Source of the DNA: Roseobacter weihaiensis
Lineage (GTDB): Bacteria > Pseudomonadota > Alphaproteobacteria > Rhodobacterales > Rhodobacteraceae
Length of the DNA: 64,000 nt
Direction of reading: 5' to 3'
NCBI RefSeq assembly: GCF_020622345.1
Contig: NZ_JACNMO010000016.1
Span: 62,001 to 126,000, forward strand
The notes under the pieces were generated by a model. That model searched no databases. It was not told the origin of the DNA and saw nothing but the letters and a program-made list of their open reading frames with translations. This document shows, one piece after another, positions 1 to 64,000 of the stretch. Each line of letters starts with the position of its first letter. Positions within the stretch are counted from its first letter, which is position 1. Both the position numbers and the translations under genes were made by a program.

Positions 1-94
1 GACAAGGTCGACAGGCTGAATGTCATCAGCAACTTTCTAGCGGCAGCCGATCCTCGAGGGCCTGAGAAAATATGATACGCGAGTTGACCCCGGC

Positions 95-1267
95 GTGAAG
101 AAACGCGCTCTTCTCCTCAAACTGGCGCAGGACATCCGAGCCAGCTACTGGTTCATTCCTGCCGCTCTTGTGCTGACAGCGCTGGTCCTGGCCCAGGTCT
201 CCGAATGGCTGGACCGTCATACAGAGCTTTTGCCGTTCCAGCTGCCCGCCACCATCATCGACACTCAGGTGGATGGGGCGCGCAGCACGCTCTCGACCAT
301 TGCAACATCGGTGATCGGCGTGACCGGTGTGATGTTCTCGATGACCATCGTTGCGGTGTCCTTTGCCGCCGGTACCTATGGGCCGCGGCTGATTGGCAAT
401 TTCATGCGCGACAGGGGCAACCAGATCAGCCTGGGCATCCTGATTGCCACCTTTGTCTACGCCCTGTCGATCCTGCGGGCTGTCCAGGACCCGTCGGAGG
501 CAGGTGGCATCGACGCCTTCGTGCCGCAGTATTCGATGCTCATCGCCATGCTGGGCAGCGTGATTGCGGTCTTTACGATGATCTTCTTCGTGCACCATGT
601 GCCCGAGACGATCAACGTCTCGAATATCACCGCAGACCTGGGCCGACGGCTTGAGCGTGAGATCATCAACCTGATCGAGGCAAATGAGGCGCTGGAAGAC
701 GCCGACCGCCCCCGCGCGCCAAAAGGGGACCCGGACCAGGAAATCACACTGAGCGCCGCGGGCTACATCCAGACGCTGAACTATCAGCGGGTCGAGGCAT
801 TGGCCGACGACCACGGATGGCGCTTCAGGATTGACAAGGTGCCGGGTGATTTTGTGACCCCTTTCACGCCGGTCCTGCTGATCTGGGCCGATGCGGATCT
901 ATCAGAGCAGAACTGCGCGGAGCTGCGCGGTTGCCTTGCCGTTGGCGTGGGACGGACGGAGCATCAGAACGTGTTGTTTCTGGTGGATGAGCTTGTCGAG
1001 ATGCTGGCACGGGCCCTCTCGCCCGGCGTCAACGATCCCTTCACCGCCATAAACTGCCTAAACTGGATGCATAACGCCTTGAAGACGGCGAAACATTACC
1101 GCGCGGGCCTCGGAGAGGAGGGCGCCGGCAAATACCGGTTCGGACCAAAACTGACCTATGAAGAGCTCTTCCGCCGCAGTTTTCTGGCCTCTTTTCCCTA
1201 TTGCGAAAACGATCATCTGACACTGGCGCATTACAACAGCTGCAAGGCCGCGCTGGAGGAGGCATAA
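95..1267 (+). CDS. DUF2254 family membrane protein
   Basis: A 390-residue protein of the DUF2254 family, whose biochemical role is unknown. The N-terminal third holds about four hydrophobic segments (near residues 15-35, 55-90, 110-130 and 145-170), and the rest is soluble and probably cytoplasmic. The family signature VIGVTGVMFSMTIVAVSFAA lies near residue 75, and a conserved ARALSPGVNDPFTA-like segment lies near residue 310. The start is a GTG; no ATG exists further upstream in frame. The length fits the family. It is followed by a terminator-like hairpin and then an MscS channel, so the two may share an envelope-stress role, but that is inference from position only. Confidence 0.85.
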   Translation: MKKRALLLKLAQDIRASYWFIPAALVLTALVLAQVSEWLDRHTELLPFQLPATIIDTQVDGARSTLSTIATSVIGVTGVMFSMTIVAVSFAAGTYGPRLIGNFMRDRGNQISLGILIATFVYALSILRAVQDPSEAGGIDAFVPQYSMLIAMLGSVIAVFTMIFFVHHVPETINVSNITADLGRRLEREIINLIEANEALEDADRPRAPKGDPDQEITLSAAGYIQTLNYQRVEALADDHGWRFRIDKVPGDFVTPFTPVLLIWADADLSEQNCAELRGCLAVGVGRTEHQNVLFLVDELVEMLARALSPGVNDPFTAINCLNWMHNALKTAKHYRAGLGEEGAGKYRFGPKLTYEELFRRSFLASFPYCENDHLTLAHYNSCKAALEEA

Positions 1268-1269
1268 AG

Positions 1270-1301
1270 CCCCGGCCTCTGCGGCCCGGCGGGGTTGTTT
1301 T
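1270..1301 (+). terminator. Terminator-like hairpin after the DUF2254 gene
   Basis: A GC-rich imperfect hairpin with outer arms CCCCG and CGGGG and an inner GCC/GGC pair is followed by TTGTTTT. It starts three bases after the DUF2254 stop codon and fits a Rho-independent terminator on the plus strand. Confidence 0.5.
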
Positions 1302-1385
1302 CCGCCGCGATGATGATTGTGGTGCAGGACAGGGCTGCTACCATTGTGACGTGCCGCAAGAAGAGAACGACAAAGGAAACACACC

Positions 1386-2777
1386 ATGGCAAGAGCCCGG
1401 CGGAACCTGAACCTTCTGGAGGGCGCAAGGGCGGTCTTCTACAGCCTCTGCCTGTCGATTTGGATCGTCCCCGCAGCCGGTGCCCAGACCCTCCTGCAAC
1501 CCGACCCCGACGCCCCCGCGGCCCCCGAACAGCCGGTCGAGATCGACCCGGTCGCCCCGGATACCGCCATTCAGGGCCGGATTCTCGACATCCTGCAGGC
1601 CACCGGCTGGTACCGCGACATCCGTGTCGAGGTCGATCAGGGTGTTGCGTTCCTGGACGGCCAGACCACATCGGACGCGCATCGCATCTGGGCACAGAAT
1701 CTCGCCGCCAAGACCTCTGGCGTGGTGGCTGTCGTCAACCGCATCCGCATCGATGACACCGTTGTCTGGTCCCTTGAACCTGCCGTCGCGGAGCTGGAAA
1801 ACCTTGCGCGGAAATCGGTGGCGGCGCTGCCGCTCATACTGCTGGCGGTGCTGGTGTTGCCGCTGGCGTGGTATGGCGCGCGGCTGGTGTCCGGTCTGGC
1901 CCAATGGCTTTTGAAAGAGCGGGTCGCCTCGCCCTTCCTGCGGCAGGTGATCGCCCGCGCCATCGCCTTCCCCGTGTTCCTGCTGGGGCTCTACATCGTC
2001 CTGCAGGTTGCCGGCCTGACGCAGCTTGCGCTGTCTCTCGTCGGCGGCGCCGGCGTTATCGGTATCGTCATCGGCTTTGCCTTTCGCGACATTGCCGAGA
2101 ACTTCCTCTCCAGCCTGATCCTCAGCGTCAGACGCCCCTTTCAGCGTGGCGATTTCATCCAGGTTGCAGGCCTCAGCGGTACGGTCAAGAGCATGACAAC
2201 CCGCAGCACGCTGCTCACCTCGGTCGAAGGCAACCAGATCCACATCCCCAATTCGACCGTCTTCAAGAACGTGATCGAAAACTTCACCTCCATGCCCGAC
2301 CGCCGGGGGGATTTCATGGTGGGCATCGGGTATGACGCCGCCATCTCCGAGGCGCAGGAGATCATCCTCGACTGCCTGCAAAATCACGAAGCGGTCCTGG
2401 CAGAGCCGGAGCCAATGGTGCTGGTGGACGCCCTCGGGGCCGCCACCGTGAACATCAAGACGTATTTCTGGTTCAATGGCCACGTGATCTCTCCCATCAA
2501 GCTGAAATCGGCCCTGCTGCGCGCGGTCAAGACCGCCCTGACCAACCAGGGCATCTCGATGCCGGATGAAGCGCGCGAGGTGATCTTTCCCGAAGGGGTG
2601 CGGGTGCTGGACGGCTCGGAGCCCGCGCCAAAACCTGCCCAACCCCCGGTCCAGATCACCCCGCCCGTCGAGGAACCCGCCGTGACATCCGGCGAAGGCG
2701 ATTTGCTGACGGACACCCCGGTCGACGCCGCAGACGTGCCCGCTGAAGACGAAGGCGACCTGCTCGGCCCCAACTGA
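1386..2777 (+). CDS. MscS-family mechanosensitive channel with BON domain
   Basis: A 463-residue small-conductance mechanosensitive channel. Residues 1-35 form a signal peptide-like segment ending near AGAQT. Residues about 55-120 fit a BON domain (ILDILQATGWYRDIRVEVDQ, then GVVAVVNRIRI). Two or three transmembrane helices follow at about 140-225. The MscS pore and beta domain includes GVIGIVIGFAFRDIAENFLSS and GTVKSMTTRSTLL. The C-terminal 60 residues are proline- and acid-rich and look disordered. BON-MscS fusions are common in Rhodobacteraceae. The start ATG lies after a purine-rich stretch (aaaggaaacacacc). The protein should sit in the inner membrane as a homo-heptamer that releases solutes at low osmolarity. 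Confidence 0.88.
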   Translation: MARARRNLNLLEGARAVFYSLCLSIWIVPAAGAQTLLQPDPDAPAAPEQPVEIDPVAPDTAIQGRILDILQATGWYRDIRVEVDQGVAFLDGQTTSDAHRIWAQNLAAKTSGVVAVVNRIRIDDTVVWSLEPAVAELENLARKSVAALPLILLAVLVLPLAWYGARLVSGLAQWLLKERVASPFLRQVIARAIAFPVFLLGLYIVLQVAGLTQLALSLVGGAGVIGIVIGFAFRDIAENFLSSLILSVRRPFQRGDFIQVAGLSGTVKSMTTRSTLLTSVEGNQIHIPNSTVFKNVIENFTSMPDRRGDFMVGIGYDAAISEAQEIILDCLQNHEAVLAEPEPMVLVDALGAATVNIKTYFWFNGHVISPIKLKSALLRAVKTALTNQGISMPDEAREVIFPEGVRVLDGSEPAPKPAQPPVQITPPVEEPAVTSGEGDLLTDTPVDAADVPAEDEGDLLGPN

Positions 2778-2932
2778 TCGCGGGACGGCGCTTTATCAAG
2801 GCGCGGTCAAACCGGGGGACAAGCCCCGCCATGCCGCCCCGCGATGCAGGCAGCCCCAGGGCGCGCGGGATATCAGGCACGGTACGGGAACGCCCCCTGA
2901 CCGCTTCAAGGCCGGGCAACGGGTCTTTGCGG

Positions 2933-3319
2933 TCAAACGCCCGATGGTTCCGGCAAAGAGGGTCCGGTCCCGCAGCCGAACATGCGAAACGCCGTCTCGA
3001 TCAGCTCTTCTTCGGTGAAAGGTTTGCTCAGATTTGCCCAGCTTGCATCAGGCTGGGGATTGCGCACGTCAAAGGTGATGATCTTGCGCGCGCGCAGCCA
3101 CGCCATGTCATCCGGCGTGATACGCAAGGTGCCGTCGGCGCCCGCTGACATCAGAACCAACTGAGGATCAGCCCCCTCTTGCGCTGCCGCACGGGCCTCA
3201 TCGACACTTTGATACGTCGAGCAAGCCGCCGAAGGCTTCACTGAGCGAAAGCTGTCGGCAATGTCCTGAGAAACAAACAAATCCCGTTCGATGATAAAAA
3301 CTCTAAGACAGTCATCCAT
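2933..3319 (-). CDS. Small degenerate response-regulator receiver-like protein
   Basis: About 128 residues with a receiver-like fold pattern: MDDCLRVFIIERDLFVSQDI at the start, a hydrophobic strand followed by LVLMSAG in the middle, and a late LSKPFTEEEL that matches the conserved Lys-Pro of receiver domains. The phosphoacceptor Asp position reads as LMSAG, so the usual Asp is not evident. There is no output domain. I chose the ATG at 3319 because AGAGGGG lies just upstream; an upstream extension in frame lacks a ribosome site. Probably a stand-alone modulator; no partner kinase is seen in the window. Confidence 0.6.
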   Translation of the reverse strand: MDDCLRVFIIERDLFVSQDIADSFRSVKPSAACSTYQSVDEARAAAQEGADPQLVLMSAGADGTLRITPDDMAWLRARKIITFDVRNPQPDASWANLSKPFTEEELIETAFRMFGCGTGPSLPEPSGV

Positions 3320-3659
3320 GCGGCGTACCCCTCTGTGAGAGGCATGATTATGGATCATCTCAACCGACATCGCATTAAACTGTGACATAGCAACTGGGTT
3401 ACGTCGGGTTAGCTGCAAAGGGGCCCGCAGACCCGCGCCCCTGCCCTGTCGCGCCGGGGTTGCGACCCATCAGAAATCTGACCCAAGGCCCGGAACTTTT
3501 CCCGCGCCTCCGGCGTTTGTGATTTGCAACCTGAGTGGTTTTTTCCCCGACCACTCATCTACCGCTTCACGCGTTGAAGCGTCAAAGCGATCCGCACGCC
3601 GGCACACGTCCTGCCTCGTCTTGTGCCCGTCTGCGACAGATCGCTTTACATTCTGGCGT

Positions 3660-3725
3660 TCTCGGCACCCTCGTGACGAGGGTGCCGAGACAGGGCCCCA
3701 CTGGTTTCCGACCGGTGGGGCTTTT
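3660..3725 (+). terminator. Tandem hairpins in the 3.4-3.9 kb intergenic region
   Basis: Two stem-loops lie back to back. The first has a perfect 14-bp stem (3660-3673 with 3677-3690) and a TGA loop. The second (3695-3704 with 3712-3721, one G-T pair) is followed by TTTT, as in a plus-strand Rho-independent terminator. Shorter hairpins occur at about 3532-3555 (GAGTGGT/ACCACTC) and 3570-3588. Otherwise the region 3420-3867 holds no gene that I can support. No plus-strand gene lies immediately upstream, so what is terminated is unclear; an orphan small transcript or a gene-end relic is possible. Confidence 0.5.
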
Positions 3726-3867
3726 CAGTCCGAAAACGCGCAAAACAAGACCTGATCGTGCGGAATGCAACGAATGTCATATAAAACCCATTCTGCGTGA
3801 TGCTGAGCTGATCTTGAACGGGCGACCTCGATGATTAAAACCTTGTCCACACCGGCCGATCCGCCCA

Positions 3868-5061
3868 TCAACGGGCCATTTTTTTCGAAAACCAGACCAT
3901 CGCACCGGCAATGACAGCCCAAAACGCTCCGCTTATCCCAAAGAGGGTCATACCGCTGGCAGCAATGAGGAATGTCAGCGCCGGGGCCTCCAGTTGCGTA
4001 GGTTCGCTAAACGCTGCCGAAACTGAGCTGACCAAAGCGGGGATAAGCGCGAGGCCCGCAACGCCTGTGATCAGTGCCACCGGTGCAAGGCTGGCAAGGG
4101 ACGTCACGACAGCAGCCGCGAACGCCAGCAGAACATACACGATGCCAGACGTGATGGCGGCCCAATAGCGGGTTGCAGGGTCGCGTCCCGCGTCCTCACC
4201 TGCCATCATCGCGGCGGTAATGGCGGACATATTCACGGGAACAGACCCGAACGCTGCGATTCCCAGACTGATAAGGCCGGTGTTGCGGATCAGAGGCTGC
4301 CGGTCCACGGGATAACCGTTCAGCTCCAACACGGCAAAACCTGGAATATTCTGACCGGCCATCGTCACCAGATAGAGAGGCAGCGCTGTAGATATGAACG
4401 CTTGAAATGTAAAGGTCGGGGCAACCGGGGTGAACGCCGGAAGCCATGTGGCATTGCTTCGAAAAGGGCTTTCGTACGGGTCAACGGCAAAATAAAGAAC
4501 CACCAGAAAGGCGATCACCGCAAATGGCATCGCGGCCAACCTGTTCCATCTGAGCCCTATGAGCCAGGCAAGCAGGACCGGCCCAATAAGCTGGGGAATG
4601 TCGCCAAGGGCCAACGCGGGGGCCAGACAGAGCTTCAGCAGAACGCCGGCAAGCAACCCGTTCGCAATCGGTTTCGGGATCGCAGCGACGACCCGCCCGA
4701 GGGCGGGAATGAACCCTGTCAAAACGATCAAACCCGCGCAGCAGATCAAAGCCCCCACAGCCTCACCGAAGCCACCCGGCAATGCCGCATTCGCCGCAAG
4801 GAAAGCGGCGCCCGGTGTAGACCACGCCACAGCCACCGGGGTTCGGGTAATGGCAGGCAACCAAAGACTGCAAATCCCCATGCCGATCGTTGCAAAAAAC
4901 AGTCCGGTTGCGGCCTGGGCGTCAGTGGCCCCCATCGCGATCAAGCCCGCGAGAACGATGGCGAAGGATGCCGAATAGCCTACGAACGCCGCCAGCAGAC
5001 CCATATAGATTGCCGGGATCGAAACGTCACGGATCATGGATGCCTTCTGCCCGTATATCAT
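3868..5061 (-). CDS. benE: Benzoate/H+ symporter, BenE family
   Basis: A 397-residue integral membrane protein with about twelve hydrophobic helices. It matches the BenE family: SIPAIYMGLLAAFVGYSASF near the start, then WLPAITRTPVAVAWSTPGAA, and a second motif TAMAGQNIPGF-like segment (seen as TMAGQNIPGFAVL). BenE proteins import benzoate with protons at the inner membrane. The start is the ATG at 5061, five bases after AAGGAG. No ben or cat dioxygenase for benzoate is adjacent; the downstream side is intergenic and the upstream side is an IS6 relic that begins about 40 bp from the start, so its promoter may have been altered by the insertion. Confidence 0.85.
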   Translation of the reverse strand: MIYGQKASMIRDVSIPAIYMGLLAAFVGYSASFAIVLAGLIAMGATDAQAATGLFFATIGMGICSLWLPAITRTPVAVAWSTPGAAFLAANAALPGGFGEAVGALICCAGLIVLTGFIPALGRVVAAIPKPIANGLLAGVLLKLCLAPALALGDIPQLIGPVLLAWLIGLRWNRLAAMPFAVIAFLVVLYFAVDPYESPFRSNATWLPAFTPVAPTFTFQAFISTALPLYLVTMAGQNIPGFAVLELNGYPVDRQPLIRNTGLISLGIAAFGSVPVNMSAITAAMMAGEDAGRDPATRYWAAITSGIVYVLLAFAAAVVTSLASLAPVALITGVAGLALIPALVSSVSAAFSEPTQLEAPALTFLIAASGMTLFGISGAFWAVIAGAMVWFSKKMAR

Positions 5062-5102
5062 ATCGCTCCTTGCGAGTTTGTGCAGAACATTCCTGTTTTA
5101 CC

Positions 5103-5965
5103 GGCTCTGTTGCATTAGCAGGTTTTGACTGCAAGGGTCAGGCTGACCTTCATGGAGTTTGCTATGGCGCGCGGCGGTCCGTTCAAGCCGCACCGTTTTC
5201 CGAAGGAAGTTATCCTGCTGGCAGTCCGCTGGCACTGCAGATATCCCCTGTCGTATCGAGACGTGCGTGACCTTTTGGCGGAGCGCGGGATCACGGTCGC
5301 CTCCGCGGCGATCTATCGTTGGGTTCAGACAGTCGGGCCCGAGATCCGCAAACGTGCCTATGGTCGGCACCGCTCCTGGCGCGGCCTGCAATGGCATGTC
5401 GATGAAACATACGTGCGGGTGAACGGCAGATGGGGTTATCTCTGGCGGGCGGTGGATCCGGGAGGTCAACGGATCTATTTTCGCCTGACCGCAAAGCGAA
5501 CCGCCAGAGCCGCAAGGGCGTTCAGGCGTCCGGACACTGACACAGTGCGTTGCTATCAACCGCTGAGCATCATCCCCCCTCTCGTGACATTGCTGACGCA
5601 ATGCACTGCCGGTCAATGGACAAAGCACACAGCCGTGCCAAGGTTATCGCGGAAATGAACTTTGGCAACGGGCGGCGACGCAACCCGGCAGGTAGACCGA
5701 AAACATCTCCACAACCGGATGGAGGCAGATCACGCCGCCCTGAAACAGCTCTTGCGTCCAGGGCGAAGTTTCCGAAAGCTGAGCGCTGCGAAGAACACCC
5801 TCAAGGGCATCGAGACATACCGGGCAATCAAGAAAGGCCCCTTCGCCAACAACGCGCCTGGCGTCTCGAACGACATCGCATCTGTTGAAAGCTTGTTCAA
5901 AAAGGCCGCGTGAACCACGCCAAAAGTGCAATCCCCGTACCCAAAATCATCAACGCAACAAAGCC
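5103..5965 (+). mobile_element. IS6-family insertion sequence (degenerate)
   Basis: An element of about 863 bp, the usual IS6-family size. The left terminal repeat GGCTCTGTTGCA (5103-5114) matches the inverted right end CGCAACAAAGCC (5954-5965) at 10 of 12 positions. The transposase gene inside is frameshifted. The eight bases on each flank (GTTTTACC and GCTTGCCG) are not a direct repeat, so the element may be old or may have recombined. Confidence 0.8.
5125..5913 (+). pseudogene. IS6-family transposase, frameshifted
   Basis: The first part reads as a typical IS6/IS26 transposase: FPKEVILLAVRWHCRYPLSY, the helix-turn-helix, then WHVDETYVRVNGRWGYLWRA with the first catalytic Asp. It continues to RCYQPLSI, after which the frame shifts. 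DKAHSRAKVIAEMN lies in another frame, and the C-terminus RMEADHAALKQLLRPGRSF plus GIETYRAIKKG returns to the original frame. At least two indels lie between about 5560 and 5690. The protein is therefore not made intact from this copy. Confidence 0.82.
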
Positions 5966-6098
5966 GCTTGCCGCTGTGGAGGCGCTGGGAAAGAGCACGG
6001 GCAGCACCAAAAGCCGGCGCCTGAGCGTCTGGGTTCATGATGTAACATGTCACCGTTCACCCTGCGCATGCCTCAAACGCGATACGCACCAAGACTGC

Positions 6099-7028
6099 TC
6101 AGCGCGTCTTGTCGTGCGCCTGCGACACTTGTGTGCTCAGGAATCGTGCAATTTCATCCATACAGGCCTTCCACGCCGGTTCATCACCCAGAATGATGTG
6201 GCTTTGACTTTCCAGCGTCACCAGTTCCGCATCGGGGATATTGGCCGCCAGTTCGCGACCACACGACAACGGGATGCGCTGATCGTCCCGGGCATGCAGC
6301 ACAAGCGTCGGCGTTTGCACCTTGGACAGCAGGTGGCGCACGTCGATATCGCCAAATGCATCCTGAAAACGGACGGCATTCTCGGGAGAAGTCGTCTGGC
6401 GCTGGAAGTCGTCGAACCAGGCCGGACGCTCGGCATCGGCTTTGTGCATGAAGGTTTGCGAAAAGATATGGCGATAGGCGGGGTTTGAGGTCCCCTAGCC
6501 ATGGCGGGTCAGCGTCAGAACCACTTCACGCTGCTCGCACTCCTCCTGCAAGAGGCCAATGCGCCAGCCCGCCGCGTAGCCACCGATCAGGATCAGGGCA
6601 GAGACTTTGTCCGGATGACGCACGGCATATTCGATCGACACGGCACAGCCCTGTGACAAGCCGAGCAGCGGAAACCCTGTGAGGCCCAGGTGATCGACAA
6701 CGGTTTCCAGATCTTCCAGAAAGGCCGGAAAGCTGATCTCGGGCACGTTCCAGTCCGACAGGCCGTTGCCGCGCTCATCATAGCGCACAAAGGTATGCTC
6801 TGCGGCGAGTTCCCGGAACATGTCAGCCCAGATCGGGCTTTCCCAGTCGAGCTCCAGATGGTTGAGCCAGTTCGCCGTTTTTTTACCAGCGGCGGGCCAT
6901 TGCCGACCGTCGCATAAGCGATCTTGACGCCATCGACGGCCTGGCAAAATCCAATGGACTGACGCGCCCGCACCGGGGCGGAGAGCGCGCGCCGAGGGGC
7001 AGGTGCGGGCACCGCTTCTTCGCCCATG
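6099..7028 (-). pseudogene. Alpha/beta-hydrolase domain of a broken regulator-hydrolase gene
   Basis: The minus strand encodes an alpha/beta hydrolase with oxyanion and nucleophile regions (VRYDERGNGLSDW, GLSQGCAVSIEYAVRHP with the Ser nucleophile, then LVLHARDDQRIP with the acid and SQSHIILGD with the His). Reading is broken twice: a frameshift in a run of T at about 6880-6890 separates GVKIAYATVGNGPPLVK from ANWLNHLELDWES, and an in-frame TAG at 6493-6495 replaces what is probably Trp (TRHG-stop-GTSNPAYRHIF). In Rhodobacteraceae this hydrolase type is usually the C-terminal half of a protein with a transcription-factor domain. A matching N-terminal half lies at 10382-11027. Confidence 0.7.
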
Positions 7029-7308
7029 AGTATCCATTGTGCGTCAAGCGCTTTTCTGATCAAAAACGAGGACGTCCAGACAGCCGCTGTTCGGGCCGTG
7101 TGCGGCTTGCTCAACGAAAGAGCGATAACGCCTGTCGTCGTGCGTCCACTTCTGGAGACAAAAGCAAAGTATCTTTTGGCGCGGTTTCACCAAAATCTGG
7201 AGATGTCAGCGGAAAACTTCCTATCGCCGGATTTGGGTAAGCGAAAATCACGAGTTGTCTAAAATTGTTATTAATTTCAGAAGGTTATGTTAACCTAGTC
7301 TACGGACA

Positions 7309-8091
7309 CAGGAGGCTCATTCGACATGGAGAACCCATATAACTCTGACACCAACATTCACTCCTTCTTTCGCGCCAGGGAACAGCCTCTTTGAGAATAG
7401 TGGCGACTTCTCAATAAACTGGACCGCTCCGGATAACTCTGGCTACAGTGTCTCCGGCTCAACCTCCAGCGCGACAAACAACACAATATTCACGCTCAAC
7501 GGGAGCGACCACCTGCGCGGGTTCGACGGCAACGATGCGCTATATTCCGGCGGAGGCAATGACATCGTGAAAGGGGGTGACGGTGACGATACGGTCAGCG
7601 GTGATGCCGGGGACGACTTCCTGTATGGCGACTATCAGCACGAAGCGACCTTTGCTACGGGCGATGATTTCATCTTCGGCGGCAGCGGTGATGACTATCT
7701 GTTCGGTGCTGGTGGAAATGACGAGCTGAACGGCGGCTCCGATGATGACATCCTGGAAGGCGGAACTGGTGGCGACTTGCTCACCGGCGGTTCCGGGGCG
7801 GACGAGTTCCGATTTGATCTGGGCGTGGAAATAAACACGTTTGACCAGATCACGGATTTTGTGGACGGGACTGATAACCTCCGACTTGTCGATGCTGGTG
7901 TTAACTACACGAACGTGGAGATTTACGACGCCGCATTGTTCAGTGGCGTGTTTGGTGTTCCTTTGGATGGAGCGATGGTGTGGTCCTACAACACCGCCGC
8001 TCCTGGAAACCACTTCATCTACATAGAAGATTTGGATGAGTCGCTGCTGTCGTTTAGTACAGACACTAATGGCGACTTTCTCATAGCTTGA
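7309..8091 (+). CDS. RTX (hemolysin-type Ca-binding repeat) secreted protein
   Basis: At least 174 residues, and about 250 if the open frame is followed upstream. It carries five or six nonapeptide repeats of the GGxGxDxxx type (GGDGDDTVSGDAGDDF, GGSGDDYLFGAGGNDEL, GGTGGDLLTGGSGADEF). An aspartate-rich C-terminus typical of type I secretion follows. These repeats bind calcium outside the cell. The coding frame is open back to about 7294 but has no ATG. A strong AGGAGG (7309-7314) precedes an ATG at 7326 in another frame, which stops after 22 codons, so one base was probably lost or gained near the start. A 12-bp hairpin terminator follows at 8099. The codon use and GC content are lower than in the flanking DNA. 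Confidence 0.72.
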   Translation, partial: QEAHSTWRTHITLTPTFTPSFAPGNSLFENSGDFSINWTAPDNSGYSVSGSTSSATNNTIFTLNGSDHLRGFDGNDALYSGGGNDIVKGGDGDDTVSGDAGDDFLYGDYQHEATFATGDDFIFGGSGDDYLFGAGGNDELNGGSDDDILEGGTGGDLLTGGSGADEFRFDLGVEINTFDQITDFVDGTDNLRLVDAGVNYTNVEIYDAALFSGVFGVPLDGAMVWSYNTAAPGNHFIYIEDLDESLLSFSTDTNGDFLIA

Positions 8092-8098
8092 GAAATAC

Positions 8099-8135
8099 TG
8101 CGGATTTGCTATAAATTTTTTTAAGCAAATCCGCA
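8099..8135 (+). terminator. Rho-independent terminator after the RTX gene
   Basis: A perfect 12-bp stem (8099-8110 with 8124-8135) encloses an A/T-rich loop of 13 bases, followed by TTTCCCTTG. It lies eight bases after the RTX stop codon. Confidence 0.75.
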
Positions 8136-8294
8136 TTTCCCTTGTTAGTGGTCTGAACCACAACAGTTTTTTGCCGTGCCGGATGGTTCTTTTTGCAAAT
8201 GAAAGGGCAGAATTTCCTCCTTGCGTACAGGTGATATTAATCTCGGTAGAATAAGTCTGTGCATGATGACTTTGTTGAGCAAGGAGTGGGAACT

Positions 8295-9062
8295 ATGCAG
8301 ATCATGTCATCAAGCGCAGTCGCGCTTCAACTATTGGGTACAGCTAGCGGGCAACCAGCGACCCAACAACCAAGCCCGGCAGAATTGTATACATCAGCTT
8401 CAACGCGGTACGTAGAGGCAACACCTGAGCTCAAAGGTATATATTCTGATCGCCGCGCTGAAAAATCGGCTAAGGAACAACCAAGCCTGGCGCAACGTGT
8501 GATCAATGCCGTCACAGAAACCTACCAGAATGAGTTTTCAGAAGTTAAGGCGCAGGCCAAAGCTGGTTTGGAAGCAGCTCTCGGAAGGTCGTTGGGCGAG
8601 TCTGAAACGTTTCGAGATTTAGGTTCACTCACGCGCTCTAAGCTGCCGAAAGATGTTCTGAACATTAATCGATCTGCCTTGTTTGCGGAGTTCGCGATGG
8701 GCATGGCTACTTCGCAAGCAAAAGAACTCAACCTCGATCAGTCTTACTCGTTGAAGCTATCAGACGGCATGGGCGGTCTAAACAAGGCCGAAGAGCTGCA
8801 AGGTCTTGATATGTCCAAAGCAGAAGACCGGCAGAAAGCGGTGGACTACGCCATAAGTGTACAAGTTCGCATCAACCTTGCTGGTTTCCAAATGGCGGAA
8901 ACCAACGGAGTTGCTTCAGATATGATGTCGAAATCGCTGGAAAGCGCCGATGTGACAGACATGACTGCTCTCAAAGACAGCTATACGGAGATGCATCGCG
9001 CTCGATTTGAGAACGGCGAATTTACGGTGATTTTTGATGGTGTTGAGATTTCCAACGGGTAA
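8295..9062 (+). CDS. Unrecognised 255-residue protein
   Basis: I do not recognise this family. The ATG at 8295 follows AAGGAG by nine bases; a longer in-frame start at 8259 has no such site. The product is hydrophilic and mostly helical by composition. A Ser/Ala/Gln-rich N-terminus (about residues 1-35) is followed by a charged central helix region (AQRVINAVTETYQNEFSEVK) and two Met-rich stretches. It has no signal peptide or membrane helix and no Cys. A/T content is higher than in neighbours, as for the adjacent RTX gene, and both lie inside the block that interrupts the regulator-hydrolase gene. The frame is clean, so it may be functional cargo. Confidence 0.6.
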   Translation: MQIMSSSAVALQLLGTASGQPATQQPSPAELYTSASTRYVEATPELKGIYSDRRAEKSAKEQPSLAQRVINAVTETYQNEFSEVKAQAKAGLEAALGRSLGESETFRDLGSLTRSKLPKDVLNINRSALFAEFAMGMATSQAKELNLDQSYSLKLSDGMGGLNKAEELQGLDMSKAEDRQKAVDYAISVQVRINLAGFQMAETNGVASDMMSKSLESADVTDMTALKDSYTEMHRARFENGEFTVIFDGVEISNG

Positions 9063-9134
9063 CCGTTACCTTCTCTCCGCATTTCAAATGTAGCGTGCCC
9101 GTCCGTTGAACCTGACCTGTTGGGTCGATGCGAC

Positions 9135-9166
9135 CGCTGTTACGCTGCTTGAGCAGCGTAACAGCG
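9135..9166. repeat. 32-bp near-perfect palindrome beside the IS110 element
   Basis: CGCTGTTACGCTGCT (9135-9149) pairs perfectly with AGCAGCGTAACAGCG (9152-9166) across a two-base spacer. No T-run follows, so it is unlikely to be a simple terminator. It lies about 50 bp from the transposase stop codon and could be an IS110 subterminal structure or the target hairpin. Confidence 0.7.
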
Positions 9167-9216
9167 TCAGCAGGGGCCGAGAAGCGAATAGCGGCCGACT
9201 CACACATCCTTTCAGT

Positions 9217-10186
9217 TCATGGCCTGTGCTGCGAAGGATCGAGTCGGTACGGTGACGGTTCCCACGTTCTGTCGGCCTTAACCAAAGCATTTGCCAAGAT
9301 CATCAGTTTCCGCATGACCGCCGTGATGGCGACTTTGGCAGGCTTTCCGGCGGCGATGAGCCTTTCATAGAACGCCCGCATGTCCGGATTGAAGCGTGTG
9401 GCGACCAGCGCGGACATATACATCGACTGACGCAGAATTGCCCTGCCGCCCTGGATGAACGACTTGCCTTTCCATTTGCCGCTTTCTCGGGTCATCGGTG
9501 CAAGGCCTGCCAGGCTGGCTATCTGAGGAGGCGAAAGCGTCCCAAGTTCTGGCATTTCGACCATCAACGTGAAGGCAGTCACATCTGAGATGCCGGGAAT
9601 GCTGGTCAGGATCTTCGCGCGACGGTGCAGGTGTTCGTCAGCGCGAATGACCTTGGCGACCTCCGCATCGAGCTGCTTCACTTGTCGCTCGATCTGCCGC
9701 AGGCGCGCAGCGCATTGCCGCTTCAGAAGAGGATGGCTCAGCACCTTCTGCCGGTTCAGAGTCGCGGTGCGTTCTTTCATAAGCCCACGTCGTGACATGG
9801 CCAACTCGCGAAGAAGAACGACCGTTTCCGACTGTGGCTGCTGGGGTCGCAACTCAAGAGCCGCACCCATCCGAGCCAGCAACGCCGCATCCACTCGATC
9901 CGTTTTGGCCAGAATACCAACCGCCTGGGCAAAGCGACGCGCATAAAGTGGATTGACCCCGTGGATCGCAAACCCCGCTGCGTGCATGCATGGCCTGCTT
10001 GAAGGCACGATGGTAAGAGCCAGTGGGCTCAAAGACTATGATCGTCGGATCAAGCTCGCGAAACCGCCGCACCATTTTCCTGAACCCGTGACCGGAGTTC
10101 TTGACCGTCATCGCCTCGCCGCTTGGTAGCACGTGGATGTCCAACTGGTCCTTTAAAATGTCCACTCCGATGGTATGCTTCGTCAT
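9217..10186 (-). pseudogene. IS110-family transposase, frameshifted
   Basis: The N-terminal RuvC-like half begins MTKHTIGVDILKDQLDIHV with the first Asp, then VFEPTGSYHRAF with the Glu. The middle and C-terminal half (TDRVDAALLARMG, then LTSIPGISDVTAFTLM and SLAGLAPMTRESGKWKG, the transposase-20 domain with its Ser region) is in another frame. The switch lies near 9985-9990, within GCATGCATGG, where a CATG unit is repeated. The ATG at 10186 follows GGAAAAG. Full-length IS110 transposases are about 320-340 residues, which the two halves together match. IS110 elements use a structured bridge RNA from a noncoding end. Confidence 0.82.
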
Positions 10187-10318
10187 CTTTTCCTGTCCTA
10201 TGCTTGTCATTCGGGGCAAATATCAGCCCCCATGTATCCGTTCAGGCCTCTCGGAAAAGACGGGGACAATCACACTCTAGGACGGTTCCCAAAACCGGCG
10301 CGGTTCCGATCCATCCCC

Positions 10319-10355
10319 GCCATCGCCCGGTATAAATGCCGTGCCGGGCGATGGC
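10319..10355. repeat. Perfect 12-bp hairpin upstream of the IS110 transposase
   Basis: GCCATCGCCCGG (10319-10330) and CCGGGCGATGGC (10344-10355) enclose a 13-base loop. It lies between the transposase start and the broken BTAD gene, about 130 bp from the ATG. It may mark the noncoding end of the IS110 element or belong to other inserted DNA. Confidence 0.6.
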
Positions 10356-10381
10356 TCCGTTCTACCAACGAAGCCACCAAT

Positions 10382-11027
10382 TCATAAGACAAGCGCGGTA
10401 TACTCTCGTGCCACGGTCGCGGCTTCATCCTGCAGGCCCAGATCAGTAAGCTTTTGTGACAAGAGCCGGGGGGCCTCGTGTGAATAGAGATCGAGCCGAA
10501 GCCACGTGCGCAGCCATTTGACGGCATCCTGATCACTGACATCTTCGGCGGTGACCAGCCGCTGAAAGATACTTGTTCGCAGGCTCTGGAGCTGTTCACG
10601 CTCCCCCATCAGCCAAAGCACGTAGTCATCGCTGCGGGACAGCTCCAGCCCCAACAGCGGCTTGTGCGACAGCCGCTCCGCCGCACGCAACAACTCCGCG
10701 GTGGTAGGGGCTACGGCATCATGCACCGCCTGGATTTGATGAACGTCAAGATCGATCAGATCAGGATCAAGCAGAACCGAGGTACCGGGTGTCTTGATAC
10801 ACTCCGCTTGGGTGTTCAGCGCCTGGCGCAGTTTGCTGAGCAACCAGCGCAGCGAAGCTTTGGGGTCGTTGGTATCAGGAAAGAACAACTCGCACAGATG
10901 GGGCTGTCCGGTCAGGGCCAGATAGGCCATGAGCGCCAGGGTCTTGCGGGACGAGACCAAAGGCACGGCGCCCGGATGCCCGGACAGACGCCTCGTTTAA
11001 CAGATCGATCTTCAGCCGCTCAGACAC
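10382..11027 (-). pseudogene. SARP/BTAD-type regulator domain, broken
   Basis: The minus strand encodes the N-terminal winged-helix part (VSSRKTLALMAYLALTGQPH) and the bacterial transcriptional activator (BTAD) helical region (ASLRWLLSKLRQALNT, later EDVSDQDAVKWLRTWL and LLSQKLTDLGLQDEA) of a SARP-like protein. A one-base frameshift near 10967 separates it from the natural start, a GTG at 11027 that begins SERLKIDLLNEASV. The frame ends abruptly with REYTALVL and a TGA. The next natural segment appears to be the hydrolase part at 6099-7028 on the same strand. Confidence 0.6.
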
Positions 11028-11139
11028 CTGAACTACCTACCGATCCACGCCGGAGACACCGGGCAGGCAACCAGCTTTCACCGCAAAGATGTTTCTTTTT
11101 CATCGCTGTCCCCCAAGCCATCTTGCTGACGTTCCGGCT

Positions 11140-11440
11140 TTACCAAACCCCCGCCTGAAGGCGCCAATAGTTCTGATTTCTACACGCCTTACAAGCGATT
11201 GGGCGCCTGATCCGGTCAACTGGCGCGCCTTCAGGCAGGCGCAACTGTTCTGCCTCTTTTGTCGTTGCCAGATCTTGGCACAGATCGACGTTGCGGGTTT
11301 CGGTGTTTACCAGCCCGCCGTCTTTGGCATGCAGGCGATAGTGTTTGTACCACCGGTCCAATGTATGTCGGGGCGCACGCCCTGTAGAGTATCTCGAGAC
11401 GCTTGACGATGCGGCCTTCGGTGCCGCCTCAGCTGTCCAG
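11140..11440 (-). pseudogene. Possible GntR-family effector (UTRA) domain fragment
   Basis: An open stretch of about 95 codons reads RYSTGRAPRHTLDRWYKHYR and later LRLPEGAPVDRIRR, resembling the ligand domain of HutC/GntR regulators. There is no DNA-binding half and no plausible start, and the C-terminus after RIRR departs from the family. I treat it as a remnant; the assignment is weak. Confidence 0.35.
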
Positions 11441-11476
11441 CCAAAGTTTGCCGCAAAGTCTGATCCGGCGGTCTAA

Positions 11477-11740
11477 TGGACATATACCGAAGAAAGTCGT
11501 CCCTACTTTACCTATGCCACAAACTATCTGATCGATACGAAAAGCTCGGCAATCATGGACGTTGAAGCCACACGTGCAATCCGTCAGGCAGAACTTCGTG
11601 CCTCACAAACAGTGCTGGATCGCACCGAGAAGCGGTTCGGCATTAAACCAGACTGGCTGGCTGCGGATATTCATCACAAGCAACCAGGGGTCCGAGGCGA
11701 GATCGAATTCATCCTTCGGCTGTTCAACGCCGCCGCGTGA
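11477..11740 (+). pseudogene. IS1182-family transposase fragment
   Basis: The reading frame gives RPYFTYATNYLIDTKSSAIM then EATRAIRQAELRASQ and RTEKRFGIKPDWLAAD, a central segment of IS1182-type DDE transposases. After WLAAD the sequence switches to HHKQPGVRGEIEFILRL and stops, so the rest was deleted or fused to other DNA. About 40 bp further on, TAATGCAACAG (11781-11791) resembles the inverted end of the IS6 element at 5103. Confidence 0.65.
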
Positions 11741-11933
11741 CCGCATGGGCAAAACCCGCAGATGTTCAACTACGCGCGGTTAATGCAACAGTCCCGTCGT
11801 ATTCGTGGGTGTGCCAACCCGTCTCGGCGCACGGTTCGAATTCGAACCGCGTGACTCGGACCCGATCGTCCTCGACCAACGGAACGGCTGTGGCCCTTGG
11901 TTTCAACATGTCTTCTTTCCCCTATCGCCTGGT

Positions 11934-13247
11934 TCACGTCGCATCCGCAGCGAAGGCCGCGGCCACGGCATCGCGGAACACTTGAGCCTCCGCCCGTTGC
12001 AGCACCAGCGGCGGGCGAATTTTGAGCACGTTGGCCCCAGGCCCCGTTGCACTGATCAATACGCCGTTCTGCCGCAGATGGTTCACGACAAAGGCCGCGC
12101 GGTCGGCATCCGGCGCGCCGTCCCGCGCGATCTCGACGGCAAGGAACAACCCCGCGCCGCGCACATCGACAATCCCCGCGTCGCGCGCGCCTATCTCGCA
12201 CAGGCCCTCCTTCAGAAACGCGCCGACATCGCGGGCGTTCTCCTGCAAGCCCTCGTCCTCGATCACATCCAGCACCGCCATGCCGGCGGCGGCGGCGACG
12301 GGATTGCCCCCGAAGGTATTGAAATACCGCGCCTTGCTGCCGAATTCTTCTACCAGACCGGGCCGCATCGCAACACCCGACAGCGGAAAACCATTGCCCA
12401 TTGGCTTGCCCATTGTGACCATGTCCGGCACCAGCCCGTGGCGCTGAAATCCCCAGAAAGCGTCGCCCGTGCGGCCAAAGCCCGGCTGCACCTCGTCGGC
12501 GATGAAAATGCCGCCCTCGGCGCGGATCAAGTCCACGGCGGGTTTCAGGAACCCCGCCGGATCGGGGTAAAGCCCGTCGCTGGAAAACACCGTATCGACG
12601 ACAAAGGCCGCCGGTTCGATCCCGTCCCGACGCATCGCCGCAATCGCATCGCCCAGATCGGCAGCCAGCCGCGCGCCCTGCTCCTCGGGCGGCACGCTCA
12701 GCGCATCGGGCGCCGGGATCAGCCGCACCCGGTCGCCGCGCCGCACGAAATCACCGAGCGATGGCGACAGCTCCGATACCGCCTCCGTCAACCCGTGGTA
12801 GGCGAGCTGCGTCACGATCACCCCCTGCCGCTGCAGATGCGACCGGGTGATCCGCAACGCGAGGTCGTTCGCCTCCGACCCGGTGCAGGTGAACATCACA
12901 TGCCCCAGCGCATCCGGCATCGTTGCCAGCAACCGCTCGGCATAATTCACCACCCCGTCGTGCAGATACCGCGTATGCGTGTTCAGCGTGCCCATCTGTG
13001 CCGCAATCGCCCCGACCACCTTCGGATGGCAATGCCCGACGGAGGCGACGTTGTTGTAGCAATCAAGATATCGCTTGCCCGCCCTGTCCCACAGCCACAC
13101 CCCCTCGCCGCGCAACAGATGCAGCGGCTCGCGGTAGAACAGCCGGTAAGCGGGCCCCATGACCTTTTCGCGGCGCGCGATCAGCGCGGCATCCTCTGCG
13201 TCCAGTCCTGTGGCCCCGCTGCTGTCGTATGCGTTGACCATTGTCAT
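11934..13247 (-). CDS. Class-III PLP enzyme, ETNPPL/PHYKPL (phospho-lyase)-like
   Basis: 437 residues of the fold-type I, class-III aminotransferase family. Visible motifs are YLDCYNNVASVGHCHP (about 60-75), LNTHTRYLHD (88-97), GSEAND (123-128), AYHG, FIADEVQPGFGRTG (248-261) and TMGKPMGNG with the PLP Lys at about 281. The early motifs resemble the vertebrate ethanolamine-phosphate and phosphohydroxylysine phospho-lyases more than ordinary transaminases. Those enzymes remove phosphate and ammonia to leave an aldehyde. The ATG at 13247 overlaps the kinase stop as ATGA, so the two are translationally coupled; a kinase next to a phospho-lyase fits that chemistry. An ordinary omega-transaminase is the alternative. 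Confidence 0.82.
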   Translation of the reverse strand: MTMVNAYDSSGATGLDAEDAALIARREKVMGPAYRLFYREPLHLLRGEGVWLWDRAGKRYLDCYNNVASVGHCHPKVVGAIAAQMGTLNTHTRYLHDGVVNYAERLLATMPDALGHVMFTCTGSEANDLALRITRSHLQRQGVIVTQLAYHGLTEAVSELSPSLGDFVRRGDRVRLIPAPDALSVPPEEQGARLAADLGDAIAAMRRDGIEPAAFVVDTVFSSDGLYPDPAGFLKPAVDLIRAEGGIFIADEVQPGFGRTGDAFWGFQRHGLVPDMVTMGKPMGNGFPLSGVAMRPGLVEEFGSKARYFNTFGGNPVAAAAGMAVLDVIEDEGLQENARDVGAFLKEGLCEIGARDAGIVDVRGAGLFLAVEIARDGAPDADRAAFVVNHLRQNGVLISATGPGANVLKIRPPLVLQRAEAQVFRDAVAAAFAADAT

Positions 13248-14335
13248 CTTGCGTTCTCCCTGCGCGAAAGCGCCGCTACGGCGGCGTCCGTACAAATCCG
13301 GTCCAGCGCGTTCAGCCCCCGCAGCGAAGCGGCGCCATTGCGCAGGATATACTCCGCGTTCTCGGGATAGCGTCGCGCACGCCATGCCCCAATGGTCAGG
13401 CTGGTGGCGTGGCGCAGGCGCATGAGGTCGGGCAAAAGTGCCACCTCCTCCGCCTGCAGCGGCAGAACCTCGGTATAGCCCGCGATCAGGCGGGCGACGT
13501 CATCCAGCGGCCGGTCTCCATCGGTAATCTGGTAGGAACACGCCACCGCCAGATCGCAAACCACCGGTGTCCGCACCATGTCGCCAAAGTCGATGATGCC
13601 CGTCAGACGCGTAGCTTCCGGGCCGTCCACCAACAGGTTGTGCGGGTTGAAATCATTGTGCCCGACCTGGGCACGCAATGGAACCAGACGCGGCTGGATA
13701 TCGGCCTCGAACAGGTCGATCAGGTCCGTCAGCCGCGCGCGCAGGCGCGGCCCCGCGACCGCCTCCAGCATTGGACGCAGGCGGTGGGCCTGCTGAATGT
13801 CCCACTGCAACAAGTGCCCCGCCGCCGGATGCGAAAACCCGCGCAGCGCCAATGTCAGCCGTCCCAGCAAGCGCCCGATATCGTGGTGCAGGGCCGCGCC
13901 ATTCGCTGCACCGCTCAGCACCGTGCCGTCGAGATAGCTCAGCAACCGCACCACATGGGTCTGGCCGGTCGGCAGGGTCACACGCTCTGACGCGCGCCCG
14001 TTCAGAGACGGTCGAACATGCGGCACGGGCAGGGTCGGATCTACCGCCGCCAGATGCAGCAGCGCGGCGGTCTGCATGTCGGTCACCGCAGGGTCTTCGG
14101 CAGCATTGGTGATCTTTAGAAGCGCCTGAGCGCCCACGGCGTCGGTCACCCGGAAATTCGCATCCTTCTCGGCGGTCAGCTTGTGCACCTGCCCAGCGAT
14201 CCCGTAGAGATCCCGCGCCAGCTCCGCCGCAAGGTCCGGCGAAATCGCAGGTGCCTCGTGCGATAACAGATCGGCCCGCCCCCCTCCAACAACGTCGTGC
14301 GCACTCTGAGGCGAAATCGCGGCGGGCCTCGGCAT
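13244..14335 (-). CDS. Aminoglycoside-phosphotransferase-type small-molecule kinase
   Basis: 363 residues with the APH/choline-kinase fold. The catalytic loop reads VGHNDFNPHNLLV (Asp base and Asn), followed by GIIDFGDMVRTP with the metal-binding Asp. The N-lobe holds a Lys in ALLKITN. The family includes hydroxylysine kinase (HYKK), whose product is the substrate of PHYKPL-type lyases, and the downstream gene is lyase-like. The start at 14335 overlaps the upstream remnant stop as TGATG, and the stop overlaps the next start as ATGA. A GTG/ATG extension upstream in frame has no support. The substrate is inferred to be a hydroxyl amine or amino acid, not shown. Confidence 0.78.
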   Translation of the reverse strand: MPRPAAISPQSAHDVVGGGRADLLSHEAPAISPDLAAELARDLYGIAGQVHKLTAEKDANFRVTDAVGAQALLKITNAAEDPAVTDMQTAALLHLAAVDPTLPVPHVRPSLNGRASERVTLPTGQTHVVRLLSYLDGTVLSGAANGAALHHDIGRLLGRLTLALRGFSHPAAGHLLQWDIQQAHRLRPMLEAVAGPRLRARLTDLIDLFEADIQPRLVPLRAQVGHNDFNPHNLLVDGPEATRLTGIIDFGDMVRTPVVCDLAVACSYQITDGDRPLDDVARLIAGYTEVLPLQAEEVALLPDLMRLRHATSLTIGAWRARRYPENAEYILRNGAASLRGLNALDRICTDAAVAALSRRENAR

Positions 14336-14946
14336 CAGGCGTACTCCTCTTTGACGCCGCACCGTTCCGTGATGAACAGCGGCATCGCCTGCGTGATGCG
14401 GATGACCGACGGCAGGTTCACACATTCGTCGATCCCGTGTATATTCCGCGAGATCACCCCGTAGCAGAGCGCCGGTATCCTGTTATAGAGTGCGTAAACC
14501 CAGGCATCGAGGTAACCCGCCATCGTAAAGCTTTTTAGCGGTGCGCTGATCGCCGCCTCATGCGCCGCGGCGCGCAGCACGACCTGGAACCACAGCACTC
14601 CCGTATTGGCGCGTACCAGTTTCTCGTCTTCGGGCTTCGGGATCAGCACGGCGTCGGCAGTACAGCCTTCGAGAAAGGTTTGCAGGGCGCCGTTGCCGGT
14701 CGGCTCTTCCTCCACCACCGACTGCATATCGACGGTCGCCGCGGGTTGCAGCCCGATCCGCCGGAGCGCATCCAGCGCGAACAGGTTCCCCACCGCCTTC
14801 ATTTCCGTCGCCCCGCGCCCGAACATCCAGTCGCCTTCGACCTTGCCCGAGTAGTGCGCATCGGTGCACATCTCCGCCAGAACTTCCGGCACCACGTCGA
14901 GATGCGATTGCATGATGCGGCCGCGCAGGTCGGGGGCAGGTGTCAT
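14335..14946 (-). pseudogene. M20-family (ArgE/DapE-like) deacylase, internally deleted
   Basis: The 203 residues hold three pieces of an M20 metallo-amidohydrolase: SHLDVVPE with the first metal His/Asp, then ATEMKAVGNLFALDALRRIG and VDMQSVVEEEPTGNG with the catalytic Glu region, then directly the C-terminal IPALCYGVISRNIHGIDECV. Family members are about 400-430 residues. The N-terminal strand and the whole dimerisation domain are absent, with a junction near residue 130. The open frame is kept and its stop overlaps the kinase start by one base, so it may persist because it couples translation of the kinase. Confidence 0.7.
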
Positions 14947-14962
14947 GTCACCGCCTTTCGCA

Positions 14963-16525
14963 TCACAGCAGCGCCTCGATCAGGAACGGCCCGGGCTCCG
15001 TCGCCGCGTCCTCGATGGCCTGCATCAGGTCGCGCACGTCCTCGACCCGGCGGCCTGGCACGCCCATGCCCTTGGCCAGCGCCACAAAATCCAGCGTTGG
15101 ACGGTCGAGGTTCAGCATGCTCAGCGCATCCTCGCCCGGCTGCGCGCCGACATTGTGCAATTCGCCCTTGAGGATCTGATAGGCCCGGTTGGCAAGGATG
15201 ATTGTCGTGACATTCGACCCTTCCCGCGCCTGCGTCCACAGTCCTTGGATCGTGTACATGGCCGACCCGTCCGCCTGCAGTGTGATGACGGGGCGGTCGG
15301 GTCGCGCAATGGCCGCCCCCGCCGACAGTGGAATGCCGATGCCGATGGATCCACCGGTCAGCGACAGCCACGAGTTTGGCCGCGCCGCATTGCCCGCCGC
15401 ATAAAGCGCCCCGCCCCAACTGACCCCCTCGTCCACGACAATGGCATCCTCAGGCAGCGAATTTGCCAGCGCCGCCGCGATGTTATCCATCGTGATCGCC
15501 CCGGCAGCAGGGGGGGTCGGCTGGATCATCGCCGGTGCCTTTGCCGCCTGCGCGCCCATGCGGTCGGCCAGCGCCGCAATCGCCTCCGGCCCGTTGCCAT
15601 CCAGCCCGGCGAGTGTCACGGTTTCGCAGGTCTCGGGCAACAACAAGCTCGGCTTGCCGGGGTAGGCAAAGAAAGCCACGGGCGGCATTGCTTCGATCAG
15701 AATCGCGTGGTCGAAGCCCGCAAGGCGCGCGATGGCGTCGTTAATGGGATAGGGGATCTTGGCGACGGGAAACCGTCCTTGCCCCCGCTCCATCCGCCGG
15801 TTCGAGGTCGGCGCGAGGATCTTCGCGCCCGTGCGGTCCGCAATCCCCTGCAACAGGGCCAGCGCGCCCACATCCTCCAGCACGCCGTTCCCGACGATCA
15901 TCACCGTCCGCGCGCCGTGCTCCAGCGCGGCAACGGCCCCGTGCAGCGCGTCGGGATCGAACGCTACCGGACCGTTCGGCGGCAGCGCATCAGCCATCAC
16001 GCCGCCGTCGTCCCAACCGATATCGGCGGGCGCGATCAGCGTGGCGATACGGCCCGGCTTACCGGTGGCCACGCGCAACGCCTCCATCGCGTCGTTGGCA
16101 AAACTGCCCGCATGCCTGCCCGACCGGACCCAATCCGAGAACGGCGCGCAGGCGCCTTCCACATCCGCCGACAGCGGTGCGTCGTATTGCTGGTGCCGTA
16201 GCGCGTGATCGCCCACGAGGTTCACCATCGGCACCCGCGCCTTGCGCGCATTGTGAAGGTTGGCGGCGGCATTGGCGAAACCCGGCGCGAGGTGTAGCAG
16301 CGTTACAGCCGGCTTGCCCGCCATCCGGGCATAGCCATCAGCGGCCCCGGTCACGACCCCCTCGAACAAGCCCAGCACGCAACGCATCAGCTTGGTCCGG
16401 TCCAGTGCATCAACGAACTGCATCTCGGAGGTGCCAGGATTGCCGAAACACACGTCGACGCCCGCCTCGTGCAGGCTGCGCACGACACTTTCCGCGCCGT
16501 TCATCGTCTTGGGATGGTCCTTCAT
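14963..16525 (-). CDS. Thiamine-diphosphate enzyme, acetolactate synthase/benzoylformate decarboxylase-like
   Basis: 520 residues with the three ThDP-enzyme domains. The N-terminal Pyr domain starts NGAESVVRSLHEAGVDVCFG with catalytic Glu55 (GLFEGVVTG). The central domain includes VMIVGNGVLED. The C-terminal PP domain has LTGGSIGIGIPLSAGAAIA and the metal motif ADGSAMYTIQ, ending with ANRAYQ, which supplies the Asn of the GDG-N motif (here ADG). The family also includes uncharacterised acetolactate-synthase-like proteins. The start overlaps the preceding deacetylase stop as ATGA. Here it could decarboxylate or ligate a 2-oxo acid produced by the pathway; the substrate cannot be read from sequence. 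Confidence 0.82.
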   Translation of the reverse strand: MKDHPKTMNGAESVVRSLHEAGVDVCFGNPGTSEMQFVDALDRTKLMRCVLGLFEGVVTGAADGYARMAGKPAVTLLHLAPGFANAAANLHNARKARVPMVNLVGDHALRHQQYDAPLSADVEGACAPFSDWVRSGRHAGSFANDAMEALRVATGKPGRIATLIAPADIGWDDGGVMADALPPNGPVAFDPDALHGAVAALEHGARTVMIVGNGVLEDVGALALLQGIADRTGAKILAPTSNRRMERGQGRFPVAKIPYPINDAIARLAGFDHAILIEAMPPVAFFAYPGKPSLLLPETCETVTLAGLDGNGPEAIAALADRMGAQAAKAPAMIQPTPPAAGAITMDNIAAALANSLPEDAIVVDEGVSWGGALYAAGNAARPNSWLSLTGGSIGIGIPLSAGAAIARPDRPVITLQADGSAMYTIQGLWTQAREGSNVTTIILANRAYQILKGELHNVGAQPGEDALSMLNLDRPTLDFVALAKGMGVPGRRVEDVRDLMQAIEDAATEPGPFLIEALL

Positions 16526-17550
16526 CGGATCGCCTCGCGGAAGGCTGTGAGGAAGGCGCGCCCGTTGTCGGCCAGCGAGGGGCCAAGATAGCCGCCCTCT
16601 TGCACCAGGACGGTCGGCAGGCCCATGCCCGCCAGCTTGCGGGCCATCGCAGCGAAACCGTCGGGATAGACGTTGACCGCCGCCAAGGGATCGTCCGCTG
16701 CCATGTCAAAGCCAAGCGACACGACCAGCGCCTGTGCGCCGAAGTCCTGTGCCGCCGCAATCCCCCGCTGGAGCATCGCCAGCACGGCGGCATGGCTGGC
16801 CCCCTGCTCCAGCAGCAGGTTCAGCTTTTTGCCGACCCCCGGGCCTTCGCCCGTCTCGTCCGCGTGACCAAGAAAGAAAGTCGGATAGTTGGCTGGATCG
16901 GGATGCAGCGAACAGAAAAAGATGTCGCCGCGCGCGTAGAGGATGTCGAGCGACCCGTTCCCGGTATGCACGTCCACGTCGATGAGCGCGATCTTCTTGT
17001 ACTTGGACGTCAAGTGATGCGCCGCGATGCAGGCGTTGTTGAAAAAACAAAAGCCGTTGGAACAGTCGCGCATCGCGTGATGGCCCGGCGGACGGCACAG
17101 GGCATAGGCCGCGCGGGCCCCCGACAACACCGCCTCAGCCGTCTCTACGGCAGCCTGAGCCGACCAATAGGCCGCGTCCCAGCTGCCGGGCGTCAGCGGC
17201 GTGGAGGTATCGGTCATCCACCAGCCCAGCTGTCCGTGAATGTCGCGGGGCTCCTTCCCACGCCGAACGCCGGGGTGCATCGTCGGGATCGCCAACGCTT
17301 CCGTCCCGGCGCTTTCAACGAAGCGAGCGTAGGCGTCGGGCAGGAAATCGACATAATCGGGATTGTGCACCGCCTTGATCGGCCTGACCCCGTGATCTTG
17401 CGGCGCGTCGATCTCGAACCCTTCGGAAAGCAGCATGTCTCGCAGAATCTCGGCTCGTTTAGGCTGCTCCTGATGCGGCATCGCCATCCCCCGCCTGAAA
17501 TAGACCTCAGGTGCATGACCAAGTTGGCGTGGGTCGAAAAAGACTTTCAT
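16522..17550 (-). CDS. Histone-deacetylase-family acetylpolyamine amidohydrolase
   Basis: 342 residues, the usual length of bacterial acetylpolyamine amidohydrolases (APAH). The arginase/deacetylase fold motifs are visible: CRPPGHHAM (tandem His near 157-158), CFFNNACIAA, IDVDVHTGNGS with metal ligands near 191, 193 and 195, SLGFDMAADDP with a further metal Asp, and a late GGYLG with the transition-state Tyr. It should remove acetyl from an amine substrate in the cytoplasm. The start is the ATG at 17550 because the APAH N-terminus MKVFFDPRQLGHAPE begins there. It is the first gene of the leftward operon, 154 bp from the divergent GntR gene. Confidence 0.85.
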   Translation of the reverse strand: MKVFFDPRQLGHAPEVYFRRGMAMPHQEQPKRAEILRDMLLSEGFEIDAPQDHGVRPIKAVHNPDYVDFLPDAYARFVESAGTEALAIPTMHPGVRRGKEPRDIHGQLGWWMTDTSTPLTPGSWDAAYWSAQAAVETAEAVLSGARAAYALCRPPGHHAMRDCSNGFCFFNNACIAAHHLTSKYKKIALIDVDVHTGNGSLDILYARGDIFFCSLHPDPANYPTFFLGHADETGEGPGVGKKLNLLLEQGASHAAVLAMLQRGIAAAQDFGAQALVVSLGFDMAADDPLAAVNVYPDGFAAMARKLAGMGLPTVLVQEGGYLGPSLADNGRAFLTAFREAIR

Positions 17551-17644
17551 GTCAGGGCCTTCTGCAAGTGCCGTTTTTCGGGCAACGCCTCCGGCACCCG
17601 GCTCATTTGCGGGGACTATTGCAGTTAACGTTTGCCGTGACAAT

Positions 17645-17671
17645 AATATTGATGCATCATGCACCAATATT
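17645..17671. promoter_or_regulatory. 27-bp palindromic operator between divergent APAH and GntR genes
   Basis: AATATTGATGCAT and ATGCACCAATATT flank a central C, and the arms match at 12 of 13 positions. It lies 33 bp before the GntR start and 95 bp before the deacetylase start. It is a good candidate site for the GntR regulator controlling both arms. Confidence 0.65.
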
Positions 17672-17704
17672 TGGCCTTCTCAGGCCACTGGAGATCGAGG
17701 GCAG

Positions 17705-18361
17705 ATGAAGGAAATCAACAAGGAGTCGCTGGGGAATGCCATCTACGGACGAGTCGCGCAGGACCTGATCCGGGGCAAGTTGCAACCGAACCAGAAGATC
17801 ACGATCCGGGGTCTTGCCGACTCACTTGGGACCAGCTCGACACCCGTGCGCGACGCCGTGCAGCGCCTGTTGCAGGACAACGCGCTGCAACAGCGCAGCG
17901 TCCGCGACGTAAGAGTGCCAGTGCTGACCACCGCCGCCTACCTCGAAATCACCGCCATCCGGGCAGAGCTTGAAGGCCTGGCCGCCGCCGGCGCCGCCGC
18001 AGTGGCACAGGAGAAGGACGTGGCGCTGCTCAGACGGATCGTGCTGCGCAACGAAGAGGCATGTCTCGCCGGACGCTGGCCGCTGGCGATCGAAATGAAC
18101 CAGAAGTTCCACTTCGCCCTTGCGGAAATCGCGGGCATGCCGATCCTTTTGGATATACTGAGCCGCCTCTGGCTGCGCACCGGGCCGCTGATTTCGGGCT
18201 ATTATGCCGCGACGCATAAGGACATGGTCGAACACCATCACCAGATCATCGCCGCCTGCAAGACACACGATCCCGCCGCCGCGCGGGCCGCCATGCGGGA
18301 CGATATCGAGAAACCAAAAGATGGAATTGCCAAGTATATCCAGTCGCTTGACGAAGACTGA
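17705..18361 (+). CDS. GntR-family (FCD domain) transcriptional regulator
   Basis: 218 residues. The N-terminal winged helix-turn-helix covers about residues 10-75 (YGRVAQDLIRGKLQPNQKIT, then LADSLGTSSTPVRDAVQRLL). The C-terminal FadR-type (FCD) ligand domain is helical, with metal-binding-type His residues in FHFALAE and VEHHHQIIAAC. Such regulators bind a small acid or sugar acid and usually repress adjacent catabolic genes. The start is the ATG at 17705, in front of MKEINKESLG. It sits between the two arms of the island with a palindrome in the intergenic region, so autoregulation and control of both arms is likely. Confidence 0.85.
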   Translation: MKEINKESLGNAIYGRVAQDLIRGKLQPNQKITIRGLADSLGTSSTPVRDAVQRLLQDNALQQRSVRDVRVPVLTTAAYLEITAIRAELEGLAAAGAAAVAQEKDVALLRRIVLRNEEACLAGRWPLAIEMNQKFHFALAEIAGMPILLDILSRLWLRTGPLISGYYAATHKDMVEHHHQIIAACKTHDPAAARAAMRDDIEKPKDGIAKYIQSLDED

Positions 18362-18474
18362 GGCGCCTGGACGTGTCGTTTCACGACATGACGGGAAGCA
18401 CCTTGACGAGGATCGGTTCACCTTAGGAGCCGCATAAACAGTCCTAACGGACATCAACAAACGGGGAAAGACAT

Positions 18475-20040
18475 ATGCTCAAACCATTCAAGTTCATCGC
18501 TGCTGCCCTAGCCCTGGCGCTTGCGGGGCCGCTGGCCGCGCAGGACGGGGAACCGCAGGCGGGCGGCACGCTCAACGTCGTAATACAACCCGAGCCCCCG
18601 GGGCTGATGCTGGGCATCGTGCAGAACGGCCCGACCCAGATGGTCGCGGGCGACATCTACGAGAGCCTGCTGCGCTACGATTCCGACCTCAAGCCCGAAG
18701 GGCAGCTGGCCGAATCCTGGGAGATTTCCGAGGACGGGCTGACCTACACTTTCAAGCTGCGCGACGGCGTGACGTTCCACGACGGCGAACCCTTCACCTC
18801 CGAGGACGTGAAGTTCACCATGGACGTGTTCCTGCGCGAAACCAACCCGCGCACCCGCACCTACATGGACCGGGTCGAAAGCATCGACACACCGGACGAT
18901 CTGACGGTCGTGTTCAATCTCCAGCAGCCCTTCGGCCCCTTCATCGGGATCTTCGAACAGGGCACCGCACCGATGATCCCCAAGCACATCTACGAGGGCA
19001 CAGATTTCGCCAACAACCCGGCGAATAATACGCCGATCGGCACCGGCCCGTTCAAGTTCGGTGAATGGGTCAAGGGAAGCTACATCCACCTCGTCAAGAA
19101 CGAGGATTACTACATGGAGGGCAAGCCCTATGTCGATGAGGTCTACTACCACGTGATCCCCGACGCCGCGTCGCGTGCGGTGGCCTACGAGACCGGCAAG
19201 GTCGACGTACTGCCCGGCGGGTCGGTCGAAAATTTCGACGTGCCGCGCATCCGCGAGCTGGAAAACACCTGCATCACCGACAAGGGTTGGGAATATTTCG
19301 GGCCGCTGTCATGGATCTGGGTGAACGAGAACAACAAGCCGCTGGATGACGTCAAGGTGCGTCAGGCCATGATGCACGCACTGGATCGCAACTTTGCGAA
19401 AGACGCGCTGTGGAACGGTCTGGGAAAGGTTGCGACCGGGCCGCTGTCCTCCTCCACCCGGTTCTACGCCGGGGACACACCGGACATCGGCTATGACCCG
19501 GTAAAGGCCAGGGGGCTGCTGGAGGAATCGAGCTACAACGGCGAAACCATCCGTCTGCTGGGCCTGCCCTACGGCGAGACATGGCAACGCTGGGCCGAAG
19601 CGGTCAAGCAGAACCTGACCGAGATTGGCATGAACGTCGAACTTGTCCCCTCGGACGTGGCGGGATGGAATCAGAAGGTCGCTGACCGCGACTTCGACCT
19701 CGCGTTCACGTACCTCTACCAGTACGGCGATCCGGCCCTTGGCGTCTCGCGGACCTACATGTCCACCAATGCTGAACCCGGCTCGCCCTGGAACAACGTG
19801 TCGAACTATCAGAACCCCGAGACGGACAAGATGTTCGACGAGGCGGCGCTGATGGCAAGCCCCGACGACCGCATGGCCGCCTACAAGACGATCCAGGATA
19901 TGATCGTCTCTGATGTGCCGAACCTGTGGCTGCTGGAGCTTGGCTTTCCTACGATCTACCGTTGCAACATCAAGAACCCGGTCAACACCGCGCTTGGTGT
20001 GAATGACGGTTTCCGGGACGTGTGGATCGACCGGAACTAA
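18475..20040 (+). CDS. ABC transporter substrate-binding protein (oligopeptide/SBP_bac_5 type)
   Basis: 521 residues. A signal peptide (LKPFKFIAAALALALAGPLA then AQ) directs it to the periplasm. The family 5 extracellular binding fold is evident in SWEISEDGLTYTFKLRDGVT, FHDGEPFTSEDVKFTMD, NTPIGTGPFKFGEWVKG and VRQAMMHALDRNFAKDALW. These proteins bind peptides, nickel, glycosides or opine-like compounds. AGGGGAAAG-like purines precede the ATG (ggggaaagacat). It is the first gene of a complete importer. Given the catabolic genes, the ligand may be an acylated amine or amino-acid derivative. Confidence 0.88.
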   Translation: MLKPFKFIAAALALALAGPLAAQDGEPQAGGTLNVVIQPEPPGLMLGIVQNGPTQMVAGDIYESLLRYDSDLKPEGQLAESWEISEDGLTYTFKLRDGVTFHDGEPFTSEDVKFTMDVFLRETNPRTRTYMDRVESIDTPDDLTVVFNLQQPFGPFIGIFEQGTAPMIPKHIYEGTDFANNPANNTPIGTGPFKFGEWVKGSYIHLVKNEDYYMEGKPYVDEVYYHVIPDAASRAVAYETGKVDVLPGGSVENFDVPRIRELENTCITDKGWEYFGPLSWIWVNENNKPLDDVKVRQAMMHALDRNFAKDALWNGLGKVATGPLSSSTRFYAGDTPDIGYDPVKARGLLEESSYNGETIRLLGLPYGETWQRWAEAVKQNLTEIGMNVELVPSDVAGWNQKVADRDFDLAFTYLYQYGDPALGVSRTYMSTNAEPGSPWNNVSNYQNPETDKMFDEAALMASPDDRMAAYKTIQDMIVSDVPNLWLLELGFPTIYRCNIKNPVNTALGVNDGFRDVWIDRN

Positions 20041-20112
20041 GGGCATCTGCCTTTGGGTCCGGGCCGCACTGATGGTCGGGACCCATCTCGCATCAAGAAC
20101 AGGGCAAATCGC

Positions 20113-21084
20113 GTGCTACGTTTCATTCTGGGCAGGCTGGTCAAGTCGGTTTTCATCCTGCTGGCCATCCTTATCTTCAACTTCCTGCTGATCCACGCCG
20201 CCCCCGGCGACCCCGCCGCCGTCATGGCCGGCGAGGCCGGCGCCGCGGACGAGAAATTCCTCGCCGACCTGCGCACGCGCTTCGGTCTGGACCAGCCGCT
20301 CTACATCCAGCTTTGGACCTATCTCAAGGGTGCCGTGCAACTGGACCTCGGCTTTTCTTACCGCCAGCAGATGCCGGTGGCCGAACTGATCGCCACCCGA
20401 CTGCCCGCCACGCTGCTGCTGACCGGCGTGGCCTTCTTGCTGTCGCTGGTGCTCGGCGTAATCGCCGGTGTTGCTGCCTCCGCGCGCCAGGGCTCGTGGG
20501 GCGATACGATCATTTCCACCCTCGCCCTGCTGTTCTACGCCACGCCGCTGTTCTGGGTGGCACTGATGGCGTCCCTCGTCTTTTCCGTCTGGCTCGGCTG
20601 GCTGCCCGGCTTCGGCTATTCGACTATCGGCGCGGGCTATACAGGCTTCGCCCATGTGCTCGACGTGGCCAAGCACCTGGTGCTGCCCGCGACAACGCTG
20701 GGCCTCTTCTTCACCGCCATCTACATGCGCATGACGCGCTCTTCGATGCTGGAGGTCAGCCGCCTCGACTTCGTCAAGACAGCCCGCGCCAAGGGCCTCA
20801 GACGCAGCGTGATCCAGCGGCGGCACATCCTGCGCAACGCGCTGCTGCCGGTGATCACGCTCGCGGGCCTGCAAGCAGGCCAGATCTTCGGCGGTGCGAT
20901 CCTGACCGAAACCGTCTTCGCCTGGCCCGGCATCGGACGCCTGATGTTCGAGGCAATCAACCAGCGCGATTACGCCGTGATCCTCGGCGTCTTCTACATC
21001 TCGGGCGCCATGGTGCTGCTGTTCAACCTGATTACCGATGTCGTCTATGTCATCGTCGACCCGCGCATAAGGCTGACCAAATGA
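20113..21084 (+). CDS. ABC transporter permease, DppB type
   Basis: About 323 residues with six transmembrane helices and the binding-protein-dependent transport motif (TRSSMLEVSRLDFVKTARAK, the EAA loop). The N-terminal helix FILGRLVKSVFILLAILIFN and the AAPGDPAA motif after it are typical of DppB/GsiC. I chose the GTG at 20113 because the family N-terminus begins there; an upstream in-frame ATG at 20053 adds a polar stretch unlike the family. The stop overlaps the next start as ATGA. Confidence 0.86.
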   Translation: MLRFILGRLVKSVFILLAILIFNFLLIHAAPGDPAAVMAGEAGAADEKFLADLRTRFGLDQPLYIQLWTYLKGAVQLDLGFSYRQQMPVAELIATRLPATLLLTGVAFLLSLVLGVIAGVAASARQGSWGDTIISTLALLFYATPLFWVALMASLVFSVWLGWLPGFGYSTIGAGYTGFAHVLDVAKHLVLPATTLGLFFTAIYMRMTRSSMLEVSRLDFVKTARAKGLRRSVIQRRHILRNALLPVITLAGLQAGQIFGGAILTETVFAWPGIGRLMFEAINQRDYAVILGVFYISGAMVLLFNLITDVVYVIVDPRIRLTK

Positions 21085-21916
21085 AGGAATTCTGGAAACG
21101 CTTCCGCTATAACCGCGGCGCGGTGATCGGGCTGGTAATCCTCGCGCTGGTCATCGCCACCGCCATCGCCGCCCCTTTCCTGTTCCCGCAAAGCCCTTGG
21201 AAGATGGTGCAGCGACCGTTCCTGCCACCCTTTACCGACGATACGCTGTGGCTCGGCACCGACGCACTGGGGCGTGACGTGCTGTCGGGGCTGGCGCACG
21301 GCGCCTATGTCAGCCTTCTGGTGGGTCTCGTCTCCACCATAGTGGCGCTGGCCATCGGGGTGCCGGTGGGCGCGCTCGCGGGGTATTTCGTGGGCCGCAC
21401 CGACGACATCCTGATGCGCCTCACGGAGTTCTTCCAGACCATCCCGAGCTTCGCGCTCGCCATCGTGCTGCTGGCGATTTTCCAGCCCAGCCTCACCTAC
21501 GTCATCATCGCCATCGCCGTGGTGTCATGGCCCCCCGTCGCCCGCCTCGTGCGCGGCGAAGTCCTCAGCCTGCGCACGCGGGAGTTTGTCGAGGCGGCAA
21601 CGCTGTCGGGCCTCGGCAACGACCAGATCATCCTGCGCCACGTCCTGCCGAACGCCCTGCCCGCGATCGTCGTGCTGGCCTCGCTCATGGTGGCGCAGGC
21701 AATCCTGCTGGAAAGCTCGCTGTCCTTCCTCGGTCTGGGCGATCCCAACATCATGTCCTGGGGCTACATGATCGGGGCGGCGCGCACCGTGATCCGCACC
21801 GCCTGGTGGCTGTCCTTCCTGCCGGGCATGGCGATCCTGCTGACCGTGCTGGCGCTGAACCTGATCGGTGAGGGGCTGAACGACGCGCTCAACCCGCGCC
21901 TCACAAGGAAATCCGA

Positions 21917-21920
<4 letters not shown>
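21081..21920 (+). CDS. ABC transporter permease, DppC type
   Basis: 279 residues. The N-terminus FWKRFRYNRGAVIGLVILAL is the DppC/OppC N-domain, followed by the conserved WLGTDALGRDVLSGLAHGA and the EAA loop VEAATLSGLGNDQIILRHVL. It pairs with the upstream DppB-type permease to form the inner-membrane channel. Start and stop overlap both neighbours by four bases (ATGA), which indicates one tightly coupled operon. Confidence 0.88.
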
Positions 21921-23539
<1,619 letters not shown>

Positions 23540-23567
23540 ACACCCAGCCCTTCTGATTGGAAAGCCC

Positions 23568-24314
23568 ATGACCGATGCCGATCCGGAGACGAAGACCCTT
23601 CTGCTGACCGGTGCCAGCCGCGGCATTGGTCACGCCACAGTCAAGAAATTCGCCAGCGAAGGCTGGCGCGTGATCAGCTGCTCGCGGCAACCCTTCTCGC
23701 CTCAGTGCCCTTGGCCCGGCGGCGCGCGCGATCATGTGCAGGTCGACCTCAGCCAGCCGAACAAGATCACGGAAGCAGTGGAACACATCCGCACCCTGCT
23801 CGACGGCAACGCGCTGCATGCACTGGTCAACAACGCGGGGATCTCGCCCAAGGGCCCGGCGGGCGAACGTCTCAGCACGCTCGACACCGATCTTCGGGTC
23901 TGGGGCGAGGTGTTCCACGTCAACTTCTTCGCCTCCGTCGTGCTGGCACGCGGGTTGCAGGACGAGCTGTCGCGCGGCAAGGGGTCGGTGGTCAACGTGA
24001 CCTCCATTGCCGGGGCGCGGGTGCATCCCTTCGCCGGTGCGGCCTATGCCACGTCCAAGGCCGCCCTCGCCGCGCTGACCCGCGAAATGGCGCATGACTT
24101 TGGCCCGCTTGGTGTACGCGTCAATGCCATCGCCCCCGGCGAGGTCGACACCAGCATCCTCAGCGAAGGCACCGACAGGATCATTGCCACCCTGCCCCTA
24201 CGCCGCCTAGGCCAGCCAAAGGAAGTCGCCGATGCAATCTATTTCCTGTGCTCCGACCAAAGCTCCTACGTCACCGGCGTCGAGATCGAGGTGAATGGCG
24301 GGCAACACGTGTGA
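23568..24314 (+). CDS. Short-chain dehydrogenase/reductase (SDR)
   Basis: 248 residues, a classical SDR. The cofactor motif is TGASRGIGH, then NNAGIS, the catalytic Ser in NVTSIAG, the pair YATSK (Tyr and Lys), and VNAIAPGEVDT. The C-terminus SSYVTGVEIEVNGGQHV is typical. No Asp or Arg clearly sets NAD versus NADP preference, though CSRQPF at the end of strand two hints at NADP. It lies 28 bp after the ABC ATPase in the same operon and could oxidise or reduce an alcohol or aldehyde intermediate of the island pathway. Confidence 0.85.
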   Translation: MTDADPETKTLLLTGASRGIGHATVKKFASEGWRVISCSRQPFSPQCPWPGGARDHVQVDLSQPNKITEAVEHIRTLLDGNALHALVNNAGISPKGPAGERLSTLDTDLRVWGEVFHVNFFASVVLARGLQDELSRGKGSVVNVTSIAGARVHPFAGAAYATSKAALAALTREMAHDFGPLGVRVNAIAPGEVDTSILSEGTDRIIATLPLRRLGQPKEVADAIYFLCSDQSSYVTGVEIEVNGGQHV

Positions 24315-24908
24315 CGGGAAATTGGTGGAACGTCGGGGTCTGAATTCATGCGACGATGCATTTTCGGCAGGAAAGCGGCAGATTTGCACAAGGTATCCTG
24401 GGCGGCCACTGGACCTGCAAGCGCCGGTCTTGAGCCGGATTGGCTATTCCAACCCGTCGTGGTTGCAGGCAAGGGCAGTTGTTTTGGCTGGTGATGTGGG
24501 AAGCGGCTTTGCCGCTCACCTTGGCAACCGGGGCAACTCCAGTTAGGCAACCGCCCTACTGGAAAGTAAAAGACCGAAAGGTCTTTGAGCGCGGATCAGG
24601 GCAGAATACTACTGCAGCAACTGACCGGAGCGAGCCCAACGTGTCAGGTGGTGTGCGACGCTTCAATGTCTGTTTTAGCGAGCATTTTCGTTTGACCTCA
24701 CTCGTCCAGTTGTTGGTTGAGGCTGTTCACTCCTGCATCGCCAAAAGCTTGACGGGCGAGATCGTTAAAGGTCATCACGCACCGCTGGCCGATCTCCGCG
24801 AGCACACCAGCTTCAAAGCTGCCGATCACGCCATCCATCAAGTTTGCACAAGAGCTAACATCTGGTCGCGGTTTTCCCAAAGAGCTTTTGCGCCGTCACT
24901 CAGCGTAT
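24315..24908. other. Degraded DNA; one unrecognised frameshifted remnant
   Basis: There is no intact gene here. On the minus strand, 24698-24905 reads WVNTLSDGAKALWENRDQML and, after a one-base shift, LMDGVIGSFEAGVLAEIGQR followed by a short C-terminus and stop. This looks like the end of a protein, perhaps a small regulator, but I cannot name it. The 24315-24690 part shows nothing I can support. Confidence 0.4.
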
Positions 24909-25400
24909 TCACCCAATATTGAAGACTATTACTTCAATCCGTAAGAACTGGGCTACGGGCACCTGGTTAAGTTCGATCACGATTTCATTGGGCGTGCGGC
25001 GCTCGAAAAGCGGCCGAAAAAATACATCGTAAAAAGGCCGCGCTTATGTGGGATCCGAAAGATGTTGAGGCCCTCGTCCGCACCTATACGAACAAGGAAA
25101 ACCTCCCCGCCCTTTACGTGAATCAACCTTTGTCGAATTATGCGAACTGGCAGTACGATGCGGTCTGCGACTGCAACGGTGAAATGATCGGCGCTGCCGT
25201 TTACACCGGGTTCAGCTGGAATGTGTGATCGATGATATCGACCGCCGTGGTCGTCGCAAAACATGCCAAACCGGGCTCCAAGGTGACAGTGGTTTGGGGC
25301 GAACCTTTCAACGGCGCCAAGAGCCATCCCTGGTTGGAGGAGCACCGCCAGTTCAGGATCACCGCCACCGTCGTGGAAACGCTGATCGACAAGGGCTGAC
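24909..25400 (+). pseudogene. GcvT-like O-demethylase (LigM/DesA type) C-terminal fragment
   Basis: The frame reads PNIEDYYFNP-stop-ELGYGHLVKFDHDFIGRAAL, then after a frameshift near 25040 MWDPKDVEALVRTYTN, LPALYVNQPLSNYANWQYDA and FSWNV-stop-SMISTAVVVAKHAK, ending KVTVVWGEP with LIDKG. This is the C-terminal part of a tetrahydrofolate-dependent aminomethyltransferase-like protein of the vanillate or 3-O-methylgallate demethylase kind. It carries a TAA at 24942, a frameshift and a TGA at 25226. The N-terminal two thirds are absent. It points to former methoxy-aromatic catabolism. Confidence 0.62.
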
Positions 25401-25481
25401 AAACGAGATGCACAACCTGGAACCGGCGCGGCCAAAGGGATTGACACGGGGCGGCTGCGCCCCGGAAACTGGAGAATACGA

Positions 25482-27371
25482 ATGTCTAAGCAGTTTGGAT
25501 TGTCTTTTGCGCAAGGCGTTACGCTTCCTGAGAGCGAACGTGCGGCATTGCTCGGGGGGAAGGGGGCGGGCCTTGCGCGGATGACGGCGCTGGGGCTTCC
25601 GGTCCCGGCGGGATTTACGCTTACCACCAAAGCTTGCCAATCCTATCTAAAGGATGGCTGGACTGCGGATAAGGAAAATGCGTTGGTCGATTGCCTGAAA
25701 GAGTTGGAAACGGCCTCTGGGAAACGGCTTGGCGATCCTTCATCTCCGCTCCTTGTGAGTGTACGGTCTGGAGCGCCGATTCCCATGCCCGGGATGATGG
25801 ATACGGTATTGAATGCAGGAATGACAAACGACACGGCCCAGGCGCTGGGTCAAGCGACGGGCGATGCACGGTTCGGCTAGGATACGCTGAGCCGCTTTGT
25901 GCAATCCTTTGTTTCTGTCGTCCTCGATCCTCCCCCCGAGCTCGTTCGGACAGTAAGCAAAACGCATCTTGGTCCGGACGACGGTGCCGGATTATCTCCA
26001 GACTCTCTCGCGCAAGCCACCATCGCATTGCGTGCGGAATTCGCCGAACGTGGCTATGTCGTGCCCATCGATCCACTCGAACAGGTGCGCGAAACCGTTG
26101 GCGCAGTTTTTTCCTCATGGACCTGCGAGCGGGCAAAAACCTACCGCCGCCTTGAAAATATCGCCAACTACTTGTTCACCGCTGCGACCGTGCAGATGAT
26201 GGCGTTCGGCAACTTGGGCACCCGGTCTGGCACCGGTTTCGCTTTTTCACGTTGCCCGTCTGACGGCACGCCAAAACTGATGGGCGACTTCCTGCAAGGT
26301 GCGCAAGGCGAGGACGTCGTCGCGGGCACACATCAGACTTTGCCGATCTCTGTGCTGGCTGATGTTTGGCCTGAAGTGGCCGCCGAACTCAAAAACACCG
26401 CGCATCTGCTCGAACGAGATTTGAGTGATCTCGTAGATATCGAATTTACCGTCGAAGAGGGCAAGCTCTAGATGCGGCAATATCGAAGAGGCAAACACAG
26501 TCCGCACGCCGCGTTGCGTATGGCCATCGACATGGCCGAAGACCCTGATTTTCCACTTATGCGCGCCGAAGCGACCGACGGGATCATGATCGCGGGCCGC
26601 CACGTGCCAACCGGCACTGTTGTTACAATTGATGGAAACACCGGAGAAGTGTTTCTTGGCGCGCACCACCACGACAAGATCGAGGTGCCCGAAGTGGCGA
26701 TCTTGGGAAATTGGGTGCGCGACCCGCCAAGCACGGCGGGAACCGCACTGCAGGATGGATATTGCGAAGCCGCCACGCGCGATACTGTCTCAAGGGCGCT
26801 TGCCCTGAAGGGGATGGGGGATCTATCTACGATTGCTGCAGTGCTGGGTGCCAAAGAATCCGAGGTCTCCGCCATCATGGATGAACTCGTAAAAAGCGGA
26901 GAGGTCGAGGCGATGCCCAAGAACCGGGTGCGTCCATCTCAGGAATTGTCCGATCGCGTCGATGATTGGTACGCTGAGGCAGCTAAGCGGCTCAAGGCCA
27001 AGATCGAACCGCAGATGAATGCGCTTCACGCGGTCAACGACACGTTCAAGGGCGTCGTGACAGATTGGCAATTGCGCGAAATAGATGGCGAACAGACAAT
27101 CAATGACCACAGCGATCCCGAATATGACGCTTGGGTTATCAAGCGTATCAAAACTGACGTCCACAGGGTGATTACGCCAATCATCAAGGCGGTGGCAAAA
27201 AGTGAAGAGCGACTGATCCGGTATAACGCACGGCTTGAAAATGCGCTGCGCAAGATTGATGAGGCAGATCTGGAAATGGTCGCGCACCCAATGAAAGAAA
27301 GCTATCACACTGTCTGGTTCGAATTGTACGAAGAACTGATCCGTTTGTCGGGTCGCACCCGATCCGAGTGA
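25482..27371 (+). pseudogene. Pyruvate phosphate dikinase-like gene with two in-frame TAG codons
   Basis: One continuous frame of about 630 codons is interrupted by TAG at 25878-25880 and 26469-26471. The first piece has LLGGKGAGLARMTALGLPVP and VSVRSGAPIPMPGMMDTVLN, the ATP-grasp start of PPDK. The second has FGNLGTRSGTGFAFSRCPSD and GDFLQGAQGEDVVAGT and ends FTVEEGKL. Normal enzymes continue with Trp at both stops. The third piece goes from ALRMAIDMAEDPDF straight into VPTGTVVTIDGNTGEVFLG, so the phosphohistidine segment (GGxTSHAA) is missing. The PEP/TIM-barrel domain is also absent; instead it ends HPMKESYHTVWFELYEELIR. Enzyme activity is very unlikely. Confidence 0.68.
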
Positions 27372-28600
27372 TTGGCTTGGACGTCAGTTGCGCCTCAAAA
27401 AGAGGAAGGATCATGCACCGCACAGAGTCATGTCTGAAGAGGCCATCCGATTGTTTTCTGAACACGTGAAGGTCCGCTCAGGACCAAAAAACCAAAAGGA
27501 AGGAAGGCATGGGAACCTCCTGTCATCAGATTGAGAAACCCCAATCGTCTGACAGGTCAAAGAGATCACAAGGTGCGCACCGTCTCAGTCACCTCAAAAC
27601 ACAACCCAAAAGCGCCATTGCCGCGAGAGCGGCTTCGTCCTTCCGCCGTTGGTGCGTTTTGCTGCTGGTGCAGCACTTGAGAAGCAGTCGTCAATTATGC
27701 AGACGGCAAGATCAGCTTCGTCCGCGTCTGGAGTGTTGGAGCTGACCGCAGCGAAATGACGCTTTGTGACCTGCCAGGATTGGCATAATTAGACGACCGG
27801 TTCGATGAGTTTGACTGCATTGCAGAGACGAGCTTGCTGCAATCGTCAAATGATGCTGCGTCAGCAATAGCTGCATCAGTAAAAGGCGGCTCGGTCCGCA
27901 GTGCTGACCTCGGAACGACTTGCGGCTAAGGTCGGCGGAGAGCCCGATCTGTAAATTCAGAGTTCTCGCTGCGTTTGTGCTGGAGGCTGATTTGGTGCGC
28001 TTTGCGGACCTTCACCTTGGATTGTACACAAAGGATGAAACGGAAGAAGTTCGGAATGCGACGTTTGCATCATCGCAAACATGCCGCATAATCAATCCAA
28101 CCAGATGATCCGGAAGCTTTCCTAAATTAAGCTGCCATTGGTTTCAAAAACTCTGACTACGGATATGCTAATACAGTAAATTCGGACAATTCAACGATAG
28201 CTACGCCCTTCTTCGACGGATGCGATAACCTTGGGCGCGAGCTTGTTCGATTTTATGCGTTGATCTGTTTAGCGATCAAATTCGCGCCCTCGCGCCCCCG
28301 CTGCCGCTAGTCCAAATTCCACGCGTTCACGTACGACACCTAATCCGCAATAGTTCGAATAGCTTTAGGCGCAGTGCCAGCAAACAGCGTTCATGCCGAT
28401 CAAAATCACAGGCGATATATCTCCCTTGAACCACTCAACTGCCAGCTCGGCCCACAACGACAGGCCTTCGAATTTCACGACATTGTGTCCGCACAGCCGG
28501 TGTGCAGGGATACACGTCGGCAATGCGCTGCGCGGTCCTAAATTTCTAAAAGACATCCCGGCTCCGCCTGGCCGCGGTCAAGAGTGCAAAGGGAGCAGTT
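27372..28600. other. 1.2-kb stretch without a recognisable gene
   Basis: Only short, mutually shifted open segments occur. One, at about 27670-27785 on the plus strand, reads VNYADGKISFVRVWSVGADR and looks protein-like, but I cannot assign it. Stop codons are dense and GC is lower than in flanking genes. I take it as decayed coding DNA between the PPDK relic and the molybdenum hydroxylase genes. The promoter for the latter should lie in its last 200 bp. Confidence 0.5.
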
Positions 28601-29053
28601 ATGGCAATTCTCACGATCAATGGCGATACCATCGAAGTTAACGCCGCACCCGACACAAGCTTGCTGTGGGTGCTTCGCGAGCATCTGGGCCTGACTGGCA
28701 CAAAATTTGGATGTGGGGTGGGGCAATGCGGTGCCTGCACCGTGTACGTCGACGGGGTGGCAACGTTTTCGTGCCTCACGCCCCTGGAGAACGTCACGGA
28801 GGCCGAAATCACGACGATTGAAGGGCTATCAAAATCGGGCGATCATCCCTTGCAAAAGGCGTGGATTGAAGAACAGGTGCCCCAATGCGGGTATTGCCAG
28901 TCCGGGCAGATTATGAAGGCCGCGGAGTTGCTGGCTCAGAACCCGCAGCCCACCCGTGCGGACATCCTGGATCATATGAGCACAAACCTGTGCCGCTGCG
29001 GGACGTACAACCGTATCGTCAAAGCGGTGCAGAACGCCGCGTCGGAGGTGTGA
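28601..29053 (+). CDS. iorA: [2Fe-2S] subunit of IorAB-type molybdenum hydroxylase
   Basis: 150 residues with two iron-sulfur clusters. The N-terminal plant-ferredoxin cluster is bound by Cys in [18 protein letters not shown] and a later FSCL. The C-terminal helical cluster is bound by QCGYCQSGQ and [11 protein letters not shown]. The length and order match small subunits of isoquinoline-1-oxidoreductase and related aldehyde oxidoreductases. AGGGAGCAG precedes the ATG. It transfers electrons from the molybdenum subunit encoded one base downstream. It lacks its own export signal and is probably carried out with the Tat-signalled partner. Confidence 0.87.
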
Positions 29054-29054
29054 G

Positions 29055-31246
29055 ATGGGAGATGTATTGAACCGCCGCACATTCCTCAAAAGCGGTGCCA
29101 CACTCGGGTTTGCCATAGGTGTGACAGGGCTTTTGGGCATTTCGCGCGCGTCCGCGCAGGCGCTTCCCCGCGATGTGTCGGGGTGGGTCAGCCTCTCACC
29201 AGACGGCACAACGCATATTCTATTTCCATCGACGGAGATGGGCCAAGGCGGTTCAACAGCTCTGCCGTTGATCCTGGCCGAAGAGATGGATGCGGAATGG
29301 GATGCGGTCACGGTTGAACAACTTCACCGCGACGACAGGGCATTCGGCAATCCGCTGTTTGGCAATGTGCTCTATACCGCAGGAAGTACGGGAGTATCGG
29401 GGTATTTCGATACCCTGCGGTTAGCTGGCGCACAGGCGCGTGCCGTGCTGATGCGCGCGGCGGCGGCCGAGTGGGGCGTTCTTGTGGCCGAGGTTGAGAC
29501 GGTGCCCGGTCTGGTTCTGCATGGGGCAACAAACCGGCAGATGAGTTACGGTGAGATCGCGGCATTACCTGACATTGATTTGAGCTTGCCCGAAGACGTC
29601 ACTGTGGCGGACCTGAAACCGGCCTCTGCCTATCGCCTTATTGGACAGGATTGCCCACGCGTCGATGTGCCTGCCAAAAGCACTGGGCGCGAGGTCTATG
29701 CCATCGACGTCTCCGTGCCAGATATGGTGTATGCAGCGGTGGAACGGTCCCCGTTCGACGGCGTAGGACCTGCGTCTTATGACGCAGAGGCTGCGCGCGC
29801 GCACACGGGCGTTCTGGATGTGATTGAGGTACCGGATGGCGTGGCGGTGGTTGCCGCGCGTCTGGAAGATGCGTTTCTGGCAAAGTCGTCGCTCGATGTG
29901 ACGTGGGACACTCCCACGCCCGAGCAAACACTGGACAGCGATGCAACACTGGATGCCTACACCGCTGCCCTTGACGATCCGAATGTCGAGCGCGCCATAT
30001 GGCGCGAGGCCGGAGATGCCAGCGCGGCCCTGAAAGCCGCCGACCGGACCATCACCGAAGACTACCGATCAGACTACGCTTATCACGGTCAAATCGAACC
30101 GATGGCTGCCGTCGCCTCCGTCGATGCAGATGATCTGGGCGCAGAAGTTTGGGTCGGGACACAAACGCAAAGCTGGTCCACCTACACTGTCACCGAAACT
30201 CTGGGCACGACACCGGACCGGGTACGGCTGAATGCCATGACGATGGGCGGCAGCTTTGGCCGCCGCACGGCGCTGCGGCAGGAGTACCTGCGCGATGCCG
30301 TCCTGTTGTCCCGCACGATGCGACGCCCGGTAAAGCTGGTGTGGACACGTGAGGATGATGTGCGCAGCGGCGCATTCCGACCCGCCGCGGTGCAGCGGAT
30401 GCGTGCGGGCCTGACTGAGGACAATGCAGTGTCCGGTTGGCAGCACGACATCGCAACACCATCGGTCATCTCCTACTTCAATCCCTTGAGGTGGGAGCAG
30501 GTGCGCCCGCATGACATCATTTCGGTCCGGGGCTCCGAAAGCCAGTTCTACGATCTGCCCCATATGCGGGCGCAGCATGTGATCACCCCGGCTCACGCGC
30601 GCATTGCCCCATGGCGGGGGATCGGCGCGAGCTATACCAGCTTCGCAGCAGAGGCCTTCATGGATGAACTTGCCGAAGTGGCAGGGCGTGATCCATTCGA
30701 TTTTCGGATGTCCTTGTTAGGCAACAATCCCCGTGGCGCACGGTTGATGGAACGCGTTGCCGATATGGCAGGATGGGGTGGTGCAGCCTCGGATACGGCG
30801 CTCGGGCTATCGTTTGCCGGATATGGCAATTCGATGGCTGCGGGGATCGCCGAAGTTGCTGTTGACCGCAACAGCGGCATCATCTCGGTTCCGCGGTTTT
30901 GGGCGGCTGTGGACGCAGGTTTGGTTGTCGCGCCAGATAATGCGCGGAACCAGATCGAGGGCGGCATCGTCTTTGGCGTGTCCAGCAGCCTCAAGGAACG
31001 GATCACCCTGACCGGTGGGCAGGTCGATCAGTCGAATTACTTCGACTACGAGGTGCTGCGCGCCATGAAGTGCCTGAAATCGAGATCGACCTGGCACAAG
31101 GAGAGACGGCGCCCACGGGCATTGGAGAGGTGGGCACGCCCATGGTGGCTGCGGCCATCGCAAACGGGTTCCACGCCTTGACAGGTCAAAGGTTGCGCCA
31201 CTTGCCCTTTACCCCAGACCGCGTGACGGCGGTACTGGAGACCTAG
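29055..31246 (+). pseudogene. iorB: Molybdopterin subunit (IorB-like) with 3' frameshift
   Basis: 708 in-frame residues then a shift. A twin-arginine signal (NRRTFLKSGATLGFAIGV) indicates periplasmic export. The xanthine-oxidase-family domains are clear (FPSTEMGQGGSTALP, GGSFGRRTALRQEYL, RGIGASYTSFAAEAFMDEL). After NYFDYEVLR at about 31065 the frame slips. The continuation PEIEIDLAQGETAPTGIGEV, then GTPMVAAAIANGFHAL, lies in another frame and ends at a TAG at 31244. The GIGE glutamate, the catalytic base of the family, is in that out-of-frame tail. The annotated 708-residue product would be inactive unless the shift is an assembly error. Confidence 0.78.
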
Positions 31247-31387
31247 TCTGATTGCCTTTCATATAGAAGTATCAAATCCTGCGCTGGGGTGAACAACGCC
31301 AGATCGTTATCCCACCCGCAACCAGCGCTGCTTAACTGCCATCTCTGACCGCGCTCACGCGGCGGGTGATTACGGCCCGTGCGGTTC

Positions 31388-32266
31388 TCAGTTTACGCTT
31401 TGCCGATAGATCTTCGGCGGCGTTCCGACCACGGATTTGAATGCGCGGCTAAAAAATGCGGCATCGCGAAAGCCGCATCTGTGGGTGATTTCGGTGATGG
31501 ACAGTGCTGTGTATTCCAAAAGGCGCTTTGCTTCGAGGATTCGCCTTTGCCGCACCAATTCGTTCGGGGGCGCACCCAGTACGGCGCGGCAGATCCGTGT
31601 CAGATGTGGCGCAGAGACCCCAAGCTGACCTGCATAATCCGCGACACTCCACGCTTTTTGGAAATTCGCTTCCAGCAGCGTGCAAAATGCTTCGGCTTGT
31701 AGGTCCTTTCTGTCACGGCGTTCAATGAACGGCGCCTGCCCCAGAATAGTTTTCCTGCGCAGATTGCCGATCAAATACGTCACGATCAGATCGACCAAGG
31801 CCGTCAAGATATCGGATCGATTGGTTCCTGGCCGATGATAGATCTCTTCCATCTGCACAAAGAGATCAGCAACATGTTTGAAATTATGCGTTCGGTTCTG
31901 CAAAAAAAATGTATCGGTTTGAGCGCTGAACTGGCCAAACCTCTGTTGTATCGTACGTGGCATTTCGTCGAGCCGGATGCTCAAAACATCGCCATTCACA
32001 TCTTCCGAAAAGAGAAACCCGTGCGGGATGCCCGGCGGTGCGACCAGGATCATGGGCTGATTGGTGGTGAATTCGATATCTCCCAAGCGGAAAAACACAC
32101 CGGGCGAACGAAACAGGAAGATTTGCGCCAGTCTACGATGCCGGTGAAGTCGAATAGTCCAATCATGTTTGCTGCTGCGCTCCTTAATGGTTTCGTGGTG
32201 CACCGGGTCCGGCACAGCCCCAGATAGAAATTCGCCGTATAGCTCGTAGCTGGGGATGGATGACAT
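31388..32266 (-). CDS. pobR: AraC-family regulator, PobR-like
   Basis: 292 residues. An N-terminal cupin-like effector domain (LAPPGIPHGFLF type; seen VAPPGIPHGFLFSED) is followed by a C-terminal AraC DNA-binding domain with two helix-turn-helix motifs (WSVADYAGQLGVSAPHLTRI and ITEITHRCGFRDAAFFSRAF, ending GTPPKIYRQ). It diverges from the TRAP-pobA-pca operon 134 bp away, the position of PobR in other alphaproteobacteria, where it activates pobA with 4-hydroxybenzoate. No pcaQ-type LysR is adjacent to the pca genes, so this protein may control the whole operon. Confidence 0.78.
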   Translation of the reverse strand: MSSIPSYELYGEFLSGAVPDPVHHETIKERSSKHDWTIRLHRHRRLAQIFLFRSPGVFFRLGDIEFTTNQPMILVAPPGIPHGFLFSEDVNGDVLSIRLDEMPRTIQQRFGQFSAQTDTFFLQNRTHNFKHVADLFVQMEEIYHRPGTNRSDILTALVDLIVTYLIGNLRRKTILGQAPFIERRDRKDLQAEAFCTLLEANFQKAWSVADYAGQLGVSAPHLTRICRAVLGAPPNELVRQRRILEAKRLLEYTALSITEITHRCGFRDAAFFSRAFKSVVGTPPKIYRQSVN

Positions 32267-32298
32267 GATCTTACCTCTTGATCCAGATCATGGAAACC

Positions 32299-32332
32299 TG
32301 CACAAAATGATCGAATAGTGCAAGACTTTGCA
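32299..32332. promoter_or_regulatory. Phased TGCA repeats in the pobR-dctP intergenic region
   Basis: TGCA occurs at 32299, 32319 and 32329, spaced 20 and 10 bp apart, with A-rich sequence after the first two (TGCACAAAA, TGCAAGAC). Such helical phasing fits direct-repeat half-sites of an AraC activator. A strong AGGGAGG lies just before the dctP ATG at 32401. Confidence 0.35.
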
Positions 32333-32400
32333 TGTTGCGTCCATTCCCCACTGCCCTTCGTTCTATAGGTTGAGGCAACACGACCTTCAGGGAGGACACT

Positions 32401-33449
32401 ATGATAGATCGAAGGAGCACCGTGCTTTTTGCGGGTGCAAGCGTGGCGGCCATTGCACTCTCAACCGCTGCACACGCACAAGAGTTTACGTTTTCAATTC
32501 AGCACTTCCTAAGCCCAAAAGCACCGGCGCAGACCGTGTTGATCGAGCCTTGGGCAAAGGCTGTCGAAGAGGCATCTGACGGCCGCATCGCATTTGAAAT
32601 TTTCCCTGCGATGGCTTTGGGTGGTGCGCCGCCGGAACTCTACAGCCAAGTGCGGGACGGCGTAGTGGATATTGTCTGGACGCTACCGGGGTACACGCCG
32701 GGCACCTTTCCGCGCTTGGAAGTCTTTGAACTGCCGAGCGTACATCTTGGGGATGCGCGCGCGACCAATTTGGCGATCCAGGACATGATGGATGATCTGG
32801 CCGCCGATTTCGAAGACGTCCACCCGTTGTTGGTTCATGTGCACACCATGTGCACACCGGCAATGCGCTGCATCTGGCCAATGGGACGGTCGAAAGCGTT
32901 GCCGATTTTGAAGGCTTGAAAGTGCGCAGCCCCTCCCGGACAGGGGCGTGGATGCTGGAAGAGTTGGGTGCAGAACCCGTCGGAATGCCGGTTCCTGCTT
33001 TGCCGCAGGCTTTGTCAAAAGGCACGGTTGACGCGGGTCTGGTGCCTTTTGAGGTCGCGATCCCGCTGGGTCTGGCTGATCTGACGGAAACATCCGTTGA
33101 ACTGGCCGATGGCGCGCGTTTCGGAACCGCGACCTTCCTGTTTGCGATGAACAAGGACAGCTACAATTCCTTGCCGGCCGATCTTCAGCAAATCATCGAC
33201 GAACAGTCCGGCATTGCTATTACAGCGGCCATGGGGGATGCGTGGAACGACATTGAACCTGTCGGCATCAAACGCGCGTTGGAGGCGGGCAAGACAGTGA
33301 CACAACTGTCCGCCGAAGCGACCGCAGAATTTGCAGGGCCCTTCGATGCGACGGTGGCACGCTGGGTCGAAGAAGCGCAGAGCAACGGCGTTGATGCGGA
33401 GGGTCTTTTGGAAAAATCCCGCGCCGCAATCGCTGCCAATTCGCAATAG
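32401..33449 (+). pseudogene. dctP: TRAP transporter substrate-binding protein (DctP type), frameshifted by an 11-bp duplication
   Basis: Residues 1-26 are a signal peptide ending AHAQ. The DctP fold continues (IQHFLSPKAPAQTVLIEPWA, MALGGAPPELYSQVRDGVVD) to VHPLLVHVHT, where the frame breaks. The rest (GNALHLANGTVESVADFEGL, KVRSPSRTGAWMLEELGAEP, through WVEEAQSNGVDAEGL) lies in a second frame. The break is an exact tandem duplication of ATGTGCACACC; removing one copy restores a 345-residue protein. Two TRAP permease genes follow, so the transporter was probably for 4-hydroxybenzoate or a related acid. Confidence 0.8.
32837..32858 (+). repeat. 11-bp tandem duplication inside dctP
   Basis: ATGTGCACACC at 32837-32847 is repeated without spacing at 32848-32858. 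The extra copy shifts the dctP frame by +2. Such a duplication can arise, and revert, by slipped-strand replication. Confidence 0.85.
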
Positions 33450-33463
33450 AAAGGGCACGATAA

Positions 33464-33976
33464 ATGCCTTTCAAGGCCCTTCTGATAAAGCTCATTGAAG
33501 GATGGGCCTTGATCGGCGGCGCGCTGCTGTTGCTGATTGTCACGATCACGGCGATCAACGCGGCGGGGTTCACGGGCAATGCGATTGCCCGTCTCTGGGG
33601 CGGCACTGTCTCGGGCCTGCCGGGATATGAGGACGCGGTGCAGATGCTGGTCGGTGTCGCGGCCCTGACCATGTTTCCCTACGCGCAGCTGCACAAGGCC
33701 CACGCGGCTGTTGACGTCTTCATGCAATACGCACCTGATTGGGCAAACCGCGCAGTCGCCGTCATCTCCGGTCTTGTCCTTGCCGCGCTTGTCGCTTGGA
33801 TGGCCTATATGCTGATCCTCGGCACGATTGAGGTTCGGTCTGACAATGTTGAAACCACGGTGCTGGGCTGGCCCGTCTGGATTTTCATGCCGTTTGCCGT
33901 GGTCTCCTGCTTGCTGTGGGCTGCAGCGGCGGTGCTGAACGTGATTGCCCCGGCGGAGACTGCTGATGGAACGTGA
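33464..33976 (+). CDS. dctQ: TRAP transporter small permease (DctQ type)
   Basis: 170 residues with four membrane helices (about 15-35, 60-80, 95-125 and 135-160), the DctQ pattern. GYEDAVQMLVGVAALTMFPY and KAHAAVDVF match the family. It lies 14 bp after dctP and overlaps the large permease by 11 bp. DctQ stabilises DctM in the inner membrane. Confidence 0.82.
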   Translation: MPFKALLIKLIEGWALIGGALLLLIVTITAINAAGFTGNAIARLWGGTVSGLPGYEDAVQMLVGVAALTMFPYAQLHKAHAAVDVFMQYAPDWANRAVAVISGLVLAALVAWMAYMLILGTIEVRSDNVETTVLGWPVWIFMPFAVVSCLLWAAAAVLNVIAPAETADGT

Positions 33977-35348
33977 GTTGGTCGGCGTCTACGGATTGGT
34001 GGCGTTGTTTTTGCTGATCATGCTGCGGATCCCCGTCGCTTTGGCGATGCTGCTGACCGGGATTGTCGGGACCTGGGTCCTGAGCCTCGTATCGCCTTTC
34101 ATCAAGTTCGGCCCCTATCTGCTGCAGTTCAAAACCGCGCTCTGGAATTCAGTGGCCAACTACGATTTGTCGGTTGTTCCGCTCTTTGTGCTGATGGGCT
34201 TTCTGGCCGCAGAGACCGGGCTGAGCCGGGACCTTTTCCAAGGGCTGAGCGCCTTGACCCGCAAAGTGAAAGGCGGCGTCGCAATGGCGACGATCCTGGC
34301 CTGTGCGGGGTTCGGCGCGGTCAGCGGATCGTCCATTGCGACGGCCTCCACCATGAGCCGCGTGGCTCTGCCGGAGCTGCGTCGCCTGAACTATCACGAA
34401 GGTCTGTCGACCGGTGTCTTGGCGGCTGGTGGCACCTTGGGCATCCTGATCCCGCCTTCCGTCGCCCTGGTGATCTATGCGGTCGTGGTCGAGGCGCCGA
34501 TCATTGAAATGTTCCAGGCCGCAATCATTCCCGGCATTCTGGCCGTGATCTTTTTCCTGATTGTTGTGCGGGTGCGCGTCGCACGCAACCCGGCACTTGC
34601 GCCCGACCCGTTGCCGCTAAGCGATGAAGAAAAACGCAAGGCGATCCGTCGTCTGCTGCCCGTCAGCGTGATCTTTGGGTCCATCATTCTGGGCCTCGGC
34701 ATGGGGCTGTTCACGCCCACACCTGCGGCGGGGATCGGTGTCTTCCTCATCCTGGTCTATGGCGTCATCTTGCGAAAATTCTCCGATGACGGCCTGACCT
34801 TTGCGCGTCTCAAGGCCGCCTTGCTTGCGACGGCCAAGACCGCGTCGATGATCTATTTCATCCTGTTTTCCGCCGATATCCTGAAGGGGTTCTTCGCCCG
34901 CACCGGATTGCCCGCATTCCTGAGCGACTGGGCCGCGACATCGACGCTGGAGCCCTATACGATCCTGCTGGCGATGCTGGTGATCCTGATCATCCTTGGC
35001 TGTTTCATGGAAAGCCTGTCGATGATCCTGGTCGTGGTGCCGTTTTTCTGGCCTGTGCTGATCCAACTGAACGGCGGCGATTTCGTCAGCGCCGACACCG
35101 CTGCTTTCGGCATGACCACGGATGAGCTTCGCATCTGGTTCGGGATACTCGCGCTGATCGTGGTCGAGCTTGGGCTGATCACGCCGCCTGTGGGTCTGAA
35201 TGTGTTTGTGATCAAGTCATTCTCTCCCAGCACGGGCCTGGGCGTGATTTTCCGGGGTGTGGCCCCGTTTTTCGCCATTGAATTGGTGCGGGTCGCGGTG
35301 TTGATCGGCTTGCCTGTGCTGTCCCTTTTTCTTCCCAGCCTTTTGTAG
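33966..35348 (+). CDS. dctM: TRAP transporter large permease (DctM type)
   Basis: 460 residues, about twelve hydrophobic helices. DctM signatures are visible: MLLTGIVGTWVL, VPLFVLMGFLAAETGLSRDL, CAGFGAVSGSSIATASTMSR, GTLGILIPPSVALVIYAVV and ELGLITPPVGLNVFVIKS. The ATG at 33966 overlaps dctQ; a slightly earlier in-frame codon adds an Arg-rich run unlike the family. It uses the sodium or proton gradient to import the substrate delivered by DctP, in this operon probably an aromatic acid. With DctP frameshifted the system may be inactive. Confidence 0.87.
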   Translation: MERELVGVYGLVALFLLIMLRIPVALAMLLTGIVGTWVLSLVSPFIKFGPYLLQFKTALWNSVANYDLSVVPLFVLMGFLAAETGLSRDLFQGLSALTRKVKGGVAMATILACAGFGAVSGSSIATASTMSRVALPELRRLNYHEGLSTGVLAAGGTLGILIPPSVALVIYAVVVEAPIIEMFQAAIIPGILAVIFFLIVVRVRVARNPALAPDPLPLSDEEKRKAIRRLLPVSVIFGSIILGLGMGLFTPTPAAGIGVFLILVYGVILRKFSDDGLTFARLKAALLATAKTASMIYFILFSADILKGFFARTGLPAFLSDWAATSTLEPYTILLAMLVILIILGCFMESLSMILVVVPFFWPVLIQLNGGDFVSADTAAFGMTTDELRIWFGILALIVVELGLITPPVGLNVFVIKSFSPSTGLGVIFRGVAPFFAIELVRVAVLIGLPVLSLFLPSLL

Positions 35349-35357
35349 GAGCGTTCC

Positions 35358-36539
35358 GTGCCCCAACGACATAAAACCCAAGTTTGCATTATTGGCGCCG
35401 GGCCCAGCGGTCTTTTGCTGTCTCAACTCTTGGCCAAGACAGGCATCCATACGATCGTTCTGGATCGCAAGGATCGCGCCTATATCGAAGGCCGCGTGCG
35501 TGCGGGTGTCCTGGAGCAAGGGACCGTTGACGCGCTGGAGCAGGCAGGCGTCGCAGAACGGTTGCATGCGGAAGGGCTAACACATGACGGGTTCGAGCTT
35601 GCCTTTGACGGTGTCCGCCACCGTATCGACCTGAAAGCACTGACGGGCAGCGCCGTGGTGGTTTACGGGCAAACGGAGGTTACGAAAGACCTCTTTGATG
35701 CCCGTTTCGCCGACAATCAGCAGTTCTTCTTCAATATTGACGACGTCGTCCCAACAGAGCTGAAGTCTGACCAGCCTCAGGTGCATTTTACCCAAGACGG
35801 CGCACAGCATGTGATCACCTGCGACTATATCGCGGGCTGTGACGGGTTCCGCGGCGTATCCCGCGCCGCGATCCCGAATGATGTGCTCAAGACGTTTGAA
35901 CGCGTCTATCCATTCGGTTGGCTGGGGATCCTGGTGGATCAGCCGCCTGTCAGTCATGAGCTGATCTACGCGAACCACGCGCACGGATTTGCCCTTGCGT
36001 CCATGCGCTCAGAGACACGCAGCCGGTATTACATTCAGTGCGAGGCGACCGATTGCGTCTCCGACTGGTCGGATGACCGGTTTTGGGAGGAGTTCGCAAC
36101 GCGCCTCGGACCCGATGCCGCCGCCAATCTGCAAACCGGAGCGTCATTTGAAAAGTCCATCGCGCCGCTGCGTTCCTTTGTGGCCGAACCCATGCGCTAC
36201 GGGAACCTGTTTCTGGCAGGTGACGCTGCGCATATCGTGCCGCCCACCGGTGCCAAGGGGTTGAACCTTGCCGTGGCCGATATTCGGCTGCTGTCGCGGG
36301 CCCTGATTGAACACTACGCTGGCAATGATCACTACATCGACACATACTCTGAAACGGCGCTGAACCGGGTCTGGAAGGTCGAGCGTTTCTCTTGGCAGCT
36401 ATCAACCCTGATGCACCAATTCCCTGAGAACTCACCGTTTGAAAGGCGTATGCAACGCGCGGAATTTGACTATATCACCGAGTCTGAAGCAGCCTCGAAA
36501 GCGATTGCCGAAAACTACATTGGCTTACCGTTGGAGTAG
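35358..36539 (+). CDS. pobA: 4-hydroxybenzoate 3-monooxygenase
   Basis: 393 residues, the family length. The FAD motif CIIGAGPSGLLLSQLLAKTG is at the N-terminus, DRKDRAYIEGRVRAGVLEQG follows, and the second FAD motif GDAAHIVPPTGAKGLNLA lies near residue 290. It converts 4-hydroxybenzoate to protocatechuate with NADPH and O2 in the cytoplasm. The start is GTG at 35358, after TAGGAGCG. It is nine bases after dctM and four bases before the pcaDC fusion, so transport, hydroxylation and ring cleavage are transcribed together. Confidence 0.93.
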   Translation: MPQRHKTQVCIIGAGPSGLLLSQLLAKTGIHTIVLDRKDRAYIEGRVRAGVLEQGTVDALEQAGVAERLHAEGLTHDGFELAFDGVRHRIDLKALTGSAVVVYGQTEVTKDLFDARFADNQQFFFNIDDVVPTELKSDQPQVHFTQDGAQHVITCDYIAGCDGFRGVSRAAIPNDVLKTFERVYPFGWLGILVDQPPVSHELIYANHAHGFALASMRSETRSRYYIQCEATDCVSDWSDDRFWEEFATRLGPDAAANLQTGASFEKSIAPLRSFVAEPMRYGNLFLAGDAAHIVPPTGAKGLNLAVADIRLLSRALIEHYAGNDHYIDTYSETALNRVWKVERFSWQLSTLMHQFPENSPFERRMQRAEFDYITESEAASKAIAENYIGLPLE

Positions 36540-36543
36540 TACG

Positions 36544-37698
36544 ATGGATGTCATCAAGATCAAAGGCTCCTATATCGCCTATAAGCATCGCCCGGGTCTC
36601 GGACGAACGGTGCTGTTCGCCAATTCGCTGGGCAGCGACCAGAGCATTTGGGACGATGTGATTGCCGCCCTGCCTACGGGTTACGGTGTCCTGACCTACG
36701 ATCTGCGCGGTCATGGGCTGAGCGGTGGTGTGGCTGACAGCATCGAAGGTCTGGCGGATGACGCGTCGCAATTGGTCGACGCGCTTGGCCTGCGCGATGT
36801 GTTGTTTTGCGGCGTCTCCATTGGCGGGATGATCGGGCAGGTCTTGGCATCAAAACGTGCAGATGTGATCTGCGCGGCGGTCCTGTGCAACACGGGCCTT
36901 CAGATTGGAACGTCCGCGCGTTGGGCCGAGCGGATTGCTGCGGTTGAAAAGGGCGGCATCGCAAGCATAGCCGAGACGGTCGTGAACAACTGGTTCGGGG
37001 CAGACTACGCCGCAAAGACAGATCGGATGGCCCTGCACCAAGCCATGGTCGCCCGGACCTCAGACACCGGTTATGCCGCCGCCTGCGCCGCCATTCGTGA
37101 CGCAGACCTGACAGAGCATGCGCGCGCCATCAGCATTCCGGTTCTGTGTATCAGCGGCACCCACGACAAATCCGTACCGCCAGAAGCCGTCGAGGCCTTG
37201 GCAGATGTGATCCCAAAAGGCACCTTACGTAATTTCGCTGATCTCGGTCACCTGCCCTGTCTGGAAATGCCCAAGGAACTGGCCGCCTTGATCGAGGCCT
37301 TTGATCCGATCAACGACAATCGCGCTGACGCCGGCATGGCCATCCGCCGTGCGGTGCTCAGCGATGCCCATGTGGACCGCGCGCAGGCACAGATCACGCC
37401 ATTGGATCAGGCCTTTCAAACGCTCATCACCGAGGGCGCGTGGGGCACGGTCTGGGCCAATCCGGGTATCTCGGCACGGGATCGGTCCATCATCACGCTG
37501 GCCTTGCTGGCCGCGACCGGAAACTTCGAAGAAATCCCGATGCACATTCGCGCCACGGCCCGGACCGGCGCATCCCAGCGCGACGTCACGGAAGCCTTTC
37601 AACATGTGGCAATTTACGCAGGCGTCCCCCGCGCCAACCACGCTTTGAAGCTCGCCAAACAGACATTTGCGGAGATGGAGGACAGCGCCGATGACTAA
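36544..37698 (+). CDS. pcaL: Bifunctional 3-oxoadipate enol-lactonase / 4-carboxymuconolactone decarboxylase
   Basis: 384 residues. Residues 1-260 are an alpha/beta-hydrolase PcaD domain with nucleophile Ser in FCGVSIGGMIG, an acid in SGTHDKSVPPE and His in LGHLPCLE. Residues about 265-384 are a PcaC decarboxylase domain (WANPGISARDRSIITLALLA, MHIRATARTGAS, HVAIYAGVPRANHAL). The fusion channels 4-carboxymuconolactone to 3-oxoadipate in one polypeptide, as in PcaL of actinobacteria. The ATG at 36544 follows TTGGAGTAGTACG. Its end overlaps pcaH by eight bases. Confidence 0.9.
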   Translation: MDVIKIKGSYIAYKHRPGLGRTVLFANSLGSDQSIWDDVIAALPTGYGVLTYDLRGHGLSGGVADSIEGLADDASQLVDALGLRDVLFCGVSIGGMIGQVLASKRADVICAAVLCNTGLQIGTSARWAERIAAVEKGGIASIAETVVNNWFGADYAAKTDRMALHQAMVARTSDTGYAAACAAIRDADLTEHARAISIPVLCISGTHDKSVPPEAVEALADVIPKGTLRNFADLGHLPCLEMPKELAALIEAFDPINDNRADAGMAIRRAVLSDAHVDRAQAQITPLDQAFQTLITEGAWGTVWANPGISARDRSIITLALLAATGNFEEIPMHIRATARTGASQRDVTEAFQHVAIYAGVPRANHALKLAKQTFAEMEDSADD

Positions 37699-38416
37699 AA
37701 ACCCCTTCAGCCCCCGTGACCTGCAGTGGCACCCCCCCGCGCTGCATCACGACTATCGCTCCACCCATCTACGCGCGCCGCAGCACAAGCTGTTGCACAT
37801 GCCACAAACAGAGACGGAGCTGACGGGTCCGACCTTTGGGCAGAATGACCTTGGTCCCCTCGACGACGATTTGATCCTGAACTACGCCACCGATGGGCAG
37901 ATGGCGCAAGGCCCACGTATCATCGTGCATGGCAAGCTGTTGGACGAAAACGGACGCGCCGTCGCAGGCAAGCTGATCGAGGTCTGGCAGGCGAATGCAA
38001 GCGGGCGCTATCGCCATGTGAATGACGGCTACCTTGCCCCGCTTGATGACAATTTCGGCGGATGCGGGCGGTGCCTGTCCGGCGCGGATGGCAGTTACAG
38101 TTTCCGCACCATCCTGCCGGGTCCCTACCCATGGCCCAACGGCGGAAACGACTGGCGGCCCGCGCATATCCATTTCTCAGTTTTCGGCGATGGCTTCGCG
38201 CAGCGACTGATCACGCAAATGTATTTCGAGGGAGATCCTCACATCAAGCTGTGCCCAATCGTTCAGTCCATTCCAGATGAGACAGCCATTGATCGGCTTG
38301 TGGCGCGCCTCGATATGGATAAAACCATCCCGATGGATATCCGGGCTTACCGCTTTGATATCGTGTTGCGTGGACGGAATGCGACGCTGTTCGAAAATCA
38401 GATGGAGGGCCGGTGA
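37691..38416 (+). CDS. pcaH: Protocatechuate 3,4-dioxygenase beta subunit
   Basis: 241 residues, an intradiol dioxygenase with the PcaH N-terminal extension. The iron ligands are visible: Tyr in SGRYRHVND, Tyr in GPYPWPNG, and two His in WRPAHIHFSVFG. With PcaG it opens protocatechuate to 3-carboxy-cis,cis-muconate. It overlaps the pcaL end and its stop shares one base with the pcaG start (TGATG), so PcaH and PcaG are made in step. Confidence 0.92.
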   Translation: MTKNPFSPRDLQWHPPALHHDYRSTHLRAPQHKLLHMPQTETELTGPTFGQNDLGPLDDDLILNYATDGQMAQGPRIIVHGKLLDENGRAVAGKLIEVWQANASGRYRHVNDGYLAPLDDNFGGCGRCLSGADGSYSFRTILPGPYPWPNGGNDWRPAHIHFSVFGDGFAQRLITQMYFEGDPHIKLCPIVQSIPDETAIDRLVARLDMDKTIPMDIRAYRFDIVLRGRNATLFENQMEGR

Positions 38417-38970
38417 TGTCTGATTTCAAGGAAAGCCCGTCACAAACCGCGGGTCCCTATGTCCATATCGGTTGCGCGCCGCAGACTGCGGGGCTGGAGC
38501 AACGCGGTATGGGCGCGCCGTTTGGCCATAAGATGATCGCTGGTGTCACGCCAGGCCATGAAATGACGCTTGATATTACCGTTTTGGACGGCGAAGGCGC
38601 GCCCGTCAAAGATGCGCTGATCGAGATCTGGCAGGCCGGACCAGAGGGCAGCTATGCACCGACGGCGCAGTTTTCCAACTGGGGGCGTCAGGCTGCTGAT
38701 TTGACAACTGGACAGGCCCGTTTCCAGACGCTCAAGCCGGGCGCGCTCAAGGGCCAAGCCCCGCATGTTCTGGTCTGGATTGCAGCGCGCGGCATCAACC
38801 TCGCCCTGACCAGCCGCATCTATTTCCCGGACGAAAACAACGCCTCTGATCCATTCATGATCGCCGCAGGTGATCGCGCGGAGACGCTTGTCGCCGCCAA
38901 GGCGGAACCGGGCTACACGCATGTAATCCGCCTCCAAGGCCCTAAAGAAACGGTGTTTTTCGATGTCTGA
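38416..38970 (+). CDS. pcaG: Protocatechuate 3,4-dioxygenase alpha subunit
   Basis: 184 residues. It keeps the intradiol fold (SPSQTAGPYVHIG, ALIEIWQAGPEGSYAP, then HVLVWIAARGINLALTSRIY) but lacks the iron-binding His pair, as alpha subunits do. It pairs with PcaH. The end overlaps the downstream DUF849 gene by eight bases. Confidence 0.9.
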   Translation: MSDFKESPSQTAGPYVHIGCAPQTAGLEQRGMGAPFGHKMIAGVTPGHEMTLDITVLDGEGAPVKDALIEIWQAGPEGSYAPTAQFSNWGRQAADLTTGQARFQTLKPGALKGQAPHVLVWIAARGINLALTSRIYFPDENNASDPFMIAAGDRAETLVAAKAEPGYTHVIRLQGPKETVFFDV

Positions 38971-39808
38971 TGTGCGCGGCAAGCCCTGCATCCTGTGTTG
39001 TGCGATCACTGGGTCGGTGCCGCGCAAATCTGACAACCCTGCTGTTCCAATCACTGTGAGCGAGCAAATCGAAAGCAGCCATGCAGCGGTTGAGGCAGGG
39101 GCGTCGATTATCCACGCCCATGTCCGCAATGAGGATGAAACCCCCTCAAGCGATCCCGAAAAATTTGCGGCCCTCAAGGAAGGGTTGGAAAAGCACTGCC
39201 CCGGCGTAATCATTCAGTTTTCGACCGGGGGACGATCCGGTGCGGGACGTGAACGCGGCGGCATGTTGCCGCTCAGGCCCGATATGGCGTCGCTCTCTGT
39301 GGGGTCGAATAACTTCCCGACCCGCGTTTATGAGAATTCACCCGACTTGGTCACGTGGCTCGCCTCCGAGATGCAGACGCATGCCATCACCCCCGAGATC
39401 GAGGCGTTTGATCTCAGCCATATCCTGCAAGCGCTTCATATGAGCGCGTCAGGCAAGCTTTATGGAAAGCTCTATGTCCAGTTCGTGATGGGCGTGAAAA
39501 ACGCGATGCCCGTGGATCGCGAGGTCTTTGATTTCTACGTCCACATGATGCAAAGCCGCGCACCGCTGGCTGCGTGGTGTGCTGCAGGCATCGGTGCAGC
39601 GCAGGTGACGGTCAACGAATGGGCCATCGCGGCGGGTGGGAACACACGGGCCGGGCTGGAAGACAACATACGTCTGGACAAATCCACCCTCGCCCCGTCG
39701 AATGCCGCCCTGATCGAACGCGCGGCTGATCTTTGCGCCAAATATGACCGCCCTGTGGCCACAGCGGCTCAAGCGCGTGAAATCCTCGGACTGCGGCCAT
39801 ATGTTTGA
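38963..39808 (+). CDS. BKACE (DUF849) beta-keto acid cleavage enzyme, pca-operon copy
   Basis: 281 residues. BKACE enzymes condense a beta-keto acid with acetyl-CoA and split it to acetoacetate and a shortened acyl-CoA, with a zinc ion. Zinc ligands are visible: HAHVRNEDETPSSD (two His) and a Glu in TRAGLEDNIRLDK, next to the conserved Asp and Arg. The N-terminus CILCCAITGSVPRKSDNPAV is typical. It sits between pcaG and pcaB, overlapping both. No pcaI, pcaJ or pcaF is in the window. I infer that the substrate is 3-oxoadipate, yielding succinyl-CoA and acetoacetate. A near paralogue is at 40849-41682. Confidence 0.88.
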   Translation: MSDVRGKPCILCCAITGSVPRKSDNPAVPITVSEQIESSHAAVEAGASIIHAHVRNEDETPSSDPEKFAALKEGLEKHCPGVIIQFSTGGRSGAGRERGGMLPLRPDMASLSVGSNNFPTRVYENSPDLVTWLASEMQTHAITPEIEAFDLSHILQALHMSASGKLYGKLYVQFVMGVKNAMPVDREVFDFYVHMMQSRAPLAAWCAAGIGAAQVTVNEWAIAAGGNTRAGLEDNIRLDKSTLAPSNAALIERAADLCAKYDRPVATAAQAREILGLRPYV

Positions 39809-40847
39809 CCTCGCGACGCATCCTTGGATGCGTGGTCTGTTCGGGGACGATCACCTTGCTGCCATCTTTGCCCCTGAGGCAGAGGTGAAACGCATGCTCA
39901 AAGTCGAAGCGGCTTGGACCCGCGCTTTGGGGGATATTGGCGAAACGCCCGATGCGTACAGCGTTGCAGACAGCATCGAGGCGGCACAGATAGACCCACA
40001 AGATTTACAGGACGGTTTTGCCCGCGATGGCGTGCCCGTTCCCGCGCTCGTCAAGATGTTGCAGGCGCAGCTTGGGCCGGACGCCGCCGAATGGGTTCAC
40101 AAGGGGCTGACCTCCCAGGATGTGATGGACACAAGCCTTGTACTTGCCCTGCAAGGTGTTCTGCGCATTCTTCTGGAGCGCCTGCAAAACTTGGACGAAA
40201 GCCTGGACGATCTGCAGCGGCGGTTTGGCACGGCCCGTCTGGTAGCCTTCACCCGCATGCAGCCGGCACTGGAAACGCGCGTTGCAGAAACGATTGGCCG
40301 TTGGCGGCACCCCGTTCCACGGCTTCTGACCAGTGTGGAAACCGCTCGAAAGCAGGTGGCTCAAATCCAATGGGGCGGGCCAATTGGTATGCGGGACCAC
40401 CCGAATGCCGCACAGCTCGGGGTGGCCTTTGCCAGGAATTTGAACCTGACCGACCCCGGCAGATCATGGCACATGGATCGCAGCATCATCGCCAACGTCG
40501 CGCATGCGCTGGTACAGATCACCACCGCGGCAGGCAAGATTGGCGAGGATATCGCGTTGATGGCGGCGATCGGCCCGTCGCAGATTACTTTGTCCGGTGG
40601 CGGGTCATCTGCCATGGCGCACAAGAACAACCCGGTGAAAGCAGAGGCCCTGATCGCGCTCAGCGATTATGCTGGAACGCTGCAAATGAGCCTGACACGC
40701 GCGGCCCGGCACGAAGGCTTCCGGTCTGGCCGTGCGTGGACGCTGGAATGGATCGCGATGCCGCAGCTTTGCCTTGCAACCGGGGCTTCGCTTGTCCAAA
40801 CAGCCCTTCTGCTTGAATCAATCAACGGGCTTGGAGCGAATGCGTAA
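39801..40847 (+). CDS. pcaB: 3-carboxy-cis,cis-muconate cycloisomerase
   Basis: 348 residues of the fumarase/aspartase superfamily. LTSQDVMDTSLVLALQGVL and the signature GGSSAMAHKNNPVKAEALIA are clear. Some PcaB proteins are about 450 residues; this shorter form is common in Rhodobacteraceae. It converts 3-carboxymuconate to 4-carboxymuconolactone for PcaL. It starts within the DUF849 3' end and is the last gene of the rightward operon. Its stop lies one base from the stop of the converging second DUF849 gene. Confidence 0.9.
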   Translation: MFDLATHPWMRGLFGDDHLAAIFAPEAEVKRMLKVEAAWTRALGDIGETPDAYSVADSIEAAQIDPQDLQDGFARDGVPVPALVKMLQAQLGPDAAEWVHKGLTSQDVMDTSLVLALQGVLRILLERLQNLDESLDDLQRRFGTARLVAFTRMQPALETRVAETIGRWRHPVPRLLTSVETARKQVAQIQWGGPIGMRDHPNAAQLGVAFARNLNLTDPGRSWHMDRSIIANVAHALVQITTAAGKIGEDIALMAAIGPSQITLSGGGSSAMAHKNNPVKAEALIALSDYAGTLQMSLTRAARHEGFRSGRAWTLEWIAMPQLCLATGASLVQTALLLESINGLGANA

Positions 40848-40848
40848 T

Positions 40849-41682
40849 CTAAGCCTGGGGCACTCCCAGTATCTTGCGTGCCTCCTGCCAGGTCGCAACC
40901 GGGCGTTCATATCGCTCGCAGATGTCGACGACCCGTCTTACCAGGGCCGCGTTTGATGGTGCCAGCGTCTCACGATCAAGCCGAACGTTGTCCTCAAGTC
41001 CGGTCCGCGCATGACCACCCGCCGCAACCGACCAGTCATTCAATGTCAACTGATGGGCCCCAATCCCGGCAGCGCACCATTGGGCATCTGCGCCGAACAA
41101 CCGCTTCACCGTCGCGATGTAGAAATCAAACACCGCGCGGTCAGCCGGCATCGCGTTTTTCACGCCCATGACAAACTGCACATAGGGGGTGTCTGCCAAT
41201 CTGCCATCTTCGTGCATTTTCGCGGCCTGCAGGATGTGGCTGAGATCGAAGGCCTCGATTTCCGGCTTGATGCCGTGGGTCTTCATCTTGCCTGCGAGCC
41301 AATCCACCAGATCAGGTGGATTTTCGTAGACACGCGTCGGGAAGTTGTTCGACCCAACCGACAGCGATGCCATGTCGGGCTTGAGGCGCAACATGCCACC
41401 ACAGGTTTTGCCTGCACCCGACCGTCCGCCTGTCGAAAACTGGATGATCATCCCCGGACAATGCGTCTCGATCCCCTCTTTGAGCCGGGCAAATTTCTCG
41501 GGGTCGGATGAGGGCGTTTCGTCGTCATTGCGCACATGGGCATGGACGATGCGCGCCCCGGCCTCAAAGGCCGCGTGCGTGCTTTCAATCTGCTCGGACA
41601 CGGTGATTGGCACCGCCGGATTGTTGGCTTTGGTCGGGAGTGAGCCGGTGATGGCCACGCAGATGATACAGGGAGGTGTCAT
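40849..41682 (-). CDS. BKACE (DUF849) enzyme, catechol-branch copy
   Basis: 277 residues, closely similar to the copy at 38963 (shared SDNPAV/ANNPAVPITVSEQIES, DETPSSDPEKFA, IIQFSTGGRSGAG and MASLSVGSNNFPTRVYEN). The zinc His pair (HAHVRN) and the Glu in RTGLEDNVRLDR are kept. It is the last gene of the leftward intradiol-dioxygenase/TfdB operon. The start is taken at 41682 because CIICVAITGSLP aligns with the other copy's N-terminus; an upstream ATG at 41700 is possible. The role inferred is the same 3-oxoadipate cleavage, dedicated to the catechol-type branch. Confidence 0.86.
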   Translation of the reverse strand: MTPPCIICVAITGSLPTKANNPAVPITVSEQIESTHAAFEAGARIVHAHVRNDDETPSSDPEKFARLKEGIETHCPGMIIQFSTGGRSGAGKTCGGMLRLKPDMASLSVGSNNFPTRVYENPPDLVDWLAGKMKTHGIKPEIEAFDLSHILQAAKMHEDGRLADTPYVQFVMGVKNAMPADRAVFDFYIATVKRLFGADAQWCAAGIGAHQLTLNDWSVAAGGHARTGLEDNVRLDRETLAPSNAALVRRVVDICERYERPVATWQEARKILGVPQA

Positions 41683-41760
41683 GGATGATCTAACTGCCAT
41701 TCTATTGGCTTGGTTTGACAATTTGGGGGCGGCCACCCGAAAGCCGCCCCTCGGGGACGG

Positions 41761-43539
41761 TTATTCAGCCGCCGCGGTAACTTGTACCGCTTCACGACCC
41801 AGAATGCGGCCCATCGCGGCCGTCAAATCGCCCGCTGCTGCCGCAGAAATCACGTCGCACCGGTAGGCCACATGAAAATCAGGCCGGACCAACAGCGCCC
41901 CACTATCGGTCGTGCCGCGCAGATTTGCGAAGGTGCCATAGTGATCTTCAAGCGCTTGGCCGGGGCCGATGATATGCACCGTCACCTCGACGCCGTAGGC
42001 TTCGCACACCGCGTTTGCGGCCGCATGCCAACCTTCGCCGCCCAATCCGGTGAGCAGTGTGAAGCCCCCTTTGCCGCACAGGTCTTTCGTCGAAACCTGT
42101 TGCCCATCTTGCTGGTAAATCCACGCATGGGGAACAGGTGCGCCGGGGCGCGATGACGCCTGATGATACAATTCGTCATCAGCGAAGGTTTCAGGCTCAG
42201 AGCCGTCATCGACAATCGCCATGCTGTCGTAGCGCTGGTTCATCTCGACCCCATGCGCGTTATAGACATAGTCGGTCCCGGCAATCGCATCGCGCAGGGC
42301 CGTCCGCTGCGCCTCTGCCTCGGGCGTGCTGTCCTTGCGGGCGGCCATGTTGGCATACATCTCATCAATGCTCTTGGCCTTGGGCAGCCCCAGTGCCATC
42401 GCGATTGGGGGAAAGTCGCCCAGCGATGTGTTGGCGCGAGTCACAATCTGTTTGGCCACTGGAGCGCGTTCGGTTGTGTATGTCTCCAAAAGCGCAGGGT
42501 CGGCCTGCCCCTTGAGCACCATCGCGATTTTCCAGCACAGGTTGAAGCTGTCCTGGATCGAGGTGTTCGACCCCAAACCATTGGTCGGCGGATGCCGGTG
42601 GATCGCATCGCCCGCCGCAAAGACGCGGCCCTTTTGCAGGTTGGTGGCGTACATCTCGTTCACCGTCCACGTGGATGTCGCCTCGATCTTGACCGGCAGA
42701 TCGGGGTTGCCCACGAGTTTACGCACGATGCTTTTCGCAAAGTCATTGTCGATCTCTGGTGGGCCCTGTTCGACGTCATAGCCCCAAATGGCCAGCCATT
42801 TGTTCCACGGCCGCACCATACGAACAACGCCTATGCCCAAACCGCCGATATCCGAGCCGGGCTGAACGACCCAATACAGAACGGAGGGACGGTGCGCGAC
42901 ATATTCGGTCAGATCGGCCTCGAACAGCATGTTGATCGAACCGGACAGCCCCATCTTGCCTTCCATCGGCAGCTCAAGATCGGACACAATTTGCGAATTC
43001 GCCCCGTCTGCGCCAATCATGTATTTCGCACGGACGTCGAACTCTTCACCGGTCAGACGGTCGCGCAGCGTGGCGGTGACGCCGCTTTGGTCCTGCGTGT
43101 GGCTTAGATATTCCGTGTCAAAACGCACCTTGCCCCCGCTGAGCGCGGCAGAACTGACCAGGATCGGCTCAAGATAGTTCTGCGGGATGTCGCACATGGA
43201 CGTGGGCGAGCACTCATCATAGTCGGCGCGGCGGCGGACATCTGTGCCCCAAGTGCGAATGCGCCCGAACTCTTCCCCTGCGAGGCTCGCACAGATGGTG
43301 TTTTCGCCCATCAGATCATTTGGCACGGCCTTCAGCTTGACCTCATCCTCGATGCCAAGGTCGCGGATCACTTCCATCGTGCGCTGGTTGGTGATATGCG
43401 CGCGGGGCGTGGGCGCGGTCCAACCATATTTGTTGACCAAGAGCGCGTTGATCCCGTAGCGGCCCAAAAGTGCGGCAGCCGCGGCGCCTGCCGGCCCAGT
43501 GCCCACCACCAGAACTTCCGTATGGTACTTTGCTGACAT
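41761..43539 (-). CDS. FAD-dependent phenol hydroxylase, TfdB-like
   Basis: 592 residues, the size of 2,4-dichlorophenol 6-monooxygenases. The FAD motif VLVVGTGPAGAAAAALLGRY is at the N-terminus, APTPRAHITNQRTMEV is the TfdB-type second segment, YMIGADGANS follows, and the GD motif reads AGDAIHRHPPTNGLGSNTSI. A thioredoxin-like C-terminal domain (from about 430) ends the protein. GGGAGG precedes the ATG. It should ortho-hydroxylate a phenol to a catechol with NADPH. It is followed by the BKACE gene and preceded by the ring-cleavage dioxygenase. Whether the substrate is chlorinated cannot be read here. Confidence 0.86.
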   Translation of the reverse strand: MSAKYHTEVLVVGTGPAGAAAAALLGRYGINALLVNKYGWTAPTPRAHITNQRTMEVIRDLGIEDEVKLKAVPNDLMGENTICASLAGEEFGRIRTWGTDVRRRADYDECSPTSMCDIPQNYLEPILVSSAALSGGKVRFDTEYLSHTQDQSGVTATLRDRLTGEEFDVRAKYMIGADGANSQIVSDLELPMEGKMGLSGSINMLFEADLTEYVAHRPSVLYWVVQPGSDIGGLGIGVVRMVRPWNKWLAIWGYDVEQGPPEIDNDFAKSIVRKLVGNPDLPVKIEATSTWTVNEMYATNLQKGRVFAAGDAIHRHPPTNGLGSNTSIQDSFNLCWKIAMVLKGQADPALLETYTTERAPVAKQIVTRANTSLGDFPPIAMALGLPKAKSIDEMYANMAARKDSTPEAEAQRTALRDAIAGTDYVYNAHGVEMNQRYDSMAIVDDGSEPETFADDELYHQASSRPGAPVPHAWIYQQDGQQVSTKDLCGKGGFTLLTGLGGEGWHAAANAVCEAYGVEVTVHIIGPGQALEDHYGTFANLRGTTDSGALLVRPDFHVAYRCDVISAAAAGDLTAAMGRILGREAVQVTAAAE

Positions 43540-43635
43540 TTCATCCTCCCACGTCGATAGACTGCGGTAGGCCCATCTGGCCCTTGCGCAACGAAAAACG
43601 GGGCGCGCTGAGCGGCCCCGATTGGTCTTTTTTGA

Positions 43636-44415
43636 TTATTCGGCAGCTTCTAGGGATGCCACGGCTTCATCAAGGACGAAGTCGACCTCCATGACACGCA
43701 CGTCGCCCTCGTATTTTTCGGGCACCATGAAATCTGTCCCGCCGCCGTTGCAGCAATCGTCTTCGATGTGCTCGCCGCCCTCAAAATAGGCCTGACTGAT
43801 CAAGTCCCGCTTTCCATCGGCCTGCACCCAATAGTGGATGTGGGCCGGACGCCAGGAGTGGCCGCCCATGTATTCTTCCAGCAGCATCCCTGTCGGTCCC
43901 TTGTTGGGAATTTGGTAGGCCACCGGCAGGATCGACTTGCATTCATATCGGCCGTTTGCATCGGTCGAGATCTTGCCGCGATAGTATTTCTTGTCGAGAT
44001 CGCCATGCTTCTCGATGCCAGAATATGTGCCTTGCGGGGTTGAGTGCCAAACATCAATGACGGCACCCGCCACCGGTTTTCCATCTTGATCGGTGATTTT
44101 GCCACGCATGACCATCTTCGGCAGATCTTTGGCCGACGCCTCGATGGCAAGCTCGCCATTCACATGCGGCACATCAGGCACAAAGTACGGGCCCTGGATC
44201 GCCGCTTTCGATCCTTTGCGTGCTCTATTCTCAATTTCAACAATCGTTGAGTTGAAGAACACATCGACGAGCAGTGGGATTTCTCCGTCCCCCTGCGTCC
44301 TCGCCAGATGCATGATTCCGGCACGGTATTCTGAGAATGTGACGTCATGTTTCCGAAGGACATCGCGAATGGACTCAACAATATCCATGGTAATCGTCGT
44401 TACACGTTCGTTCAT
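43636..44415 (-). CDS. Intradiol (catechol/chlorocatechol 1,2-type) dioxygenase
   Basis: 259 residues, near the length of TfdC-type chlorocatechol dioxygenases and shorter than CatA. The N-terminal helical dimer region (EYRAGIMHLARTQGDGEI) is followed by IQGPYFVPDVPHVNG and DVWHSTPQGTYSG, and the iron ligands are Tyr (GTYSG), Tyr (PVAYQIP) and His/His (WRPAHIHYWV). It cleaves a catechol to a cis,cis-muconate. The ATG at 44415 follows GGGAGGC. It is the first gene after the LysR on the leftward arm. A close alternative is a hydroxyquinol or methylcatechol enzyme. Confidence 0.85.
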   Translation of the reverse strand: MNERVTTITMDIVESIRDVLRKHDVTFSEYRAGIMHLARTQGDGEIPLLVDVFFNSTIVEIENRARKGSKAAIQGPYFVPDVPHVNGELAIEASAKDLPKMVMRGKITDQDGKPVAGAVIDVWHSTPQGTYSGIEKHGDLDKKYYRGKISTDANGRYECKSILPVAYQIPNKGPTGMLLEEYMGGHSWRPAHIHYWVQADGKRDLISQAYFEGGEHIEDDCCNGGGTDFMVPEKYEGDVRVMEVDFVLDEAVASLEAAE

Positions 44416-44493
44416 ATCTGCCTCCCTAGTGGTGTCTGGATTAACAATAGGGTGGCCCGGTCCTTGCGCTCCAATACTTTTGCTCTTGGGCCT

Positions 44494-45402
44494 TCATACC
44501 AAAATCGTATCAGAGCTAGCATTGAACGAAACTGTGCGTATGACCTTTAGGAACTCTCTCAAAACCGGTGGCTGATCTTTGCAAAGGAAAATGCAGGATG
44601 ACGGTGCGGTCAGTGTTTCATCGATCAAAGGGACGTAGCCGAGAGTGGGAAACCGCAAAGCGGCAATGGCTTGGGGCACAAGTGTGAAGCGTCCGCCACA
44701 GGCGACCATGGCCAATGCAGCGGCTGAATCCGACGCGACAGTATCAACGGTCAGAGTACGGCCAGCATCCGAGAAAACGCGAATGATCTCATCGGCAAAG
44801 CTGGGACGGTCGCCACTTGGGTAAAGCACCGCCGAAAGCGCATCCAGGTCGCCGAGCGAAAGGCTTTCACGTCGCGACAAGGCAAGATCCGCAGGGACCG
44901 CCGCATAAAGCGGCTCATCCACCAAATGTTCGACCGCGATATCGTCGGTTGTCTGAAAATATCGACCAAAGCCTGCATGAATGCGCCCATCCCGGATCGC
45001 ATCTACCTGCTCTTTTTTGCCCATACGCGTCAGTGTCACCGTGATATAGGGGTAGGCCCGCCGAAATGCGCGCAGGGCAAGCGGGACGGCCCCGTAGACC
45101 GTTGAGCCGAAAAAGGCCAAATCCAACTGACCCAACTCTCCGCGCTCTGCCGCGCGCGTTCGATCAATCGCTGTCCGGGTCTGGGCCAGAACCTTTTTTG
45201 CATCATTCAGAAATATCCGCCCGGCGTCCGTCAGGTTGACGCCTTTGGGCGTTCTATCAAAGAGTTTGGCATTCAATTCATGCTCAAGCGCTTGAATCTG
45301 CCTGCTGATCGGAGGTTGCGAGACGTGCAAGCGTTCGGCAGCACGGCCAATGTTGCCCTCTTCGGCAACGGCGATGAAGTAGCGAAGCTGTCTGAATTCC
45401 AC
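44494..45402 (-). CDS. LysR regulator, CatR/ClcR/TfdR type
   Basis: 302 residues. The N-terminal helix-turn-helix (MEFRQLRYFIAVAEEGNIGR, LHVSQPPISRQIQALEHEL) and the core LDLAFFGSTVYGAVP with ITVTLTRMGKKEQVDAIRDG match the CatR/ClcR/CbnR group, which senses muconates. It diverges from the muconate cycloisomerase, with an ATAC-N7-GTAT site in between, as in cat and clc clusters. It lies upstream of the dioxygenase on the same strand. Confidence 0.88.
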   Translation of the reverse strand: MEFRQLRYFIAVAEEGNIGRAAERLHVSQPPISRQIQALEHELNAKLFDRTPKGVNLTDAGRIFLNDAKKVLAQTRTAIDRTRAAERGELGQLDLAFFGSTVYGAVPLALRAFRRAYPYITVTLTRMGKKEQVDAIRDGRIHAGFGRYFQTTDDIAVEHLVDEPLYAAVPADLALSRRESLSLGDLDALSAVLYPSGDRPSFADEIIRVFSDAGRTLTVDTVASDSAAALAMVACGGRFTLVPQAIAALRFPTLGYVPLIDETLTAPSSCIFLCKDQPPVLREFLKVIRTVSFNASSDTILV

Positions 45403-45405
45403 GTG

Positions 45406-45442
45406 ATACTATTTCCGTATGGTGAGCCGGACTAAATAGTAT
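45406..45442. promoter_or_regulatory. CatR/ClcR-type operator (ATAC-N7-GTAT)
   Basis: ATAC-TATTTCC-GTAT at 45406-45420 is the classic recognition site of CatR/ClcR/TfdR regulators. A further AAATAGTAT at 45434-45442 is the inverse of ATACTATTT at 45406-45414 and may be the activation site. The pair lies between the LysR start (45402) and the cycloisomerase GTG (45495). Confidence 0.75.
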
Positions 45443-45494
45443 TATGCCGCAATGAGTTGAGTATGTAAATTCTTGGAAACAAAGGAAACCGCCC

Positions 45495-46667
45495 GTGAAT
45501 CTACAAAGCTCGCCAAGTGTAGAAATTGGATCAACCGAGGTTGCCGAACCAGATCGGATCGATAAGGTCGAGGCGATGATCGTCGATGTACCGTTTCGCA
45601 GGCTTCAGCGTTTTGCCCGATTTGAAAGCCGCGCTCAAAGCAGCTTGGTTATCAGACTGTGGTCCAAGGACGGGGCCCAAGGCGTCGGTGAAGCGGTGGC
45701 GCCCTGCGGGCCATGGTGGTCCGGGGATAGTGTTGAGGCCATGCACGCGACGTTCGTGCACTACATCAAACCCTTGCTTATCGGCGCGAAGGCGGATGCA
45801 CCCGGCCCAACGATGCATGCCATTGGTAGGTCGGTGCGCGGCAATAGTTTTGTCAAGGCAGGCGTCGAAATGGCGCTTCTGGATCTGCAGGGCCGTAAAT
45901 TGGGTGTGCCAATCGCGACGCTGCTGGGTGGCACATACCGCACCAATTGTGCGGTCGCCTGGCCGATCGCCAGTGGCGATATTCAGCAAGACTGTGCTGA
46001 AATGGACAACATGCTCGAGACCCGCAGGGCGAGCGCCTTCAAAGTCAAGATGGGCGCCCTGCCCTTGTCCGAGGATATGGCGCGCATCGACGCATATATG
46101 TCGCATTTGAATGGGCGCGCCGGACTGCGCGTTGATCCCAACGAAGCCTGGAGCGAAGCGGAAGCCTTGCCCGCGATGGTCGCCCTGGAAGCCACAGGAA
46201 TAGACTTTGTGGAACAACCGTTGCCCCGTCACCAAATGGCATCCATGGCACGGCTTGCTGCAAAAACCACGCTGCCGCTCATGATCGATGAAGGCGCATG
46301 TTCTGCGGCCGATACGCTGTGCGCTGCCGAGCACGGTGCGGCGCAAATCCTGTCGCTGAAACTTATGAAAGCGGGCGGTATCCTGCCGTCTCTCCGCATG
46401 GCGAACCTGGCCGCCATAACGGGCATGTCGCCCTATATGGGCACATTTCTTGAAACGTCTTTGGGAACGGCGGCCGCACTGCATTTGGCATGCGCGCTCC
46501 CGTCTTTGCCATTCGGCGGAGAGATCATTGGCCCGATGCTAATGTCGGAGGATCTGGTTGAAACGCCAATCCGTTACGTCGATGGTGCGGCACAATTGCC
46601 ATCTGGGCCCGGCCTAGGTGTTGATCTGGATGAGAGCCGCCTGTGCCGGTTCCAGCGCCAGAGCTGA
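45495..46667 (+). CDS. Muconate/chloromuconate cycloisomerase
   Basis: 390 residues of the enolase superfamily (mandelate-racemase/MLE). The capping domain is followed by the Lys motif SAFKVKMGALP, metal ligand regions LRVDPNEAW, FVEQPLPRH and LMIDEGACS, and the second Lys region ILSLKLMKAGGI. MLE enzymes lactonise cis,cis-muconates. The start is GTG at 45495 after AAAGGAAACC. It is on its own rightward arm behind the CatR-type site and converges on the methyltransferase gene. Chloromuconate versus muconate preference cannot be told from sequence reading alone. Confidence 0.88.
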   Translation: MNLQSSPSVEIGSTEVAEPDRIDKVEAMIVDVPFRRLQRFARFESRAQSSLVIRLWSKDGAQGVGEAVAPCGPWWSGDSVEAMHATFVHYIKPLLIGAKADAPGPTMHAIGRSVRGNSFVKAGVEMALLDLQGRKLGVPIATLLGGTYRTNCAVAWPIASGDIQQDCAEMDNMLETRRASAFKVKMGALPLSEDMARIDAYMSHLNGRAGLRVDPNEAWSEAEALPAMVALEATGIDFVEQPLPRHQMASMARLAAKTTLPLMIDEGACSAADTLCAAEHGAAQILSLKLMKAGGILPSLRMANLAAITGMSPYMGTFLETSLGTAAALHLACALPSLPFGGEIIGPMLMSEDLVETPIRYVDGAAQLPSGPGLGVDLDESRLCRFQRQS

Positions 46668-46694
46668 CAGCCTGTAACGCAGTTCATGTTGCGA

Positions 46695-47498
46695 TCAAAG
46701 AGCGGTCGCGGTCACCACATGAATATGTGCGGGCACTGACACGTCGTTGCCCTGTTCGTCTGCGCTGGAAGCCGTCAGAAGGAGCTGCCTGACCGCGTCA
46801 AGCTGATCATCTGTGACCTCGACACCTTTCAACATCATCGGGACGGTCAATGTCATATGCAAATCCGTCACCCGTTCTGCCGGGCCGGGCGGATGCAGCA
46901 GCAAGTCCATTGGCTCAACCTCTGGCGCCCAGCCTGTCGAAGTGAGCGCCTCGATAAGGCCCTCTGGCGTCCCAAACCGCATGGGACCCGGCCCCGTCAA
47001 GTCAGGCCTCGGAACATCCGCGATAACCTGATCGACACATCGACGCGGCATCGAAAACCACGGGTTTTGCTGTGGAGGGCCCCAAACTGTCGCAATCAGG
47101 CGTCCGCCGGGTCGCACAGCTTTTCGCAGATTGGCAAAAGCGGCGGCGTTGTCTTGAAAAAACATGATGCCGAAATTCGCGATGATCGCATCAAAGCGTG
47201 CCGCCTCAAAGTCATAGGCGCCCGCATCCCCGACAATCAACTCGACCGCACCAGACGTGCGCTTTGCAGCGGCGGCGAGCAAGGGCGGCACAATGTCGAT
47301 CCCCACAACATGCCCTTCCGTGCCAACCGCCTCAGATGCCGCCGTCAGAGTTGGGCCGGTCCCGCAGCCCACGTCCAACACACGCTCACCTGGTCGCAGA
47401 TTGGCCGCTTCAAAGATCGCCGCATAGACCTCTTGGAATGCGGCTTTGAGATCGGGCGCCGTCGCAAGCCGCGGCCGTGCCATTTCATCCCAATCCAT
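46695..47498 (-). CDS. Class I SAM-dependent methyltransferase
   Basis: 267 residues. The SAM motif VLDVGCGTGPTLTAASEAVG, motif II (VVGIDIVPP), VGDAGAYDFE and the post-motif FGIMFFQD and RKAVRPGGRLIATVWGP are of the UbiE/ArsM-like class I fold. The substrate is unknown. It lies within the leftward operon downstream of the MBL hydrolase. Its placement suggests an O-methylation side reaction on catechols or an unrelated role. Confidence 0.8.
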   Translation of the reverse strand: MDWDEMARPRLATAPDLKAAFQEVYAAIFEAANLRPGERVLDVGCGTGPTLTAASEAVGTEGHVVGIDIVPPLLAAAAKRTSGAVELIVGDAGAYDFEAARFDAIIANFGIMFFQDNAAAFANLRKAVRPGGRLIATVWGPPQQNPWFSMPRRCVDQVIADVPRPDLTGPGPMRFGTPEGLIEALTSTGWAPEVEPMDLLLHPPGPAERVTDLHMTLTVPMMLKGVEVTDDQLDAVRQLLLTASSADEQGNDVSVPAHIHVVTATAL

Positions 47499-47537
47499 GT
47501 GTTCTCCTATGGACTGTGTACAGCCTTCGCTCCTCGG

Positions 47538-48425
47538 CTAGTCTGACGGAACGAACTGATAGCCGTCACCGGCCCGCACCGCACGGCCCGCACATTCCCC
47601 CGGAAAGTGGTTGTTGAACATCACGGTACGCGCGTCTGCATATTGCGCAAGCTTGGCTCGGCGCGTTTCGATAGCGGCATCTGGATCGGAGCAAAACAGT
47701 GTTGGGCATTGCGGATGGGCCAGTTGGAATGGGTGATGCATCAAATCCGCGTTGAATGCGGCGAGAACGGAACCGCCTTCCGTATATTCCAACCCGATCA
47801 TGCCGGGTGAATGGCCAGCAAGGTCAACGACTTGCAGCCCTTCCGCAATGGCCGCGCCCGGCACTACGATCTCGATCAACCCCGCATCCGCGGCCGGTGC
47901 GACCGAATCCGGGATCGAGGTCGACATATACGGAAACTCTTGGTGGCGCGTCGTCCAGAAATCAAATTCGATCTGGCTGACAAGGTGACGCGCGTTTGGG
48001 AATGTCGGAACCCATTCGCCTGCGTTCTTGCGCGTCAACCAGCCGGTGTGGTCCATGTGCAGGTGGGTGAGGAACACGGTATCGACCTGATCCGGCGTTA
48101 CACCTGCCAGTCCCAGATGGGCCAGCCAGTTGGATTTCTTTTCGTGCCAATCGGGGCGAGCTGGGAAATTCCCATCCTCGCCCACAGCACAGTCCACGAC
48201 GATCACGCGCGCGCCCAATTTCAGAACAAAGGACTGATAGGCCATAATCATGCGCCCATCTGCTGCCAGATAGGGGGCCAACCACTCTGGCGCAGTGGCT
48301 TCTGCCGGGACGTTCTTGAGCAACTCGGACGGCAGCCGCGTCGGGCCGGCAGAGTCGACACAGGCGAACACCTGCAGCGATCCAATGGTTTTAGGGGTCA
48401 TGTGAGGGAGTGGGCCAAGGGTCAT
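47538..48425 (-). CDS. MBL-fold hydrolase (lactonase-like)
   Basis: 295 residues with a full metallo-beta-lactamase metal set: THLHMDHTGWL (His-x-His-x-Asp-His), a later His in LAGHSPGMIG, the bridging Asp in AFNADLMHH and a last His in NNHFPGE. This pattern is shared with N-acyl-homoserine lactonases and other lactonases. It has no signal peptide. It sits between the cycloisomerase and the maleylacetate reductase, where chlorocatechol clusters carry a dienelactone hydrolase, which is absent here. I infer that it could open the lactone, but quorum quenching or another ester hydrolysis is possible. Confidence 0.78.
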   Translation of the reverse strand: MTLGPLPHMTPKTIGSLQVFACVDSAGPTRLPSELLKNVPAEATAPEWLAPYLAADGRMIMAYQSFVLKLGARVIVVDCAVGEDGNFPARPDWHEKKSNWLAHLGLAGVTPDQVDTVFLTHLHMDHTGWLTRKNAGEWVPTFPNARHLVSQIEFDFWTTRHQEFPYMSTSIPDSVAPAADAGLIEIVVPGAAIAEGLQVVDLAGHSPGMIGLEYTEGGSVLAAFNADLMHHPFQLAHPQCPTLFCSDPDAAIETRRAKLAQYADARTVMFNNHFPGECAGRAVRAGDGYQFVPSD

Positions 48426-48449
48426 TTTGGGTTCCGCGTTTGGTGAGAA

Positions 48450-48749
48450 TTATGTGGTTGGAAGACCACCGCCTGCTGTGCCAAGACCATTGGCTTTTTG
48501 CGTTTCGCGCAAGGTTTCAATGAGCCGGTCTTGTTCCCGCAGCGCGAGGACCGACGAGATGGTGGAAACAGTGTAAGGGACAAAGAAGGTGATCCCGACC
48601 TTAACCCATGCACTGATCGACATTGTGCCAGCCCAGATATGATTTCCGTGATTGATCGCAGCAATAATGCAGCCGACGATGGCTGCCATGACGGCGGCCC
48701 GGCGCACAACAGAGCCGCGAAAGATCAGATGAAAATCCAAGGGTGTCAC
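48450..48749 (-). CDS. NrtS-like small membrane protein
   Basis: 99 residues with two hydrophobic helices (about 15-35 and 45-70). VGCIIAAINHGNHIWAGTM followed by VGITFFVPYTVSTISSVLAL resembles NrtS, a small nitrate/nitrite transport protein. It lies 24 bp before the MBL gene and 6 bp after the maleylacetate reductase, in a leftward operon. The reason for its place in an aromatic cluster is unknown. Confidence 0.6.
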   Translation of the reverse strand: MTPLDFHLIFRGSVVRRAAVMAAIVGCIIAAINHGNHIWAGTMSISAWVKVGITFFVPYTVSTISSVLALREQDRLIETLRETQKANGLGTAGGGLPTT

Positions 48750-48755
48750 CTGTGC

Positions 48756-49817
48756 TTATGCATTCGGTCGGTCCCCCGCCCAGGCGGCGGACAAGGTTGC
48801 CTTGAGAGCATCAGCTTCAAGTGGGCGTGGGTTGAAATACGGGTTTTCCAAGGTGATCTGAACAGCCCGTTCGATACCGTCTTCGGGCATGCCCAGGTCG
48901 CGCAGGCTTGTCGGGGCGCCCCCCGATTGTGCAACATCGAAAAGGGCTGCCGCTGGCGTGTCGGACCCGGTGGCCCGGCGCAGTGCCGCAATCGCATTTG
49001 GCACCGCTGGGGCGTTATAGGCCAGCGCATGGGGCAGCACGACCGTATGGGTTTCCGCATGCGGCAAGTTAAACGACCCGCCCAGCACATGGCACAGCTT
49101 GTGATGCAGCGCCACGCCACCAGAGCCCAAGCAAATCGCGCAAAGCCAGGCACCATAAAGCACATCTGCGCGGGCATCTACATCCTGCGGGCGCTCCTGC
49201 ACCTGCCCAAGGGCTGCAACCATCTTGGCAATCCCGTCCTCGGCCATCAGCGACAGAACAGGGTTTGCTTCTTCGGCATAAAGCGCCTCAACCGCATGGG
49301 CGATTGCATTCATGCCACTTGTTACGGTCATGACAGGTGGCAGAGTGAGCGTATAGTTCACGTCGTAAATGACCGTTTCAGGCAGCACCTTTTGGGTCTT
49401 TCGGGTCGTTTTGCGCCCCTCTTCCGTCTGACCAATAATCGTCGTCATCTCCGACCCCGCATAAGACGTCGGCAGCACAACCTGCGGGCAGTCGGTTCTG
49501 AGGGCAATGGCCTTGCCCAGACCGATGGTCGATCCGCCGCCGATCGATACAACACCGGTGGCGCCCGAGCGATGATAGGCTTCTATCGCCCGCTCCGTCA
49601 CATTCACCGGCGTGTGCATCGTGGCTTCGGCAAACAGCCCGGCACTGCGCGCACCCAGCAGCTCGACCAGGGCTTCACCCTGCTCTTTCTGCGGCGGTGT
49701 GGTGAGAACCAGCGCTTTTTCGATGCCCAGTTTTTCGACCTCGGCTGATAGCCTTGCCGTCGTGCCAACGCCGAAAATCACGCGGGCCGGATGGCCAGTA
49801 TAGATAAACGGCTGCAT
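48756..49817 (-). CDS. Maleylacetate reductase
   Basis: 354 residues of the iron-containing alcohol dehydrogenase family. The N-terminus FIYTGHPARVIFGVG, the NADH motif VVSIGGGSTIGLGKAIALRT, MNAIAHAVEALYAEEANP, LHHKLCHVLGGSFNLPHAET and the final LPHALAYNAPAVP are typical of maleylacetate reductases. It reduces maleylacetate to 3-oxoadipate. I chose the ATG at 49817, seven bases after AAGGAA, because it matches the family N-terminus; longer starts exist at 49835 and 49889. The presence of this enzyme argues for a modified ortho or hydroxyquinol route. Confidence 0.87.
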   Translation of the reverse strand: MQPFIYTGHPARVIFGVGTTARLSAEVEKLGIEKALVLTTPPQKEQGEALVELLGARSAGLFAEATMHTPVNVTERAIEAYHRSGATGVVSIGGGSTIGLGKAIALRTDCPQVVLPTSYAGSEMTTIIGQTEEGRKTTRKTQKVLPETVIYDVNYTLTLPPVMTVTSGMNAIAHAVEALYAEEANPVLSLMAEDGIAKMVAALGQVQERPQDVDARADVLYGAWLCAICLGSGGVALHHKLCHVLGGSFNLPHAETHTVVLPHALAYNAPAVPNAIAALRRATGSDTPAAALFDVAQSGGAPTSLRDLGMPEDGIERAVQITLENPYFNPRPLEADALKATLSAAWAGDRPNA

Positions 49818-49991
49818 TGCGTTTCCTTGTGTCATGACCCCGCGCCTGGGGTTGCGTTGTGATGAAAGGGCGGGGCCTTCTCGCGTCACTCAAACGCAGT
49901 CTGACCTGACAAATCCAATACTGATTAATATGTTGCTCCATACATAAAGCGTATCAGGGGCGAGTTTGATCGTTCTGTCTGAGCAAGGCAT

Positions 49992-50400
49992 TCATCCCTC
50001 GGCACGTTTGGCTTTCTGGTGGTCTTCTTCAACCAGATCAATCTTCCAATATCCCGAGATATACATATCGGGCTTCGCCACCTGTTTTTCTTGGGTGAGG
50101 AATGCACGCAAGGCGTGAATAACGCCACTTTCGCCAGCGATGCACGTCTGGACACGGCCGTCCGGCCAATTGATCGACCGGATCAGACGTTCTTGCGCCG
50201 TTGAGGGCATATGCGGATCAGGTTGAATAAGCCAATGCACATCAATACCTTCGGGCATCGCAATGGCTTGGCAGTCCTTGGGTGACGTCACCTCAAAAAT
50301 GGCGACACCTTTCGCCGTTGCTGGCATCGCCTCCAGCGTCGCCGCAGCACCGGGGATCGCAGAAAGGTCAGCGGCAACCAGATACCAGTCGGCCTCAAAA
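49992..50400 (-). pseudogene. Siderophore-interacting (FAD-dependent) protein, C-terminal fragment
   Basis: From about 50400 downward the frame reads VTHFEADWYLVAADLSAIPG, ATLEAMPATAKGVAIFEV, VHWLIQPDP and the C-terminal FLTQEKQVAKPDMYISGYWK. This is the NAD-binding half of ViuB/SIP-type ferric-siderophore reductases. The FAD-binding N-terminal half is missing. It abuts the YceI relic with a few bases of overlap, which marks a deletion junction. Confidence 0.65.
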
Positions 50401-50883
50401 TGTGTGACCTTCGGCAGGCTTGGCGGCCTCCAGAGAAATGATGACCTCGACCTCATCGCTGACGGCTGGTGCAAATGCACCCAACCCATAATCAGACCGC
50501 AAAACCGTGGTCGTCGCCTGGAATCCCATGGTTGGCGTTCCCTCTTTTGGGCCAAAAGGATAGGGCGACGCTTGCTTCAGCTCCACATCCAGAGTGATCG
50601 CTTTCGTTGTTCCGTTCATCGTCAGATCGCCGGTGATTTTCGCGGTTTTCTCACCGGTCACTTCAATGCCGGTGGATGCAAATTCGATCAGGTCACCTTC
50701 GCTTGCCCCGAAAAAGTCATCGGACATGAAATACTGCGTCCGCTCTTCCCAGCCGGTGAACATGGCCAGAACGGGCATGGACACGTTGACCGAAGAGGCA
50801 GCAGGATCTTCCGCATCGAACGCAATCTCACCATCAATCCCCGAGAACATGCCAAATGTACGGGAGTACCCCAAATGCTCGTA
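50395..50883 (-). pseudogene. YceI-family protein, 5'-truncated
   Basis: The frame gives YEHLGYSRTFGMFSGIDGEI, VSMPVLAMFTGWEERTQYFM, IEVTGEKTAKITGDLTMNG and KAITLDVELKQASPYPFG, a YceI beta-barrel lipid-binding protein. About 50 N-terminal residues, including any signal peptide, are absent: an in-frame TAG lies just upstream, after an Arg-rich run. Remaining C-terminus is intact (EVEVIISLEA...TF). Confidence 0.68.
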
Positions 50884-50907
50884 ACCCCTGCGCCTGCGCT
50901 ACCAGGG

Positions 50908-51300
50908 TTATGTCACAGAATATGACCCCGTCGCGAAATTGAACTGAATGCTCATGCCGGCTTCGTTCAAAAGCCAAGGCCGTACCGTGAACCTCCGCGC
51001 CCCGCTTGCATGCATTGGATCTTGCGCGGCCAGCTTGGTGGCATGTGCAAGGCTCTCGGCGCGCAGGATCACCATCCCTTCGCCGTTCCAGCTTTCCTCA
51101 TCATCAGCCCAATGCGGCCCTGCCCCAAAGGGAACTGCGTTTTTTCCGATCGCGACAAGATATTCCAAATGCTCTTTCAACACGGCCATGACTGGACCCA
51201 ATCCGCCAACGAGCGAAGTGGAGACAACATAGAGTTGCTTCTGCAGCGTCCCGTCTGTTGCCTTCAAAGTATCGTCTTTTGTGATCTGTGTGTCTGTCAT
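50908..51300 (-). CDS. YCII-family protein (TftG-like)
   Basis: 130 residues. LYVVSTSLVGGLGPVMAVLK, FGAGPHWADDEESWNGEG and RAESLAHATKLAAQDPMHAS with FTVRPWLLNEA match the YCII ferredoxin-like fold. The family includes TftG, the 5-chlorohydroxyquinol dehydrochlorinase, and here a hydroxyquinol-dioxygenase fragment and a GST remnant lie upstream as in the tftEFGH set. The ATG at 51300 has no strong ribosome site. Activity as a dehalogenase is inference; YCII proteins have varied or unknown roles. Confidence 0.65.
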   Translation of the reverse strand: MTDTQITKDDTLKATDGTLQKQLYVVSTSLVGGLGPVMAVLKEHLEYLVAIGKNAVPFGAGPHWADDEESWNGEGMVILRAESLAHATKLAAQDPMHASGARRFTVRPWLLNEAGMSIQFNFATGSYSVT

Positions 51301-51331
51301 AGCTGTCTTCTGAAATCGGTTGAGGGATCTA

Positions 51332-51690
51332 TCAGTCAATCGGCGTGAGAACGAAATCGAATGCAACGTCCCAGTAGTAGGGCGCGTCGATCTGCATTTC
51401 AGACAGTTTGTCTGGCGCGTCGACACCCCCAAAACATCCGACAACAAAATGAATTCCTGACGCCAATCATCGCATTTGTGGCCCGTGGCTGTCAGGAACT
51501 GAATGGCCTTCATCCATTCCTCTTGCGTCGGCTCAATCTCTTTCACAGCCTGATGAAGATGCTTGATCAGCACATCCGTCAGTTCACGCAGGCGCGGTTC
51601 TGCCGCATTCAGGTTTTGTGCGGTCACCACCTCGACAGAGGTGTCTTCGCTGAAATGCGCCCTCTGCGGGGGGTGAGATGGGTCTGACAT
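51332..51690 (-). pseudogene. Hydroxyquinol-type intradiol dioxygenase, internally deleted
   Basis: The ATG at 51690 begins a protein whose first 90 residues (LTDVLIKHLHQAVKEIEPTQ, FLTATGHKCDDWRQEFILLS, DVLGVS) match the N-terminal helical domain of hydroxyquinol/catechol 1,2-dioxygenases. It then jumps to a short C-terminal-like tail (MQIDAPYYWDVAFDFVLTPI, TGA at 51332) in another frame. The iron-binding core is deleted. Confidence 0.6.
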
Positions 51691-51781
51691 GCTGAATCGT
51701 CCTTCTGAACGGCGTTTGCGACGCGACACACAGGACCCACAGGCATTCATAAAATGCCTGTGGGGTTCTTTGCCGAAGCGC

Positions 51782-52378
51782 TCAGGTGGCGAAATTCTGC
51801 GGGAACAGAGCCCGCGCCGCCTGATCGTCAAAGTCTTTCTTGAATGGCAACGTCTCCTTGGCTGCATTTGCACGCGCGGCGGCTGGACGGGCCGAGATTG
51901 CGGTGTGCAGCCGTTCAAGATTTGGCCAGCGGGAAAGACCTGTCTCGCCCAAAATAAAGCCAGCCACGTTCAGCCAGCCCCAAGCCGCGATGTCGGCAAT
52001 GGAATAGTCCGCTCCCGCCAGCCACTCAGTTTCCCCCAACCGCTTGTCCATCACACTGTAATGCCGTTCGACCTCTTTCAGGTACCGGTTCTTGGCATAG
52101 GGCAAGTCCTCCGGGCACATATGTACGAAATGCACGGCCTGACCAGAGAACGGCGAGACGCCTGTGGCCACAAAGAACAACCAGGACAACACATCCGCAC
52201 GCTCCGCGCCCGCAGGTGGTGCAAACTGCCCGGTCTTGTCAGTCAGATGCAAAAGGATCGCGTTGGAATCGAAGACGACTTTCCCATCCTCTTCAATCGC
52301 GGGCGCCCTCCCCGGCTGGACAAGACGCGCGCAACAGCGATTGCGGAACCATTGTTCCATCGAAATGGCTCCGACCAA
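51782..52378 (-). pseudogene. Glutathione S-transferase, 5'-truncated
   Basis: 198 residues from a GST: PGRAPAIEEDGKVVFDSNAI with the cis-Pro, LLHLTDKTGQFAP, then the helical domain (YSVMDKRLGETEWLAGADYS and IADIAAWGWLNVAGF). The first 40 or so residues, which hold the glutathione-activating residue, are replaced by unrelated sequence. In the tftEFGH set the neighbouring TftF is a GST-like protein. Confidence 0.68.
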
Positions 52379-52390
52379 CTTGGCGTCTCA

Positions 52391-52675
52391 ATGATTTGTG
52401 ACGCGTTGAACGTCGGTCAGCCAGCCCTCCATCGCCTGTTTGGGAGCAAAGCCGGAGTCTTTACCAGTGATCCGGTCCGGCGAGGATGCCTCGCTATTGA
52501 GACAGCTTATGGCAGCACGGATCACACCGCGCAAACGGCCGCCAAAACCCTGGTTGAGCAAACCCTTGACAAGCTCGCTCATCAGTTTGAGGCTCTTAGT
52601 GCGAAGGACCCGGAGGCCCGCAGCGGTCGGTCAACAAGGAGCTTGAAAGAGGCCGTCTCGGTTTTGACCTCTTAA
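52391..52675 (+). pseudogene. TetR-family regulator fragment
   Basis: The frame reads ICDALNVGQPALHRLFGSKA, the recognition helix of TetR regulators, then jumps to a helical tail (AAKTLVEQTLDKLAHQFEAL). The N-terminal helices and much of the ligand domain are absent. It abuts the truncated GST gene, so both were probably lost to the same event. Confidence 0.5.
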
Positions 52676-52736
52676 CAAGGGCAGCATGACCTATCCGCCG
52701 CCAAGGCGATGCGGCCTGCTGCTGTCGACACGTGCA

Positions 52737-53714
52737 CTAGCCAAATTGGGCGCGCCACTTTTCCGGATGAAAGCGGTATCGGCCATCAGCACGTGACACT
52801 CGACCGATTCCGGGAAAGGTGAAGTGATATCCGATGATGCGCACGCCATCGGCGACAATCCGGTCCAAAAGCCTCTTACGAGTCTCGACAGCCAGCGTGG
52901 GCTCACCGTCGAACGACATATGCCAGCCCGGGTTTGCCAGAAAGAGCTCCGGGAAGCCGATGCTGTCGCCGAGCACGATCAGTTCTTCGCCCTCGCTTTC
53001 AACATGCACGCACATATGACCCGGGGTGTGGCCCGGGCTGGCGATGGCTGAAATGCCCGGAACGAACGCCTTGCCATCACCGTAGAGCTCCAGCCGATCC
53101 TCATAGGCCGCCAGGGCACGCACAGCATGATCGGCCATACGGGTCAAAAACGGGTTCATACCGGCCCGCGCGGCGGTATCAGTGATGAACTGGTAGTCTA
53201 ACTCGGGGAAAAACACCTGTGCATTGGGATAGAGAGCCTGCCCATCTGCGTCAGTCAAACCGCCCACGTGGTCGAGGTGGAAATGGGTGTGGATGATCAT
53301 GTCCACATCCGCCGGGTTGATGCCAGCAGCCTCCATGTTGACCGAGCCTTGGTCGATCGACGGATCAAAACGACCACCTGTGCCCACATCAACGAGGATC
53401 AACTCATTACCGGTGTTGATCGCTGTAAAGTTATAGTGATTGTCGTAGAACTCGGTTGGCAGAAGTTCGCTTTCAAGCGCCTTTCGCACGGTGTACATCG
53501 GAACATTGGTGATGAATCTTTCGTCGATGGTTCGGCGCAGCTCACCGTCCAGCAAGGTCGTGACCTCGAAGGCTCCCAACTGCGTCCGATACGCGCCAGG
53601 CATTTGCACACCAACCTTCGCAGAGGCTGCAAAGGCCGTGCGCGGCAGTGTGAGTAGCGTGGCGACCGCGAGCGGCGCGGTCAGGACGGCGCGACGTGAG
53701 GATGTAAAGGTCAT
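52737..53714 (-). CDS. Tat-exported MBL-fold hydrolase
   Basis: 325 residues. A twin-arginine-type signal (SSRRAVLTAPLAVATLLTL then AFA) directs it to the periplasm. The metal site is complete: IIHTHFHLDHVGGL, SPGHTPGHMCVH, VLGDSIGF and GYHFTFPGIG. The enzyme resembles secreted MBL hydrolases of the quorum-quenching or general lactonase type. Purines (AAAAGGAGCTCACCACG) precede the ATG. No partner gene is adjacent, and substrate is unknown. Confidence 0.8.
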   Translation of the reverse strand: MTFTSSRRAVLTAPLAVATLLTLPRTAFAASAKVGVQMPGAYRTQLGAFEVTTLLDGELRRTIDERFITNVPMYTVRKALESELLPTEFYDNHYNFTAINTGNELILVDVGTGGRFDPSIDQGSVNMEAAGINPADVDMIIHTHFHLDHVGGLTDADGQALYPNAQVFFPELDYQFITDTAARAGMNPFLTRMADHAVRALAAYEDRLELYGDGKAFVPGISAIASPGHTPGHMCVHVESEGEELIVLGDSIGFPELFLANPGWHMSFDGEPTLAVETRKRLLDRIVADGVRIIGYHFTFPGIGRVSRADGRYRFHPEKWRAQFG

Positions 53715-53952
53715 CGTGGTGAGCTCCTTTTGGCAAGTCGGGTAAGGGTCTGCTGCGCGATCTTGCGGGGATACTTGTATGGTGGCGACATGTTGCAGCC
53801 AAAGCGTTCAGCGCTTTGTCGGTCGTCCCCCGCCGAGATACGACCGCAGACTTGTCGTCGCAGCGACAGAACCGATGACCGGCGAGATCAGATTTTGCAG
53901 AACCCGATCTGGTCCTGGTGCGGGATCATTCGCGACGATGCCCATCCGTCGG

Positions 53953-54417
53953 TCAGGCTTGGTTCGTGTGCGAAGTCACAGAGGCGTCGGCAGTTTTTCT
54001 GTGAAAGGACAGAAACGTATCGTGCTCGCGCAACAGAAATAACGCCAAAGACGCCCCAAAAACCGGGAAAGATGCCGCAAAAAGAATGTTTCCGCCCCCG
54101 ACGAACGCGGGCAGGATCGTTGGCAACGAAACCACGAGCGTTATCAGGTTCATAATCATGACTCCGCCTGTCGTCACGAATTTCGCAACGCCCGCGAGGA
54201 AAGCAAGCAGGAAAGCGATCTGGGCCAGCCCAACACCATAGACAACGCCCTGCCCCAGGTTGATGCCATAAAACGATCCAAAGATACCTGTCCCACCGTC
54301 ACTTACACCGTATGAAGCCGGGGTTGTGACCTTCAGAAGGGCCCACATTATCATGAACGCAAAAAGGCTGAGACGGATGGCAAAGAGACTGTAGGAGGTC
54401 GCGTTGGATTTGAGCAT
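53953..54417 (-). CDS. Small four-helix membrane protein
   Basis: About 154 residues from the ATG at 54417. Four hydrophobic helices (LFAIRLSLFAFMIMWALLKV, VYGVGLAQIAFLLAFLAGVA, GGVMIMNLITLVVSLPTI, and LFAASFPVFGASLALFLL) resemble DoxX-like proteins. There is no known active site. A longer in-frame start at 54522 would add a basic N-terminus with a better upstream region; I cannot decide. Function unknown. Confidence 0.6.
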   Translation of the reverse strand: MLKSNATSYSLFAIRLSLFAFMIMWALLKVTTPASYGVSDGGTGIFGSFYGINLGQGVVYGVGLAQIAFLLAFLAGVAKFVTTGGVMIMNLITLVVSLPTILPAFVGGGNILFAASFPVFGASLALFLLREHDTFLSFHRKTADASVTSHTNQA

Positions 54418-55122
54418 CTGGGTTTCCAGTCTGACAAGAAATTGAAGTCTGAGAGCTGCCTGGCAAGGGGCTTGACGAGCCAGCTTCAGATAAGGAGTAC
54501 GACGGGATTTTTCATCGCTCATTCGCTTTGAATTGTCTCATCTGAACAAGATGTGAACGAGAGGTCTGGGATATGCTGGCGTGTTCCTAGGATAAGAAGA
54601 ACGAGACTTGGCTCGTGCCGATCCGGTTTGGCTTCTTTTGTTCTCAGCCAATTGACCTGGGCGGGTGGTTTGCAGCCGAGGGCAGAGCGAGCAGGCGAGT
54701 GATCTTAGACCTCGCTCCACTTTCCGACGTCGGCCTTTGCGTCTGGTCCGGTTTTCCATCGACCCGAGGCAGGACTTTCCTGCACTCGTCGAGAGACTCT
54801 GGTATCGTCTGCTCTGCCACCCACACCAAGAGCTTTACGCCTGTCGTCAGCATGTCGGGCAACGGATGATCCGGCCCTCGTTGGATCGCGCTATTTTCGT
54901 TTTACTGATCTCCTTCATGGCCGCGAATTTCACCGTAAAAGTGAAGGACGAAACACATCGTAGGCGGTGTCTACTCCATCTCAGACCAATCCCAGTGGCG
55001 TCCCTGCCGTGGTCGATCCATGGCGCCGCACCGCCGCTTGTCGTGCCACTTCTGCCAGAAAGCGGGGTGGTCGCTACCAGATTGTACCGCTAGTCTGCCA
55101 CTGCCCCGTTCGGGGAGAGACG
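54418..55122. other. 705-bp stretch without a supported gene
   Basis: I see no protein family here. It should include the promoter and ribosome site (GGGGAGAGACG at 55112-55122) of the LysR gene that begins at 55123. The rest may be decayed DNA. Confidence 0.45.
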
Positions 55123-56031
55123 ATGGAATTCAGACCATTGCGCTACTTCGTGGCTGCTGCGGAAATGCAGAATATCGCCAAGGCAGCGGAACGGCTGAAT
55201 GTTTCTCAACCACCCGTAAGCCGACAGATGAGAGCGTTGGAACATGAGCTGGGTGCGGATTTGTTCCTTCGGACGACGCGGGGCGTCGAACTGACTGATG
55301 CGGGTGAACGCTTTCTGAGGGATGCGCGACGCCTTTTGTCTGATGCCGATGCGGCGCGCAATGCCGCGAAAGCCGCAAGTCGTGGTGAAATCGGACAGCT
55401 GAACATCGCCTTTTTCGGCTCATCGATCTACCGGGCCGTGCCCCTTGCGCTCAAAGCGCTCAAAGAAGCGCACCCTGACGTCTCCGTGACGCTTTCTCGT
55501 ATCGAAAAAACACAACAAATCAATGCGCTTCGGGCCGGACAGATAGATGTTGGATTTGGCCGCTACTACGCCTCTGACGCGGACATGGAAGTGGCGACCC
55601 TGGCCCGCGAACCTTTTTTGGTCGCACTTTCCCTGAATGACCCTTCGGCTGAAGCCGATGTTTTGACCCCGGCTGAGCTTGTCCGCAGACCTCTGTTTCT
55701 CTTCCCACGACAAGGCCGCCCCAACTTTGCGGACCACGTCGTCACGATGCTGTCTGATCAGGAAATTGCACTCGATGTGGCCGGGGAAGCCGAAGATGCA
55801 ACCTCCGCGCTTGCGCTTGTGGCGCATGAGGCGGGCCGATGTCTTGTTCCTGCCTCAGTATCCGCACTTCGGTTTCCCGGTATCAGGTTTGTGCCACTTG
55901 TGGGCACGGATGCGACGATCCCGGTCAACTACATTTACCGGCCTGCTGATCCAAATCCGGCCCTGAAGCTGTTTCTGAATTTGTTGGAGAGGATAGAAGC
56001 CATCCCGGACTGGTATACGTCCGAAGCATAG
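55123..56031 (+). CDS. LysR regulator, second CatR-type copy
   Basis: 302 residues, the same length as the LysR at 44494 and of the same group (MEFRPLRYFVAAAEMQNIAK, LNVSQPPVSRQMRALEHELG, LNIAFFGSSIYRAVPLALKA, VSVTLSRIEKTQQINALRAG). The ATG at 55123 follows GGGGAGAGACG. Only a truncated cycloisomerase remains beside it, so it may have lost its target genes or may act on the ATAC-N7-GTAT operon at 45406 in trans. Confidence 0.86.
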   Translation: MEFRPLRYFVAAAEMQNIAKAAERLNVSQPPVSRQMRALEHELGADLFLRTTRGVELTDAGERFLRDARRLLSDADAARNAAKAASRGEIGQLNIAFFGSSIYRAVPLALKALKEAHPDVSVTLSRIEKTQQINALRAGQIDVGFGRYYASDADMEVATLAREPFLVALSLNDPSAEADVLTPAELVRRPLFLFPRQGRPNFADHVVTMLSDQEIALDVAGEAEDATSALALVAHEAGRCLVPASVSALRFPGIRFVPLVGTDATIPVNYIYRPADPNPALKLFLNLLERIEAIPDWYTSEA

Positions 56032-56111
56032 CCGAACAGAGTAAGAAGGTATTCGACTTACGCGGGCTCGCAAATCACTATCACGGTGATTTTGCCATGG
56101 GAGAGCCCCGC

Positions 56112-56547
56112 ATGCCTGACGATGCAAACGCCGACGACCTGTTGGACCTGAGCCGGGATCTGCGCATCGCGCGTGTCGAGACGACAATTCTCGATGTTCC
56201 GATCCGCCGCAAGCATAAGCTCTCTGCGCTGACCATGGCCCATCAAAGCTATCTTCTGGTGACCATCACGACACATGGCGGATTGGTGGGCCATACCCGC
56301 AGCGGTTTTTGTCGGCGCTCCGGCCTATATCGACGGTTATGCCGCCCTGCCGCTCACGCGCGGCCTAATTGAAAACGGCATGTCCGAAGGAGCGGCGATG
56401 GCCTTTTTGGTTTCAGGAGGTGTGGTCAGCATCTGGGGCGCGATGGCCATAGCACCAGTGTTGAAACTGAAGCCCCTCCTGCTGTATCTTCTACTGGCAG
56501 TTCTTGGGTCGTTGGCCGCAGGATACGCATTTGGATGGGCTGTGTGA
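56112..56547 (+). pseudogene. Chimera: muconate cycloisomerase N-terminus joined to an ArsP-like permease C-terminus
   Basis: From 56112 the frame reads DLRIARVETTILDVPIRRKH then LTMAHQSYLLVTITTHGGLV, the start of a muconate cycloisomerase. At about 56290 this breaks, and in another frame the sequence continues as VGAPAYIDGYAALPLTRGLI, MSEGAAMAFLVSGGVVSIWG, the C-terminal helices of an ArsP/DUF318 permease, to the stop at 56545. The rest of both genes is missing. It lies directly after the second CatR-type LysR. Confidence 0.65.
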
Positions 56548-56591
56548 CATCCGGTAACTAAGCTGAACCTCACCAACACAAACCAGTCAAA

Positions 56592-56607
56592 CTAATGCAA
56601 CAGCCCC
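56592..56607 (-). repeat. IS6-like terminal repeat relic
   Basis: CTAATGCAACAG here is the exact inverse of CTGTTGCATTAG at the left end of the IS6 element (5107-5118). A similar TAATGCAACAG lies at 11781-11791. No IS6 transposase is adjacent, so these are probably solo ends left by deletion. Confidence 0.5.
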
Positions 56608-56693
56608 TCATGAACCAAGGTTTATATAATGCATAAATGGCAAAAAAGGAGTGGCCGCTACTCTTGATGACCCAGCTCCCTGATCCGGGCCGA

Positions 56694-57161
56694 TCAGGTG
56701 TAGGATCCCTTCCTGTTTCTTTCTGTTGATTTGGTTGCGGTCAAGGCCTGCTGAGCGGAGCCCTTGCGGAGCTCAAGCGAAGCAGGCCGGGTGGCACGGT
56801 TGAGATTGGCGTAGACGGCCGGTGCCAGTCCGCCAAGCGATGTGTGTGGTCTTTGTGTATTGTAATCGATCCTCCAGTTTTCAATGATCTTTCGGGCCTC
56901 GGCGAGATTGCCAAAGATGTGCTCGTTCAGGCATTCGTCGCGCAGTCGGCCATTGAAGCTCTCCACAAGCGCGTTTTGCGTTGGCTTTCCGGGGGCGATG
57001 TAATGCCAACCGACACCAGTATCCTGGCACCATCTGAGCACCGCATGTGATGTCATTTCCGTCCCGTTTGCTGGAGCTTTCAACCATCGCAGCATCGCTT
57101 GCAATACTCTTGGATCAAGTGGCGTAGTCGCTTGAAAGTCCAGAAATATCGGGGGCTTCAT
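56694..57161 (-). pseudogene. Chimera: cysteine-desulfurase N-terminus fused to IS3 transposase C-terminus
   Basis: 155 codons in one open frame. Residues 1-24 ([20 protein letters not shown]) are the conserved start of an IscS/NifS-type desulfurase. From about residue 32 the sequence is the C-terminal half of an IS3-family (IS407-like) Orf[38 protein letters not shown] with the catalytic Glu, and [14 protein letters not shown]. The first two catalytic Asp of OrfB and the rest of the desulfurase are missing. Confidence 0.75.
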
Positions 57162-57192
57162 CGCAAATTATCCATCATTTGCTAATTCGTTG

Positions 57193-57214
57193 CGATTCTA
57201 CGGCCGTAGAATCG
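57193..57214. promoter_or_regulatory. 22-bp perfect palindrome upstream of the desulfurase fragment
   Basis: CGATTCTACGG is followed directly by its exact inverse CCGTAGAATCG (57193-57214). It lies about 32 bp before the ATG of the chimeric desulfurase remnant, the position of a repressor site. Its protein is not identified. Confidence 0.6.
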
Positions 57215-57254
57215 AACAATGTGCCCGAAATCCATAGTCATGGGCTTGCTTCTT

Positions 57255-58580
57255 TTACGATGCATCAGAGCTTCCCAGTTCAACTGCACCCCACAAAGAA
57301 CTCACCGGAAGGGCAAATCTGTTTTCTCCAAATGTCAGTTTTTTGTGGCCCGTATAGAATACGATACCGGAACATGATCTGCTTCGTCCCGGACCTTCTT
57401 TGGCAAACCAGTCCAGGTGCCTAAAATCGCTCATTGTCACGGAAGCGGACGACTTGACTTCAAATAATGCCAGCTGGCTACCCCCGTCCGCTACAATATC
57501 GATTTCACGCTGATCCGCACTGCGCCAGTGGTAAAGCCTATAGTCGGCATCTTGCATTGGCAGAGCACGCTGGAGTTGGCCGACCACAAAGCTCTCCAAC
57601 AGGCCCCCTAACGCTTCCGGATTGTTATCGATGGAAAACGTCACGTCAGTAAAGCGACGCAAAGCGCAAGCTATACCGGTATCTACGAAGTGATACTTAG
57701 GCTGCTTAATTTCTCGCTTACTCTCTCCTGATGTCCATGCACCGAGCTTCGTTATCAAAGACAAACGGATCAGAATATCGAGGTACTGATCGACCGTGAC
57801 ACGTTGGAGCTTGGTCAGCTTTGCTAATTCGGAGACATTGATCTCTTGTGCGGTGCGGGCCGCCATCTGGTCAATGAGCACCCGCAGGGAACCCGGTTTT
57901 CGGACCGGCATGACGTCGGCCACGTCCCGATCAACGACGGCATCAATGTAGTCGCGGTATTGGCGCTGACGCGAACGTAGCGGCAGCGTTCTGGTTTCCG
58001 GAAAGCCCCCGGTCAGGATGAGTTCGATATAGTCGCGTCGACTTGCTAGTTCAGGATCGGCGATCTGAGTGAGCGATGGTGTTCTTTGCATAGCCCAGTC
58101 CATCAAGCGGCTTACCGGAACTTTTTTGATTTCCGCGGCCGATAATGGCCAGAGCTTCAGCGTTCGCATCCTTCCTGCAAGCGAGTCTGCGACTTCGGCT
58201 GTCGTAAACACATTGGAGGAGCCTGTGAGAACAAACTGTCCCTTCCGGCGGTTGGCATCGACCACCCGCTTGATGACCAAGGCAAGTTTTTTTGATCGTT
58301 GCGCCTCATCAATAATGAGCGGGGCACTCTCCAGATCTTCCATCAGACTGACAAGTTGGCCCTCAGGATCGGCATCAATGGCAGCCAGAACCGGCGAGTC
58401 ATCCAATGTCACAAAATGCCCATGGCCAAACAGGTCGCGTACGAGCGTCGTCTTACCAACTTGCCGCGGCCCTATCAGATTGACCACCCGGGCCGATGCC
58501 AAAGCATCTTCGAGCTCCGGTATGAGATGCCTTGGCAGGTATTCATCTATTTCACTCACAGGACGACTTTCTACTCGCAT
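57255..58580 (-). CDS. ATPase with DUF4143 (AAA_14) domain
   Basis: 441 residues from the ATG at 58580. The Walker A is VVNLIGPRQVGKTTLVRDLF, the Walker B region APLIIDEAQRSKKLALVIK, and sensor-like FVLTGSSNVFTT follows. The C-terminal DUF4143 domain includes INVSELAKLTKLQRVTVDQY and KQPKYHFVDTGIACALRRF, ending with a nuclease-like EIDIVADGGSQLALFEVKSS. These stand-alone ATPases are common on mobile DNA; their role is unclear. An in-frame extension to 58613 is less likely. Confidence 0.82.
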   Translation of the reverse strand: MRVESRPVSEIDEYLPRHLIPELEDALASARVVNLIGPRQVGKTTLVRDLFGHGHFVTLDDSPVLAAIDADPEGQLVSLMEDLESAPLIIDEAQRSKKLALVIKRVVDANRRKGQFVLTGSSNVFTTAEVADSLAGRMRTLKLWPLSAAEIKKVPVSRLMDWAMQRTPSLTQIADPELASRRDYIELILTGGFPETRTLPLRSRQRQYRDYIDAVVDRDVADVMPVRKPGSLRVLIDQMAARTAQEINVSELAKLTKLQRVTVDQYLDILIRLSLITKLGAWTSGESKREIKQPKYHFVDTGIACALRRFTDVTFSIDNNPEALGGLLESFVVGQLQRALPMQDADYRLYHWRSADQREIDIVADGGSQLALFEVKSSASVTMSDFRHLDWFAKEGPGRSRSCSGIVFYTGHKKLTFGENRFALPVSSLWGAVELGSSDAS

Positions 58581-59057
58581 GATTGAGGGAATATGTGGTG
58601 CAATGGGCCCCAATCGCGTGGCCTGCTCCTTTGCACGATTTGCTTACCAAAGCTGCCACCAAATGTCTATTAAGCATTTCACTATTTGTACACCACAGAG
58701 GTCACGATTTGCTCACTACGCACCCTGCAGATTGTCGCACAAATCGCACCTTTCGAAAATAGACCAATGTTGGTGCGGCATCAATCGATGTACTCACCTA
58801 TGCTCATCTCTGGCAGATCCCGCAGACTTTGCAGATCGAAGGTTGCCAGGAATTCAGGCGTCGTCACAAACGTATGCGGCGCCCCCGGTCGCGGTGCCCT
58901 GGGTCCGCTCGCAATCAGGTCCCTGTCCGATGGGGACCCTGCGCTGCCACGATTGGTGCGTGACGCAATCGGCACAGGTGTCAGGCATATTTTGGATTGG
59001 TGGCACATCTCAATCCGTATCAGGCATGTAGAAACGAGACCGTTCAAAACCTTGAGG
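58581..59057. other. 477-bp interval with an scpB-like C-terminal relic
   Basis: On the minus strand, 58781-58927 reads IASGPRAPRPGAPHTFVTTP, EFLATFDLQSLRDLPEM then a short tail and stop, which matches the C-terminal winged helix of the chromosome-segregation protein ScpB. Nothing else of scpB is present. The rest of the interval shows no gene; it should hold the promoter of the DUF4143 ATPase gene. Confidence 0.5.
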
Positions 59058-60461
59058 TCATGCGGCTTTGAGGAGCGGTGGGTTTGGATCTAGCAGACTT
59101 GTCACATAGGGTGATTCGTCGGTCTTAGGTGGGACATATCGGGTTTGCTCCAAGAGGTCGCCGTTTAGCATCACAGCGCGCACTTTCAGCAGATAGTGCG
59201 CGCCGGTTCGTGACCATCGCATCTGCTGTTTCTTGACGAACCGCTTGGCGACGAGAGAGTTCACGCTCGCTTCTGCCGGTGATGTCGCGATGCGTTGCCC
59301 CGCGCGATGGCGCCCGGCGTAATTGATGACCGATCCGCTATTTCGGTTGATATAGGTGTTGAGTTTTTCCAAGAGCTTGTCGGCACGGCGCGCCCAGAGA
59401 CACTCATCGATCTTGGAAAAGAGTTGCCTGCGGACGGTAGTGGCCAAGTCCAGAGCACGCTTCGGCTGCCCGTTCCAAAGCCTCCACTTGATGCGGTCGA
59501 TGTCCTGCTCGAACAGGCCGTGATCCACAGGCGCGGTGAGGGCCATCTGGGCAAGCGGCTGAAGTTTCATCGAAATATGAAACCAGTCGAGAATATGAGT
59601 GGCCGGTTGTGGGAGCATGCCCGCGAGGCGCTTAATGCATTCTTCACCGTCTGAGATCACTGTGATCTCCCCTCGACCGGCATATCCTTGATCCACCAAA
59701 GCCAGCGAAGCGGTCGCATCCAGCTCAGTCAACCGCGTCCCCGCAAACGCAAAAAGCGGTCAGGGACTATCTCCCCGACCGCCGCGTCCACAATGACCGA
59801 CAACCGCCTCGAACCTGCGCCTGCCCCCATGCTTAACCAATGGGAGATGCGCGGGGTTGCGGTCCAATTGCAACTCCAACTGGGCGCGCTCGTCCATATT
59901 CAAGAATGCGTGCCAGCGCCGATGGCGTTCGGTTGCTTCGATGCGCTTTCCAAGCGAAAGCGTACGATGCCGAAGAGTCATAAACTTGCGTGACATTTGA
60001 CTCGGCAGGAAGGTCGACAGAATGTCCGACGCCTCTCGGTAGGACAGCTTGGCGCCGAGCTTTGCCGACAGCTGCATCCGTTCGGGCGTGGCGCGATCGG
60101 GACAGAGATCGACAGCCTGAGAGAAGGTGAAACACGCCCAAGGGCTGCAGCTCCGGCAAATCATCAAGCGGGGAAAAGTGACGGGAACCGCGCCGAAGAC
60201 CGTCAATATCTTCCGTTTCTGGTAGTCCTTGATCGGCAGCTGACCGCCGCAACCCTGGCAGACGCGCCGATAGCGCACCCAAAGGTCCAGCTCCCGCTGC
60301 AAAACGGCCTTCTGAATTTCCGACATGATGGCCTTGCCGTCCTCAATCGAACAGCCGATGCAACCGTCCGTCAGACCATCAAGGTTCTTCTCAAACAGTA
60401 ACTCCTGCCGATAATCCTCACCAGTTGGATCGACAGCTTCAACCGTGATGCGCCAGTGCAT
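59058..60461 (-). pseudogene. ISKra4-family transposase, frameshifted
   Basis: The ATG at 60461 opens MHWRITVEAVDPTGEDY and a zinc-binding-like N-terminal region (YRRVCQGCGGQLPIKDYQKR, RLMICRSCSPWACF), then SAKLGAKLSYREASDILSTF. The frame shifts near 59765, and the second part (EITVISDGEECIKRLAGMLP, HILDWFHISMKLQPLAQMA, RHRAGQRIATSPAEASVN) is the catalytic half with the Asp in ISDGEE and the DWFH motif. The whole would be about 465 residues, close to ISKra4 transposases. The IS ends were not located. Confidence 0.75.
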
Positions 60462-60812
60462 GGTTACCCTCCGCTCTACTCCAAAAGTGGAAGCTTCCCA
60501 TGGCCTGTCAAAGATTGCACCCCACACAATTGAACGGTCTCAAAGCGGGACAGGTCCAGTGCGGATTGCAGAGGCAGCTAGGCATTCGGTCGAGAAGCGT
60601 GAAGAGCTAGAGGAATTAAACACGAAGGCACTTCAAGATGTGAGCGATTTGATAGCCTCAGGTATTCAAAGGGCTATTGTTTTGGCTCAAGAAAAATAGT
60701 TGAAGAGCACTAAGCCCGCCGCACAGTCCCGGTCAGACAACGCGTGGCGAAGGCTACCGAAGAGTCCAGAATGACCATGTTGCAACCTGCACGAATGTCT
60801 GCTTTGCGGTGT
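60462..60812. other. Interval between two insertion sequences
   Basis: A short plus-strand open stretch at 60533-60699 reads GPVRIAEAARHSVEKREELE then NTKALQDVSDLIASGIQRAI and stops. It could be a coiled-coil C-terminus of some protein, but no start or family is recognised. The remaining bases show nothing. Confidence 0.35.
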
Positions 60813-62033
60813 GGTTTCAACTGATCGCCGCAACACAGGCCTCGAATTTCTCTGCTGGGGTTCGGTATTGCAAGGTTTTTCGAGGCCGCTCGTTCGGCTG
60901 GCGTGCGACGGCACTGAGTTTGGCTTGGCTAAAGCCTGATATGTCAGTGCCTTTGGGGAAGTATTGGCGAAGCAACCGGTTGGTATTTTCATTGCTACCG
61001 CGTTGCCAAGGTGACTGCGGATCACAAAAATAGACGTCAATCCTTGTCGCTATGGTGAACGTCACATGTCCGGCCATCTCAGATCCACGGTCCCATGTCA
61101 GTGACCGATACAGCTCTTTGGGCAACTTGCGGGCCTGCTTGATCAGGGCCGCAACAACACTTTGAGTGTCCTTGTTCTCGACTTTGGCCAGCATCACAAA
61201 CCGGGAATGGCGCTCCACGAGTGTGGCGATGTAGCTGTTGTTAGACCCCACGATCAGGTCGCCCTCCCAGTGCCCCGGCACGGCCCGATCCTCGACCTCT
61301 GGAGGGCGCTCACTGATCGGAATTGCGTCCTTGATCTTAGGCAGTTTCAACCCTTTCTGGGTCGCATGACCCGATCGTCTAACTGCTCGTGGACTGCGAA
61401 GACATTCCTGTAATTCCTTCTTCAATACGCCACGAGTTTGCACATAAAGACTGCGATAGATCGTCTCGTGGGACACGCGATGCTGTTCCTCGACCGGATG
61501 TTTCCGCTTGAGCCAACCCGCGATCTGCTGCGGTGACCATTTCCGACGCAGCTTGCGTGCAATCAGTTGGCACAATGGATCATTGGACGAGAGTTTACAT
61601 GATTTGGTTCGCGTTACGCAGTCCCAAGCCCGCTGATCCGAGCGTGCCGCGCGATAGGCCTGACGCCCACCATTTCTGCGAATCTCTCGGCTGATCGTTG
61701 AAGGCGACCGGTTCAAGCTCTTGGCGATAGACCGTAAGGACCGCTCTGAAACCAAGCCGCGAGATATCTCCTCCCGTTCCGCCAGGCTCAAAGCAAATCG
61801 CGACCTCTTACGGAGAGGTGGCCGGATCCCGCCAAACAGCGCTAAATGCGGAAAGATCGAAGAAGACGCACGATTAAAATGCCGTCCAATCGAACTCATA
61901 GACTCTCCCCGCTGCCACCGATCCCACATCTCGGATTTCTGTTTGTCCGTGTAAAACGTCCGCGTCCGATACTTCATCTCTCACACTCCATCTTTCCAAA
62001 AAGATCAAAGTGTTGCGCTCACCCGTTGAAACC
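60813..62033 (-). mobile_element. IS30-family insertion sequence
   Basis: Inverted ends share the core GGTTTCAAC: 60813-60821 and its inverse GTTGAAACC at 62025-62033, each inside a longer imperfect match. The size (about 1.2 kb) fits IS30. The element encloses one intact transposase. Confidence 0.72.
60817..61977 (-). CDS. IS30-family transposase
   Basis: 386 residues, intact. The N-terminal helix-turn-helix (RSLRSIAKSLNRSPSTISRE) is followed by the DDE catalytic core: Asp in HWEGDLIVGSNN, Asp in LTWDRGSEMAGH and Glu in NENTNRLLRQYFPKGTD. The stop codon lies in the left inverted repeat, as often in this family. This is the only IS transposase in the window with no visible frameshift, so the element may be active. 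Confidence 0.9.
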   Translation of the reverse strand: MKYRTRTFYTDKQKSEMWDRWQRGESMSSIGRHFNRASSSIFPHLALFGGIRPPLRKRSRFALSLAEREEISRGLVSERSLRSIAKSLNRSPSTISREIRRNGGRQAYRAARSDQRAWDCVTRTKSCKLSSNDPLCQLIARKLRRKWSPQQIAGWLKRKHPVEEQHRVSHETIYRSLYVQTRGVLKKELQECLRSPRAVRRSGHATQKGLKLPKIKDAIPISERPPEVEDRAVPGHWEGDLIVGSNNSYIATLVERHSRFVMLAKVENKDTQSVVAALIKQARKLPKELYRSLTWDRGSEMAGHVTFTIATRIDVYFCDPQSPWQRGSNENTNRLLRQYFPKGTDISGFSQAKLSAVARQPNERPRKTLQYRTPAEKFEACVAAIS

Positions 62034-62104
62034 GCCGTTACCACGATAAGCTAAGGATGCTCGGGTCAGTTTGTGTCTAGTTGCGATAAGTGTTTTGAAT
62101 AGGC

Positions 62105-62983
62105 ATGACTTTTGAACAGCTCCGCACATTTCTTTGGGTTGCCCGGTTGGGAGGCTTCCGCAAAGCGTCAGACCGCTTACATCTTTCTCAGCCCGCGGTA
62201 TCGACACGAATATCAAATCTCGAGGTTGAGCTGGAAGCTAAACTTTTCGAGCGTGGCCCAGGCGACCTTGTTCTGACCAAAAAGGGCCAGCAACTTCTTG
62301 GTTATGCCGAGCAAATGTTGTTCGTCGAAGAAGAGATTAAACAACGCGTTGCTAACCCAGCAGAGACTGAAGGCTTGTTCCGGTTAGGGGCGTCAGAGAC
62401 GATTGCGCAGGCATGGTTGCCGTCTTTCATTCAGGCCTTCAATGCCCAGTTTCCGAGGGTCAACGTTGACCTAACCGTCGATATTTCCCTAAATCTTCGA
62501 GCGTCACTCTTGGAGCGTCGTCTCGATCTAGCATTCCTGATGGGGCCAGTTTCAGAGTATTCTGTAAAGAACCTCGCCCTGCCGCAATTCGATCTTCATT
62601 GGTACAAAGCGTCGCGGCTCGGGGATATCGATCTGTCCAAGATTCCGATCATTTCCTATTCGAGTCAGACCCGGCCCTATCGTGAATTGACCTCGGAGCT
62701 TGCAAGACGCATTGGCCCCAAAACACGTGTCTTCTCATCGGCCTCTTTGTCCGCTAGTCTCATGATGATTGCGGCGGGAATCGCTGTTGGGCCCCATCCT
62801 CGTGTCTTGGCTGGCCACCACCTTGAGGCAAACGAAGTTGAAGAGTTTGATCCCGGCTTTGTTCCGCCTCCTTTGGAATTCACGGCGTCCTATCTTGCAG
62901 AGCCGCGTAGCTTTCTCGTTGAAAACAGTGCGGAAATCGCCCGTGAGGTCGCTGTTGAATGGCATAATGCCCATCCGAACTAA
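62105..62983 (+). CDS. LysR-family transcriptional regulator
   Basis: 292 residues. The helix-turn-helix reads FLWVARLGGFRKASDRLHLS with QPAVSTRISNLEVELEAKLF, and the C-terminal effector domain (LFRLGASETIAQAWLPSF and MMIAAGIAVGPHPRV) is a LysR periplasmic-binding-like fold. It is not of the CatR group. It lies 93 bp before and on the same strand as the DUF1445 gene and probably controls it. The IS30 element begins about 70 bp upstream. Confidence 0.83.
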   Translation: MTFEQLRTFLWVARLGGFRKASDRLHLSQPAVSTRISNLEVELEAKLFERGPGDLVLTKKGQQLLGYAEQMLFVEEEIKQRVANPAETEGLFRLGASETIAQAWLPSFIQAFNAQFPRVNVDLTVDISLNLRASLLERRLDLAFLMGPVSEYSVKNLALPQFDLHWYKASRLGDIDLSKIPIISYSSQTRPYRELTSELARRIGPKTRVFSSASLSASLMMIAAGIAVGPHPRVLAGHHLEANEVEEFDPGFVPPPLEFTASYLAEPRSFLVENSAEIAREVAVEWHNAHPN

Positions 62984-63075
62984 TTTCAAAATAGTTATCA
63001 GTATGTATAAAAAATGATAATTTGAATGGATTAACCTGCTATGTGAAGCTTCTGTGACGCGATTACGGGGGCCCC

Positions 63076-63918
63076 ATGTCTCAACAGGTAACAGGTTTAG
63101 ACATCTCCAAGCTTTCGAGTGAAGAGATACGTCAGCGCATACGAGCAGGCCAACACAAAGGCCACACGGCTGGTCTTGCTGCGGGAAAGCTCCAGTGTAA
63201 CCTCGCCATTCTTCCCGAGGTCTATGCACTGGACTTTCTGCGCTTCTGCCAGCGCAATCCGAAGCCCTGTCCGCTTGTTGGGGTGGGAGACACAGGCAAC
63301 CCGATGTTGGCCACGCTTGGGCGGGACATTGATATTCGCACCGACGTGCCGCGCTACCGCGTGTTTCGTGATGGCGCGTTTTCGGAAGAAGTCACAGACA
63401 TCTCAAACCTCTGGTCTGACGATCTTGTAACCGTTGCCCTTGGCTGTTCGTTTACATTCGAGAACGCGCTGATGCGTGCAGATATCCCTGTCCGCCACAT
63501 TGAAATGGGTCGGAATGTTCCGATGTTTCGCACGAATATCGATCTGGTTCCAGCCGGTCCTTTCAGCGGCCAAATGGTCGTGACGATGCGTCCTTTGCGG
63601 TTGGATCAGATCGAAGAGGCGCGGGCCATCAGTGCGCGATATCCGCAAGCGCATGGTGGGCCGATTGCTGTCGGAGACCCGGCATCCATCGGGATATCCG
63701 ACCTTGGCCAGCCTGACTACGGAGACCCCGCCGACGTCAAACCGGATGAGATCCCAGTCTTCTGGGCGTGTGGTGTGACACCGCAGAACGTCCTTAGGTC
63801 TGCACAGCTACCACTCTGCATTACCCATGCGCCCGGACACATGCTGATCACCGACGTCGCAGAATACGCAGACACAACAGGTCTACCAAGACCAACCCAA
63901 CAAGGAGTGAAGACATGA
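63076..63918 (+). CDS. DUF1445 putative hydro-lyase
   Basis: 280 residues of the D-glutamate cyclase/hydro-lyase family. Typical segments are LAAGKLQCNLAILPEVYALD, FCQRNPKPCPLVGVGDTGNP, VALGCSFTFENALMRADIPV, and VFWACGVTPQNVLRSAQLPL followed by CITHAPGHMLITDV. Members include mitochondrial D-glutamate cyclase and bacterial hydro-lyases of unknown substrate. The stop overlaps the next start as ATGA, so it is coupled to the exported protein downstream. Confidence 0.85.
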   Translation: MSQQVTGLDISKLSSEEIRQRIRAGQHKGHTAGLAAGKLQCNLAILPEVYALDFLRFCQRNPKPCPLVGVGDTGNPMLATLGRDIDIRTDVPRYRVFRDGAFSEEVTDISNLWSDDLVTVALGCSFTFENALMRADIPVRHIEMGRNVPMFRTNIDLVPAGPFSGQMVVTMRPLRLDQIEEARAISARYPQAHGGPIAVGDPASIGISDLGQPDYGDPADVKPDEIPVFWACGVTPQNVLRSAQLPLCITHAPGHMLITDVAEYADTTGLPRPTQQGVKT

Positions 63919-64000
63919 AACGCAAACTCGCAATACTGGCCGCGACGACGGCCCTTGCCGCCCCTGCGATGGCTGAGGACCTATCGGTCGTTGGCAGCTG
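63915..64000 (+). CDS. Exported protein, probable transporter binding subunit (cut by window end)
   Basis: The first 28 codons are visible: KRKLAILAATTALAAPAMA is a signal peptide with an Ala-x-Ala cleavage site, followed by EDLSVVGS. The pattern resembles binding proteins of TRAP or ABC importers often found next to DUF1445 genes, but the mature sequence is not in the window. Confidence 0.5.
   Translation, partial: MKRKLAILAATTALAAPAMAEDLSVVGS

Follow-up and report, generated by a model that had tools for sequence, protein, structure and literature searches.

The beta-ketoadipate pathway is the textbook route for the degradation of lignin-derived and marine aromatics. In Methylobacterium, a DUF849 (KCE) gene has been described between pcaG and pcaB in pca clusters devoid of pcaIJF, and the same reaction that is considered below has been proposed for its product (PMC8963497; PMC12379598). 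In Ralstonia eutropha H16 (Ralstonia/Cupriavidus), a COG3246 gene that shares CatM/BenM control with catBCD has been proposed to encode a beta-ketoadipate cleavage enzyme of the catechol branch, the passages in question linking COG3246 to CatM/BenM and not to ClcR/TfdR regulons (PMC6449761). In Roseovarius nubinhibens, pcaIJ has been assigned to a '3-oxoacid CoA-transferase' whose loss abolishes growth on 4-hydroxybenzoate, while, as reported in the same study, pcaF is dispensable and does not respond to the substrate (PMC12442348).

The stretch analysed here (the window) comprises 64,000 nucleotides of Roseobacter weihaiensis, on contig C7 of an assembly with a completeness of 99.99%, and holds two ring-cleavage clusters and two BKACE genes (Table 1). 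The position of BKACE1, the missing pcaIJ and pcaF in the cluster and the proposed reaction all match those described for Methylobacterium, whereas the window goes beyond that precedent in having a second BKACE at another ring-cleavage cluster, and CoA-transferases have here been searched for genome-wide. A BKACE has likewise been proposed for the catechol cluster of R. eutropha H16; the cluster in the window differs from it in that it belongs to the chlorocatechol type and includes genes for a TfdB-like protein and a maleylacetate reductase. The idea of a BKACE terminus is therefore already in print, in 2022 and 2025 for the pca branch (PMC8963497; PMC12379598) and in 2019 for catechol (PMC6449761), and the modest novelty of the present locus lies in its having BKACEs at two branches, one of them a chlorocatechol-type cluster.

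Table 1. Features of the two ring-cleavage clusters, with window positions and the model matches behind each assignment.
Feature	Position	Strand	Match
pobA, 4-hydroxybenzoate 3-monooxygenase	35358..36539	+	TIGR02360 617.2 bits (cut-off 538.7)
PcaD-PcaC fusion (enol-lactonase / decarboxylase)	36544..37698	+	NF051488 388.5 bits (cut-off 390)
TIGR02422-matching gene	37691..38416	+	337.9 bits (cut-off 296.4)
pcaG, protocatechuate 3,4-dioxygenase alpha	38413..38970	+	TIGR02423 161.6 bits (cut-off 126.25)
BKACE1	38963..39808	+	NF053568 471.7 bits (cut-off 350); PF05853 300.1 bits
pcaB, 3-carboxymuconate cycloisomerase	39801..40847	+	PRK05975 338.4 (<371); TIGR02426 276.4 (<355.75)
BKACE2	40849..41736 (ATG start at 41682)	-	NF053568 497.9 bits (cut-off 350); PF05853 309.4 bits
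TfdB-like FAD aromatic monooxygenase	41761..43539	-	FAD monooxygenase models (the 25 best listed all below cut-off)
Chlorocatechol-type intradiol dioxygenase	43636..44415	-	TIGR02465 359.7 bits (cut-off 359.25)
LysR-type regulator	44494..45402	-	PF00126 and PF03466
Muconate/chloromuconate cycloisomerase	45495..46667	+	TIGR02534 363 bits (cut-off 334.95)
Metallo-beta-lactamase-fold lactonase-like protein	47538..48425	-	PF00753; NF047979 83.2 bits (below cut-off 360)
Maleylacetate reductase	48756..49889	-	Fe-ADH domains

The fusion protein falls just short of the PcaDC model NF051488, with both of its parts above cut-off (TIGR02427, 261.8 bits; TIGR02425, 175.1 bits), and it is the lactonase of the branch, for which the earlier note had named PcaL. 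In the second cluster, the FAD monooxygenase, which we take to be TfdB-like, has copies of 75-86% identity in four of five relative loci. The best solved relative of the dioxygenase is 3th1, a chlorocatechol 1,2-dioxygenase, and the reductase scores 402.9 and 398.2 bits against the solved maleylacetate reductases 3w5s and 3hl0. The best NCBIfam models for the regulator are AlsR and others including BenM and CatM, none of the 25 best listed being above cut-off. The lactonase-like gene occurs in all five relative loci; the idea that its product must be the sole dienelactone hydrolase was dropped, as one good DLH-family protein is encoded on contig C90.

Both BKACE genes are intact, and their products match PF05853 (BKACE/DUF849) over the whole length, above the gathering score of 24.8. 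Both also exceed the cut-off of NF053568, a curated NCBIfam equivalog model for 3-oxoadipate:acetyl-CoA acetyltransferase (CUPNH), which supports their placement in this family and is in keeping with the prediction of the earlier note that both would act on 3-oxoadipate and acetyl-CoA. As had also been noted, BKACE1 is embedded between pcaG and pcaB, with overlaps of 8 bp on each side (the pcaB start codon at 39801 having been picked by homology). BKACE2 lies 24-78 bp downstream of the tfdB-like gene, the shorter distance applying to an alternative in-frame GTG start at 41736, and is codirectional with this gene, the dioxygenase and the LysR gene. It stands last in this leftward run. The 'near-identical' of the earlier note overstates its likeness to BKACE1, the two sharing 72% identity across 271 residues. 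Alignment confirms the His-x-His pair and the GLEDN motif in both; the histidine pair and the glutamate are presumably the zinc site of BKACE, with a Glu-Asp motif alongside. The nearest solved structures to both are 3fa5, 3chv and 3no5, the last, which we take to be a Cupriavidus protein, giving 413.8 and 407.1 bits. BKACE1 differs from the NF053568 family by a change from GGH to GGN, a feature absent from the earlier note.

With regard to the genes expected at a conventional terminus, a genome-wide PF01144 search returned two matches, forming one ScoAB-like pair on contig C15, away from the ring-cleavage genes, and the single TIGR02429 match is a member of this pair. PF01144 does detect CatI/CatJ-type proteins; across the genome, neither model revealed a pcaIJ or catIJ pair in linkage with genes for ring cleavage. 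The pcaF model gave five matches, on contigs C57, C68, C13, C1 and again C13. It thus holds, as first observed, that the window contains neither a pcaF-type thiolase nor a CoA-transferase, the latter being absent from the whole of contig C7.

A survey of Rhodobacteraceae revealed a strong family-wide association between BKACE and pcaH: of the 126 genomes that have pcaH above cut-off, 117 also have a BKACE above cut-off, as compared to 24 of the 72 that do not (Fisher p 5e-19, counting genomes individually and with kinship uncorrected). In 73 of 130 pcaH loci, a listed BKACE follows within 2 kb on the same strand, and 82 of the 130 have one within 10 kb or within the fetched stretch. Among the 54 loci with no listed BKACE, six proved to hold one after all and two carry CatIJ, which led to CatIJ and PcaF being discarded as a general substitute. 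PcaIJ was sought at these 54 loci with the ScoA and ScoB of the source genome as the only queries, which distant PcaIJ may escape, and one 35% match (L027) was obtained. In the examined stretches, some ended by contig edges, 46 of the 130 loci have neither BKACE nor CatIJ, two of these (L051 and L068) holding a pcaF-like gene; pcaF-like genes also occur near BKACE at L095 (66% identity) and L116 (58%). An extra or different CoA-transferase pair is held by eight of nine pcaH genomes without BKACE, against 7 of 20 hand-picked BKACE-positive ones (p 0.014). Other roles for BKACE are likely, given its presence in the 24 pcaH-less genomes and the 22 of 40 fetched lone BKACE loci with no recognised ring-cleavage gene nearby.

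The gene order in several relatives suggests a fate for the acetoacetate that a BKACE would release. Phaeobacter inhibens P88, Sulfitobacter CB2047 and Marinibacterium anthonyi have scoAB immediately downstream of the BKACE of their pca or benzoate/catechol clusters, the annotation shown for these stretches listing no thiolase, and in two Paracoccus aminovorans records scoA follows BKACE by coordinates. The arrangement is uncommon among the loci seen, being present at two of the 40 lone loci and at none of the 20 pca loci.

Based on these observations, BKACE1 and BKACE2 probably both cleave 3-oxoadipate with acetyl-CoA, the acetoacetate then being handled by ScoAB and an ordinary thiolase. The protocatechuate branch would deliver 3-oxoadipate through the PcaD-PcaC fusion, and the catechol/chlorocatechol-type branch through maleylacetate reductase or the enol-lactone. 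The presumed zinc-dependent enzymes would convert it with acetyl-CoA to succinyl-CoA and acetoacetate, which the pair on C15, the only CoA-transferase pair of the genome, may activate with succinyl-CoA, leaving acetoacetyl-CoA to be split by an ordinary acetoacetyl-CoA thiolase. By arithmetic, the net balance of this sequence would equal that of PcaIJ plus PcaF. The terminus would not be 'thiolase-free', as the earlier note had it, since acetoacetate still requires activation by a CoA-transferase and thiolysis. BKACE2 belongs to a lineage found mostly beside intradiol dioxygenases, and its cluster carries CatIJ-like and pcaF genes in some relatives. The substrate, the products, the role of ScoAB and any branch specificity are deduced from family, gene context and tree position.

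A conventional ending by unlinked genes, with the ScoAB-like pair serving as PcaIJ, the C57 thiolase as PcaF and the BKACEs being accessory or acting on another beta-keto acid, is quite improbable. The C57 thiolase alone exceeds the pcaF cut-off (618.2 vs 597), so that a genome lacking any pcaF-type thiolase had to be rejected; the genome-wide search called for earlier thus yielded a thiolase of pcaF level and, in place of a clear pcaIJ, one pair passing TIGR02429 and PF01144, with a family model that does not tell ScoA from PcaI. The reported need for the R. nubinhibens transferase on 4-hydroxybenzoate would also fit this alternative. However, the C57 thiolase belongs to another aromatic-CoA cluster, which also encodes an acyl-CoA ligase and an enzyme of salicylyl-CoA hydroxylase/oxidoreductase type, and the pcaF findings in the same R. 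nubinhibens study are those that a BKACE route predicts. A CoA-transferase match of at least 240 bits, as in the source genome, occurs in most genomes of the two sets examined (24 of 29; 3 of 4), BKACE present or absent, and the ScoA in question shares 80-90% identity with the ScoA encoded immediately downstream of BKACE elsewhere. The frequency of BKACE at pcaH loci, set against that of CatIJ at loci with no listed BKACE, also argues against it.

The dedication of BKACE2 to the catechol-type branch is predicted from one genome. None of five relative loci of the second cluster has a BKACE, so BKACE2 does not belong to a conserved cluster of exactly this kind and its assignment to the cluster follows from its place and orientation. 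Two of the five loci, those of Litoreibacter roseus (L018) and a Paracoccaceae MAG (L021), have PcaF and CoA-transferase genes, which we take to be CatIJ, at the step from 3-oxoadipate, whereas the source genome lacks CatIJ-like genes and has BKACE2 and the unlinked ScoAB-like pair instead. Roseivivax jejudonensis is the one of four relative genomes with the second cluster but without a CatIJ-type pair; that it has one BKACE above cut-off and only a ScoAB-type pair speaks for the BKACE route. Its fetched cluster locus holds no BKACE. This lack of BKACE at the relative loci, together with the rarity of the cluster dioxygenase (at E<=1e-80, four genomes out of 394, the source genome counted) and the 1 bp that separates the ends of BKACE2 and pcaB, is consistent with BKACE2 being a redundant passenger that arrived by recombination beside the pca cluster, a reading that is nonetheless rather unlikely in view of the intact, codirectional gene close behind tfdB and of its grouping with dioxygenase-linked BKACEs. 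In the tree, where 25 of 62 inner branches are open, BKACE1 falls in a clade of four pca-linked BKACEs (100/99), while BKACE2 is sister (98/87) to the BKACE of L087, which adjoins an intradiol dioxygenase. Four of the five other members of its wider clade (93/90, under the starred support level) likewise lie beside intradiol dioxygenases, and tfdB-dioxygenase-BKACE runs recur at L086, L092, L103, L105 and L107, the L103 enzyme, the only one of these compared with solved structures, being of hydroxyquinol type. The separate clades led to the rejection of a recent duplication within the window. It is very doubtful that BKACE1 is weakened, with BKACE2 serving both branches. BKACE1 is the sole sequence among 65 aligned with Asn for the GGHxR histidine (His in the other 64, BKACE2 included) and has Ala for the usual Thr (Ala in 7 of 65), but its uninterrupted frame overlaps the genes on either side, the remaining motifs examined are all kept, and the same position is occupied by Asp in 3lot, a distant relative of solved structure, which indicates that this histidine is not universal across the family.

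Taken together, the initial observation is partly confirmed and its interpretation partly supported, and two ring-cleavage routes very probably end in a BKACE in a genome that, as judged from its sequence, has no clear set of the textbook transferase genes. If BKACE is the usual terminus in Rhodobacteraceae, many genomes would be mis-annotated at the last steps or seemingly incomplete, and models of aromatic carbon flux would omit an acetoacetate intermediate. The R. nubinhibens genetic study would also receive a simpler explanation, there being about an even chance that its 'pcaIJ' is ScoAB acting on acetoacetate, from which the dispensability of pcaF and the 'crosstalk' with beta-oxidation thiolases reported there would follow (PMC12442348). 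The window itself suggests that one enzyme can replace the CoA-transferase/thiolase end of a chlorocatechol-type cluster.

Two BKACE (DUF849) genes are encoded in gene sets that face each other (see table). Both proteins exceed the cut-off of 350 bits of NF053568, the NCBI model for 3-oxoadipate:acetyl-CoA acetyltransferase (471.7 bits for BKACE1 and 497.9 bits for BKACE2), and they share 72% identity across 271 residues. The GGH motif reads GGN in BKACE1, with Asn in place of a His found in 64 of the 65 aligned homologues, and a Thr to Ala exchange in BKACE1 is common to 7 of the 65; the remaining motifs checked are intact in both proteins. They are predicted to end both routes by cleaving 3-oxoadipate with acetyl-CoA, a reading that is probably right. 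Among the 150 listed BKACEs above the cut-off, no genome other than that of the window has two inside 20 kb. A BKACE fragment at locus L016, 76% identical to BKACE2 across 91 residues, is apparently the remnant of a third copy; its flanking genes are taken to be phoB and aroQ.

Positions and gene order of the features discussed
Feature	Position	Direction	Observation
Rightward set		one direction	pobA, fused pcaDC, pcaH, pcaG, BKACE1, pcaB
Opposing set facing the pca genes		leftward	BKACE2, TfdB-like monooxygenase, chlorocatechol-type dioxygenase, LysR regulator
Beyond LysR		divergent, then leftward again	divergent cycloisomerase, then methyltransferase, metallo-beta-lactamase-like gene, maleylacetate reductase gene
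BKACE1	38963-39808	+	
GGN motif of BKACE1	39635-39655		
BKACE2	40849-41682	-	
Metallo-beta-lactamase-fold protein	47538-48425		lactonase-like
BKACE fragment	L016:7730-8002 (G000:C18:40741-40992)		
Molybdopterin-binding oxidase gene	29055-31181		terminal tail seemingly out of frame, judged by eye
TRAP transporter dctP (solute-binding)	32401-33449		two overlapping frames (profile positions 3-105 and 125-281), a frameshift or assembly error; dctQ and dctM follow
Transposase	60817-61977		HTH_38 and rve domains; presumably IS30-like

The earlier note had remarked on the lack of pcaI, pcaJ and pcaF in the window. Profile searches of the whole genome (5.35 Mb, 91 contigs, 99.99% complete) with PF01144 and TIGR02429 found no linked pcaIJ or catIJ; one of the five thiolases detected with the pcaF model (on contig C57) lies above its cut-off (618.2 vs 597). 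PF01144, which also picks up CatI- and CatJ-type proteins (141.1 and 72 bits), matches two genes forming a pair on contig C15, one member of which is the single TIGR02429 match, and the CatI of Litoreibacter as query gave a single match in the window's genome (E 8.3e-4). A classical terminus, in which the unlinked ScoAB-like C15 pair would act as PcaIJ and the C57 thiolase as PcaF, is unlikely. The run of genes holding this thiolase includes an acyl-CoA ligase (359.8 with the benzoate-CoA ligase model, below the cut-off of 375.25) and a protein that scores 1297.2 bits with the model for salicylyl-CoA hydroxylase/oxidoreductase, above its cut-off of 1078, and the pcaF-like gene therefore likely belongs elsewhere; a small protein in the same run is presumably RidA-like. 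The classical alternative is slightly strengthened, and the BKACE reading slightly weakened, because scoAB genes behind BKACE are comparatively rare in genome loci (2 of 40 lone loci, L089 and L109, and none of 20 pca loci) and because two lone BKACEs (L095 and L116) lie close to pcaF-like genes. The BKACE reading itself is strengthened by the whole-genome CoA-transferase search, the family-wide association and the scoAB neighbours.

Acetoacetate made by BKACE would next have to be activated, and BKACE, ScoAB and acetoacetyl-CoA thiolase together would convert 3-oxoadipate and CoA to succinate and acetyl-CoA. This net balance is arithmetically that of PcaIJ and PcaF and a thiolase is needed after BKACE, so the "thiolase-free" end proposed in the earlier note is incorrect for the whole route. 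The plasmid order in Phaeobacter inhibens P88 is pcaC-pcaH-pcaG-BKACE-scoA-scoB-pcaD-pcaB; scoA and scoB immediately follow BKACE on plasmids of Sulfitobacter CB2047 and Marinibacterium anthonyi, as does scoA, judged from coordinates, in two Paracoccus aminovorans plasmid records. This makes at least five cases of scoA(B) immediately after BKACE among the 40 listed of 87 BKACE plasmid records. In L089 and L109, and in the plasmid loci L140, L141 and L142 already counted here, this neighbour occurs with dioxygenase, benzoate or pca genes alongside. The BKACE gene of Ruegeria pomeroyi follows pcaG, with no scoAB in the stretch examined around it, and the record of Ruegeria sp. THAF33 stops behind BKACE. 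ScoA of the window's genome is 80.7-90.0% identical to those of P. inhibens, Sulfitobacter, M. anthonyi and P. aminovorans. A designed cycle runs BKACE, CoA-transferase and thiolase in that order, and BKACE15 is inhibited by acetoacetate (PMC11961710), a possible reason for scoAB adjoining BKACE.

Across 198 genomes of the family, a BKACE above the NF053568 cut-off occurs in 141 and a pcaH above its own in 126, with BKACE present in 117 of the 126 pcaH genomes vs 24 of the 72 others (Fisher p 5e-19, uncorrected for kinship). At 73 of 130 pcaH places a listed BKACE follows on the same strand within 2 kb, and three more places have one inside 10 kb. The other 54 comprise six with BKACE, two with CatI, CatJ and PcaF, and 46 with neither BKACE nor CatIJ in the stretch taken, of which two hold a pcaF-like gene. 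Eight of 9 pcaH genomes lacking BKACE (two of the nine are 64% and 78% complete) contain an additional or different CoA-transferase pair, vs 7 of 20 hand-picked genomes with BKACE (p 0.014). A Litoreibacter-type CatI (at least 64% identity) occurs in 4 of the 198.

Searching genome contigs with the window's dioxygenase, whose closest solved relative is 3th1, yielded five relative loci of the second cluster in four genomes. Few genomes carry this dioxygenase (4 of 394, its own counted, at E 1e-80), and the single listed genome of the same genus is not among them. All five loci keep the dioxygenase and the metallo-beta-lactamase-like gene, and the TfdB-like gene, the LysR gene (at least 60%) and the reductase each occur in four; BKACE is found in none. 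CatI-like, CatJ-like and pcaF genes adjoin the reductase at two loci, L018 of Litoreibacter roseus and L021 of a Paracoccaceae MAG, assigned by model scan at L018 only. Three of the four genomes have a CatIJ-type pair (judged from the pattern of scores alone in MAG G198). In Roseivivax jejudonensis the only pair is of ScoAB type, and one BKACE exceeds the cut-off; all four have at least one such BKACE. The metallo-beta-lactamase-like protein may be a lactone hydrolase of the route; PF01738 has no match on the window's contig, and one DLH-family protein is on contig C90 (153.3 bits).

In a tree of 65 BKACE sequences (62 inner branches, 15 starred and 25 open), BKACE1 falls inside a clade of four pca copies (100/99). 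BKACE2 is sister to L087 (98/87), within a wider group (93/90) of L087, L089, L109 and L117, each with an intradiol dioxygenase nearby, and one pca copy (L133). Context labels change often over the whole tree (pca 15 vs 21.1 shuffled, intradiol 10 vs 13.7), and context is therefore inherited only in part. Among the 40 fetched lone BKACE loci, 14 have an intradiol dioxygenase match within 7 kb, five of them (L086, L092, L103, L105 and L107) in a tfdB-dioxygenase-BKACE run, three adjoin pca genes and 22 (within L079-L116) have a 3-oxoadipate-type BKACE without a recognised ring-cleavage gene nearby; L083 has nothing but a 24% monooxygenase match. Eight dioxygenases of these loci exceed no NCBIfam cut-off, and those of L087, L100 and L103, closest to the solved 6-chlorohydroxyquinol dioxygenase 8r2x, differ from that of the window.

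The biochemical reading has already been proposed by others. A COG3246 protein with catBCD was suggested to cleave beta-ketoadipate, with links to pcaHG and to CatM/BenM (PMC6449761, 2019). DUF849 lies between pcaG and pcaB in Methylobacterium operons without pcaI, pcaJ and pcaF (PMC8963497, citing Bastard et al. 2014), although PcaIJ and PcaF are among the aromatic-island enzymes of other Methylobacterium strains (PMC12542667). The BKACE reaction has been given (PMC12379598), and Bastard et al. are reported to have placed beta-ketoadipate with group G3 and substrates of negative charge with G4 (PMC4922564). Other BKACEs act on deoxyribonate (PMC6365646) or in a betaine/carnitine gene region (PMC12421898). 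What is new is that a further BKACE, of separate origin, stands at a cluster of chlorocatechol type, of which two of five relative loci carry CatIJ-PcaF; no description of BKACE in such a cluster was found in the open-licence literature searched, where PMC6449761 alone among the BKACE-related papers listed mentions chlorocatechol. Also new is a testable re-reading of data from Roseovarius nubinhibens, in which pcaIJ was assigned to 3-oxoacid CoA-transferase and pcaF is dispensable (PMC12442348), the main text making no mention of DUF849, BKACE or aminohexanoate. A BKACE and ScoAB route, with a putative BKACE in this organism, would account for these results.
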